The notes below the pieces were generated by a model. It ran no database searches. It was not told where the DNA came from and was given only the letters and a program-made list of their open reading frames with translations. Positions 1 through 64,000 of a DNA stretch of 64,000 nt are shown one piece after another. Made by a program: the position numbers and the translations under genes. Numbering within the stretch: position 1 is the stretch's first letter; each line of letters starts with the position of its first letter. Origin of the DNA: Halichondria panicea (taxonomy: Eukaryota; Porifera; Demospongiae; Suberitida; Halichondriidae); the NCBI RefSeq assembly GCF_963675165.1, contig NC_087378.1, positions 2,949,525-3,013,524 of the forward strand, in the 5' to 3' direction.

Positions 1-720
1 GGTTTCCTGTCAAGTCTACTCTTTTGTTCTTTACAAAAAGGCATGTGTCTCTCTGCTGCTGACTCCTGGAACCTTCTATCACAGTGCGGGCACTGGACAT
101 AATCAGGATCAGGGGCAGAGGGTCGATGAGGGGGCAACGGGGCACCTGTACAGAATAATTACAATTGTGTTACTGTGACCCACAGACGTTAAAGTACATG
201 ATATTAAAGATTCAGACAACAACTAACCAGTTTTGATGGCCTCAGTCACAATTCTTGCTGATCTCATTGACTCCACAAGAGACTCGTGTTTCTTCCTCCA
301 GTCTTTCTTCGTCTGCTTAGGTGTGGGAGCTCGACCATGGGTGGCCAAAAACACTTGTAAGTCAGCACACTGCCTCTGTTTAGAACTGTCAAACGTTTTC
401 CTATTCGTTGAAGATTTCTTGGAACAGATACGCTGATGTCTAGCCTGCAAAGATACCCAGAATAGTTATTTAAATAAGAGATAGGTTACAGCTTGCAAAA
501 CTTACCAGAACATCAGGATTGAATGTCCGACCACAAAGATTGCAAGATTCAAATCCAGCAGGATGCTGGACTGCATCTGCTGTATGTGCAAACAAAACAA
601 AACATAATAACATTCTCTAGCTCTCTAGCTGGAGAGATCAAATCTACTAGATCTAAGAAACTACTCTGTACAACTCTGTACTTTATACTCACCAGGAATC
701 TCATCAATTGGATAGGCCAT
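1..720 (-). CDS. ZC2HC1: ZC2HC1-family C2HC zinc-finger protein (3' end outside window)
   Basis: Four coding exons join in phase on the minus strand: 720-693, about 580-508, 444-228 and 145-1, the last running off the window. The product starts MAYPIDEIPADAVQHPAGF. Two C2HC zinc fingers are visible: C-x2-C (SCNLCGRTFNPDVLARHQ) with H and C in RHQRIC, and a second with VQCPHCDRRF followed by ERHMPFC. Between them lie the family-typical stretch RKTFDSSKQR and a Trp-Arg-Lys-Lys-His motif (DWRKKHESL). The order and spacing match ZC2HC1A/B (FAM164) proteins, a metazoan family with poorly known function, presumably binding zinc through the two fingers. The vertebrate proteins continue past the second finger with a low-complexity tail, which would lie outside this window. 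It is head-to-head with the coiled-coil gene starting at 963. Paralogue (A, B or C) cannot be decided. Confidence 0.9.
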
Positions 721-962
721 TAATGTTGATTGGGCTGGGATCAATCGAGATTTGACGTTAGTTGATATTGATGTTTAGTCAGTGGTGATGGTGTGTCTAC
801 AAAAAATGCCATGTGGATGTTGCTATGGAGTTTGTCACTGTGGATACGAACTTTGAACTCTATAGATTTGACTTCCTATTCCGCGATCCGTACCGTACGT
901 ACGTACATGGCATGCTAAAATTTTGAGAGCTAGCTATATAGCTCTAGTACAGTACAGTGACG
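721..962. promoter_or_regulatory. Shared 5' region between the ZC2HC1 and CCDC73-like genes
   Basis: Only 242 bases separate the two divergent start codons (720 on minus, 963 on plus), so both promoters and 5' UTRs must overlap here or start in unseen upstream exons. It contains a short alternating tract of cgtacgtacgtac around 890-905 and a tatata-containing segment near 935. No factor site is claimed. Confidence 0.45.
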
Positions 963-3900
963 ATGCCCACAGTTGGATTGGAGGAAAACCCTAACACTGT
1001 CTCTGAATCTTTTGGTGAAAGGTATAGCGCTACTAGACTGCATGCATGAGAACTTTTGCCCAGCTGTCTATGTCTTGGTGCTCCATACACTGGTACATTT
1101 TAAACATTTATACTTATATGTACGTTGAATGTATACACTGAGTCACTGAATGTAGGGCTAGGGAGGACTTAACTGAAACATCTGATCTCCCTGATGGTAA
1201 TCAAAAAATAATGTATGCAGCATGTAGGTATGTAGTTTTAAACTGCAGTCCAACTAAGTGATGCTCCAAGTTTTCCCAGTTGTAAAAGTGACAAGAACTC
1301 AGTCTCAAAATCCCATTCTTCTGGAGACGATGGCCTACTGGATCCACACCGATTCAAGAGTGCATTTGTGCAGGTGCCGTACTAAAGTTTGATTTATACT
1401 GAACTGCATTACTATAATATACATAGGCTGTGGAAGAGCTTCGGATGAGAAGGGTAAACTCTTACATGTGTGGTAACTTGACTTGTTGTGTGCAATATTT
1501 CAGACCATAGATGTGGAGAATGACTGTCGTATCAAGAAACTAGAAGATAATAATCATGACCTAAAGAAAAAATTGGTTTGTCTTCTGTTTAGTATATCTT
1601 ACGTGTATCTATACACTTCCTGATGAGTGTTTAATGTTACATTCTTGTTACATGTAGGAGGACGAAAAAACTAGTATTGGAACATTAATTGAGGGGCACT
1701 CTCAAATTGAGCAGAATCTAAGATCAGATTATGGAGAGAAAGTTAAACAAACCGAAAATGAAAAGGTGAGGTACTACACTACAATGGTGGTGTGATACAA
1801 GTACTTTTCTAGGTTAAGACACGTATCTTGGGAGAAAATTGGGACTATGAGCTCAAATCTCTCAAGGATAAGATAAGAGCGCTACATGTATGTCTATAAT
1901 TAATTATCAGTATTTGACTACGGTTTTCATACTTTCTTTCCTGTTTCTGTAACAGCTTGTAAAATACAGTCTTGAAAAGAAGGTGACTGAACAAAAGAGG
2001 CAGCTCCAGCTTCAGTCCTCATCCAGGGATGGCTATCTTTCACAGATGAATGATCTGGATGAAAAATTTGGCGCAGTGCTCAAACAGGCTGACTTTATCT
2101 CTGAGCAGATGGAAAAACTGGAAGCAAATGGTATATACAGTGGAACGTCTAATAATTGAATCTTACATGTACTTGTACCTTATACACACCCAGTACCCAT
2201 AGTGTATAAAATCTCTTAGACACACTAGTAGATAAGATCTACATGGGAAGTACATGGGAAGTACACGGGAAAAGTGCCTCAGAGCAGGTATACTATGGGA
2301 CTTAGTATACCTGCAAATTTACTAAATATACCTAGTATTCCGTTCAAGTAATTGTATTGTAGCCAAGCGGTTTGCGTATGCGCACTGGTATCTAAATGAG
2401 TTAGACACTGTTTTGGAGGTGTCTATGGGATTTAGAAGCCCAAAGGCACTGATTTAGTATCCCAAGCGTATTATTGGCCCCGTGTATTTTATGAACTTTC
2501 CACTATCGATCTCACTTGATTTGTAATGTCCATGTAATCATTGTTTTTAGTGAAGGCTTCAAAAGATCTCCACCTAAAGCTGCAGTATGTCAATGAGCAC
2601 CGTACTTGTGAATTGGAGGCGTACAAAACTAGGCTTGAAGATTGCCGAGCGGAGCTTATGGAAGAGACTTGCATGAAGGTTGTTGAGGTACATGCGCCAG
2701 AGTGCACGGAGGTAGTCACTACTCGGACAAAAGCAATTGACCAGGAGCTAAAAATGGTGCGTCTTAATAGTTAGCTCATATTTTTGTTATGTAAATCTAA
2801 CATATACGTTCACTTTGATGAGCTATCCACTGCTTTAGAGTGTAGTTGACTCTATCTACTGTCACATTTCAATGCTCACTAGTTTTGCTTGGCCCCAGCA
2901 AACTGAATTAAACAAGCAGCTACAAGATCAATTGTCAAGCCTAAGAAAGGAACACCAAGATATTTTACGACAGCTTAAAGATGCTCATTCACTAATTGAG
3001 AAACATGCACAGTCACTTACTACTGCCACAAAGAGTGAGGTAAGAAATTATTACGTGATGTGAAAAAGCAGCAATATGTATGAAAATGAAAGCCGGTTAG
3101 CAGCAATTCAACTAACAGGGGCAATAATGAATGCTGAAATTCAGTGATGTGAACACCATGCATAAATATCACAGACATGCACTGGGAGTCAGCAAAGACC
3201 CTGTGGTTGTGAGACACATACAATTGTAACCACTGAGAGTTTAGCACTTTGCTCAATAATAATCTCTAGTTACGTGTAGTTTGTGTAAATGTTATGTTTC
3301 ATAGGAAGAGTTGCGTAAAGAAACTACATCACTCCATGAGACGATTGATCACCTGACACAAGAAGTGGATCAATCTCACAAAGCTGAGCAGTCAATTAAA
3401 GAGGAATTATCAAAGGAAAACGAGTACTGGTCGGCAAAAGTATGTCATTGTACAGTTTATGTGCGACTGGACAGTTGGCACTGCTATGTATTAGGGTCGT
3501 GCTAGGTTGTCCTTCTCCTTCCGAAGTATGAGTTTGAAGGGTATTTATGCCCCAATGCGCTGCGCAAGCGAGGTATACGGTAGTGCGTCTGTCTACGTAG
3601 ACTGCTATAGCTGCTCAAGGATCAATGAAGTGCAAGTACATTGTAAGGGTTTCTAAGGCTTCTAGTAATGTTTTCTTGGATTTTAATTTGTGGATTTGCT
3701 TGGTTCTCGAGTTATGCCTAGTGCCATTCATTGCAGCTTTTTCGGAAGAGTGCGTAGGAAAACTTGTCCATGGAGTGTTGCTACTCTACTTAGTAGTTAG
3801 CTCCGCACTAGAACGCTAGCTATTGGTAACTAACTGGCAAGGCTGCAAGGCTCTACTGTACTGCAGCAGCCATTAATTTGCACTTTGGATCCTTTTAGCA

Positions 3901-5437
3901 AAAATCGTGGTCGATGATTCCCACTCTTTGAGTTTCCCTGTGATTATGCATGCATGCAGCAAAATTAACGCAAAAATTAATGACTAGTCAGTATCTTTAT
4001 GTTATATATAGCTTTGACACATCCACCGAGGCATCAGCACCTGCGGTGCTTTCATTTCATTTTTCCTATCAGTATTCAGATATCGATGCTCGTCTGAAAT
4101 CGCTTCAAGAAGACTATACAACTCAACAAGAAAACCATTATAAGGAATTGGAAACAAAAGCAAACCAGCTGACAACAGTTGGAAAGTCTGTAGTCGAGCT
4201 CAAAGACGAAGTTGCTCAACTCCAAGATCAACTAATTACTGCCCGGGGAGAAGTGAGCTCTCTGAAGGAGCAAGTTCATAGGATTACAATTGTAATGTCG
4301 ATCGATGCATTTCTGTACCATGACCCTTACGGCACAGCCAACTTTTCACCTCAATAGCCATGAATGTACACATGAGTCTGATTCACGCTAGTGTTATTGT
4401 TCTGCAGGATGCTCAGCGCACCCTCAGCCAACATTCAGTGCAGATCAGTAGTACTACTAGTGAGAGCTCCTACTCACCTAAAGTAACAAATCGTCATACT
4501 CCACTTACCTCAGTTCCCAATTTGGGAAGCTCACCTGAAGTTACAAATCGTCGTACTCCACTAACCTTGGTTGGAAGCTCACCTGACCTTCTTGGGTCAC
4601 CAACCACACCCCTAAATACATCTAATAAGGTACGCTCAGAGAGAAGTATAATGTCAATATTATATGTACCTATAAAATTAATGTCTAGTTTGCTCAGCAA
4701 AAGTATAACCGGTAATAAGTATGATTACCACATAGGTGATCAAAGGAGAATGTGCTCAATTAACTAGAATAGAAGAGATTCCTGTGTCTATAAACACACA
4801 AGAAAGCGGTCAAAACAGTGAACTAAACAACAGTCTCACTCAAATTAAGTCTTCACAGGGTGCAAAGAGGCCGAAGATTGATGAGGAAACTGAATACCCT
4901 GCTAAGAAAATTTGTGCTGACCCCGTAAAGCCAGAAGATGAACAAATCGTTGCATACATTAATAATCGGCAAGTGACACAATTAGAATTATCATCAGGGA
5001 ATATGTGTAATGAAGAAGCCTCAAAAAATATACAACCGTCCATCACTTCACACCAAATGAGTGTACCTGCTGATTTACAAAATACACTCCCTTGCTATGA
5101 TCAACCTCGAGAAATGTGTACCAATGTCATGAAAACTGATTCTCCTCAAGCTGTAGAAACGACACAAGAACCCCCCTCAACCAACGAGAAACTATCGCCC
5201 ACCTCGAATCAAATGATTGAATCCCAAACTATGTCCACAACTTGTGGCCAATTGCATTCCGATGTGGCGCAAAAAGAACCTGGCCCTCTGCCCACTGTTG
5301 TACCTATTTTGTTCTCAGATGACGATGATGGTGCTGGTGAAGACAGCCTTTGGAACACACAACTTAACATGCAAATTGACAAGGTGCAGACGGTTCTGAA
5401 ATTGGACAAACTGAGGCGACCAAAGAAAAACAGTTAA
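963..5437 (+). CDS. CCDC73: CCDC73-like coiled-coil protein, 735 aa
   Basis: Twelve coding exons join without frame breaks: 963-1021, 1280-1373, 1504-1575, 1658-1765, 1813-1887, 1956-2130, 2551-2756, 2899-3039, 3305-3439, 4073-4291, 4408-4629 and 4736-5437. Residues about 50-430 are almost entirely heptad-type coiled coil. The segment KYSLEKKVTEQKRQLQLQ and the following LEANVKASKDLHLKL closely resemble the central coiled coil of vertebrate CCDC73, recalled from family knowledge. The tail is unstructured. It holds an imperfect internal repeat of S-P-x-V-T-N-R-x-T-P-L-T near residues 440-490, a basic AKRPKIDEE/PAKK cluster that could be a nuclear signal, an acidic DDDDGAGED patch and a basic C-terminus (RRPKKNS). 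CCDC73 function is largely unknown. Exon 9 and exon 10 are separated by an R1 repeat insertion. Other coiled-coil families cannot be excluded, since such similarity is easily inflated. Confidence 0.68.
3545..4062 (+). repeat. R1 dispersed repeat, copy 1, in a CCDC73-like intron
   Basis: About 520 bases. The left end is related to gcgcatgcgcaagcgaggta followed by tacggtagtg; the right end is ccaccgaggcatcagcacc followed by a gc-rich ggtgctttcat. The same body occurs at 46466-47005, 53372-53830 (diverged), 55340-56038 (reversed and interrupted) and 58299-58833 (reversed). No coding capacity is seen. It looks like a non-autonomous interspersed element of unknown class. Confidence 0.75.
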
Positions 5438-6463
5438 ACTCATTCATAACTATCATTAATATTATGTATGGTTTGCATACTAACTATCTATCATTAATAA
5501 TCGTTATTATTATGGGTTTGCATACAAGCTATATACGTACACTGTATAATTATTTTACTATAATTGATACCAGTGCGAAAAGTGCTTCAAACTATAATTA
5601 TATGCTATGATTTTATCGTACATCTTCATAATAATTATAGTTACCACTAGTATTTGTCGATCTATAGCTGTCTGTTTGTGTGTGTTTGAGGAAAGTGTGA
5701 GTAGAATTGTGTCCATTAATTGCTCATAAGATTTAGAGTGCTCATGCTTTATATTGTGGGCATTTAGTGGTGTAGGAGAGGTACGTGCCTTGTGTTACAC
5801 ATATCCTAGTTATTGATAATTATGTGAATGGGACTAGCTATAGGGGGAGACACAAGATGCCTGACCATGCAGGAGCATATTGGGAGTGATAAGTAATTAC
5901 GCTCCTTTCACACTCCTTTGACAGAAGCAAAAATTACCACAGATCAGGCCGGTGCATGCTTGTGGGTTATTCGTAATTATAGTGGATAACCGATTGAGAA
6001 CAATTACCGTATATATAAAAGGAAAATTTAACGAGCGTTCAAATTTAATTATACTCATTAATTACACTCAGAATCACCAAATAGAAAAACACCGATATAA
6101 AATCCAGACGAAAAGACATAATAAATGATATACACTGTAGTAACCACACCCGAGACGCCAAATTAAAAAACTGTAAATGGTTTATTCGCCATAATACTCA
6201 TCAATGTTCCCGTTATACGGTATCAAGATCTCATTGTGTTGAAGTACTCATAATTATGGAGGTTAAAATTAATGTAAGTTATTACATTGCCAAAAGTCCT
6301 TGCAGCCTCGTCCTCAGATCGATATTATTCTAATAGAGCAAAAAAGCGTTAATATGTTTTTCAGACTGCTGAAAGCTGAACCAAACGATGAGGTGAGGCA
6401 ATAATTTTTATAGAAGTCACTGCAGCTCACTCACACACATTTCATAGACTAGATAGAAATGAT
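5438..6463. other. Intergenic gap between convergent CCDC73-like and DNA2 genes
   Basis: AT-rich sequence between two 3' ends. Short repeats of taattat and cattaataat are present, but no ORF with coding character or RNA gene is seen. It presumably holds both 3' UTRs and polyadenylation sites. Confidence 0.6.
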
Positions 6464-9400
6464 TCAAGGATGAACTAAGCACTTGCGTTCCACTAGATGA
6501 TTTAGCATGCATTCAAGCAATGGAGTCCGTTTAAGAGTGCTAACAGAACCAACTAGTATGAGTTTATGCTTGGCTCGAGTTATGGCCACATTCATACGTC
6601 GCCAGTCCTTCAGCAATTGACCAGTCTATAATTAAAAATGAGAAGCACGGTTAAGTTGATTCAACAGGTTATATTACAGCATATATGGGGGTGCTATATA
6701 ACACTACAGGAGCAAGCAACTAATCAGAGTTTTGAAACGGTGTTTCTCATAACCAGCTTTTTGTACTTACATTTCCCTTAGAGTTGCTCCTTACAAACGA
6801 AAGGATAATGCATTCTTTATCTCTGCCTTGGTACTTGTCAATGGTATTCACTTCTATTGCCTTGAGATCAGTGAGATTGCCCCGGCTCGTTAAAGATGTG
6901 ACATTGTGTTGTATGAGAGTTTGTTGATATCGCATTGGTGTGATCACCCCAATCCTGTCTGGAGACAGACCAAGCTGAGAAAATGGAAATATTGAGTGAC
7001 CACGCCATCAAAGTTTCAAGAAATTATTATATGTGCTTACAAACGATTACACATCATTTTAACGTTATGCACTACAAACGAGGTACCTGCAACATTACTT
7101 CAACGACACTTGCCACCAGCTCAGCTTCCAAGACATTGCAAACATGGTCCCCGACTATAGACTCTTGACCATTGGAGCAATTGTCAGTGTTCACAAACAG
7201 AATTGGTCTACAGGGGTCAACCACCTCTCTTAACCAGCTGCAACTTAGCAGCCTCTCACACGAAGAGCAGTCACTAGAGGGAAACGAGTGAGTCTCTAAA
7301 TGAGGGAGATGCAGTCTTCCTTGTGCCACTTCTTCTGTGCCACACTTCAAGCTGTCACTGTAGATGAGCTTGTTGGACAGACTCATTATTTCGCTGCAGT
7401 GAAATACATAATTATATCAATTGAAAGCAATGTACTAGAAACACAACACATGTAACCAATGCTACCTTAGGGTGCTCTCTAATTGACCACACCAAGGGGG
7501 ATTTGGGAATCTAAATGCATGTTTATTTTTTGCCACCTAACAACTGATAAGTATTTTCCCTATAGGCCAAGGTGTGTTGACAACACGAAGTTCAATTTGC
7601 CAAAAAGGGATCACTGAGCACCTGTTCATTCTGTACTGCAGTTCCAAGGACACCAATGCTGATGGATGGTGCTCACTCAAGTACCGAAACAGGCTCACAT
7701 CCAGACCGCCCTCTCTATGGGAAATAGTACACGTCAAAGAAAGAATCACATCTACATTTACCTTGCTTGCTGACTTTGCACCAGTGGAGGTAGCTGGTAA
7801 TGATCACCAACCAGCACAAACATACTGGCATACCGTAGTGGGCCTAGACTCACAGGCAGGGTAATTTGAGATGCTTCATCAATGATGCATACATCAAAAG
7901 AACGCCTAAAAGAAAGTGATGTTTACAATTAAAGACAAGTTGGCTGCCGAAGCAGTAGATAATTCCACTCAGTCATGCACTATAGAAAAGAAAAGAAAAC
8001 AATTACTACAATCAGGAGTGTATGAAGACTCCTGCTACAATGTATGAGCGGTGGTGAAGGCAATAAAGAGGTCCTCAAAACAACAGTACAGATATACAGA
8101 TACATGTAACTGTAACAACAATTTTTGCCTTTTACCACTACATTATTATTTTTTACCTTGCAAACAGTGGATGCTTGACTCCAAGACATGTTGTGGCAAC
8201 AACTGGGGTATTTAGGTACAGTTGTTCTAGCTCTTGCACTGTGGTTGCATGTCCACACAGGTTAGAGGGAGTGAAATCGTGTATTTCAGGATGAACTCGG
8301 GACAGACGGCCCAAGCGGAGAAACTGAACATTATTCTGCAAAAAGTTTTGTAATAAGACAACCTAACAGATAAAATACAAAATACAAGCGGGTAATTTTC
8401 GTTGGTGCAAATTGTTGTTTAAACGACCCATTTAAATATTAAAATTTTCGTACAGCACCATATCTATCAGGATAGTGACGTTGAATCTTCGTATGATGCT
8501 GTTCAATACGAAATCGACGAAAATTTCAACCATACGAAAATAACCTGCTATACGGTATTGTGTACTATTGCAGGTGTTAGCTTATAATTTATGAACGTGT
8601 CTTAAACCATGCATGTACAGTTGATAAGTGATTTGCAGGTGTGCGATTGCTATGACAAGTGTATCGTGCTCACTGTTTTGAGTTTCAAGAGTATGTTGTC
8701 CACTGCTGAATGTGTGTAGCTAGTGAGCAGCACACTTTTCCCCAGAATAACAAGAAGCCTCACAAGAGAAGTGATGGTTGTGGTCTTACCGGTACCAGGC
8801 ATTCCCAGAATGAGAGCAAAGTCCTGTGAGCTGAGTACCTGGGATAGGGAAAACCGGCTCAGCTCTAATTAGTACACACACATAATTTGATGGAAAACAC
8901 GAAAAGAAACACGGATGCTTTGATACTATAGAATCCAGCCTCCAGTAATGTCGGGCTACCTTGAAAATGGCTTTCTTCTGACTCAAGTTGAGTGTAGACA
9001 ATATTTCTTGCACTTCGTTTGAGAAGTCCATCTTAACCGACTGCTGAACATTGCAGCTTGGAGGTTCAAGATTGATTATCAGGTTTCTCAAGCGCTGATC
9101 TCTGTAAAGGAAAGTCCAACCATTAATTTGTGTGTGCAGTTACCGATTATACTATAAGGGACCAATGATTATATTGACAGACAAGTGTGATGGCAGATGA
9201 TAGAGCTACGACTGTGCTATTAAAACTAACACTGACAGTGGTTTACTCATTCATAATAGAAACACCTTTGGGAATTAAACAGAGAGTCAGGTTGACAATC
9301 GTTGAGGAGTTACATACACCAAATTTGGACTTGGCCTTTATTAGCTTTTGCTGGTGACCATTAACAGAGGTTAACTGAACGCCAACGGTGGTAAATGAAT

Positions 9401-12400
9401 ACCGTATAGCGCAAACTTTTCGAGGGGAGGGGCTCAATTTTCGCTGTTTTAGTAATCCTATATGAAAATTAATTCCACGAAAATTGTTTTTGATTAGAAT
9501 TATTTTTTATAACGTACAAAGATTAAAAGCGTGGCCTCCGGTAAGCAATTTATTCAACGTAGAGGCCATTCCACAAAATTTAAAGTGCCTTGAAAATTTC
9601 GCGCTATACAGTAGTGCCTGTATACATGTACATGTATACCTCTCGGAATCTGAAGTACAAAAGTCAGCCAAACTTCCTGCCATAACTCCTCCCCCATAAG
9701 ACGGAGCAGCGTCAATACGGTAGAGAAAACTTGCAGATACTGCCTTATCCACCAACACCTCCATATCCCCAGCACACATTGGTCTAGTGATGGTTCCCAT
9801 GGTGAGGGCCCACCCTCTCCCATCCTGTCTGCTGATGACCACCCTGTCATTGATGGTCAATACACTTTCACTACGCCTCTCACCAAGCTGTGTGCAGGAT
9901 GCTTGGGTAAAAACCTGAATCTGTCTGCTCAGTGGACACGACATATCTGCCGGATTGGCTGTCAAGTTGGCATGGCAACAACCCTCTTTTTCGCTGCATA
10001 TAGAATATTGACCAGCATGACTGCATACAGCATGTGATAGGCTTTAGAAAACAAAACATCATTTTGGAAATTACGCATTCAGTATTACAGCACACCATGA
10101 CATTATACAAGCCTGATTGCGTTGCAAATTGCATGCAAAGCATGCTGCTGTATGCGCATCTTTGCAAGGCTTTTTTTACAATGTATGCGAAAACTTGCAT
10201 TCATCATCGAAAGAGTCTCAAAACCCAGTATACGATACTCTAATTGTAGACAAAGTTGTGCATAAGAGTATACACATAATCATAGGTTTTAAGACACGCG
10301 ATGTATTGTATCATAATGGGGTACATGTTACATAATTGTGTACAACAGTGACAAAAAGCATTTAAGCCGCCTTTAACCAGAGTATAAATGTACCTTAATT
10401 AGATAAGTGTAAAACAGCATAAAATTTCGAAACTGTGCACACTAAACAGAGGACACACCTTTCCAGTGGGTCAGTGAGCCAGAGCGGGGTGCTATCTTTG
10501 GCCTTGCTGTGAGCCTCTTCCAGTGCAACGAGGCCATACCACTTAACAAAGAAGTCTAAGTGACTGGGGGAGAGGTGACTTATTTGCTCAGTGAATAACT
10601 CTCCTACTCCACTGCTTAGCTCATCTCCTTGCTCTAATGTGCTGAGTGAGATATTGACATAATATTGTGTAAGCAAGCAGCAAGCATTCATCCGTAGGGC
10701 AAATACTATGAAACCATAAGACGTAATCCTCACTAGTTACATAATCCACATATCAATTACAAATGGGTCACTAGTACATGCAATTCCATGTGGCAGGAAA
10801 TAAATGTTTTGCGTTGGTACAGTAGTGTAGTGATTGAACGGCATTGCTAACAAAGAAAGTTTTAACATAGCAAAGGCTTCGACTTGTGACATATGTACAT
10901 GTACCTGTGGTAAAGCATGCACTCTTTGAGGCAGGGGCAGTACTTGCAAGTGTGCTTATCCTTCAATAGCCCAGGCATATCCATGTAGTCACCAGAGGTG
11001 GTGTGGTAACGTGACAGGTGGTTTCGAGCATTTATGAGACCTACATGTAACGAAGCGAACAAGGAGCACAATAATTAGGTGAACACTAAAACGGCTCTCA
11101 GCATGTTATGTGACCACACCAAACACGATAACAATACGAATTTCAATTTACAGACTGAAACACTGCATGATAAAATGGAGCCTCACTTCTATCCCTAATC
11201 ACTACAACACACACATGCTCGCACACACCCCGTATTTCGTGAGGCAGTGATGGTAGACCCTGCATGTGGCCAGTCTTCATGTAGTAGAGCAGCCCCCCGG
11301 TGGGATGGGCGGAGTATCGGTCACTGAGCATCAGAGTGTAGAGAGCCACCTGTGTACATTGTTGAGCAGAAGATTCAACGAATGAATTGGTAGCAATAAT
11401 CAGTAACGATAAGAATGGTGTAACCAACTTTTGTGAGATTTTACAATACTGTAAGTGTAGTACATTGTACACTTGAGAAGATGCGTACATGTAATCGGAT
11501 ATACGATACAGTGTAGTTAAATAGCCGGTACTACTTAACCTCATCTACACAATATTAATAGAGTTGCATGCCGACATTAATTTTATAGACTCCTAAAGCA
11601 AAACAAAATAAACAAAATATTGTTCCTCCAATAATAATACCCACACCTGTGCTCTGTGCTGGATTGTCCCTTGAGTCCTGAACATTTTTCCTGTCTTCAG
11701 CTCTAGAGGTACTCGGGTTGTCTCCGTAGTAAGAGATTTCCTTCTCTCTTTAATGGTAACAGACACATCCACCTTCCCTTTCAAACCATACCTGCATAAT
11801 ATAGAATAATTTTGTCAGAAAAAAAACACATTACAAAACAAACCAGTAACACTGCATGCACATGCATGAATTAACCCATGTACATACATGACTGTATGTA
11901 AAATTTTGAAGAAAATGTGTTACCTTGGTGACCATATGTTTTCTTCAATGTCCTGTATGTCCGTAATGGCCACACAACTGATGTTACCACCCTCAGAACC
12001 CGGCCTGTATGTATGCAGTACTCTCAGTGAAACACATGCATGTGTGTTTATGTTTTGAAACGTAATCATAAAATGAAAGTGAACTAGCTACAATGTATAT
12101 ACAATTTTAATAGCAATTGCACAAATGCTTCAGAAGATGTCTTGACTAAAAATGAAACTCTCAAGAGTTAGTTTGCTACATGTACTAGCTATACTTTACA
12201 TCACTTCAAGCACAGGTACGTAATTCAAGTGATTATAAAAGTTATGAAAAGTGTAAGAGCATAATAATATGATTGTATATAGATTCTCAAGACTGCACCT
12301 CTGGAGTTAGATTTGTCGATGATTCAACTAATGGTGACAGGAAAATTGAGATTTATACGAAAAAGTGGTTGTTCGTTTGCGCTTTCAGTGGATGTAAAAA

Positions 12401-12672
12401 CACTGGTTCAGATTGTGACCTTATGGCATGTACGAATCATACGATTAAGAATAACACTGAGTGCCTGGCAACAAGCACTTATTCTGGATCTCAGCTAACA
12501 ACATCAACCAATGCAAGTGAACAGCCCACAATTCAGTCTACGGACCTCTCCAGTGGACTTGGAGCATTAATAGCAGTGCAATTTCTTGTGATAATTGGAA
12601 TGATTACTGGATGGGTTTGTACACGTGTACAAATGAAAAGGAAGAAGGGAAAATACACTATCTCGTAAGTTA

Positions 12673-12717
<45 letters not shown>

Positions 12718-15700
12718 GTATGTTGATGTACACATTTTTATGAAAACAAACGCCCATGCACACAGCAATGCTATGCATATCGAGAACCCTGCCTACAGGG
12801 ATATCCACCACACGGAGCCTCAACCAACACCAAATCTGGCTCATTACAGCAGTCAGGACACTTCCTACGACATTCAAAACGCTAGCTCGAAACACAGCGA
12901 AGATGAACACCACACGTACGCTGTGATACCTGCTGATAGGTCCACTGCCGTAGGGAAACGGCCAGCTAGCTTGATGGATAACTCCAGGGAATTAGTGTTA
13001 CATGAGGTCTCTGCTGCCCCCCCACCACCCATTCCAAGGAGATTTTCTGCTTGTGATACCAGTATACCCCAGAGATTAAGCATAGCCTTTTGCAGCACCA
13101 GACAAAGTTCCCTACAAGATTCCCCCACTAGGTTAAGTGTTTTACATAGCGATTCTTTAAATGAGCCCCAGGGAAACATCTACCAATTACCGGATCGAGA
13201 GTATGAAGAAAGTAGTGACGGTGAGCATATCTACCACATTCTAGAGGACGGGGGTTTCAATGACTCAAATGAACAAACGCTGGGTCGAATCTCATGGTTT
13301 GGATCTGATGCTGGAGTGATATGTGCCGCTGATGACGTTTCCTCAATTTCCAGTGAGGAGGACTGGGAGGGAAGGACACCCACTACTTACGAGGTACCGA
13401 AATCCTTGTTGGCAGTTCAAGATGAAATACGATCATTATAAGTACACTACTAAAATACACAAACTTGAATGAATATTTACATTAGTTCAAATATTGAAAG
13501 CTAACAATTATTGGAAAATCGGCCCATGCATACATACAGTACTTCATGTACTAGATCACAAACACAACTTGTAAACTTTGACCTTTTGGATACGCCGCTT
13601 TGTACTATTCAATGACAGGAAATGAATGATGTGACTGTGATTTCATTACACTTTTACAGACTTTAATATCTATTGTAGATCATGTAGATTTTCATAATTT
13701 TTGTATTATTAATTATTGTAAGTACACGCAGTGGAATGTATCTACATGATGTAGGCCTATTATTGCAAGTCATGATCATTACGTCAACAATCTTGACATC
13801 TATATGTAATATAATTATTGACTGAAACCATCTTACTAAAGCACTAATTGATCAGCGTGGTTGTATAGCATGTCTAACAACTAAATGTGAATAAGTATTA
13901 TACCATATCCGCTCATGTCTATAGAGTATAAGTATACCATATTGCTCATGTGAAAAAATGAGCGATAAAGCCTAGGGGCCAGTAAACTGATATGAACCTC
14001 ACCCACAGCTAAAGCAAGGCTTTGGGAACAGCATACTGGAGTTTTAGGTAAGGCCTTGGGGACTAGGATCATAGAAGGAAAGAAGTAGCATTCATTGGTG
14101 GATCCCAGCTTCGCAAGTTCGCATAAATACAGCCATGCATGCTCTGTTAGGCTGAACATATACAGTGAAGTGCTTTGAATTTAAGATGTACATGTAGGCC
14201 GGTAGATTAGTGATTAGCCAGTTAACGTGCAAGTAAGCTTCTTAGCTTTTAGTAGCTTTTGTTCAACACGAAGCTTTATAAACAAAATCTGCCACATGTG
14301 ATGAGTTAATAATAACTGAGCCTATACATGCTGTAAACGCAGCGATTTGGCAGCCAGGTGAGCAAACTCATGCATTACAGACAAACAATTGTAAATACTA
14401 TAACCAGTGCCTTGAGTTAATGAGTAGAACACACATTTATAAAGCGTTACGGTGTGTGAAAAGTAAGCCTTGAATCACCCACCCCCTTGATAAATTGTCT
14501 ATTGCAGCCATAAGAAGAGTGTCAAACTACCAAAAGTACTGTTAACAAAAGTACTGTTAACTTTCACAAACATGACATGCAAACGTATAACATACTCTCC
14601 TATACACCTTGTTCCCATTTAAGGAAAAAATGAACTCACATTTTATGGTCAATGTTTCCATGTCCTTCAACTGGTTCACTGTGCATGTACTTGTCACACC
14701 ATTCCACTATGGCCGGAGTATACTTGGTCAAAATTTCATGTGCACTAGTTTCAGACATTTCCAGACAGAAGCTGTATTGTGCATTACAAAGAAACACAAG
14801 ATTATAGGCATTGCTTTCTTGTCAACTGGAGTTCAATGTCTGTTGCAGGTTCAAAAATGCCAGTCCCCGCAATATTGTCAAGAAAAATGGGAGTGACTTA
14901 CAGTTGGTCTAGAGTGTCAATGGACATGAGCACTTTCCTTATCTCTTGTATCACCACATCGCTTAGTTTGGCCTCTGAGAGACTTGGTCCTACCTCTTTT
15001 CTTCTCAGCAGCACGTGTTGAAACACTTCATGCAGCAGCTGCCCAATCAGCATTGCTTCACTACCAGTGGATCTTTGACTCTTGAACTTCTCAGAAAGCA
15101 CAGCCCTAGAAGAAAATGAGCCACCGTTGTTGAACTGGTTTGTGTAACCAATAAAATAAATATAAAGAACAAGCATACATAATTATGTCATCTAGGCTTA
15201 GCTACCTTCTCACACAAGTAACACTGTTGGCCACACTAGTACCACTGATGAGCGTGTCAGGGTTAACCACAATGCTGCTGAAATGAGAGGTGTTGTCAAT
15301 CATGAAGCAGGAGCTGCTCTTATCATACTCCGCATTCAGTTGAATTATATCCCCAGGCTGAACATCAGTGGTGAGCCTGTACAACAACAGTAGTGCACTC
15401 TAATGAAGACCAAATACTTGAATTTACACCTACCAATCATCTCGTAAGAAGCAAACGTCCTCAATGTTAGTTTTCTCTTCAAACAGTCTAAGCATGATCT
15501 CTGGCTTTGGTCTATAAAACAGAGTAGAGAACAACATCGTATAATTTATGGTATATTTACCTTTCTAAATTGAAGCTCATCTGTGAAACTTTTTCCAAGA
15601 CAAGGTAACGACATAGACTAGGGGATTCTGATTGTCCAGTAAGCGAAGAGCTCCAATTTGACAAATCAGATTCATCTAACAAATCTGATAAATTGATATC

Positions 15701-18700
15701 CTCCAATAGCCCAAAATCGGATTCTTTTTTAACATCACTCGAATCATCTTGTGAATCTGTCTTGGTTTTAGGAAAAAGAACTTTTCTTCTGGAAAAAACA
15801 GGCGTTTGTTTCACAGAGCTTAGGTTGGAGTCATCAGGAGTGGAAAATAAGAGAGCACTTGTGTCTAACTGTAAACTTCTGTCTTTCGATTCAAGAAATG
15901 GACTGAAACGCTTAAGAGAGTTTTTACGCGGGGAGAAAGTAGGAGACACTGGTAATGGATTTAGGTTTGATGGTTTGACGGGAGTTGACAATTCTGAAGT
16001 AGTTTGATGAATATTTAAAGGATGAGTGCTTTCAGGAATTGGGCTGACGATGTGGGCCTTCTTCTCAAAACTGCTTAGATCAGAGGGACAAACTTGTTTG
16101 TGATTATGACCGCTATCAGGAGTGCATGAATAGCCGCTATACATGGATAAAAGATTGATTTCACTATCACTCAGCCCATCTTGCTTGAAAGTCGTCGAGA
16201 TACTTGATAAGTCACACTTGGTGGTGCTTTTTTTTTCTGGAGAAACAATTGTGCGATACTTTCTTTTCCTAACTTTCAAGCTTAATGGCTGCTTTCTTGA
16301 GCTTTCATCTCTCCTCAATTCGAGATCTTCAGAATGATTGCATTGGATTTTTCTAGTGACAAATGAGTTGTGCACAAGAGTCGCATTGTCCAATTGCTTG
16401 AGTGTCTGCTCATTCTTGACAATGACTGGGGAATGATTTTGATAACTACTTGAAGGCAACTGAACTTCTTCATACACTTGAGCCTCATTATTTACTTTGA
16501 AGAAGTCAGTGACAGTAGACTGATGGGGAATTGCCTACAAAATATAGAGCATAGCAATGAAGTAGCTAGAAAACACTTCGAACGATAACTAAAACTTTAA
16601 TTTCAACTTTCAGCTGGCCTCGTCACATACATGCTAATGTGGTGCGGAGCTACATGTAGCATTGTATGGACGGACATGGCCTGTAACAAATAGTGATTGT
16701 ACAAAGTGTTACTACATTTTATATTGTACAAAAATTTAATACTATATATAGCGGGTAATTTTCGGGGGTCAAAACATTTGTGGTTGAGCAATCATAAGTT
16801 ATTTCGTGGACAGAGGAGGCCCGACATGCGTGTACAAATCACTACAAGTTCAGTGCATTGATGTCATTGCTGTCACGTGATAGCCTTTAGGCCAATGCAT
16901 TGAACTTGTAGTGATTCGTGCATGCATGTCGGACCTCCTCTGGTTCGTGGATATTCATTTTATGGAAGAGAACTGGTAAAGGTGGTCAATGATCGCTTTA
17001 TTTGTTAAATTATTAGAAAATATTTACCCACGAACATTATCCGCACAAATAGAAAACACGCTAGTAGCTGTTTCCACGAGGCTTATGGGAGGCTATTTTT
17101 CAGTGAGAGGTATATAATTTTTATTGAGACGTGACTTTTTAAGTGGTCTATGAGGCGTGTATTTTTTTGATGAAGTGCGTTTTGTAAGAGGCCAATTTTT
17201 AGTAGGAAGTATGTTTTTGGAAGGTCTATGTTTTGAGGTGCATTTTTCTGGAAGAGGTGGTGCATGGTTTAAACGTCAAATGAGGTCCCATGCACAGTTT
17301 GAGTTAGCTGAAGAATTTAAAGGTGAAATGAATTAAGTTAAAGTCACAGACACAATTCTAAGTACGAGTGATTGGTACAACCAAGCTGTTCGGAGAGTGT
17401 TGGTGCATACATGTTATACCTTATTACGTAATATTTACTACACTTTAAACCATAATTTGCTGCTGTCAAGTTGTACTTTTGGACTCTAGCATTTAGCCTC
17501 ACTATTGTTAACATTTCCTCTCTTTGTTCATGTGAGCCCCACGCAGGGCCTCCATCACTGTATTTTGTGCTCCTGCAGCCATTTTGTACTCACTTTGCTC
17601 TCTATCTAAGAATTGTTGGCACAGCAATAGTGAAGTCAATTTGCATGAATGCTTGCTATAGTTTAGCTACAGTATTTCAATTGCATATAGCGGAATAGAA
17701 CCTGTTTCTATTTAGATCTAGCCTGTCTAGTATCACTTAGCTAACTATTTGTCTATCCGAGAAAGGGCTCAAACAGAGAGTATTATGTCAGTGTGTTGCT
17801 GATAGCTATATAGACATTTGCATGTCATTCTAGTGGGAACCTCTTATAACGAACTCTAATTTCATGTTTCTCATCCTGCTGTAGCCAGAAACTATATAAG
17901 GTTGGACACAACATAATACAAATACAGCCTGAAACCACAAAAAGTGATATTTGTAACCGCAAATGACCATTGCCTGATTTAATCTGGAGGCTGCAGAGCT
18001 TATTTTCTTCGATAATATCGTGCCTATAAGTAATTTGGAGCCCAATTGCTGGGGATGTGTTCCTGCTTAAAAGAGAACCCGGGAACTCTGTAGTTTCAGT
18101 GTGCATGGACTTGAACAGGATGACATTGTTGGTCATGCTCCGTTTCTTTAAACAATACAACTGATGTGACTATTAGACACTGACCTATTCTTGGTGTGTA
18201 TTATTTCATATTTTTTTTGTAATGTTAATCTGTTCCTAAGACAATGGCTATATGTAAATAATGATCATTATCTTTGCACTGGAAGTCATTGTTGTCCCTA
18301 CATGTACATACATGTACCTTATTAAACGCATTTGACCGGGGTAACATAACTATAATAAAGGACACCTCCGAATAGTGGACAGAAACTCCTGCTGAGGTTC
18401 CACTGTATTATCATAACAGCCTATTATTCTGCCTATTATGTCCGCACTATTCCCCAGTTTAAAGTATGAGGTACAACATACACATACCTCAATCAACAAT
18501 GAGGTACACATGCATGGTACTGTTTGGAATGAGGGATGAAAGAATCAATACTGTTATTAGGATAATTTCTCATCTTAGAGTAGTATCAATTAACAGTGTG
18601 GATGCATGCACTCATAATTATGGGGTAAATGCACGATGCTACCGTAGTGCTAGAAGATACAAACTAATGCTATAATTATATTTATGTGAGTGCCTACGCA

Positions 18701-19151
18701 TAAATTTGTATCACCAATATTGCCTTTATTCGATGCCTGTACAATCCCCATTGGTCTACAGTGTCAATGGACATGAGCACTTTCTTTATCTCTTGTATCA
18801 CCACATCGCTTAGTTTGGCCTCTGAGAGACTTGGTCCTACCTCTTTTCTTCTCAGCAGCACATGTTAAAACACTTTATGCAGTAGCATCGCGACGTTTAA
18901 TCGAGGAAATAACATCTTATGATTGGTCAAAATGCAATCTTCTATGCTCGCATACAATTATGTTTATTTCATGTAATAGGATAGTGTCTTCTTGTTTCTA
19001 TAGAACACCACTTTGTATCGCTTGTGGTGTTCTTCGATGCATGCCCGTTACTGTAGGCCTTGTGTATTGTATATGCTTGATACATTGCTTTTAATAACAG
19101 CCAATATTATTCCCCGCATTATACAGACCATGCACAATTAATTGAGCGGTC

Positions 19152-19244
<93 letters not shown>

Positions 19245-20422
19245 CTTTATAATGGCCATGCACATGCACTAGCCTAGAATCATACCATGCCAAGGAGATA
19301 ATATTTTCCAACAAGTCATATGACATAATTATGGAGACGTTATTTATACTACTGACTCGCTCCCTATAAAGCGCCTAACATAATTCTCACCAATAAAATG
19401 TACCTACTGGGCTCAACATCATGAATAATCCACCAAGGCTCTGATCTGCACACTCAAGCAACTAACACCGCTTTATAGCACAAACTCTGTGATAACTATG
19501 ATTATAGCTAGAGTCAATACACAAGAGTCCAGAGCATCTCCAAACCCGCTTGGATGCACCAATCACTCGTGTATTAACCACAAACAATCATCGCACCCAC
19601 AGTACATAGTTATAAATAATGCCAGGAGTGCATGAATGCCTAGCTATAATTATCCTGTGACATGAGAACATGAATAGCATACAGCATACAGTCATAGTTG
19701 AGCTATAAACTTACAGTGTGGCGCTTTCTATGGGTCCTATGGCTCCTGTCTTAATGTAACACTTACAGTAGATTTTTCTAAGATCAGTGATACAGGATTT
19801 AGATTTAAGGCGACACTCTAAATATGCGACGTTTCGATGTTTTGTGTACATAGTCTTGTAGAAGCCTAGGTAGTATAATTTTCTTCTTCAAAATTAATAG
19901 TGCTGACGGCGCATAAAATATAACTTGGACTTGGCGCTTCTATTAGGGTGGCACTGTAATTAGAAGAAAGACGATATACGGTAGGTTCATGTGCCAGAAT
20001 AATTTTGTATAATTATACCCTAACAAAGATTTAGATTTAAGGCGCCACTAGGACGTTTCGATATTTCACTCATAATAGACACAATAAATTGCGAGGAGGT
20101 TGGTGTGTGCACAGAGTTGTAACTACGTTCTACAAGACTATCGGTATGTACACAAAACAAATGGTGCTATAATTATGTCAATGCATGAGTGAATGCTCTA
20201 CTGAGCATCTTAAATGTCACTTTGAATCGAGGTCATAATGGTTATAATTATGTAGATCTAGATCTATAATAAATTTACCCAAAATGAAATTTCAAGGACT
20301 GTTGCAAATTTTACCTGTCCACCAAAGCAATGGTTGATAGTAAGTTGCCGAGAAGAGCCTGTTTGCAGGCTCAGCTTGGGTCTACCTCTCTTGATTTTGC
20401 TAGACTTCTTCATGTTCTTCAT
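6464..20422 (-). CDS. DNA2: DNA2 replication/repair nuclease-helicase, 1360 aa
   Basis: Twenty coding exons close in phase: 20422-20315, 16534-15561, 15511-15434, 15376-15206, 15105-14902, 14771-14640, 12004-11924, 11791-11647, 11349-11229, 11040-10905, 10641-10459, 9993-9640, 9101-8960, 8838-8674, 8335-8157, 7905-7762, 7714-7622, 7393-7087, 6974-6771, 6625-6464. DNA2 trims long flaps during Okazaki fragment maturation and resects DNA ends. The nuclease domain keeps GLKGKVDV and PLELKTGK. Its Fe-S cysteines are in [13 protein letters not shown] and [12 protein letters not shown]. The superfamily 1 helicase keeps Walker [43 protein letters not shown] and [12 protein letters not shown]. The protein is about 300 residues longer than human DNA2 because of a disordered N-terminus. 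That region has a basic KRGRPK stretch and two PCNA-binding-like motifs. Exon 1 is placed by phase and motif content across a 3.8-kb intron, so it is less certain than the rest. Confidence 0.95.
8388..8556. mobile_element. MITE, family M1 (accgtatagc ends)
   Basis: Inverted ends: gcgggtaattttcg on the left and cgaaaataacctgctatac followed by ggt on the right. It sits in a DNA2 intron between exons ending 8674 and starting 8335. Short, non-coding, with TA-like flanks. Confidence 0.6.
9400..9612. mobile_element. MITE, family M1, adjacent to a DNA2 splice donor
   Basis: The left end accgtatagcgcaaactttt and the right end gaaaatttcgcgctatacag are imperfect inverted repeats. The element stops about 28 bases from the DNA2 exon donor at 9640, so it forms most of that intron's 5' part. 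Confidence 0.6.
12152..13441 (+). CDS. Single-pass membrane protein with tyrosine-motif tail, nested in a DNA2 intron, 373 aa
   Basis: Three exons in phase: 12152-12215, 12283-12664, 12766-13441. The start encodes a signal peptide ([20 protein letters not shown]). The ectodomain of about 120 residues is Cys-containing and Asn-glycosylation-rich (NHT, NNT, NAS) and matches no domain I know. A transmembrane helix ([19 protein letters not shown]) is followed by a basic stop-transfer KRKKGK. The tail of about 220 residues carries candidate phosphotyrosine or adaptor motifs (NPAYRDI, TYAVI, IYQLP, HIYHIL, TTYEVP) and a proline run PPPPIPRR suited to SH3 binding. This suggests a signalling receptor or scaffold, by inference only. 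The gene lies wholly within the DNA2 intron 12005-14639 on the opposite strand. Orthology unknown. Confidence 0.75.
12675..12717 (+). repeat. (AAT)n microsatellite
   Basis: About 14 AAT units in the second intron of the nested membrane-protein gene, a few bases after the splice donor. Confidence 0.95.
14229..14385 (+). repeat. R2 dispersed repeat, degenerate copy
   Basis: Shares aagcttcttagctttt, atgctgtaaacgcag and gccaggtgagcaaactca with the longer R2 copies at 23250 and 49824. It lies inside the DNA2 intron, downstream of the nested gene. Confidence 0.55.
16748..17032. mobile_element. M1 MITE interrupted by a hAT-like MITE
   Basis: The left end agcgggtaattttcgggggt belongs to the M1 family and the degenerate right end is near cgaacattatccgc. 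A separate palindromic element occupies 16811-16943 within it. Confidence 0.5.
16811..16943. mobile_element. hAT-like palindromic MITE (cagagg ends)
   Basis: The ends cagaggaggcccgacatg and catgtcggacctcctctg are inverted, and the repeat continues inward to make almost the whole 130 bases a hairpin. The eight bases ttcgtgga occur immediately left and, one base offset, right. This fits an 8-bp hAT-type target duplication. Confidence 0.7.
17033..18750. other. DNA2 intron 1, no gene recognised
   Basis: AT-rich intronic DNA. Two minus-strand open frames (17083-17265 and 17825-18160) have neither splice context nor domain character. No other feature seen. Confidence 0.5.
18751..18884 (-). pseudogene. 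Decayed duplicate of DNA2 exon 5 inside DNA2 intron 1
   Basis: About 134 bases nearly identical to 14904-15037, the core of DNA2 coding exon 5 (nuclease domain). The plus-strand block gtgtcaatggacatgagcac and the next hundred bases match with only a few changes. In the copy the frame equivalent to EVFQHVLL reads a TAA stop in place of the glutamine codon, so it cannot serve as a working exon. Similarity stops abruptly at both sides and lacks the exon's own splice sites, so it is a partial genomic copy, not a retrocopy. Confidence 0.85.
19151..19240. repeat. (CA)n microsatellite
   Basis: Roughly 45 CA units with one early interruption, in DNA2 intron 1. Confidence 0.98.
19838..20160. repeat. 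Inverted-repeat element in DNA2 intron 1
   Basis: The segment tgttttgtgtacatagtctt near 19840 is inverted relative to aagactatcggtatgtacac near 20135, with about 270 bases between the arms. A direct repeat gatttagatttaaggcg occurs at about 19796 and 20028. Probably a degraded non-autonomous element. Confidence 0.5.
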
Positions 20423-20681
20423 TTGAACTTCTTCATACTCGAAAGGAGGGTGGCGACCTCAATGTTTTGACCTACAAAAGTGACGACTTTTACCGTCATC
20501 AATCCAAGAAACCAACAGCAAAACGAGAAACATTTGAAATAAAGTACACCACCGTACCGGTGGGTACACTATACACGTTACCTTTGAGCAATGGTGTCTC
20601 AAGAAAACGACGACACGAAAAACTCTAAATTGGAATTTAAAGAAACCAAAATATCTCATCAATAAAATCAATGGAGAAGGT
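20423..20681. promoter_or_regulatory. Shared 5' region of DNA2 and an unrecognised gene
   Basis: The divergent start codons are 259 bases apart (20422 minus, 20682 plus). A short upstream reading frame begins at 20591 on the plus strand, stops after 24 codons, and is out of frame with the main start. Confidence 0.4.
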
Positions 20682-22147
20682 ATGAGTGTCAATTCTGATG
20701 AAAATAACAGTATTAGTAGCACTAGCACTATCTTGTTATCTGAAGCACCAGAAAATAAGCAATGCAAAGTTGTTAATCTTAAGATAGATCTACCACTCCC
20801 TTTGCATCCTGATGCTTTTGCACTGCAACTATTCAAGCAGCAACAAATTGAGCAGACCTCAAAACTAAGTGTCATGGAATCCTCAATAAAATCTGAGGAA
20901 AACGAACTGTCAGTCCTTAGTAAGTAAAATCGGTACATAAAATTATGATTTTCGTAATGTCACGTAGGCCCTTTTGTTTGTATATATACACACAGACTGT
21001 GACACAGTTAATTAACGGGTATCATACAGGATTTTGAAGTCAGAAGAGGAAATAAAATCATGCAGAGTGCGTCGTCGGCTAGGGTAACCCAGGGGCATGC
21101 CCCCTTTGTTAGGTGGTCTTAGGTGAATTTTGGGGTTGCCTTTGCATTCTCGTCAACAATTAACTAGAATGCAAATTTTATCTCCCCCCTGTAGGTTATG
21201 ACACCTACCTTATTAACAGTAAGACGGGTCTGTGTTTCCGTGGTCAATATTTATGTTGTTCGTACTCTATCTGATTTTGTGCTGTATTTACACAGAGAAT
21301 AGTGAGCCGATTAACTTTGACAGTGAGGGACAATCCTCCTTGTACTCTGATCACCAAAGAACCCTTAACAGGTCGAGCTGTGTCACAATGCCCACTCTGG
21401 TGAACAGGTACAAAACATCTCTAGTATTCTGCAGCAAACCTCTATATAATTATACTGAAGCTTTGTCTTTATTCCATTTGTCAGCTTGAACCAGGATATT
21501 CACCCACCCGTACCCATGTTTTGTCAAAAGAACTCCACAAGCACCGATTTAAAACTATCCTCTGATCAATTCTCAGCTACTGTTCCATGTACCCAGTTGA
21601 ATGCATATCACTCTGTACAAAATGTGGAGCACATGTCTAGGTAAGCCCCAGCTAAGGCTAATCAATCAGGTACTAGGTGAGGGTTAGAGTTAGGTATTAT
21701 TATTTTATTGAAGAACATGATGTCATAATTGATCTAAAATGACTTGTATAGCAAGACATTCAAACTTACATTTCACAAACATGTCTTGCTCAGGGCATGG
21801 GTATGGAAAGTGTATAGCAACGTATTTTCTTGTATAGGCCTTTGTTTCGGTTTTCACATTGGGAAAGTGCTCTGCGACACTGCTCCTGTGTTCGCGGATG
21901 TCAGCACTGTTTATCTGATATTGCAAGAAGAAGTCCATCATCATCACCAACACTAGACAGACACATTGAGGTCTCTAAAGCGAAATTACCGACAAAAGAT
22001 TCTAGGAAAAGTTGTGTGGGCACAGAGCTTCCACGGCTAGAATCAGCAGTTGCGGACACTCTACAGACATTGTCCCTGCAGGCTCAAAGACTAAACATAA
22101 CGAGACGTCTGCCAAAGTTCACGTGTTCTCAGAAAAGAGCTGAGTGA
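20682..22147 (+). CDS. Unrecognised protein, 271 aa
   Basis: Four exons join in phase: 20682-20919, 21296-21407, 21485-21640, 21838-22147. I do not recognise the family. The first two-thirds is Ser/Thr/Asn-rich and probably disordered, with a leucine-rich patch (KIDLPLPLHPDAFALQLF) that could be a short binding motif. A cysteine cluster (RHCSCVRGCQHC) near residue 180 might bind metal. The end is helical and basic (ADTLQTLSLQAQRLNITRR). Exon joins are supported by phase and by uninterrupted reading through each exon. The start at 20682 is the first in-frame ATG. It shares a promoter region with DNA2, so co-expression in dividing cells is possible but speculative. Confidence 0.65.
21016..21206. 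mobile_element. Small inverted-repeat element, family M7
   Basis: The left end gggtatcatacaggattttg matches in inverse the right end of the element at 60364-60590; its own right end is ctgtaggttatgacacct. It lies in intron 1 of the unrecognised gene. Confidence 0.5.
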
Positions 22148-22937
22148 GTAGTATACTTCAGTGTGTACATTTACTGTGTGCATACAGCTGCTGGGTCTAA
22201 CCAACGCTTATATGGAGCAATCTACTTTATTATTGACAAATAATGCAGTGGTTATAAGTCCAATGATTACAAGATTGCCTGCCTTGCATTTCAAGTGAAA
22301 GGTGGAAAGTATTGCCTTATAGATTGTATACTGTTCAGAGTTTGATCCGAACAAGAAGAGTAGTGGCTGCGTTATAACGACTACAGATACAAAATTTGCA
22401 ATTGCTCCATAAGGGTTGTTTTCCTAAACCCTATCCACGTCCTTAAGTGACCTACGGCAGTGTTATTGAGTGTATGGAAAAATATTACAACCACAACCTT
22501 ATATATTTTACGTATTAATTTATTGCGGTGTATACAGGATAGATTTACAGAGTTCCACTTCAGTGTTACCACTGCGACACAGGAAGGAAGGTACAGATAA
22601 TTATAATGGTGTTCGTCAAGCATAAACCATTGCGTCACACAGTGCCGTGTTATGCTGATCCTCTGGTAGGTGGTCTACCTAGTTTCCATAGAAGACTAGC
22701 ACAGATGACTATATTAGTCACGGAGACAATACGCTGTGAGAAAGAAAAGGCTCTCAAGTCAAAATCAAGGAAAAATCTTCAATAGGTTCATGGAGCTAGG
22801 AACACTGTCATGCAATAATTATGGCTCCTTATATAATTATATGTTCATTTTAATCATAATTATGTCACCTCCTAAGTCAACATGTTCTTACATGTATAAT
22901 AATTTATTTGGCAATCTGATTAGGCATATGAAAAACT
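22148..22937. other. Gap between convergent genes, nothing recognised
   Basis: AT-rich. Open frames here lack coding character. The plus-strand frame 22736-23173 is a shadow of the last TMEM129 exon. Confidence 0.5.
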
Positions 22938-25900
22938 TCACAGACTCAGTTCAAACACGTCCAACATACAAAACTTTGCCCTACACATGGGGCACGGAGC
23001 AGTGGAAGACATCCAAGAGTCTGGTCTGTCCTTGTCTTGTCTCGCAGCAAACCATTTACTCATACAGGACAAGCACCACATGGGTCGGCAGAAGCATTGC
23101 CGACACTGTCCGTCCTGTAGAATGTGTAAATTCCTCCTATATAATTAATCATGATTTCCTATTCGCTCATTAAGCAATAAGTATCGATCTTATACAAACT
23201 GAAAATCACACCCTGTGACCAAAGCTGGTAACAGATTAGTTTTAACTACAGCACTAAAGTGTAAACCCTCGGCTGGTGACATGCTATAGAAACCAGGAGA
23301 GTGATAATTATAGTCTTTTATTTATTAGTATAGACTAGCACAGCAAGTAGACTAGAGACTGATAACGGTTTTAGTAGTGCATGCACTGTGGACTAGGATC
23401 ACAGCAAAATCCCCAAAGAAGCCTTAGAATAATGGCTCCTGTTGGGATCAGCAAAGAAGCAACTAGTTTTCTACTGTAGTGACCCTTTTCCATTATTGTT
23501 GGTAGAGGATCACCTCAGCTGCAAATTAGTGTCTCAAATAAAGGCCTGCCGCGTGTTGCTTGTATATAAGTCCTGCAGCCAACATGCTAAATTCAAGCTT
23601 CTTAGCTTTTATCGACAACGATGCCACTATAACTTGTTGTGTAAAGGCTATCCATGCTGTAAACGCACCGCTATGGCATCTGTAGCATTATGCCCAGCTA
23701 GGATTGCGAGAGTATAAGTAGCTACAGTAAACTGTAAACTACTCTTTCAGTTCAACATGTGTTTAAGATGCAAGATAACAATACTGCGCATGCTCAGTAG
23801 ATATAAGAGCATGCACTATTACATATGTTATAGTATAGTTCAATGTTATTATCCAGAACACAATGCTACAGCATCCAGGTAAGCAGACGAACCAATTGAC
23901 TACTATAAACCTGCTGGCCGCGGCACGGCCTCGGGTTAATAATTACCGTATTACTAAAATATTTTGCGAGTGAAAAGTAAATGAGCTAAATCAGCAGAAA
24001 ATTTGATGATTTGCGATCTAACTATTGTTTTCTGGCAAGGATCGTGTGTAAATTTTAGGTTTTACGATATTATTGTTGCAAATTGATCAACCCTCGCAAA
24101 GTTCGCATAATTATTTGATGCTCGCAAAACATTCTAGTAATACGGTACATACCGTATATGCTTGATCAGAGGCCGCGCTTGTATAAAGGCCGCACTCAAA
24201 TAGTAGCCTCCCTTGCTAGCAAAATGAAACATTTAGTAGCCGCTCTCAAATAGTAGCCTCAGTGAACTTTGACTCTAGCATTTCTGCACGAGGCAGCAAA
24301 AAAATTATTAATACTAACAGCTAGCTACATGTACGTAGCTTCTGGGTACAAGTAGCAGCTTGTTAGTGCTTCACAAAGACTTTCTCATGGCAGATTCAAG
24401 TTTATGCAGGTGAAAAGAACTTTTGATGACAAACTAAAGGTTGTTGAATTAGCTGGAGCTAATAAACGCCGCTCTTGAACAGTGGCCTCTCTCGAATTGT
24501 AGCCTCCTCTTCCAGCAAAATGAAACATTTAGTAGCCGCGGCTCCTGATCAAGCATATACGGTAAACAACTTAGCAATAACTTACATCAACTGGTGCACA
24601 CATTTTCTGTATTTTGACTTGTGGGAGCACTTGAAGACAGCCAACACATGGCTCCAAAGCCTATATAATAGTCTAGAGGTTAATGTAATTATAAACATGC
24701 ACTTACAGGTGACCCTGGTGGTATTTGATACATTCCATTTCTCTGCACTTGTTCTCTAAATGCAGAGATGAAACGATCACTAAGAGATTGTTGAATGAGA
24801 ACTGTTCTGGCTGTGCGAATAGGAGCTTGCAGCTTATCCGTCAACTGGGAATATTGATGAGAGTTCAATCTTATGCCTGAAGGAAAATGGGGTCTGTGTT
24901 AGTATTTGTGTACAGGTGAAATTTTACTTACTGAAAGACTTAAACTTAGAGTTTATACTATTGACATTAATTGTTAGATACTGCTTTGACTGGCCATCAA
25001 GAGTGAAGTTGTGCTCATCAGCTGCAGCTACACTGAAGTGTACAAAAAGTTGTATAGTCAATGACACGAAATAACATAAACATACTTAAGAACTGCATCT
25101 CTCTGATGGATTAGGTTCACAGAGTGGACATTGCACTGAATTATCCAAGAATCGGTGACAATCACAGTGCTGCCGCCAAGTTGCGACACAAACTTGTCAA
25201 TGTGTAGAAACTCAGCATTAATAGAACCAGCCACCCTCCTGCAATCCAACAATATAATTTTACCTTTCAGCTATATACCGTATTTACTTCATTAAATGCC
25301 CATCTACTCCTACGACTTAAAGATTTAAGCTGAGAGCTGTGGCAGCAGGCATAATCACTGCTGCTGTGCAAGAGTTTGAAGCAGACATAACAATAAACGC
25401 CTGTTTTGAATAAGTGCCCATCTCGTTTAAACAGATGTTGCTAGGAAATAACGCCCGGGCGTTTAATCAAGTAAATACAGTATGCGATATGGTGCCCTCT
25501 CAGCTCACCTCCATGGCTGCCCCAACTGAGAGAGCTGTACTGTCATTGGGTGTCTTTGCCAGTTATTGGTGTACCAGTACAGAGCTATAGACAGTCCAAT
25601 CATACCGACAGTAACTGATGGAAGCCATATGCTCAGAGTAGTCGCTGACCAGAGTCGTGGGTTAAACTACATACATACATGCATGGTACACGATGCAGTA
25701 TTAAATGTGTGACAGTGCTCACCATGTGAAGCGATGGACACACAAAGCTGAGGCCAATGCAGTACACCAAGGGTAAAAAGAGATGAACAATGACTGAACA
25801 AGTAGTTCGTCTTAAATGATACCGTGTAAAGTCCAAGCTCTGCACATCATCAATCGCACATCAAAACATAATTATATTAAATAGTTGACTTACAGGATCA

Positions 25901-26031
25901 CCAAAGTATTTGGAGAATAATCCTGGCAAGGTCAACCCAGCACTGCTGATTTCTTGAGGCATTAAACCAAGGACATCCATCAGTCCATATGCTATGAAAG
26001 CAGCCGTATATAATACTGCCGACGTTTCCAT
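22938..26031 (-). CDS. TMEM129: TMEM129, ER membrane RING-type E3 ubiquitin ligase, 362 aa
   Basis: Eight exons join in phase: 26031-25894, 25839-25723, 25666-25509, 25238-25086, 25032-24932, 24876-24707, 24660-24586, 23114-22938. The 362-residue product equals the length of human TMEM129 and keeps its landmarks. These are an N-terminal hydrophobic segment, TRYHLRRTTCSVIVHLFLP, a second hydrophobic segment ending in YWYTNNWQRHP, the INAEFLHIDKF stretch, and the atypical C-terminal RING. The RING cysteines lie in PCVGCLQ, QCRQCFCRPMWCLSC and APCPMCRAKFC. TMEM129 acts in the endoplasmic reticulum membrane in dislocation and degradation of misfolded proteins. An in-frame TTG lies upstream of the ATG at 26031, but the ATG matches the family start. 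The last intron holds an R2 repeat and an M4 MITE, the latter only about 20 bases from the exon-7 donor. Confidence 0.96.
23250..23945 (+). repeat. R2 dispersed repeat, long copy
   Basis: About 700 bases from agcactaaagtgtaaaccct to ggcacggcctcgggttaat. It contains the shared blocks aagcttcttagctttt, gctatccatgctgtaaacg and catccaggtaagcagac. It lies in the last TMEM129 intron. Other copies are at 49824, 58830, 63050 and 14229. No coding capacity. Confidence 0.7.
24149..24566. mobile_element. MITE, family M4 (accgtatatgcttgatca ends)
   Basis: Terminal inverted repeats accgtatatgcttgatca and tgatcaagcatatacggt are perfect over 18 bases, flanked by TA. The 410-base interior carries repeated agtagcctc and agtagccgc units facing both ways. 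Sits in the last TMEM129 intron. Confidence 0.85.
25276..25492. mobile_element. MITE, family M3 (gtatttacttgattaaa ends)
   Basis: The left end accgtatttacttcattaaa and the right end tttaatcaagtaaatacagt are inverted repeats with TA flanks. A second, longer copy is at 55519-55939. Sits in the TMEM129 intron between exons ending 25509 and starting 25238. Confidence 0.8.
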
Positions 26032-26284
26032 TATAAGAAACAGCGACAATCAGTTATAAAATTATCTCTCTAGAAGTGGCTGGCCGGCCAGGTCACAGTG
26101 CATGTAAAAATAATATTGGGTAGGCGGAGGCCATAATTATAGCCACACCCAGTTCAGATAATAAGCTGTCTTAGTTGTCATGGTTTCCTGACAACAAAAA
26201 CAATACTTATGTCATAATGCATTTCTATAACTCACACACAAAAGTCAAGTGGAGCTAGCTAACTGTAATTAGTAGCTCAAAAAG
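26032..26284. promoter_or_regulatory. Shared 5' region of TMEM129 and PPP1R42
   Basis: The divergent start codons lie 253 bases apart with no other feature between them, so a compact bidirectional promoter is likely. Confidence 0.45.
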
Positions 26285-27677
<1,393 letters not shown>

Positions 27678-27820
27678 AAATATAAATATCACTTGGTTTT
27701 CACTTTTTGTAAAATTTATGGTAATGAAATAAGTTAAGAAAACGAGTAATAGGGTTAACTGTATAATTATACATAAAATAATTATCACCTTTTTGTAAAA
27801 TGAATGCACATGAAATAAGT

Positions 27821-28483
27821 TTAAGATATTAAAGAAGACCACAAATTATGAGTAATAGGGTTAACTGTACATAAAAGCTCGTCCCAGTCTTCACAGAAGT
27901 TACCCAATACTTGAGCCTTGTACACATTAGCACTCAAGTAATCATTAATTTGACCTGACGTTTTTAACTGAACGGCCATATCCAAATAACGAATGAAATG
28001 CAACAATATCTTTCTCGCCTTTTTTCTATCTTTTTTCAGAAAATGTTTTCGGGCAACTCTCAAGTCACGTTCTCTGTGGTGATCAATTGCCGTAATGAGA
28101 GCATCTCTTGAAAAGCGAAAATGAGCTCTTGGATTGACTTCCTCCATTAGTACACACTCTTTCGGTAGCCATAGGGTAATTAGCAACTGAAGTGAATGAC
28201 TCGATATTTGTTCAATGTACTGATCTTCAGATATGATCAAAGACTCAATACTGCCTTTATGCTGATTGACAGCCTTTATTGAAGACAGTTGTTTCACAAC
28301 TATTATCAGGTCAAAGTCACTTGATACATGGCAAGTACTCCATAAGTGACTTCCAACAACATAAATACTGAGCACATTAGACTGTTCCAAGCCAAAAACT
28401 TTCAGTATAGAGCCAATCAGTGGTAGAGGGTGTCCTTTAGCACAGGTTTGACTTTCTTTATAGTGGGTTGTAGATTCTGCCAT
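27821..28483 (-). CDS. Nucleotidyltransferase-fold protein, single exon, 220 aa
   Basis: An intact single-exon frame begins at the ATG at 28483. The signature YVVGSHLWSTCHVSSDFDLI matches the G-S-x(n)-S-D-x-D active-site pattern of polymerase-beta-like nucleotidyltransferases. Both Asp residues of the first metal-binding pair are present, but a clear third acidic residue is not obvious. The C-terminal half is helical, with a basic run (ARKHFLKKDRKKARKILLHF) and a Q-I-N-D-Y-L-S-A-N segment like the helical partner region of small stand-alone nucleotidyltransferases. It has no zinc finger or PAP-associated domain, so it is not a poly(A) polymerase or cGAS-type protein. Substrate unknown. The absence of introns contrasts with its multi-exon neighbours and allows either transfer from a microbe or retroposition, though neither is shown. 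Confidence 0.75.
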   Translation of the reverse strand: MAESTTHYKESQTCAKGHPLPLIGSILKVFGLEQSNVLSIYVVGSHLWSTCHVSSDFDLIIVVKQLSSIKAVNQHKGSIESLIISEDQYIEQISSHSLQLLITLWLPKECVLMEEVNPRAHFRFSRDALITAIDHHRERDLRVARKHFLKKDRKKARKILLHFIRYLDMAVQLKTSGQINDYLSANVYKAQVLGNFCEDWDELLCTVNPITHNLWSSLIS

Positions 28484-30631
28484 TGTTTATCAGACAGGCA
28501 TGTGGGCGCATGCGCTGTCGTCCACGTGGTCAGCCAAGAAGCCAAGAAGCCCATGGACCAGTGATCTGTGCTACTGTGTACTCCTCTCCAAACGCTTCCC
28601 ACTTTTGTCTAAGGTAGATTTTGTGGTCAATATAGTAGTGGCTCTAAGATAATATTTGATTTAGGGCATCTGGTTCCATGTTATTTGGTTGGGGTAACTT
28701 ACAATCTTACAATGATTATTTAGAAATTATTCTTACCATAATTATTATAATATACCCTATTTGATAGCAACTGGGTGGGGTTTGATTACCATAACTCCGC
28801 ATTCCTCATAAACTTCCCTGTCTTGCGGGCGTACTGATTTTATACTAGATTTACACAGCAAAAAAGAAACTACAAGGGCAGGACATATTATGGGTGGGGT
28901 TCTTACCTTAAAAAATAACTCTTATCGCTCTTATCGCCACAACTAAACAGTCTGTATAATTTTTTTATACTGCCGAAATGCACCTCCAAGCTATGTACTG
29001 CTGCAATTTGAACAGCTCAACATAATTTTCTCCATTCTATCTGTGCGCCAAAGAAATTGTTTTTTATTAGTTAATATTTATGTCTGGCTGCCTTGGGCCA
29101 AGCAAAAGAGTTGATTGCTTGATTCCCCGCAACATTTATTGTAAAATTCTACGAGGGCAGGAGGTCATTTAAAATATCATACGACATAGACTTTAAAACA
29201 TGTCCAGGTCACTAATGCACCTGCTGAACACTGAACACTGAACAATTATGTGGAGATCACATCCATGATTATAGCAATCTGATATACCATAGTAGTGCTA
29301 GAAATAATTATGAGAGCATAAAATATTGTGTTTTGGCCAATTTCAAAGCTACAAAAACTTCATGCGATTTATTTCCTTGGGGCTTGAATAAAGATCAACA
29401 ATTGTGCAATACAAATTTATGCAATATTATAAGCGTTAGCATTAGTTTGTATCACGCATACATTTCTAGCACTACGGTAGATACACTGCTCTGGCTCAGA
29501 GGAGGTACGACATTTTTTTTCATTGTGATAACATTCTCTTAGCAGCTAGGTCTTAGCAGCTAGGCGTTTGCCGCGATCTTGTCGTAACAGACTCTAGGCT
29601 TGCAGAACTCTTGTAACTGACCGTTAAGCGGCCCAGGAATTTTGAGAGGTGGTTAAAAATGATGGGGGGGGGGGGGGGGGGGGCAAAGCCACCCTTGCAG
29701 GGGGGGGTGTATTGTAAGGGGGACACACATTTGAACATGCATGTGTTGTAAGATATGTAAGTATGCAGTTGAAAAAAATGTACTTGCATCAGTATGGTGC
29801 TACTATAAGATTTCTTCATCACAGTACTTGGAAGCGTAGCCAGTTGCTCACTCTCCTAGCAGGTGGTCCAACTCCCTGTTTGAAGGCAGAGTATAGCTAG
29901 CTGCAGTACTCCTCGAACTCAACAAAGCCATACTGCAGCTATTTAATAGCCTATTAACTGTTCTGGTCATACGCAGTAAAGCTCAATTCATAGTTAGCTC
30001 TATATAAGGCACATCAAGACAGTAAAATGTGATAAGCTTGGCTAGCTAGCTACGGTGCATTATAGTATGTAGCAGTGGTCGGAAACGTTGACTGGTGGTC
30101 GAAAAATATCTAGAAGTGGTTAGTATAGTTACCTAAACAACCACTGTAGGCAGAACCCTGTAAGCCTGCTCTGTACGTTGCTCATGGCTAGCTATAGTGT
30201 TTCTCCAGCTGAGGTCCTGGTTAAAATTTGTTCAGATATTTATGACCGGTGCAGTTCCCTCACCTTTTGTCGCAAGCGTATCTCGTAACTGAATAGCGGG
30301 GTTCAGCGACATAAAAAGTTGGATCTAGGTCTAACCTATACTACCCTTGACTTTGAAAGCCTTAGTTACAGAATAACAAAGGTATTGTGGGAATACGCTA
30401 CGTTGAAAATCAATGTGAGATGCGTGTCGCACATGGGCTATATCACATAACCTTATAACTATACATTTAGTGCCTGTATACATTTAGTGCCTGCAAATTT
30501 GATGGTCACGTGACTGACAATAATGAATAATGAAAATACTCTGCTATGCAGGTAGGTGACGAGATTCGAGCAATCATCTTTCCCTGGTTAAATAACTAGA
30601 CTCATGGCGGCTAATGGGAACCGTTCCCACA

Positions 30632-30960
30632 TTATGAATTCCCAGTAGTGATTAAATCACAAGAGCTCAGTAGATCAAGCTGCATGTTCACATGTATTGA
30701 TTGCTGAAAAACAGATCGGTGTAGTGGCTGTTCTATTTTAAGTGTTGGTCTTTGTTGAGAGCCTTCAAATTCTAACCCCATGTATGCGCTCAATAAGTCA
30801 ATTCCTGCTACAAATGAATCTTGGAGCTTTGCTAACAGCTTCTCTAGCTCATACAAGCTTTGAAAAGTGCAAAATAATGCTATCCCAGCAAAAATGTTCT
30901 GTTAATTCTGAGTGTGGCTGTTCGTTATTAGATAGTCACTATGAATCTTTACTCCTCGAA
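30632..30960 (-). other. Possible orphan exon, unproven
   Basis: From a plausible acceptor near 30928 the minus strand reads without a stop for about 90 codons, including YELEKLLAKLQDSFVAGIDL, a helical-looking segment, and ends at a TGA-type stop near 30632. No partner exon was found on either side, and a MITE begins at 30978. It may be a relic or chance. Confidence 0.2.
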
Positions 30961-30977
30961 ATTCAAGTGAAGACCGG

Positions 30978-31140
30978 ATACAGTATAGCACAAAATTTTT
31001 GAGGCACCTCTAGAAGCATTTCGTTGAATAAATTTGATCAAATTACATTGTGTCTTTCGTTAGCTGGCATTTTGTGGACCTGAATTTTTATGGAGGATTG
31101 CTAACTCATGAAAACAGCGAAAATTTCACGCTATACGGTA
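30978..31140. mobile_element. MITE, family M1
   Basis: The left end cagtatagcacaaaattttt and the right end cgaaaatttcacgctatacg are inverted. Non-coding, about 160 bases. Confidence 0.6.
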
Positions 31141-31529
31141 TGCCATTCCATAAACAGATGTGGACTTTTCCTCAATTCACGGAGTAGGCTAGTTCACGGA
31201 GAGACTAGCTAGCTGTTTTTGGATCATAGATTGTGGCTGTGATTATGCTAATACTGATTGATAGTGCTACAGTGAGTGTAGGTATCTAGCTATTAGGCCA
31301 TACCAAGTTAATTTCCTGTTTCTCTTCTCCTCCCTCATACGATTTCCCCAAAGCACACACAAACTTTTAAACTCAGTTTATTTTCGAGGCACTATTATGT
31401 TCGTGTTTCTGGGTAAATCTTTGAAAATAACTAGCTAACGGCTATTTATCGGACACTTTCTGGGAAATTTTCATTGTTCTAATCAGCAAACACTGGTGCT
31501 TTAATTTTGCATTGCAGTTAGCATTAGGC

Positions 31530-31990
31530 ACGTAAGCAGGGTTTCACAGGATTTTTAAATTTTGAGGGGAAGTTAGAAAAGGAACCGCGCGCCCCAGCGC
31601 AAAAAAGATGAGGCCACGCCCACTTCCTATCACCACACCCCCTATATTGTTTGTTGTTGGTGCCTATTAGCAATGTACTCCTGGCAATGTGCATTGACAT
31701 ATAACTTGGTATGCTGGTTTGAAATTGTGGACCGTATCTATAGAACACTATAGAAACCACATGTACTAATTAAAGCAATGGATAGATTTGTGGTAAGACT
31801 AGGTGATGACCAATCATCTACATGTATTAGTAGCAAAATACCGTGTCTAGATAATGTTGGGTATAGTACCCCTTTCTTTCTCCCTCTCCCTCCCTCCCTC
31901 TCCCTCTCCCTCTCCCTCTCCCCCTATTTTCCCCTCTCTTTTGGGGGCGAAGCTTCCCCCCACCCCCCCTAAATGAAACCCTGCGTAAGT
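31530..31990. mobile_element. Inverted-repeat element with polypyrimidine tract
   Basis: Ends cgtaagcagggtttca and tgaaaccctgcgtaag are imperfect inverted repeats sharing gcagggtttca. The interior holds a long tccctctccctctccc tract (about 31880-31925) and a gcgccccagcgc segment. Probably a non-autonomous DNA element. Confidence 0.5.
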
Positions 31991-32237
31991 GTTTGGGGGG
32001 ACCCTCATTCAGCCCCCTTACCTGTAAAGGAATGGTCAGAGTAGTGTCTGACAGGGAGGATGGGAGGCTCGAAAGTTGAGCAACCCGATAGAGCAGTAGT
32101 TTATGCAACTCAAAGTCTTTGCACGTGTAAGCAAGTAAGTCACGCATGCGTGATATACGGGGCCACGCCCGAGCACCTCTATAACCGAGGTGAGGCCGCA
32201 GTTATGATGCTTCCTTGTTAACTACGTTTAACTTATT

Positions 32238-33156
32238 AACCCTTTCCCGGCTTTAGCCGTCACATGACGGCAGCGGTAGTGATAATGAAAAAAAATTGTT
32301 GCGAATGCTCTTTTGCAGCTATGTGCACGCTGTAGGTACCAGCACATGCGCATTGAGCTGCTCTTTCACGTGGTATTTTCAATATCCTGCCTCAAGGTAC
32401 ACTTTGTACAGTACTGTCGAAAGAAAAGTGACCATTTTGATAATGGCCGGCTACAAAATCTTTGTAGTAGTATTTTGATAATGGCCGGCTACAAAATCTT
32501 TGTAGTAGATCTACAACCATAGCAAGGTTCTAGGGTAGCTAGACAGTGAGAAGAATGATGCTTATGGCCTTGTTGAGTGAGAGGACAGTGACTGGGATCA
32601 TAGCTAGGTAGGAAGCTACTTTTCAGAGGTCAAGCTATAAATAAAGAGCCTGGAGAGCCTGATGAAGAAGCTCCTGAGCATGGACCAAGTTCCTGGACCT
32701 TGTAAGTAACTATAGAGCATCATAATTATGTACTGTTGATAGGTTCGCTTAGTCTAGTTAGTACACAAATGGACATCATGAGCCACCATTGAACTTGTAA
32801 ACCTGTGTGTAGATGAAGAAAACATTTCTCGGGAAAAGGGTGTCTTCCGATACAATCTCGCAGAGAAGTTGTTGCAGATCCTGATTGAACCATGTCACCG
32901 TGAGAACACTGAAAACACTTACTTAGTGTCTTTAGTCACTTTGTGCCTTCATACAATAATTATTGTTTAGATACATATAAATGTAAAATTTGTAAAAAAA
33001 AAATTGATAATTAGTGGGGGTGGTCAGTTGCTAGGTAACGATGATGGTGTCAAGATATCTCTTGGGTCTGGGCTACCTGTAGGAAATAGTTACAAGTGAT
33101 TTCATCGTATGGTTCATGAGATATGGATTTTTTATTAAAGCCGGGAAAGGATTTAT
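32238..33156 (+). mobile_element. piggyBac-like non-autonomous element upstream of the Tudor gene
   Basis: The left end attaaccctttcccggcttt and the right end aaagccgggaaaggatt share a 15-base inverted repeat, and the left side has the TTAA typical of piggyBac insertion. The interior includes a direct duplication of ggccggctacaaaatctttg (about 32443 and 32482) and an acidic frame fragment PDEEAPEHGPSSWT before a splice-donor-like site, possibly a transposase remnant. No intact transposase remains. The right TTAA is not intact, so the class is tentative. Confidence 0.5.
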
Positions 33157-33373
33157 AGCCAGCATGAGTACTGCAAGTTAGATAGCTGCAGTTTTAGATA
33201 TTCAGTCACACACTGTTCTATTAAATTTTGCGTGCTCTATAAAAATCTGTTCCAATTATACCCGGACAATTTTCGTTGTCGGATAAATTAGAATTGTATT
33301 GCAAGTAGCAGACATGTACAATAACAAGACATGTACAATAACAATTTTATCTTTTTTCAGGGTGGTTTTAAAA

Positions 33374-36300
33374 ATGTCAGTCAAAATTGTGTTTGAAAAG
33401 AAACAGAAGGCTTATACTACTCATGTCGAGGAAAATGGAATATTTTTTGTTCAATTAGACACTAAAGAAGCCTACAAACTTGCTGAATTATCCGATCGAA
33501 TTTCTAAGAGTATTGAGTCAACTGGTACACACAAAGTCATTCCTGAGTATGGCCTGAAGTGCTTTGCTCTCTCAAAAACAGACCAAACATGGTACCGAGC
33601 ACTCGTTGTTAAAGTTAAAAGCTCTAACATCAATGTGTTTTATGTAGACTATGGAAATACTGAAGACCTTGCCATAGAACAGTTAAGTGCATCAGTCGAT
33701 TCTTTCTTTGAGTTTCCCTACCAGAGTGTTTGTTGTACAATTGCCAATTTCATCCCAAAAGACGCCAATTTTGGGTCCAAGGTAAAGGATCTGATCATGG
33801 ATCGAGAAACCTGTTGTGTCTTCCTATCCAAGAATGGATCCAAAGGCCATCCTTTTCTGCAATTCTTGCCATGCTTCAATGTTCTCTTATACGAGAATGA
33901 GAAGAGTGATGTCACTCTAGCTGAATTTTTAATCAAGAGGAAGCTTGGCGAGTATGCTGTTTGTGCTGACAATGCTGAAGTAGGCACGAATCAGAATGTA
34001 GTTGTCTCCTTTGTAGACTCACCAGGAAAATTCTGGGTGCAGCTATCTAAGAAAATGGGAGCTTTGGAAGAGCTCATGAAAGAACTAAACAGTCCAACAA
34101 CCCTTCGATCATTGGCTTCATTACCTGATGCATCCATTCGTGAAGGTGTAGCTTGCTGTGGCCTATATGACAATGATGTCCGTTTTTATCGTGCTGAGAT
34201 CTCAAGTCGCAAGTCAGGTACAAAAGTGAAGGTCTGGTTTGGAGATTATGGAAACACTCTTACTGTTGCTACGAAGGATCTGAAAATTCTCCCACAGCAA
34301 TTTACACGATCTCCATTCTGTGCATTAATGTGTGGTTTAGATGGTGTGTTGCCCGTTCGAAGCGACAAACCACACCCCATATATGGCAACATCGCTTGGA
34401 CCCCTCAAGCAAGCAAAGACTTTACAGCCTTCGCTCTCGAGGAAGAATTTGTGGCTCATTTTGTAAGCGAGCTTTCTCCAGATGTGTACACAGTACGCCT
34501 TACCGATCCAAATACTGGGAAGGATATGGGAAGAACTCTAGCTGATAATGGTATTGTTGAGCTGTCTGCCTCTGCCAACCTTCCAAATGAAATTCCTGCT
34601 GATTTCGAAAACATCACTATAGAAGTTGGCAAAGTATATGAAAAACTGTTTATCACTCATGTGGAATCGCCATCTATTGTGTGGGGTCAACTGCCTGACT
34701 ACCTGGAAGAGATGGAAGCATTGACTGCCACACTGGAATCTATAGGCGCCAGTCTCCCTGAACTGATTGATCCTGAAGTAGGAGCTTCCTGTTGTGCTCA
34801 GTACTCCGTGGACAATGCTTGGTACAGAGGTACCATTGAGAGCGTGAATGTTGCTGCCAAAAATGCTCTGGTGTTGTTTGTTGACTATGGCAACAGTGAA
34901 GAAGTACAGCTGACTAGTTTGAAAGCCCTTCCCAGTGACTATTTTGCTCTCCCTGCTCAGGCTATCAGTTTCTCAATGGCCACCGTTGCTCCTTATGAAG
35001 ACGATTGGAGTGAAGATGCTCGTGATTTTTTTGTGGACCTAGTACGGGAGAAAGAACTCAATTGTTTGGTTATTCGACTCGATGACGACGGATATCCTTC
35101 TGTGACCTTGAGTGACCCACAAAGCCCAGATTATGACATTGCTCAAGAATTAGTTCAATGTGGGTATGCCATTGAGCTGCCTCCTAGTATTGCTAACTTA
35201 GCAGTTTCATCTGAACCTCAAGCCACTGTCGCGGTTCCTAAGCATTCTTTGAATTGTCCTCCTGAAGTTGAAACTGCTCCGGTTAACTACGAGTTTCTCT
35301 CAATCAAAGTGGGAAAATTGTATGAAAGTGTTTTCATAACCCATGCCGAGTCTCCATCTGTTGTATGGTGTCAACTGCCTGAGTACCTGGAAGAGATGGA
35401 AGCATTGACTGCCACACTGGAATCTATAGGCTCCAGTCTCCCTGAACTGATTGATCCTGAAGTAGGAGCTTCCTGTTGTGCTCAGTACTCCGTGGACAAT
35501 GCTTGGTACAGAGGTACCATTGAGAGCGTGAATGTTGCTGCCAAAACAGCTCTGGTGTTGTTTGTTGACTATGGCAACAGTGAAGAAGTGAAGCTGACTA
35601 GTTTAAAAGCCCTTCCCAGTGACTGTTTTGCTCTCCCTGCTCAGGCTATCAGTTTCTCAATGGCCACCGTTGCTCCTTGTGAAGACGATTGGAGTGAAGA
35701 TGCTTGTGATTTTTTTGTGAACCTAGTACGGGAGAAGGAACTCAACTTTTCGGTTATTCGACTCGATGACGACGGATATCCTTCTGTGATTTTATTTGAC
35801 CCATGCCCAGACAGTGACATTTCTCAGGAATTACTTGATTACGGGTATGCAGTTAAGCTACATGCGGAAACAGAAAAAGACGCAGATTCACCTGAACTCC
35901 AAGCCGCTGTCTCGATCCCCAAACTGAAACCTCCATCTTTGTCAGAGCTTCTTGAATTTGAGTTTATTTCATTGGAAGCAGAAAAATGTTACAAGAACAT
36001 TTTTATTACTCATGTGGAATCGCCATCTGTTGTATGGTGTCAACTGCCTGAGTACCTGGAAGAGATGGAAGCATTGACTGCCACACTGGAATCTGTAGGC
36101 CCCAGTCTCCCTGCACTGGATGATCCTGAAGTAGGAGCTTCCTGTTGTGCTCAGTACTCCGTGGACAATGCTTGGTACAGAGGTACCATTGAGAGCGTGA
36201 ATGTTGCTGCCAAAACAGCTCTGGTGTTGTTTGTTGACTATGGCAACAGTGAAGAAGTGAAGGTGACTAGTTTGAAAGCCCTTCCCAGTGACTGTTTTGC

Positions 36301-39300
36301 TCTCCCTGCTCAGGCTATCAGTTTCTCAATTGCTACTGTAGCTCCTCGAATAGGAAATGACTGGAACAAGGATGCCTGCCAGTGTTTCATTAGTATGGTG
36401 CAGGAGAGGGAGTTGAACTGTGAAGTAATTCAATTAGATGCGGATGACTATCCATATGTGCATTTGTTTGACCCATTGCACCCAAACACTGATATTGGGC
36501 AGGAGCTCGTGCGGCGTGGTTTTGCTAAGAAGCACCTTCCCGCTTCCTCGAATGAAGACAGTGATGTGAGATTAGTGCCATCTGGAGCACAAGTTGCTGT
36601 CGCAAGCCCTATAAAGATAACTGAGCAAATACCGAAACAGCCACTGTGTTATAACAACATTGCTCTAAAGACTGGGTGTACTTATGAAGTGCTTGTTTGT
36701 CACGTTGAGTCGTTAACCAACTTTTACTGTCAGTTGACTGAAAGTTCACCAGATTTGGATGAATTAATGGACAATATTCGTTGTCATTGTGGCTCTTTGA
36801 ATTCTTCCTCTCCTGTTGATGTCAGTAACATGGTCAATCAACCAATCATTGCCCTGTTCTCAGAGGATAGCGAGTGGTACCGAGCTCAAATCTGTCGAAT
36901 TGAAAGTGAAGGCTCAGTCTTTGTGAAATTTGTCGATTATGGTAATTGTGAATCTGTCTGTTTGGACACTACCAAAAACATATTGAAGACCTTTGTTCAG
37001 ACTCCAGCTCAAGCTATCTCGTGCTCACTGTATTGTGCTCCTGAGAATACCGATATTTCTGATGACACCACCACCACATTCTCCAGTTTAACTCTTGATC
37101 AGAACTTCACGCTAAGTGTAAAGAAGATTACTGACGATAACCAGATAGTTGCTGACCTCAAATGTGAAGATGGTACTACTATTACCCAGCAACTTGGTTT
37201 AATCCACGCTTCAGCTGCAACTCCAGATTCTTCTGCAATTAGAACTGTTCCTCCACCCATCGTCAGAGTGAATTGTCCTACTACTGTTGTGCCTTGTTTC
37301 ATTGATACACCATTTCGCTTCTACCTTCAACTGGCTGATGATTATGAAACTTTGAAGACTTTTGTTGACTCATTTAACGACTTCTACAAGCTGAATGGTC
37401 AGAATCTCGAGCCATATGTAGGTTGTTTGTGTGCTGCAAAATTTTCTGAAGACCATGTCTGGTACCGTGCAAAGATTACAGGTATATGTGGTAGTCAGGT
37501 AGACGTGGAGTTTGTCGATTATGGTAACTCAGAGACGACTACAATGTCAGCTGTTAGAGCCTTGGACTCCCAATTTTTGTCTGTCCCCTGTTTTGCTGTT
37601 CCCTGCTATCTTAATGGCTTGCCAAAAGACCAGTCAACTGATGCTGACTCCCAAGCATTCAGCAACTTGATTAGTGACAAAGAACTCACAGCAGAATTTC
37701 ATGCTCCATTCTCAGATTTTGACACTTTTGTTGCTGTGCAACTCACAACCAAAGAAGGACAAGATATTCTTGCTACTTTTCTCTCTGCTAAGGATGTGTT
37801 ACTACAAGAGCAAATTATGCTCCGAACATTCGATACGCAACAGATAAAAACACTCTCTCCTGATCTCAACACGCCAACTATGTGCACTGTGTCCTTCATT
37901 TCCAGCTGTAAAGAGTTCTACTGTCAACTGTCCACGTTCAGTACACATTTTAACGAGTTAATGGACAATTTGTATGCTTTCTATGAAGAGGGGAGCAATG
38001 GCAGTTTACTGGCTGCACCTGGTATAGGCTCTTACTGTGCTGCTCCGTTCTCTGACGATGGCTCGTGGTACAGAGGTGTTATTACTGACTTGAACTCACG
38101 GAGTGCTTCTGTTTTTTACATGGACTACGGTAACACAAGTGAAGTTGAATTATCCAAATTAATGCAGTTGGAGCAACAGTTTTGCTCTTTGCCAATCCAA
38201 GCTCTGCTTTGCAGTCTACCTCAACAGTACTCCAATGAAAATTGCTCAAACTCCTTCCAAGACACCCTCGACCAGTCTGTGGAAGTCACGTTTATTGACA
38301 GGCTCCCAGATGGCAGTTTCATGACTGATATGAAAGTGAATGGCATACGAATCAAAGAGATTCTTGCTCCGTATGCTACTCCTAATTTATCGACTACTCT
38401 GGACAATACTGACATTTCTGCTGTGATTCCCGAGTGTGGCCTACCCATGCAAGTGACGGTGTGCTTTGTAGCCAGCTTCGAAGAATTTTATTGTCAAATT
38501 CTATCGGAGAGTGCTTTTGATAGCTTGATGAACGATCTCTATTCATTCTATGCAGAGAGTGGGGAAAGCCGATTGTTGGCTACCCCAGCTGTTGGCCGTC
38601 TGTGTGCTGCTCCGTTCGGTGATGATGGCTCCTGGTACAGAGCAAAAATTACGACAATCTCCGGAGAAAATGCTATTTTGTTCTACATTGATTACGGCAA
38701 CTCTGAGTCACTTCCTCTTTCTCTTATAATGGAACTAGAGCCACAGTTTTGTGGTTTGCCTGCACATTCTATCAAATGCTGCCTGAAGAATTTCACTGCC
38801 ACAGAAAGTCCAGAGTGCTTAACAGTGTTTCAGGAAATTATTCTACAGAAAGAAGTGCTTGCTGTTTTTGAGCCCCATGTTCTAGGTGACTGCTATTCTG
38901 TCACTATGGAAGTAAATGGGCGGAACATATCTGAGATACTTATTGAAGCCGTATCTCCTGCTTCACTGCAACCTGTGGAAAGTGTGACTGCTTCAAAGAA
39001 AATATCACCAACAAACAGTTCCCCAAAAATACCACTGCTGTCCCTTGAACCTGGCTCCACCTGTGATGTGGTTGTAACAGCTTTCAATTCTGCTGAGGAG
39101 TTTTACTGCCAGGTGGTTGACATCGAATCAAAACTTGACTTTTTGATGGTCGAAATCAAATCGTTTTGTGAAAGTAGCCCACAAAGCACTGAGTGGTGCG
39201 AAAAAGAGTGCGTTCTAGCTCGATTCACAGAAGATGAGGAGTGGTACCGTGCTCAGATAGTTAACCTCAACAAAAATGGCACAGTGAAAGTGTACTATGT

Positions 39301-42300
39301 TGACTATGGCAATTCAGACGTTTTGAATATCACTGAGCTCAGAAAGATCACGTCAACAATTTGCCAACTGCCTGCTCAGGTCGTTAAGTGTGCCTTAGAA
39401 GGCTCCCAGTTCTATTCCTACGGTGAGACCAGCCACCAACAGTGGTGTGATTTGCTGCTAGACCAAGAGATGAAACTGAAGTGTGTATCTGTTAAGGATG
39501 ATGAGACTTATACAGTTGATCTCCAGACTTTTGATACTAATGTCGATATCATGTCACATGCCATTAAAACTTTAAAAATTGTCAGTCCACGAAATGTAGA
39601 CCCTGCTGTTGAACTATCAGAGAACAATATAGTTGCCAGCACCGATGTGCGAATCACTTGTGTCTTTCCAGCTGATCTCAAAAATAACTCGTTTCACGAT
39701 GCCCTTGTTCAAAGTGTTGACTCTCCTTCCCTATTTTACAGTCACTTTGATGTTCGCCAGCTGCAGTCCCTAATGAACAGTATGCAAAATTTCTACACGT
39801 CTACGGCCAACCCTCTCAAGCCAGTAGCTCTGTCCAACTACACTGCTGAGTGTTACCTAGCAGCTCAATATTCAGAGGATGATCTCTGGTACCGATGCCT
39901 CGTTGAAGGGGTGAGCTCCACTGGGGTAGAAGTAAAGTTTGTAGACTACGGTAACTCTGAGATGGTCCCATATGAGAAGCTACGATTCCTGGACTCAGAA
40001 TTCACTAAGCTGCCGGCACAAGCTATTCCTTGCTCTCTTGGCTCTATTTCACCATTGGGTTCTGAATGGAGTGATGAAGCCATTGACACATTTTCGGAGC
40101 TTGTGGTGGGGAAGACTTTTAAGAGTCAAGTGATGTTTGATTCTGACCTTACCGAAAAGCCTTTCACATTTGATGGCAGAACCACACTGAATGTTGTCCT
40201 GATTGATGACCAACAGTTGCCAGTTAGTAGGGAGCTAATATCTCTTAGTCTGGCAGGCAGCACTGATGACCATCGACTACAGACTGATAATACTACTATA
40301 TCGGCTTCGGCTGTGTCACCTCAAGAGGATGCACTTACCTATATTGATTTCACGAAACCGTCTGTGGGAGATATCTGTGATATGTATGTGTCTCATATCA
40401 ACTCTCCTGTCCAGTTTTGGCTTCAGATGCCGACAGCTGACGATGTGCTGACTGTCTTGCAGAGTGAACTATCTACAGTATGTGAGGGCAATGAGAATAT
40501 TGTGCTTGTTAATCGGCGAAGTGCTTGTTGTGCCAAGTTCTCGGAGGATGGGTGCTGGTACAGGTCAACTGTTCAAGACGAATCATCAGAAGGACTCACT
40601 GTTCGTTTCGTTGACTATGGCAACTCAGAAACTGTCCCTGCCTCTCAAGTGTTTGAGCTACAGCCTAAGTTTCTTGAAACACCTGTGCAGGCTATTGAAT
40701 GCTCTTTGGCTAGTATAGAAGACAATACCTTTACAGAAGAGAATGTATCAGTGTTTTCTGGTCTTGTGATGGGCAAAGAACTACTTGTCTCTTTCGTTAA
40801 ACAACTAAACCCCCAAAAATGGGAAGTTAACTTACAAGAAGGCGAGAGAGGCATTGATGCACTTTTTCTGGCCACGCTGCAAACTGAGAAGATTCTAGAA
40901 ACTTCCCCTGCTTTAGTCACGATTCCTTCTCTTGACATCGAACTAGGAGAGACGTACCCTGTGTACATAGCATTTAGTGACTCACCATCTAAATTCTTTT
41001 GCCAACTAAAATCTGACTGTGACAAACTGGAGGTCCTAATGGACGAAGTTAGTAAATACTACAGTTCACATTGTGTGGAACCTGACCTGACACCTGGCTT
41101 GTTCTGTGTGGCTCAGTACTCTGGCACAGGGACCTGGTATCGTGCTCAAATCATAGCAGTCCACTCGAAGTCTGATATCGAGGTGAACTTCGTTGATTAC
41201 GGCAACTCTGAACATGTTGCTGCTGAGCAGATTCATTCTTTAGTAGACAAATTCTCCCAGCTGTGTTCTCAAGGAATCCCGTGCTCACTAGTGCATGACT
41301 ACACCATGGAGTTTACGAATGCGGTATTGGAACAGTTCTTTCGATATGATTTGAATCAAGAATTCAAAATCAAGATCAGAGCAGTACATGAAGATCGATA
41401 TGTAGTTGACCTCTTTGACCAAGAAGGTGCCCACATGAATGCCTCAGTACTGGGAATGATTGTGTCACCATCATCTGCATCCCCAGTAGACAAGCACTCT
41501 TACATTCCCACTCAACTCAGTGTGGGTAGCAGCATCCAAGCTTACGTCAGCCACGTCAATTCCCCCACAAACTTTTATTGCCAACCCCTTGAACAGGCTG
41601 CCGAGTTAGAGAATCTAATGAGCCAAATCGTCACTGTGATGTCACCCCCGTTGGCTAGCCACCTACTTGCTATAGAGGATCTCATTCCTGGAAGGATCTG
41701 TCTTGCTCAGTACAGTGAGGACAATGAGTGGTACCGAGCATTGGTGAAAAGTGTGAAAGACATCGAAGTGTCTTTGTTGTATGTGGACTATGGCAACACA
41801 GAGCTTAGCACTTCTGACAAGATTGTCGACTTACCAGAACAGTTTCAGCCAGTTGCCATTCAGGCGATTCACTGCTCTGCTTTCGAAGGTCTGGACACTG
41901 ACATGAGGTGGAAGGAAGAGCAAACCAGCAAGTTTCAGAAGCTAGTCTCTCAGTGTGACCACATCACTGTAACTGTGACTAGTGTATCTCCCACTGGGCA
42001 GTATGTAATGGAAGTTAGCACTAATGGAAATATCATCGACTTCTCATCACTCTTAGAGGAACAAGTGGAAGGATTAGTGCCTCTGGCACCATTACAATCT
42101 CTCTCTTCTGAACCTGCTGATCTGATTGACTTCTCAAAAGTGACCACTGAAGGTTCTGCTGCTAGCAGTACCTCCCTTGACACCGGGTCAGAATGTGGAG
42201 AGACAGAGTCTGATAGTGAGTCAGTCGGAAAACCTCTCATCAAGGCTCCATTCAAACTCAGTTTGGCCATTCAGGAGTCACTCGAAGTGAATGTCGTGTT

Positions 42301-45300
42301 TGTGCAGAGCCCTTCTTTGATGTACATCCAGAGAGCGGACTGTAAAGCTGTGTTAAACAGCCTGAGTGAAGAAATCAAGCAGTACTGTGCAAATTTTGGA
42401 GATTCTCAAAAGGAATTTTCCTTGACGTTTCACAAAGGTGACTATGTACTAGCCAAAAACTCTGCTGATGGTGAATGGTATCGTGCTGAAGTGACAGGTG
42501 TTGATTCTGAAGATGGAACTACTAAAGTTTCACTTATTGATTATGGAAATATCGAGATTATCCCACCAGAAGACGTGGTCATGTGCCCTGAGAACCTACT
42601 TGAACTCCCTGCCCAAGCAATCCCATGTTCTCTTGCTCAAGTCCCAAGACGAGACTCATGGCCTCTCGAGTACAAGGAGCTGATCAACCGGTTGGTTGAA
42701 GGCAGAGTGTTGAGGGCGACTGTGATTCTCCCGGCGAGTCAGGGAATGAGACCCACTGTTAAGCTGGAGGACATACAGACAAACATCGATCTCTCAGATC
42801 AAGTTTTGTTGAACCTACACGAAGAGTGTGAGTTTGGCTCAAATAATGTAATAGCTGAATTGTCCGAAGGTGAGGATTTGGACCCACCACTTGATGCTCA
42901 TCCTGAAGTCACAGAAGACAGCAGTTCAGGCCGTTTATGCTTTGCTGAAGAAGAGCCCAATATACAAGAGGTTAGACTGCTCAGAGAAAGGAAGTTTGAA
43001 ATAGGTTCGGCACACTCTGTGTTTGTACTTACCTGTGAAAGTCCACACTATTTTCTCTGCCAACTGACTGACGAAGCAGGCATATTAGAGTCCATTGTGT
43101 CTCAACTAAAACAGCTCTGTGACAGTCCTCTCGACAACCCTCCTCAACAAGGCAACATACTGGCTTCCCAGTTCAGTGAAGATTACCTGTGGTATCGTGC
43201 ACGAGTAGACAGCTCTGAGTCAGGCCTCACTGAGGTTACCTTCATTGACTATGGTAACTCCGAGGCTGTCACCCTGGATAAGTTGCAATTCCTCCCGAAG
43301 TCCCTTCTTTCTCACCCTCCGTTAGCTTTGGAGTGTTTCCTGGCAGGTATTGAAGCATGTTCTATTGATGGTGTGTTTTGTGAAGATGCAGCTGTTAAAT
43401 TTCTTGAGCATGTGGGAGACAAAGAGGCAAGAATTGAGATTGTTTCAATAGACACAACAGGTCATCTAGGTGTGGTACTAACAACTGCCACTGGAGTGAA
43501 TATTGGAAATGTGCTAATCGAGTCAAAGCTGGCTTCTCCTCTCATTGCCAGTCCAGAAACTGATTTACACTCACTTTCTAACGTAGTCAAAGAGCCTCAA
43601 GAACATTTTTCTCACGAAGATGAGGAACCAATCAATCCGAAAGATATACAGGCTAAGCTAGTAGTCTCACAACAAAACATGGTATCTGTGGAGGAGGTAC
43701 GTGTGGAAGTAACCAAAGAAAATGAAGACAGAGTTCCATTACCTGACCTCCATATAGCATCTTCACAAGATGATGAGATGGCTGATACAGCATTTAGCGT
43801 GCAAGAAACATCTCACTCATCAGACGAAACAACTGTCTCAGTATCAGTCAATTATGTAGCAGCTGAGTTTCACCCAGAAAGCGAATCTATTTCTCAACAG
43901 CTAACATCTATGGACCCACCTCCTGTCAACACCAATGAGAACAACAGTAATGGTTCTGCTTTGTCTTTTATAACCGAATCGAATCCAACTCAATCAACTC
44001 TGACCCAAGCCACTAATAGCTACTCAATCAATGAATGTTATCATGCTTACAATTTGTTACCAGCAAGCGAAGATGAAGAAATTTTCTCACAACCAGAAAA
44101 CGAATATGCAACCATCTTCTCCACACCAACTCTCACACCTGGTAGTCGGCACAAAGTGGAGTTTGTGCACCTGGCAACACCAGAAGACTTTGTGTGTGTC
44201 CTAACAGAGAAGGCCGATATTTTGAAGCAGATGGCTACTGAAATGACTGATAATGATTCCCTACCAGCTGTTAAACAACCTGCACCTGGTTTGCCTGTAG
44301 CTGTCTTTAATGATAAAGACAGAGAGTGGTGTCGTGCTGTTGTACGCTCTGTTGGGATGTCACTCAGTATGGTCAAGCTGTACTTACTGGACAAAGGGAC
44401 AAGTGACATGACACCACTTTCTAAGCTCAGACCTCTCTCAAAAAGTCATGCTGAACTACTACCACCTCAAGCTTTGAGATGTCAACTTAGTGTTCTGCAT
44501 GAGAATGACTTCGACCCTAATGTTGTCACAAAAGGGGAACCATGGGAGCTCAATTGGCCAAACAGCTGTAGTCACCACCTGCGTAAACTCACCGAAAACA
44601 GTAATGAAATCTACTTAGAGATCCTTTCAGCCGGAAATGACTATACATGTACCTATGAAGTCACACTGCTGGATTGCTCTACTGACCCTGCTCTCAACCT
44701 CAGACAGGTTGTGATCGATAAACTCCGTACACTCACTGAAACCACCGTTCTCTCCCCTATATGTCCAATTGCTCACGAGGAATCGTTTGAAGCTGCCCGA
44801 ATGCAAGTTGACTTTGAGGAGCTCTCAAACCCTGATGACCAAGTCACAGTCGGTGTTGATAGCATGGCTGTTACACCACCTTTCTCACCTGAACCAGTTT
44901 CAAGCACATCTGTAGAGGCTGTTGTTACACCACCTCTCTCACCTGAACCAGTTTCAAATACATCTGTAGAGGCTGTTACACCACCTCTCTCACCTGAACC
45001 AGTTTCAAATACATCTGTAGAGGCTGTTACACCACCTCTCTCACCGGAACCAGTTTCAAATACATTTGTGGAGGGCATAGAGAACAGCATGGCTGTTACA
45101 CCACCTTTCTCACCTGAACCAGTTTCAAGCACATCTGTAGAGGCTGTTACACCACCTCTCTCACCTGAACCAGTTTCAAATACATCTGTAGTGGCTGTTA
45201 CACCACCTTTCTCACCTGAACCAGTTTCAAGCACATCTGTAGAGGCTGTTACACCACCTCTCTCACCTGAACCAGTTTCAAACACATCTGCAGAGGTCGT

Positions 45301-45854
45301 GGAGAACAGCGTGGCTGTTACACCACCTCTCTCACCTGAACCAGTTTCAAACCCACTGGCAGAGGGCATAGAGAACTGTATGGCTGTTACACCACTTCTC
45401 TCATCCGGAATAATTTCTGGAGAGGGCATGAAGAACGGAAAAGTTGAAGTAGTTCGTCATCATTCGCAAATGTCAGAAGGCGAGACACAATCCGATGTGC
45501 TGCCCAGTGAAATCCAGGCAGCCATTCCAGGGGTATATGTCCCATCCAATTATGATGACCGTGACTTCATTGATGGTGAAACATCCGTGTCCACTGGTGA
45601 GGGTGATAGAAGCGCTGGTAAGATCTCTGACTCTGGGGAGGAGGTTGCTGTAAGTGGTGTGGAGGGAGAGACAAGTGCTGGAGAAATGGACATGTCCAGG
45701 GAAAACAATTTGCATCCCTCAGAAGACCAGGCCTATAAAAGTGAGTGTGCATTGCATTCTATCATTGTTTTGTAAATGCCAATATATTTTCGGCTCTAGA
45801 ATTACATTCAATTTTTCAGTGGCTGTTCTAGAATGTCTCCAGGGTTTATTTTAG
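33374..45854 (+). CDS. Giant multi-Tudor protein, 17 Tudor repeats, about 4133 aa
   Basis: The main exon is read from an acceptor at about 33361 with start codon MSVKIVFEKKQKAY at 33374, and ends at a gtgagt donor after 45740. A 35-base last exon (45820-45854) closes in phase to give a tail MAVLECLQGLF; without splicing the frame would stop at 45775. Seventeen extended Tudor domains about 200 residues apart carry the signature W-Y-R...D-Y-G-N, at approximate residues 73, 269, 483, 710, 933, 1167, 1362, 1564, 1753, 1956, 2171, 2395, 2587, 2784, 3034, 3273 and 3651. The last is degenerate (EWCRAVV...DKGTSD). Tudor repeats of this class bind dimethylarginine on Piwi proteins and build germ granules (fly Tudor, TDRD6, TDRD15). 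The C-terminus from residue 3820 is disordered and Pro/Ser-rich. An upstream non-coding exon is likely but not located. Confidence 0.93.
34650..36330 (+). repeat. Three near-identical Tudor coding units in tandem
   Basis: Blocks of about 300-450 bases starting near 34650, 35340 and 36005 are almost identical at the DNA level, including silent positions; for example ctggaagagatggaagcatt recurs in each. They encode Tudor units 3-5, with repeat periods of about 680 and 670 bases. The other Tudor units in the gene are far more diverged. Confidence 0.95.
44865..45395 (+). repeat. Coding minisatellite: TPP-SPEPVS repeats in the Tudor protein tail
   Basis: Nine copies, plus one degenerate copy, of a unit like VTPPLSPEPVSNTSVEA are encoded by 51-base and longer DNA units. 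Each has a TPP and an SPEP site suited to proline-directed kinases. The long antisense open frame over this tract is a by-product of the repeat. Confidence 0.95.
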
Positions 45855-45928
45855 TCGAGGTGGTGGATGAATTTTTACCTTGCATATGGAGCATGTGGAA
45901 ATTTATAAATCACTTTCTAGAAGAGAAC

Positions 45929-46125
45929 TACCGTATAACGCGAAATTTTTGTGGCACTTATATTTCGTAGAATGGCCTCTAAAAGTATTTGGAATGACTG
46001 CTTACCGGAAGCCACACCCTTTAATCTTTATATATTATAGCGGATAATTCTAACAATTTTCGTGTAGAATTGCTAACCCACGAAATCGAAAATTAAGCCC
46101 TTTGAAAAACTCGTGCTATACGGTA
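45929..46125. mobile_element. M1 MITE(s) just 3' of the Tudor gene
   Basis: The left end accgtataacgcgaaatttt and the right end actcgtgctatacggta are inverted. A second inner tagcggataattctaacaat start near 46039 suggests one M1 copy inserted into another. Confidence 0.6.
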
Positions 46126-46465
46126 TATCCCTCACTGTTTCACTGTTTATAAATAACAGCCTGCAACTTGAGTCTGTTGACTAGTTTTCTAAAGAATTTT
46201 TTCTGTTTAAAATCCCCCCCCCCCTCCCCCCCAAATATTGGCGTGCCGAAAATGAAATTGTAGTACTCAAGGATCACACCATGAACAATTTAATTTGATC
46301 TTTGTGGGATATGATAAAAGAAAAATTGCTATTGTTATAATTATAATAATTATGGGCATAGTTTTGACGTCAGAGTAGGCTCTTGTGTAGATAGTAGTGA
46401 ACCAGAGAAGGTGCGACAAGTGCGGTGTATCTCGAGCCATTAGCCTCGATTGAAAACTGTAATTA

Positions 46466-47005
46466 TGCCTCGGTGCGCATGCGCAAGCGAGGTATACGGT
46501 AGTGTATCTGTCTGTGTGTGTGTGACTGCTACAGCTGCTCAAGAATCAATGAAGTTCAAGTAAGAGTTTCTATAGGCTTCTAGTCATGTTTTCTTGGATT
46601 TAATTCGTGGATTTGCAAATGCTTCATTCTCAAGTTATGCCTAGTTTTGCTTACTTGGAATGCCATTGCAGCTTTTTCATAAGAGTGCGTTGCAAAACTT
46701 GTCCATGGAGTGTTGCTACTCTACTTAGTACTTAGCTCTGCACTAGAACGCTGGCTATAGGTAGCTGCAAGAGTGATAAGGAAGAGAGCTGCAAGGCTCT
46801 GCTAGTGCCATTCATTTTAGACTTGGACTTTTGGCATTGATCGTTTTTGACAACAATCATAGTTGAAGTTCTCTGTAGCAAAATTAATGCAAAAATGTTC
46901 ATCATGATAATAATGATAGCTATAGTAGCTTTATGTTATGTAGCTATGTTATGTAGCTTTGACACCTCCACCGAGGCATCAGCACCCGCGGTGCTTTCAT
47001 TATAA
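46466..47005 (+). repeat. R1 dispersed repeat, copy 2
   Basis: A long copy from cctcggtgcgcatgcgcaag to ccaccgaggcatcagcaccc, very similar to copy 1 in the CCDC73-like intron and to the reversed copy at 58299. The left end contains a self-complementary tgcgcatgcgca core. Confidence 0.8.
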
Positions 47006-47363
47006 TTAGTATTACATTTCGCTCACGTGTTGTGAGTCAGCTATCCTAATACTCGTGTCAAAAATACTAGCTAACAGGCAACAATAGCTGCTGCTTAGAA
47101 AGGTTAAGTTCTCTCAGTTCTCAGAGCATGCTGTCCCTGTGTGCAATTTCTGTATTGTGATTCTCTGACTCATAAAAACAACACGTGAGCGGAATGTAAT
47201 TACAGTTTTTCAATCAGAGGCAAATTTTTCGGAGCTGCACTGCGCCTGCCGTCTTTCTCCGATAGTAAATCTTGCATGATAGAAATTCATACTCGTTTAG
47301 TGAAGTGAATAATTCAAACCATCTCTCCTGCTTCTTTTGATCTCTGAGCACGAACAAATAAAG

Positions 47364-47492
47364 ATGCAACAGCCACTGTGGAGCCATCTGGATGCGCCTA
47401 GCCAGAAAATCCTTCCTTTTGATACTTTAATTGTTGTGGCCTACATTTTCATCACTCTAGTTCTTTCTCTGTTAGCAAAGCATTGTCAATAG
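47364..47492 (+). CDS. Candidate 42-residue single-pass membrane micropeptide
   Basis: A short frame beginning at 47364 encodes 42 residues with a polar start (MQQPLWSHLDAPSQK) and one hydrophobic helix (LIVVAYIFITLVLSLLA) ending in a short basic KHCQ tail. This is the size and shape of known membrane micropeptides, but no family is recognised. It lies in a 2.5-kb gap between the Tudor gene and the first Ig-receptor gene, outside the R1 repeat. The roughly 350 bases upstream carry no other obvious element. With only 43 codons it could be chance. Confidence 0.4.
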   Translation: MQQPLWSHLDAPSQKILPFDTLIVVAYIFITLVLSLLAKHCQ

Positions 47493-48205
47493 TAATCTCT
47501 GCATTCATTTGAGATTGGTTCAAGCGCTTCTTTGTGCAACATTTTAAGGAGAAGGTTCAACTTAACGCACCTACGTGGGAATTAAATGTAAAGTGCGTAA
47601 ATGTTGTTGTCCCACGGGTATCTCACCCATTTTATTATTTCCTATTGTCAAGAAGCCTTCTGCAGAGCCTGTTTTGACATTGTGGTTCGTAATAAACGTA
47701 CGATGTACTATTTTACTGCATGTACTTATTAATAGCGTACTGGGTATCACAGTAATTGCAAGTCGTCAAGCGAGTAATTGCACGGGGCTTGTTTTCAAAT
47801 AACTGACGCAATTAAACTACGTTATTCTGTGAGCATTGTTGTCCTAGGGTATAGGCTCAATAAGTACATTCAAGACTTGGTACTTTTTAATGTAGTTAGC
47901 GCAGGAAAATTAGTATTGTCTGACAGTATCTATGACAGGTTTGTTCGCTGTGTGCATAATAAGTTTTCATATATGCAGCTTCCTTTGTGACTATCTAATG
48001 GCAACTGTTACTGTTGTTGGAAAACTTTCAATTTGACGCAGTGTGTATTTAACTTTCCTATGTATGTTAATGATTCATTTAACACCATTATAATGTTTTT
48101 GTTGTCACTTCATCCATTTACCTTGTCATTAAATTTTGCATCATTATAATTATACGTAATGTTTTTCTTTCACATTCTAATTGAAGGGCATACATTAAAA
48201 TATAC
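47493..48205. other. Intergenic, no gene recognised
   Basis: AT-rich, with open frames lacking domain character. It may hold the 3' UTR of the candidate micropeptide. Confidence 0.45.
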
Positions 48206-48379
48206 TACCGTATAGCAGGTTATTTTCGTGTGGTGGAAAGGTTCGTATAAATTAATTTGTATTGAAGAGTATCATACAAACTTATTCTACTGCAATAGAT
48301 TCAACGTCACTATCCTGAACTGTACGAATACAAAATGTTTAAATGGGCAGTTCATACAAATATTAGCCGCTATACGGTA
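48206..48379. mobile_element. MITE, family M1, next to the Ig-receptor A stop codon
   Basis: The ends accgtatagcaggttatttt and tagccgctatacggt are inverted and flanked by TA. The element ends 11 bases before the stop codon of the minus-strand gene, so it supplies most or all of that gene's proximal 3' UTR. Confidence 0.75.
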
Positions 48380-48390
48380 TGTGACGTTAA

Positions 48391-51300
48391 TTACAAGTTT
48401 TGGAGTCTGATTAGCAAATCCTCCTTAAGTTGAAATTTGTGTTTGATAGTCAAAAGACCTTCCAACGTTTCTTCCAAAAATTTAACCACATTGTCCAGAT
48501 CTTCTTCCCAGCTAGTAGGATCTACACCGACCACCTCTTCATACAGTACACAGTAGGCCCTCTTAAATGCAGTTATCAGAAACTGATGATCTTGCTTATC
48601 CATACTGGTCATAGTACTATAAAAGATGTCCTCTTGAAATAGTTTGAATACTCTTGGCTTCAGCTGAGAATGAGCCAGTCCAGTATTTACAATTTTCTTT
48701 ATGCTTTCGATTGCTTTTGTGATATCTTCTTCAGACAGTTCTTCTGGTGGCTCCAACTGTCGAATAGCACTCTCAGCTCCTCCGTGATCGATCTGATGTA
48801 TTCGTTTGTAAATTTTGCAAACCACATCTGCCAGTAGGTCAGATGGATTAGCACCGGGATTGTGTTCAACCTCTGTCGGAAGGGCCCCTATTGCTAGATT
48901 TCCAGCTGTATGCATATCGCCTTTTCTTTTGAGATGTCTTTTTACCAGGCAGGCAATGACAATCAGTAATATGAACAAGAGAAGAAAAACAAAGCATCCA
49001 ATCACCGACACTATTATGATGATTTCATACAACTGTTCAGTGCTTAGGGGGCGACTTCTTGTATCTGTAGTGAAAAATTGTATTCATGCTTCTCAAACAA
49101 AAACAATCGTGGATAGCGAGCTCAGAAAGGATAATTATTTTTTTCTTCCACGATTCTTTTGACAGCTAGTGCGTGGTTAGTATAAGTGCGCTCTACACGA
49201 TACACATAGCTCAGAGGAGGTACGACAGGCACGGTGCAGCTTAAGTAATTAGCCTCTCAGCAATAACATTGTAACGTTAGTGTTTAATCAGAGACTAATT
49301 GCTAGAGCTCATTTTCTGTTATTAGATATGCATTTGTCATGCTGCACTGCACCTGTCGTACCTCCTCTGCATAGCTACATGTACAAACACAAATTGGTAG
49401 GGACTTACCCAGAACACGTGACTTGTCACTTTTTGGTCCCATTTCCAGATTTTGAGTAATGAGGGCAACTTGCAGTGTAAATTCTGTATCCAAAATTGCC
49501 TGAGGGGGGGCTCTCTCCAGATAAATTATATTTTCAGTGTTAATAAAACCGTCTTTTGTAATTATTGGGATAGTACTTGTCGGATTGTTGAGAGGCGTGT
49601 ACTCAATGTAGAGGTTAACATCAATCGGAATTACGTCATGCAGTTTAATGTCGAAAAAGATGTTTCCCTCTTGAGTAACACTTACTGTCATACCTGAAAA
49701 TCCACCTGCATGTGTTTTTGGGATCATGATAATCAGTGGAACCCTCCCCCTCATAATCCCTCGACGTATGAAATAGTTTACAATACACCCTCATGGAATT
49801 TTTGCATTACATGTTATACTAGAGCACTAAAGTGCAAACCCTCGGCTGGTGACATGATTATAAAGAAACCAGAAATATAATGCAGTGCCATATAGTGATG
49901 TTGTTATCACGTATGACTTGCACAGCAACTAAGGAGCAATAAAACTAAACCAGACTGGAGGCATGCTGAAACATTTGAGAACAGGTAGTGGTACTATATG
50001 CACTGTGGATTAGGATCACAGCAAAGAAGCCTGGAGTCTCAGAGAAGTATGGCTCCAGGTCCTGTGGAGTAGGATCCCAGTCAGCTAAAAGCAGGAGCTA
50101 TAATTCAAGCTTTCTACTTTAGTGACCCTGTTCCATTGTTCCTGGTATATACAGCTTTCTACTTTAGTGACCCTGTTCCATCGTTCTTGGTACAGGATCA
50201 CTTCAGTTATAAGTAACGCATGTGCAAGTTCTGTTCAAGCTACATTTTGCTCGCTTTTATTAGACAACGAAGCTTTAACACCGAAAGCTGCCACTATCCA
50301 AAGTACTAACTTGTTGTGTGGAGGCTACTCATGCTGTAAACGCAGTGCTAGAACATCCAGGTAAGCAGACCTAGTCACAAGCTTCTTAGCTTTTGCTCGA
50401 CAAAAAAGCTTTAACATCAAAATCTGCCACTATTTAAATCAAGATATTGTTGTGTGAAGGCTATCCATGCTGTAAACGCAGTGCTGTGGCATCCAGGTGA
50501 GTAGAAAAGCCGATCACAAACAAACAAACAAACAAACAAACCAACCGACTACTATACCCGTGGCCGCCCACGCGCCTCGGGTAATAACTTAGAACCTAAC
50601 TATATACATGTAGGTTGTAGCAAAGGCTTATAAAGAGAAGTGGGCATGCAACTCGTGATCGGGCTATTCTCAGAATCAGCACTTTTTATCTGTTACTATA
50701 TAAGACATTCCACGTGGGAGGAATGCTCTACTGGTTTCTATCGTGTAGCTAGAAATTTCTGCGGCCCAAAAATTCTGCGAATAATTGTAAAAAAACCTTC
50801 TGCGAATTAAACTTTCAACTGTTAAATTAATTTGTTAATTTATTTGCGGATAATAATTATAGCAGAATTCGCAGAATTTTTGGGCCGCAGACATTTCTAG
50901 CTATATGGTATTTATAGTACATGTAGATCCTGTCTCTGATATGAAGTGCATGCCTTTCTCTTTATAAGCCCTTCGTTGTAGCAGAGATACAAAAGAAAGG
51001 GGATTGGAAACAACCGCCCACGCCCTATGTAAAAGGACTGACATCCGGTGAAGCACTCCGTGTAATTATTGCGCTCGCAAATAATTACATGGAAAAGTTT
51101 TATATCCCTGGTTTCTAGCTCTCCTATCCACTAGAGATCACTCAGGGCCTGGGAGATACTTGAGAGAAGTAAGCTTATACCACTGACAAGCTCTAAGTCC
51201 GTTGTCTTTACTCTGTTTCCAATTTTTTTGAGTTTAGCTTGAATTACTCTATGTCAACTTTTCTCTGTCCCTCTTGTGAAGTCAAAACAGCAAAGGACAT

Positions 51301-53125
51301 TGCTTGACTTGGTTATTATGTATCTAAGTGCTACATAGAATGGCTTCATGCTATAAATAAGCTGTACTGTTCATAAACGTTTGCAGTATAGTCCTTCAAA
51401 CTGCTTTAGTATACTTTTAGACACGCCACGGGCCTGTCCCTCCTACGACTTCATAGTAAAGGCTATTTCTTCTTGCATAGCATTTATTTGTCTAGTAATA
51501 GTGGCTGCATGGCTTAGTCGACTTTTTAGAGCTAAATTCTCTTTACTTTTTAGAAAAATCAACATTAAAAATGATCAATTTCACTGTTTCTATGTACAGC
51601 ACATTGTAGAGCAGTCAAGACTGGTAATGAGCATGCTGACTATAAATATAATCCTTTGTAGTTTTAGCCACGCCCTATAACACGGAATGCTTCACGCAAA
51701 AATTTCGTAAAAATTTCGTTTCCAATCCCCTTTCTTTTGTATCTCTGGTTGTAGTAATGTTACACCATAATTTACACATGTTATGTCATTGACCAACATA
51801 TATACATGTAGTGGGTTCTGTTTAGCTAGTGACATCACGCACTACATGTTTAGAGAATCCCATTAAGGTGCAGGGCTCTCTGCTTACCTAAAATAGCCAG
51901 TGTGGTATTGGCAAACATGGTGGCTGGGACTGACCCACTGGCTTCACTAGGAGGGATTCGAGCCTCACACCTCACAATTCCATTGTCAATCACTCCAGTA
52001 GATCTGATGGTCATTTCAGTTGTGATGCTAGTTACACCATTACTGGTGCTACGGCCTGTAACCTCGGTGCTATATTTGCCTGAACCAATGGTTTGAACAT
52101 CCCTCACATCACCATGCCACCAGAAAATTTCAAGGCTAGAGGCAAACTGTTCAGACGCAGTCGCTGTGCATGTGAATATGACGCTATCTTCATTTGTGGC
52201 AAGTACGTCGTTGTTCTGTAGCGTAACCACTTGAGGTGTAGGGGGCTGTGGAATTCTCGGGAGATCTAAGTGGATCATTAAAAAAACATTGTAATAATAA
52301 CATAACATGCATGTTAACACATTGACAGTGACATCATAATGATACAGTGTGTGCAGAAACACGTACATACCAAACACCACCAAGGAGAGGTTAACGGATC
52401 TTGTCTGTTCATATACCATTTCACCATCAGCTCTATTTCCACCCTCCACCCCCAAGACACATACATAATCACCAGCATCAGCAGGAGAAACGTCAGAGAT
52501 TATGAGTGATAAATCTCCTCTGTCAATACTATAGTGACCACTGTTGCTGTTATCATTTCCAGAAGTATGACCACCCCGGAGGCTGATCGTCATTCCTGTA
52601 TTGACATAAGACCACTCAACTGTGTAAAAACCAATCAGTTTGCCAGGCTGAATGGCACAACTTAGGCGAGCTTTAGTTCCAGATGCAACAGGGAAAAGAG
52701 TTGGCACACCCATCAAATCTTGATACACTGGGAACGCTGCAAGGCGAAAAGAACTTAATTATGGAGCCGTAAAAAGGTAAATGCAACAAACCAGGGAAAT
52801 ATTTTGGATCGCTTTCTCGTTGGTTATTTGGATTACTTTGTGTTCCACATGTGTACATACCTTCGAGGTCACGAGTAATACTAAATGCTATGTTGCTGCT
52901 ACCCGGTTGACGATTAATTTCCACTCTCGGCATAACATCAAACAGCGAGGTTCCGTTAAGCCAGAAGAAAGCATTTGGTTCACTAGTTCCTGTTTGTTCG
53001 TTGCGGCACTCAAGTGTAAGCACATTAATGTTTATTGTGCCAACTATTAGCAGGTCGAATTTCTGAGACAACGTTATACTTGGCAGGAGCAAGCACAAAA
53101 TGGTAACTGTCCTTGCAAAGTTCAT
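48391..53125 (-). CDS. Ig-superfamily receptor A: 3 Ig + FN3-like + TM + helical tail, 682 aa
   Basis: Five exons close in phase: 53125-52792, 52736-52371, 52265-51888, 49705-49409, 49064-48391. Every internal boundary is phase 1, the pattern of shuffled extracellular modules. Exon 1 gives a signal peptide (MNFARTVTILCLLLPSITLS) and Ig1 (LECRNE...EGMYTCGT). Exon 2 is a V-type Ig (LSCAIQ, VEWSYV, ADAGDYVCVLG). Exon 3 is Ig3 (FTCTAT, IFWWHG, GIVRCEAR). Exon 4 is a cysteine-free beta domain, FN3-like. Exon 5 has a transmembrane helix (FVFLLLFILLIVIACLV), a basic stop KRHLKRK, and a cytoplasmic part of about 180 residues that looks all-helical. It contains LAHSQLKPRVFKLFQEDIFY and WEEDLDNVVKFLEETLEGLL. 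I do not recognise that domain. A cell-surface recognition or adhesion receptor is inferred. No paralogue-level name can be given. Confidence 0.88.
49212..49370. mobile_element. hAT-like palindromic MITE in the receptor A intron
   Basis: Inverted ends cagaggaggtacgacaggca and tgcacctgtcgtacctcctc, about 158 bases, flanked by the direct repeat catagct on both sides. Same family as the element at 16811. Confidence 0.8.
49824..50588 (+). repeat. R2 dispersed repeat, long copy
   Basis: Runs from agcactaaagtgcaaaccct to gcccacgcgcctcgggtaat. It contains two successive partial bodies, a local duplication of agctttctactttagtgacc (about 50111 and 50151), and an (ACAA)n run near 50518-50540. Lies in the third intron of receptor A. 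Confidence 0.7.
50747..50907. mobile_element. MITE with long terminal inverted repeats
   Basis: About 36 bases at each end pair: tagctagaaatttctgcggc on the left against gccgcagacatttctagcta on the right, with an ttctgcgaa-type continuation inward. Lies in the third intron of receptor A. Confidence 0.8.
50987..51746. mobile_element. 760-base DNA element with 28-base terminal inverted repeats
   Basis: The left end gagatacaaaagaaaggg continuing gattggaaac is inverted relative to the right end tttccaatcccctttctttt ending gtatctc. Subterminal ccacgccctat occurs near both ends. Interior open frames lack transposase features. It is probably non-autonomous. In the third intron of receptor A. Confidence 0.85.
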
Positions 53126-54777
53126 TTTCTTAACAATTACACAAGATAAGATAATCACACGCTATAGATACATTAATGGGATCCTAATATAGCAGCTAAA
53201 TTCAATCAGCTAGGCACAAAATAATCTTACTTACTTTAGTGGTATCTATAGCTTGAGCTTTCCTGTTTCAACGCAGGAAGTAGATGAATTCAATCTACCC
53301 AGTTTTAGGGGTTGACCCATCTATAATATTTTCCCTGATTTTTGTCAGTGTAACAGTAGATAACCAATTATTATGCCTCGAGGCGTAGCCGCACGAGGGA
53401 TACGGTAAAGCTGACTGTGTGTGTGTCTGTCTGTGTGTGTGTGTGTGTATTCCAGCTATAACTGCTCAACGGTTACAATGCGACGAAAACTAACAGCTTC
53501 TATAGGCTTCTAGCCACGTTCTCTTGGATTTTGATTCGTGGATTAGCAAACTAAAGCTTCTTTCTCGAGTTATGGCTAGTTTGACTCACATTGAAGGCTG
53601 TTGCAGTCTCTTCAGAATCTTTCATAGCATCATCTGTCCGCACAAACTTTCTATTCAACATATGAGTTAGCCTTGCACTAAAGCGCTAGCTTTTTGTTAG
53701 CTACAATACTCAGAAAATATCTGTTAAAACAGCTAGCTAGCAGTACAGTAGCCATTTGTAAAATTGATCTCTTTGGACACACCCTTTAATTATTCCTGTG
53801 GATGTAATGCGCATGCGCGCTCATTCCCCATGTGTGAGAAAATAATATCCAAGATCCAGATCCAGATCCTCCTGGCAGAATCATCTTTGTCTTGAGGGCC
53901 TGGTAAGCCACAAAACACTACCATATAACAATATAGATAACAATATGCATGTACACAGGTCTTTTCTTCTTAGATATTATATACACTGAACTACAGATCC
54001 TGGAAGAATCAATTTTCTTCTTTCTTGATGTCCTGGTAAGCCACATAATACAAAAAATAATAACTTACAATAGATGCATGTAAATAAGTCTTTTCTTCTC
54101 AGTGACTTTATATAGATAAGCTAACTTTAATATAAAATTCATTATAGATAACACTCTAATACTTTTGAGCGAAAGCAAAAACATGGCGAGAGGCATTAGC
54201 ACAGCGCCAGCTTGAACACTAGTTACAGCATGATTGGCAGGTATAATCATCTCCTTGTCATGCCATGATGGCATAGTTCAAGAGTCATGTGGTACTTGTT
54301 GCATTTTGAGTGGGCAGATCAAAGGAAACACTGTGCCAATATCTGCCATATGGCACAGGTCAAGCCTTGAACTGTGCCAATATCTAGATACTGGCATAGT
54401 AAGTTACCCACCCTCCACCGAGTAACCTGAAACGGTCCCTTCTAGTTGTCCTATAAAAGGAGTGATGTGTACACGGAAAGGAATGCACAAGGAATGCAAC
54501 AAATCATGTATCATTACTAGGATTGTGCAGTATCCACCTTCTGATCCTTCAATGACAACGTTCATGATATAAGAAATAATTATTATACAACCGTAGTTAT
54601 ATATATATAGTGGACAAGACAAGACAAGAGAATATGTGGGGTGGGTGTTGTGCAATACAAACATAATAATTATAATATTATACTATAATTAAACAATTAT
54701 ACTCCTATAACACAAGCGATGTATCAATTAAGTTGGCTGCATCACAGCAGAGTGCTAACTTCTCCTACTTGTTCAGT
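53126..54777. other. Intergenic gap between the two Ig-receptor genes
   Basis: Holds the receptor A promoter side and the receptor B 3' side, plus a diverged R1 copy (53372-53830). Near 54230-54400 there are repeats of tgtgccaatatct and gccatatggcac-type inverted motifs. No gene seen. Confidence 0.5.
53372..53830 (+). repeat. R1 dispersed repeat, diverged copy
   Basis: Starts ttatgcctcgaggcgtagcc with a gatacggtaaag continuation and shares the taggcttctag, tcttggatttt and cactaaagcgctagct blocks with R1. The right end differs from the other copies. Confidence 0.6.
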
Positions 54778-57700
54778 TCACTTTGTTTGGAAAGGAGGTT
54801 GAAAATGTGGGCTATTATCCAGCTCCAAATCTTCAAACGACGAGCCACTATGTCTCAGATTCTTTTTTTCATACTTGATGGTGAATTGGATAGGGTTGGT
54901 GGCGTGAGGCAAGCTAGTGTGGAACACCTCCTCCCTGCTGGTAGGTGGTTGAAATTGAATCTCCTCGTATGGGTTTTTGATAGGGTCTGCAGGGAAGACA
55001 TAACAATTTAACTAATAATGAAACCACTGAAGTTTCATAATATACCGTGGCCATCTGTACTGTGATCTGTAGAGTTTGTAGCTAGGCAGCAGCAATACCC
55101 GATCGGATTCCTTGTCAAAAAGCGCTTCTTTCTATAATTATATGCTGTAAAACATATAAACTCCTACCAGCTAAAAGTTAGCATTTTCCATGCAGAGTTA
55201 AACTCCTACCAGCTAAAAGTTAGCATTTTCCATGCAGAGTCCCTGTCAAGGCTGTCATACTTGTCAACCACATAAAGCATAAATGAAGCCATAATTGACT
55301 ACATTACTTCCGGGGCCGAACTCAAAGCAAATGGCTGCTTTGCAGACACTTTTGCAGCTGGCGTTTTAGTGCAGAGCTAACTACGAAGTAGAGCAAAAAC
55401 ATGTGCTCGAAGACAATTTTTTTTTGCTACGAACAACTTATGAAGAGGCTGCAATGGCATTCCAAGTAAGCAAAACTAGGTATAACTTGAGAACAAAGTA
55501 TTATTTTGCAAATCCACATACTGTATTTACTTGATTAAACACCTGGGCGTTTATTTCAGATTTTTTTTTTTTTTTACGAGGAGGGCGTTTAATCCAGGAG
55601 GGCGTTTATTGTTATGTCTCCTCCAAAACTCTTGCACAGCAGCAGTTATTGTGCTCTTCTTGGGCTGCTGTCTCAGCTTAAATTAAGTCAAAGGAGTGCC
55701 CTCTGTATCGGTATCTCTCTCTCTGCCATCAATGCATCGTAAAAAAGTATTTTTATTCTATGCTGCCACACCTGCAACTGGTTCCACGTGCTATTTCAGC
55801 TCCACCCACAGTGCCACGCCCCATCATGGGCGATTATTCAAAATGGGCGTTTATTGACAAAGACAGAGCTTTTACCCTGGGCGTTTAAACGAGATGGGCG
55901 TTTATTCAAGGAGGGCGTTTAATCAAGTAAATACGGTACTGAAATCCAAGAAAACCTGACTAAAAGCCTTTTACTTATTGGTCAATGAGCAGCTGTAGCA
56001 GTCACTTCTACTTTAATGATACCTCGCTGCGCATGCGCACATAATTATAATAAGCTCAAAATTCTGAGGCCACAAAAATGCATTTAAAAAAACAAACGTA
56101 CACTTCACCCTACCACTACCACTTACCATGGATAGTAAAGGAAAACATATCATGCGCACCAAAGTTTCAATAGAGTCTGGATGGTACAATCCTACGTACG
56201 ATTTTTAATTCATTAGAGGCTGTTTTTTAAGCTTTATTTTTGTACCTCAAGATCATTTTTTCAGCGTTCAAGCCAATGAAGTGAGCTATTTCGGTACATA
56301 AAAACATAAGCTTCCATGGTAGTGGTTGCCATAAAGTTTGGATGGTGTATTGTACCCAAAAATGTGTTTCTACCTTGGGTTGAGTTGTTTTCAGAAGCTC
56401 TATTGCTCCATAAGGATGGATTAGTGAGCGGTACATAAAAACATAAGCTTTCCAATGATAGTGGTGCCATAAAGTTTGGATGGTGTATTGTACCCAAAAA
56501 TGTGTTTCCACCTTGGGTTGAGTTGTTTTCAGAAGCTCTATTGCTCAATAAAAGGTCTAAGCATAAGGATGGATTAGTGAGTTACACTCTGTTTTAAGTG
56601 AAGTTCTTGTCTACTATATATACAGAGAAGGTTGGACACGTGTCATAATGTTTACGGAGGAAATGTGTGTGTATGGAGAGATGTACGGAAACTTACACAG
56701 AACAGTAGCTATCCTAGCTAAGCTAAACGACTGCAAACGATTTTAGCAATTCATACTAGTAGTAAATGATGCTAAAAATACCCAGTGATTCTAAAAAGTG
56801 ATTAGCATAGTCACACTCGAAGCAATGAACCATAATAGTTCAAGTTGTTGCTACACTTCCCTTTATCTTGATGTAGCAGATATACATTGTAGTAATCATA
56901 GTATTAAACTACTACGACTCATAAACGAACAGGAGATACATGTACTATACAAGAGATAAAAAAGTAAGAATGGAAGAGTTAGATAAAATGCTGACTCAGC
57001 TGGATCGAAAAGGCTCGGTTTTAACATGTCATTAATGATTTTGTAGTGATCGGAACATCCAATCCTGATTTCCAATAACTTTTATATCATGCATTTTAAA
57101 GCGATAGTCTTTTTAGAATATGAAGCAAAAAGCTCGTAAGAAAAGGTGCAAGTCATCCTTAACCAGATCCCACTCTCTCTCAATAAAACAAAAGCATCTA
57201 GGAAGACATGAATTCAAAAATGTCATCCATAAGACACGTACACGTAGTAACCACACCATATTATAATTATACGCGTTTATTTTTATGTTGGCATGTGTAC
57301 ACTGTAGTTTTTGTTACTCTCTGCGAATCCACTTTAAACTTTGCAGTACAGTTATGATTAGTGTCAAGACTCATACATGTACGTACAAAGAGAGTTCAAT
57401 AAGATTAATAACACATTTTATCGTGTTTATATGTAGCCTAGATAAATAATTGATCTAGCTTTTTCATGATATCCCTTTAACTACACTGTCCACAGTGTCT
57501 AATATGAGCTTAGAGTTCGAGCTTGACGTACTCATATCTATGTAGCCTCGATTTCACACCACAATGAAGGGCCTGGAATCGAGGCTAAGATAAGCAAGTG
57601 GGATTGAGACGTATGACGTAACGCGTTTTCAATCCCTTTCCTATTACTATCTATGCACTTACTGAGCACATCAAGTTCTCACCTGGAGTCACAGGGGAAG

Positions 57701-60700
57701 AGTGAGGTTCCTGTTGATGGTCGTCACCCCATTGAGCCAGCTCCTTGTGTTTGAGAGAGTCAGTCTCAGCGTAGACCTCTCTTACACTTTCCAAATCTTC
57801 TTGACTCCACGTCCCACGACTGTTCCCACTACGACTGCTCCTACGACTGCTACCACTGCGACTGTTAAATGAACAAACACACCTATGAAGTTTACTCACA
57901 AAATACCACAGATTACACCAAACCATGCATTTGGGACAGCAGCAATGACAAGTTAGGCATGTGACGATTATGCGAGCATAATTTTGAGAATTTAATAGGC
58001 AGCTTCTAGAAGTTGTGCGGGAATAAACGGACAAGTGGGTGGGAATAATTTTCCCATGTGGATAGAATTCTAAATAACGTACATTTACCGTTTGTGTGTT
58101 AGCTAGCTAGGTTTCTATTTCAGCATGGAATCTGGAGAGATTAGCAGTAGGGTTAGTGCCCCTCCTAGCACAACAGGCACCATTGTAACTGATTCTAATA
58201 CAGCTAAAGCCAGTTCCCAAGAGTCATAATAATTAGTCCTGTGCGTGCGCAGCAGGGGTAGGAGTGATTGCATTGTGAATGATAATGTTGTTAAAATGAA
58301 AGCACCGCGGGTGCTGATGCCTCGGTGGAGGTGCCAAAACTACACAACATAAAGCATACACACATACTGAATCAATATCATGATGAACATCTTGCATGCA
58401 GAATCCAGAATCACAGGAAAAGAGTGGGTAATGATCGACCATGATCGTTGTTAAAAACGATCGATGCTAAAAGTAAAAGTCTAAAATTATAATGGCTGCA
58501 TGCATTAGCAGAGCCTTGCAGCTCTCTTCTCACTCTTGCAGCTACTAATAGCTAGCGTTCTAGTGCAGAGCTAACTACGTAGCAACACTTGGTGAACAAA
58601 TTTTGCTACGCACTATTCTAAAAAGGCTGTAATGGCATTCCAAGTAAGCATAACTCGAGAACGAAGCATTATTTTGCAAATCCACAAATTAAAATCCAAG
58701 AAAACATGACTAGAAGCCTATAGAAACTCTTACTTGCACTTTATTGATCCTTGAGCAGCTGTAGCAGTCTACACACAGGCACACACACAAATACACTACC
58801 GTATACCTCGCTTGTGCATGCGCACTGAGGCATAACTACTAACTTGTTGCGTGAAGGCTATCTTGCTGTAAACGCAGCGCTATGGAATCCAGGTGAGTAG
58901 ACTCATGTGTTACAAACAAATAAACAAACCAACGGATTACTATACCCGTGGCCGCTCCACGCGCACCTCGGGTAATAACATGCAGATGGGAATGAGAATT
59001 ACTACACCAGCATGATTCATCTTCAAATATTTTCTTCAATAATAACTTATTATATTATATTATAGCTAAGCAAAATAATGTCCCTGTAGGATGATTGTAA
59101 GCATGCATGACTACCAATAAGGGACGCTCATGTACCTGTACATTTACCTTGAGTGGATGGACTTGTCGCTCCGCTCACTGTTGTGACTCCTGCTACTCCG
59201 CCCACTACTGCTGCTGGTGTCACTGTTGTAGCTGGATCTACTTATACTCCTGGTCAACGTATCTCCCTTAACGCTCCCACTTTCATGGAAGTAAGGGCTA
59301 GCAGTCAATGAACGAAGCGGCTGTTTCTTGCGCATGTAGTGGACGCACAGTCCCAGTAGAACACTCCCTACTATGAACAGGCCTATAACCGCCACCAAAA
59401 AAATGCCCAAAAGGACCTGAGTGATCGTGCTCTCAGGAGAGTTTTTCGAATCTTCAGGAAACTGTGGACACTCACAGTCACTGCCTGTAATGCTAGAAGG
59501 AAGCTCATTGGGTAGTGCTGTGTGTGTATGTATATGTGTAAAGATGAAAAGGGAATTTGAGTGGGCTGATATACCAGAAGAGGATAGCCAGGGTCAAAAG
59601 TTCTTAAGTAAAATATGCTTCCGAAGGACTTTAATTGCATTTCGATCATCTACTCTTTCTTTGCTTCAGTCACAATGCAAGATTGGAGGTATTAAATAGA
59701 TCAGAATGCATGCAATTAAAGTCCTCCGGAAAATTTTTTATTGACCCTGACTATTCTCTTCTGGGCTGGTACTGTGCATGTAAATGTAGTGCCAAACTAC
59801 TGGGTAAAGGTCGTCATAATAGTAAGCAACAAGCAAGGTACACGTTACATGTAGATAGAGAATAACACCAAAAGGGAATTGAACTTACTTATTTTCTCAG
59901 TCTCAGGAGTCAGTTTCCCCACAATATCATCAAACTTGAGAGCAATACTGACCCCAAATTGCCTAAACTGCGGTAGCTGGTCTTCTGGTATTGAAATATC
60001 AATAAAATTTGTGTTTTTGAATGAAGGATGGATTATTTCCCTCTGTTGAACGACGGCAGTGTTGAATATGAACTTGACTATTAGTGAGAACACTCCAGGG
60101 ATGACAGCGGGCAGGGGGGCTCGAATGCGGACATTGCCGTTGGTCTCAGATGTTAGTGTCACAGGGAAGTTATTAGCTGTACATGTGTGTTGAGTGAATA
60201 TTGCCACCACTAACAACCTTAATCATATGGACATAGCCACCTTAATCATATGGACATAGCCACAACCAATTACTATAATAATGTTCAAGAATTATGTCTA
60301 TGTCTACATCTGTATGCTAATTGTATAATTATGCCCTAAATAACACCAGAATGCTTTAACAACTCAGGGTGTCATACAGGGGGGAAGGGGATACTCCCCT
60401 CCGGCTCTAATCCCCCCCTCACCGCATTCAGGTACTATAGTTATTTGACTGAGTGTCCATAGCTGGTAATGTTACATACCAGCAGGGTATTGAAGTAACA
60501 GTTTACCTTTTTTTAGCAAAATGTTTTGGTTACTTTTCAAAAGCATGCCTTATTTCCCCCCTCTATTTCAAAATCCTGTATGACACCCTGCAACTGATAC
60601 ATAATTATATATAAGGCAGCTGCCTTCTAGACCCATTAACACATTGAATGTAAGCAGTCTGTTGGTAGGGTGGGGCATGGGTCCAGAAAGCAACGTACAG

Positions 60701-62219
60701 GACATTGTACATGTACATGTACGTATCAGATGCAGTGCATTACATTGAGTGAAACCGAGTGCTCCCACCCTATGTCAGGCACTAGGTAAGTCAACATTGA
60801 AACATGCAATATAGAAATATGAAACAACAATGAGTTTCTAGAAACAACTTCGTAACACCTACTCACTTAGTATGACAAGGTTGGATGTACTAGTGGCCAA
60901 AAACAGATCTCCACTGAAAGAATGATAAGCCACACAAGACACAGGTCCTGTCTCAGTCTCTGTTACTGCTGTCCGTCTGAGAATGCTCTGCACTGTGATG
61001 GAGTTGAGGGTGGAGGAGATGATGACGTTACCATCCTCTGTCACCTCTTTGCTCCCAATCAGCCACTTGATGCGGGGTTGAGGTACACCTACTGCTGTGC
61101 ATGTAAACACTGCATCTTGCCCCGGTAGAATAGCTACGTCAGTAATGTACTCGGTGATTCTGATTGGGTCTGTGCGAGAGAATGGTGTTAATAATTACTA
61201 TTGTGGAATGGAATAAATTGTTTCTTACGATTCTGATGCATGCAGCTAATCTACAGCACATACCAGTAACTTCTAATGACACTGATAGTCCATATTTCTT
61301 CACGACATCCCCGCTGATGTTCACGGCTATGTTGCAAGCATATGCTTTAGCATCATCAGGTACTGTGTTGTTGATGACCAGTGAAAAGTTATTCAAAATA
61401 CTGTAACGACTAAACGCTGGGGCCAAAGTGTTGACCTGACTAAGACCTCTGAACCAGCTGACTGAATAGTTGTCTAGCAGCACACCAGGCTTGTAAGGAC
61501 AGTGAATGATGGCATGATCACCAGTTGGAGTGGAATAAATTGTTCGAGCACGAATTTCAGGATTGATGGTCGGATATGCTGTGGATAAAATATCAATGAA
61601 TGCATGGATTTGAAACCAGCACGTCAGATAATATTCTATTGTGTATAATTATTACAACTGCTACACAACATGTGTGTCAGCATAGATAATGGAGCACAGA
61701 AATTCTAGAATAGTCTCTATTATCTATGGTGTCAGCTAGTGCGCTATACAATGGGCAATTGTTACATGCAGTTGACCTCTGCACATGCAGTGGTGCATGA
61801 CAACCACTATCATCTGATAGCCCCCCACTTCTACACCGTTGAACGTAGGTCAACTATTAGTTGACACATGTATAAATAATTATATGTAACTCACCAACTA
61901 GTTCCACTTCATTATCGGATCGTATATTGTCCACTTCACAATAATAGTAGCCCTCAATGTCAGGCGTCAAATCAAAGTTCAGCAGGACACGGCTAGAAGA
62001 TTTAGTTGTGTTAGCTATCACACGCTCTCTGTTAGCCCCAACTCTACGATAGTACAGGGTGACACCGTTAGGCTCATTAATGGGACACGAGAGGACAACT
62101 TTGGTAATATGAGCATCAGAGATTGTCCTCATTGATGTTATGGACGTGGCTGTAGCATGAGAGGATAATGAAAGTAGAAAGATGGATGAGATGAGGAGTA
62201 TTGATCTTGAGCCCACCAT
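54778..62219 (-). CDS. Ig-superfamily receptor B: 3 Ig + FN3-like + TM + Ser/Arg tail, 662 aa
   Basis: Seven exons close in phase: 62219-61895, 61578-61264, 61169-60867, 60176-59889, 59517-59148, 57861-57683, 54986-54778. Exon 1 has a signal peptide (MVGSRSILLISSIFLLSLSS) and Ig1 (LSCPIN, EGYYYCEVD). Exon 2 is a V-type Ig (IIHCPYK, VSWFRG, DAKAYACNI). Exon 3 is an I-type Ig (FTCTAVGVPQPRIKWLIG, VSCVAY). Exon 4 is a cysteine-free FN3-like domain. Exon 5 adds a short stalk with CEC, a transmembrane helix (LLGIFLVAVIGLFIVGSVLL), HYMRKK, then a Ser-rich stretch. Exons 6-7 give Ser/Arg repeats, EVYAET, and a last exon with NPYEEIQF, a tyrosine motif suited to SH2 or PTB binding. Boundaries of exons 1-4 are all phase 1, as in receptor A. 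The last exon lies 2.7 kb from exon 6 and is placed by phase and motif. Confidence 0.85.
55171..55250. repeat. 41-base tandem duplication
   Basis: Two direct copies of a unit that begins aactcctaccagctaaaagt, in the last intron of receptor B. Confidence 0.9.
55340..56038 (-). repeat. R1 repeat in reverse, split by an M3 MITE
   Basis: R1 sequence in reverse orientation (gctaactacgaagtag, tggcattccaagtaagc, then aaatccaagaaaacctgact and tacctcgctgcgcatgcgca) is interrupted exactly between 'aaatccacata' and 'ctgaaatccaag' by the M3 element at 55519-55939. Confidence 0.8.
55519..55939. mobile_element. MITE, family M3, long copy
   Basis: The ends ctgtatttacttgattaaac and gtttaatcaagtaaatacgg are inverted repeats flanked by TA. 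The interior has several gggcgtttat/gggcgtttaat motifs and a poly-T run. Confidence 0.85.
56280..56585. repeat. Tandem repeat, period about 140 bases
   Basis: Two and a fraction copies of a unit containing cggtacataaaaacataagc, aagtttggatggtgtattgt and gggttgagttgttttcagaa. In the last intron of receptor B. Open frames across it are repeat artefacts. Confidence 0.9.
57543..57588. other. Short hairpin in the receptor B intron
   Basis: tagcctcgatttca is followed after about 18 bases by tggaatcgaggcta, giving a stem of 14 pairs with one mismatch. It may be a transcribed hairpin or the remnant of a small MITE. No RNA gene call is made. Confidence 0.5.
58299..58833 (-). repeat. R1 dispersed repeat, reversed copy
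   Basis: Runs from gcgggtgctgatgcctcggt to tacctcgcttgtgcatgcgc, the reverse of copy 2. It is followed directly by a partial R2 copy. Confidence 0.8.
58830..58980 (+). repeat. R2 dispersed repeat, partial copy
   Basis: Contains cttgctgtaaacgcagcgct, atccaggtgagtagactc and ccgctccacgcgcacctcgg, matching the right half of R2. In an intron of receptor B. Confidence 0.65.
60364..60590. mobile_element. Small inverted-repeat element, family M7
   Basis: Ends cagggtgtcatacagg and cctgtatgacaccctg are perfect 16-base inverted repeats, with related caact flanks. It lies in the receptor B intron between the third Ig exon and the FN3-like exon. Confidence 0.85.
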
Positions 62220-64000
62220 TTTACTCTGAACCAGTAGAAACAGTGATCTGTAACAAAAAGAAAAGTATACAGCGTGTACAATACGACAATTTACAAGTAA
62301 TAATTATGCCAACATCATGCATTTTAAAGGTTTCGAATTCCTTATCACAGTGAAGCATGCTTTATGCACATGGAAACCATCGAGCATAAAATATTGCATT
62401 ACAAAAAACGTTATGTGATTTTTATTTATGCGATTAATCTTATCTCCTCGATTAAACGCTGCAATTTCAATGGGGATTGTACAGGCCTCAAATAAACAAT
62501 TGTGCGATATAAATGTATGTGATATGATAGGCACTCGCATAAATAGTTTGTATCACGCACATATTTATAGACTACGGTAGTATAGTTTCAGACAAACAAA
62601 GCATGCTGCCTACATGAATGACATCATCTCTACACATACAGTTGACGTAGATTTAGAACAGTGTGTTCATTCCAAATCTGACTGTCAACATCCTAGTGTA
62701 GAAGGAAGACACAACAAGTAAATTATCAACATGAGAGTAAAACACAGGAACCTAATGACTAGAGAGAGATACTCTCTAAGCACTTATCGAATCTAAAAGT
62801 GCTGTGACAATACTTTAGTATACATGTAGACAATAGAGGAAGGTATGGTTATACCATACAAGTATTCACACATCACAAAGAGTAACGTGTGCATGTATGT
62901 AGACTCAAAGAAACCACTGAGCAGCTGTACGGGAGAATCAAGCACCCACAAGACATGCTATCATGCTAAGTACATGTAACTCCTCTGCTAGAGTAGAAAA
63001 TACAACACAAATTACTAAAATTATTTCGTTGACAAGTACAACATAATTAACTAGAGCACTGAAGTGCAAACACTTGGCATTAATTTGAGGTTTAGTGAGT
63101 CTACAGCCTCGAGTCAAAGCTGCATGTACATCTAGGCCGACGTGCAGGTTAAAGCTTTAGCTTTTGCTCGCTTATATTCAACAATGAAGCTTTAAAATCA
63201 TAATCTGCCAAATTTAAAACTAATGCCTTGTTGTGTTGAGGCTATCCATGGTATAAACACAGTGCCACTGCATCCAGGTGAGTAGACTCAGAATACACGG
63301 ACAGACAGACAGACAGCTGACTGACCGACTACTATAACCCGTAGCACCGCCGTTTAATTATTTTATACAGACTATGTTAACACACTGGTCTTAATGATTT
63401 CTTAACATTTATCACTTGGCTCTGAGTCGCACCAAATTCATTAAAACCAAGCAGTGTGCCAATCAGGATTGAACAAAACAACAGCTGGCGAGAAAAACAC
63501 AATGTCATGTCAATCTAGTCAGCTGTTTAAAACTTTTCATTTTGTACCTAAATGTCATTTATACTATTAACGAGTGATTGGCTAGAGTGGTCATGCCCAT
63601 GGGATTAAACCTTCATACTGCAATATACAAAATACTTTAACTCAGATTCAGTGTTTATCATCTACAGGAGTGCATGAAATTCATCCACTCCTGCTATCTA
63701 TTATACTGTTTATCTATCTACTAGGCAACCAGCAGAGCACTACAGTGCAGTGTAGCTAGGTACGTACGTATCTAAAATGTCATTAGCTAATGGACTCACT
63801 TAGACACAAAGAGGTGCGTTAATGTGGATCAAGGTCCAGGACACCGCTATATTATCTGTGTACACAGTCTAGTCACTTACCAAACAAACGGCACTTTATG
63901 AAAGCTTGCAGCCTGTAGCGACAGCAATGTACGTACCTGTAGATACAGGCCAGGACAACAAAAGACCCAATTCAGTTCGGCTTGCTAGTACAGATGCGCT
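62220..64000. other. Region upstream of receptor B, no gene recognised
   Basis: About 1.8 kb of AT-rich DNA with one R2 copy. It presumably contains the receptor B promoter and perhaps a non-coding first exon. No convincing coding exon on either strand. Confidence 0.5.
63050..63345 (+). repeat. R2 dispersed repeat, shortened copy
   Basis: Starts agagcactgaagtgcaaaca, includes gctatccatggtataaacac and catccaggtgagtagactc, a (GACA)n run, and ends actactataacccgtagcac. Confidence 0.65.

Follow-up and report, generated by a model that had tools for sequence, protein, structure and literature searches.

Do the neighbouring immunoglobulin-type receptor genes near the right end of the window (the whole 64,000-nucleotide stretch of Halichondria panicea DNA analysed) belong to a family of recognition receptors, and if so of which kind? 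The molecules governing graft fusion in sponges are unsettled, with aggregation factors as the usual candidates. In the accessible part of a graft transcriptome paper (PMC5450542), aggregation-factor-mediated adhesion is not significantly enriched and the word 'immunoglobulin' does not occur.

Gene A (62219-54778) and gene B (53125-48391), both on the minus strand, share a common plan of a signal peptide, three Ig domains, a cysteine-free domain of the FN3 fold and a transmembrane helix, the signal peptides and helices being assigned by eye. Exon 1 of gene A (61895..62219) opens with an ATG, encodes the signal peptide and the first Ig domain (D1) with its Cys pair, and ends at a GT donor in phase 1. 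Exon 2 (61264..61578) encodes D2, which is of the V-set type and matches D2 of gene B (blastp, 7e-9), exon 3 (60867..61169) encodes D3, assigned to the I-set type by the gene model and a Pfam search, and exon 4 (59889..60176) encodes the cysteine-free D4. In the gene model, exon 5 (59148..59484) carries the transmembrane helix and the first part of a Ser/Arg-rich tail, which continues in exon 6 (57683..57861), occurs once in the genome and ends in exon 7 (54778..54986) with a stop codon and the motif NPYEEI, identified by motif search. The exons of gene B encode the signal peptide and D1 (52792..53125), the latter with relatives on contig C12, D2 of the V-set type (52371..52736; V-set, 1.2e-9), D3 (51888..52265; gene model and Cys-pair comparison), the cysteine-free D4 (49409..49693) and, in the last exon (48391..49064), the transmembrane helix and a helical tail with the stop codon at 48391. 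Pfam profiles of the ig, Ig_3, V-set and I-set types scored above cut-off in A and B, and the profile-recognised Ig-fold domains with their Cys pair place the genes in the immunoglobulin superfamily. The FN3 fold of D4 was assigned in both genes by the family model; a D4 profile searched against the PDB sequences gave two matches, both at chance level. All eight ectodomain joins of the two genes are in phase 1, and their cytoplasmic tails are unrelated. The gene models and the domain comparison thus bear out the anatomy described in the earlier note, namely a tandem pair with matched ectodomains, phase-1 ectodomain joins, an FN3-like fourth domain and completely different tails. The models of A, B and the other genes described below were derived from sequence alone, and alternative tail exons are possible.

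The cluster had also been guessed to go on past the right edge of the window, and a scan of the adjoining sequence located further paralogy nearby in the form of a third gene, C, shortly beyond that edge (69310-64179 in window coordinates). The three genes occupy 21 kb on contig C2; simple scans up to 150 kb found no other Ig gene. Pfam recognised D3 and no other domain in gene C, whose tail is Ser-rich. Contig C12 holds five paralogues (X1, X2, X3, X4 and X6), four of them in about 26 kb, and contig C6 holds four close relatives of the gene C ectodomain, spreading the family over three contigs. Eight genes were read completely: the five on C12 together with A, B and C. Pairwise comparisons of their domains gave a median z of 9.0 for domains at the same position (n=101) and 0.1 for those at different positions (n=303); a generic I-set control drew on six loci from a separate set of eight. 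Homology is therefore matched by position, with an Ig domain as D1, a V-set-type D2, an I-set-type D3 and, in seven of the eight, an FN3 domain as D4. The Cys pair is present in D1 and D3 of all eight genes and in D2 of five, the D2 of X3, X4 and X6 having neither canonical cysteine. Gene C is tied to the family mainly via A, its link to B being weak (z -0.1 to 2.9 for D1-D3).

The tails follow a different pattern. Comparisons of the eight tails (28 pairs) gave a median z of 0.2, and each tail matched itself alone at E<=1 in the 131 Mb genome searched, the gene B query giving two extra weak matches over D4 and the transmembrane helix (E 0.5 and 0.7). The tails of the C12 genes were read as far as the examined DNA reached. 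The highest tail score, 5.9 for X3 and X6, represents a weak similarity and is the sole exception to unrelated tails, with the second highest at 2.4. No Pfam domain above cut-off was found in the scanned tails of A, B, C and the C12 genes (all but X4). The helical tail of B gave no Pfam match above cut-off and no relative in the PDB, and an AF2 prediction made with no relatives as input had a pLDDT of 41.5. YEEI/YEEV motifs were enriched in the tails (2 vs. 0.14, P 0.008), a value from two sites in one of three motif tests that was picked after YEEI had been seen. The YEEI/YEEV site of B falls in a predicted helix.

The ectodomains (D1-D4) of X1 and X2 are 89-90% identical and their aligned exon stretches 83-94% identical, and the DNA identity stops at C12:4696117/4709801, just past the transmembrane helix and inside the exon encoding helix and tail. 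The X1 tail DNA has no match in the examined X2 stretch, and the two tails compare at a z of 2.1. The pair has a dS of 0.18, a value that in our view is much too small for any similarity between the tails to have been lost by point mutation. With a dN/dS of 0.35, a comparison of paralogues rather than a test on alleles, X1 and X2 are under purifying selection, and diversifying selection was not seen for them.

The second comparison of this kind involves gene C, whose ectodomain is 58-76% identical to those of the four C6 genes. Downstream of three of these relatives (C6a, C6b and C6c) are tyrosine-kinase exons with the motif HRDLAARN; hand-joined C6b, the one of the three tested with Pfam, matched PF07714 with an E of 1e-67. 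These relatives thus resemble receptor tyrosine kinases. In-frame stops occur in 3 of the 11 C6 matches, which may therefore span introns or represent damaged copies. By comparison, the C-type ectodomain of gene C is followed by a non-kinase tail with no second copy anywhere in the genome, and a tyrosine kinase domain is absent from A, B and C. Both X1/X2 and gene C vs. its kinase relatives look like clear examples of receptors in which the tail was replaced while the ectodomain was conserved. C6a, C6b and C6c have a similar transmembrane helix and kinase tail in common, indicating that tail exchange is not universal.

These comparisons bear on whether the genes encode receptors of an ordinary developmental kind, for adhesion or growth factors, with tails that diverged by drift between old paralogues and with no diversity of recognition. 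The low mutual identity of most members, the FN3 domain, the resemblance of the D2-D3 stretch of A to ROBO, DCC and NCAM, the purifying selection on the sole recent pair and the kind of tail shared by the C6 kinase relatives are all consistent with such receptors. However, drift poorly explains the unrelated tails and sharp DNA breakpoint of X1/X2 at so low a dS, or the difference between C and its kinase relatives, and we consider this origin unlikely. The Pfam and PDB searches revealed no known adhesion molecule as a one-to-one orthologue.

Similar ectodomains with different membrane or tail parts are called paired receptors in Xenopus in the available text of PMC2413239, and X1/X2, with near-identical ectodomains and unrelated tails, are a clear case of this pattern, known from vertebrate paired Ig receptors of the FcR/KIR/XFL type. 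Ig-TIR and Ig-CARD genes are reported in sponges (PMC6208332), and receptors of Halichondria are reported to include tyrosine kinase, Ig and FN3 domains (PMC8242945), as far as the accessible parts of these papers describe them. Sponges are thus known to combine Ig ectodomains with a variety of signalling tails, and C6a-c, with a C-like ectodomain followed by kinase exons, resemble such receptors, whereas no kinase or TIR was found in the tails of A, B, C or the C12 genes. The family could accordingly be pictured as innate immune receptors that recognise microbes and have diversified through birth-and-death evolution, as the vertebrate FcR/KIR-type receptors have. However, the opposed signalling of ITIM receptors and ITAM-adaptor receptors with a charged transmembrane residue is not seen: the eight tails contain no ITAM, the eight transmembrane helices no charged residue (by eye), and ITIM-like motifs occur at the chance level estimated by shuffling the tails (3 observed vs. 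1.9 expected, P 0.31). In addition, all eight tails here differ rather than falling into two classes. Such an immune role is possible but rather unlikely.

Some Ig domains of the Hydractinia Alr proteins lack the canonical cysteines, as do the D2 domains of X3, X4 and X6, and the Alr domain plan differs from the three Ig domains plus FN3 found here. In the available text of PMC11067881 and PMC11876637, the Alr genes form clusters of single-pass Ig-superfamily genes of shared architecture and low identity; the clusters on C2 and C12 are like them by this description. The genes clustered on C2 and C12 might then be polymorphic self-recognition receptors deciding fusion or rejection between individuals, as Alr1/Alr2 do. 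However, the members are dispersed over three contigs rather than one complex, FN3 is the domain next to the membrane, kinase exons occur in C-type relatives and X1/X2 show a dN/dS of 0.35, making an allorecognition complex very doubtful. Thus the earlier note was right about the anatomy, about A and B being tandem paralogues and about a continuation, here into gene C, whereas its Hydractinia analogy is not established. On the evidence here, paired receptors would be the closer formal analogy, with a shared ectodomain and an exchanged tail.

We consider that A, B and C probably belong to a tail-exchanging, paired-receptor-like family of recognition receptors at the cell surface, each with Ig and FN3 domains and a single membrane pass. 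Gene duplication would enlarge the family while one ectodomain plan is kept, each of the eight copies being coupled to its own, different tail. The parts would be spliced together and the products displayed at the cell surface, where the membrane-distal Ig domains may bind molecules carried by other cells or by microbes, with FN3 as a spacer. Each tail would route a like contact to a different output, such as the kinase in the three C6 relatives or possible Src/SH2 docking by YEEI in A. Judged from the sequences, a role of the family in distinguishing between cells, self or microbes is plausible. A bolder and quite improbable proposal is self/non-self recognition by a plug-in principle in an early-branching animal, in which a duplicated Ig-V-I-FN3 module, with breakpoints right past the transmembrane helix and genome-unique tails, kinase-tail exchange included, would turn one class of contact into many signals. 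Function aside, X1/X2 and gene C vs. its kinase relatives are useful for understanding how new signalling receptors arise. A genome search for COX1 gave a single fragment, located in a large contig, that is readable with TGA as Trp and most similar to COX1 of plants, followed by those of bacteria and yeast. This would fit slowly evolving mitochondrial DNA like that of sponges and argues against an ascidian, although it falls short of proof. In a sponge genome, these clusters would be concrete candidates for graft fusion, open to population sequencing and grafting.

The tandem minus-strand genes A (62219-54778) and B (53125-48391), described in the earlier note as Ig receptors with matched ectodomains and unrelated cytoplasmic tails, are real, and their family is larger than described. 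The genome searched was a 131 Mb assembly of 39 contigs, in which the window is G000:C2:2949525-3013524. The suspected continuation of the cluster past the right edge was borne out by a third gene, C, which adjoins that edge in the same orientation as A and B, with minus-strand exons at window coordinates 69310-69013, 68853-68539, 68478-68083 and 66199-64179 and all joins in phase 1. Its protein comprises three domains corresponding to the Ig domains D1-D3 (numbered inward), a Thr-rich stalk, a transmembrane helix (TM) and a Ser-rich tail of 638 residues. D3 is its sole domain recognised by Pfam, and reading of gene C for D4, the cysteine-free FN3-fold domain, found none. Long open frames in the first 150 kb, counted from the start of the window, were screened with a simple Ig motif. 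Among Ig-like frames this screen, which itself misses several domains of these genes, returned exons of A, B and C only, and profile scans with A and B domains around the cluster gave no further convincing match.

The cluster is flanked on the left by what we take to be a multi-Tudor gene (33287-45775, plus strand), an uninterrupted open frame of 4162 aa ending in several tandem Pro/Ser-rich units (VTPPLSPEPVSNTSVEA-like, ~44.9-45.4 kb), and on the right by frames resembling ARFGEF, KCTD and CAD genes. A second, non-Ig membrane-receptor-like gene at 12273-13438 (plus strand) has a TM and, after it, a tail containing numerous tyrosine motifs (NPAY, YDI, YAVI, YHI); neither of its two frames matched Pfam above the cut-off.

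On contig C12, a genome query with the gene B protein located relatives of D1 and D2. Together with reading of the local DNA, genome queries defined five paralogues, X1 (C12:4692075-4696361), X2 (C12:4706264-4710429), X3 (C12:4714841-4710753, minus), X6 (C12:4717640-4715161, minus) and X4 (C12:4997552-5001485), all of which have D1-D4, a TM and a tail; the queries also located a lone exon at C12:4397236. The paralogue counts on C12 and C6 are lower bounds, comprising only the best-scoring candidates. D2 of X3, X4 and X6 has lost both canonical cysteines (X4 with one stray Cys) and kept the V-set-like core Trp, Asp and Tyr. One repeat element, probably transposable, occurs antisense in an intron of B (50945-51118 and 51357-51680, plus strand) and in the X4 intron between D4 and the TM (L025 2971-3123, L068 107-427; C12:5000202-5000916), with near-identical translated frames in both copies.

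Domain comparisons among the eight fully read genes (A, B, C, X1, X2, X3, X4 and X6), leaving out the X1-X2 pair, showed homology by position. The median similarity score z was 9.0 for same-position pairs (n = 101, 74% above 4) vs. 0.1 for different-position pairs (n = 303, 2% above 4). As calculated from the fraction for each domain, z exceeded 4 in 19/27 pairs for D1, 20/27 for D2, 25/27 for D3 and 11/20 for D4. Against a control of six generic I-set domains of the same genome (6/8 loci), z exceeded 4 for 81% of D3 (n = 48), 35% of D2 (n = 48), 12% of D1 (n = 48) and 0% of D4 (n = 42) comparisons, making D3 the least specific domain. Gene C is linked to the rest mainly via A (z of 5.0, 7.9 and 9.8 for D1, D2 and D3) and hardly at all to B. 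In the unrooted D1-D4 tree, A and C fall on the opposite side of a split from B and the C12 genes (bootstrap 92); X1 groups with X2 (100) and X3 with X4 (93), with X6 beside the latter pair (76). Tail pairs (n = 28) had a median z of 0.2 with a single outlier, X3-X6 (5.9), and in genome searches at E<=1 each of the eight tails matched itself only.

X1 and X2, 14 kb apart, are 89-90% identical over D1-D4, and the start of their TM exon is 86% identical in DNA. The identity stops within that exon, a few codons past the TM (C12:4696117 and 4709801), and the X1 tail DNA has no match in the X2 stretch read. From D1 to the TM (478 codons), dN is 0.062 and dS 0.176 (ratio 0.35). At such a low dS, loss of a shared tail by point mutation is very unlikely, and thus one of the two tails was probably replaced.

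Queries with the gene C ectodomain gave at least four closer relatives on contig C6 (58-76% identity; 3 of 11 matches carry an in-frame stop), forming a tandem array at G000:C6:2313371-2343155 (L069-L075). Three of them (C6a, C6b and C6c) have a TM exon and tyrosine-kinase exons downstream of the ectodomain, each with HRDLAARN; the hand-joined exons of C6b match PF07714 at 1e-67. The fourth has Sushi exons after the Ig ectodomain. Judging from order and strand, each ectodomain and its kinase or Sushi exons would form one gene. Long CA/TG simple repeats lie beside one kinase exon. The non-kinase tail of C vs. the kinase exons of C6a-c, with related ectodomains, is a second apparent case of tail replacement. 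Tail exchange is not a general rule, since C6a-c have similar TMs and kinase tails among themselves.

Architecture, duplication and one ectodomain class beside many tails are directly observed. The V-set D2 with the flanking D1 may contact a partner borne by another cell or a microbe, D4 would serve as a spacer between receptor head and membrane, and each tail could direct the contact into a different pathway. YEEI within NPYEEI of the A tail is an optimal Src-family SH2 docking motif. In the eight tails, ITIM-like motifs occur at chance (3 observed, 1.9 expected; P 0.31) and Yxx[ILV] shows a slight excess (12 observed, 7.5 expected; P 0.06). Y[DE][DE][IVL] exceeds chance (2 observed, 0.14 expected; P 0.008), a result from two sites in one of three motif tests, with a pattern picked after YEEI was seen.

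Elsewhere, dense arrays of I-set matches with nearly equal scores (G000:C1:6379666-6443713 and C5:1986829-2079870) suggest large repeated Ig genes. A mitochondrial COX1 fragment inside a large contig (G000:C1:5280527-5280718, L076) is open only with TGA as Trp and is closer to plant and bacterial than to vertebrate COX1. The fragment is weak evidence for slowly evolving mitochondrial DNA, a trait of, for example, sponges, and against an ascidian.

Publications on Hydractinia Alr describe at least 41 loci, over half within three clusters, with low identity and a common architecture (PMC11067881; PMC11876637). The present family, known here from one genome's genes, is alike in cluster form and divergence but differs in its dispersal, FN3 domain and kinase relatives; by this analogy, a role in allorecognition is conceivable but improbable. 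Xenopus FcR-like paired receptors are described as having similar ectodomains and distinct TM regions (PMC2413239). X1 and X2 are the same in kind, with TMs alike and tails unlike; the eight genes show no ITAM and, by eye, no charged TM residue. Ig-TIR and Ig-CARD genes are reported from sponges (PMC6208332), and the receptors of Halichondria are reported to include tyrosine kinase, Ig and FN3 domains (PMC8242945). No title or abstract in an open-licence literature search described the family of A, B and C. A, B, C and their relatives are best described as a tail-exchanging Ig family that resembles paired receptors, in an animal that is possibly early-branching.
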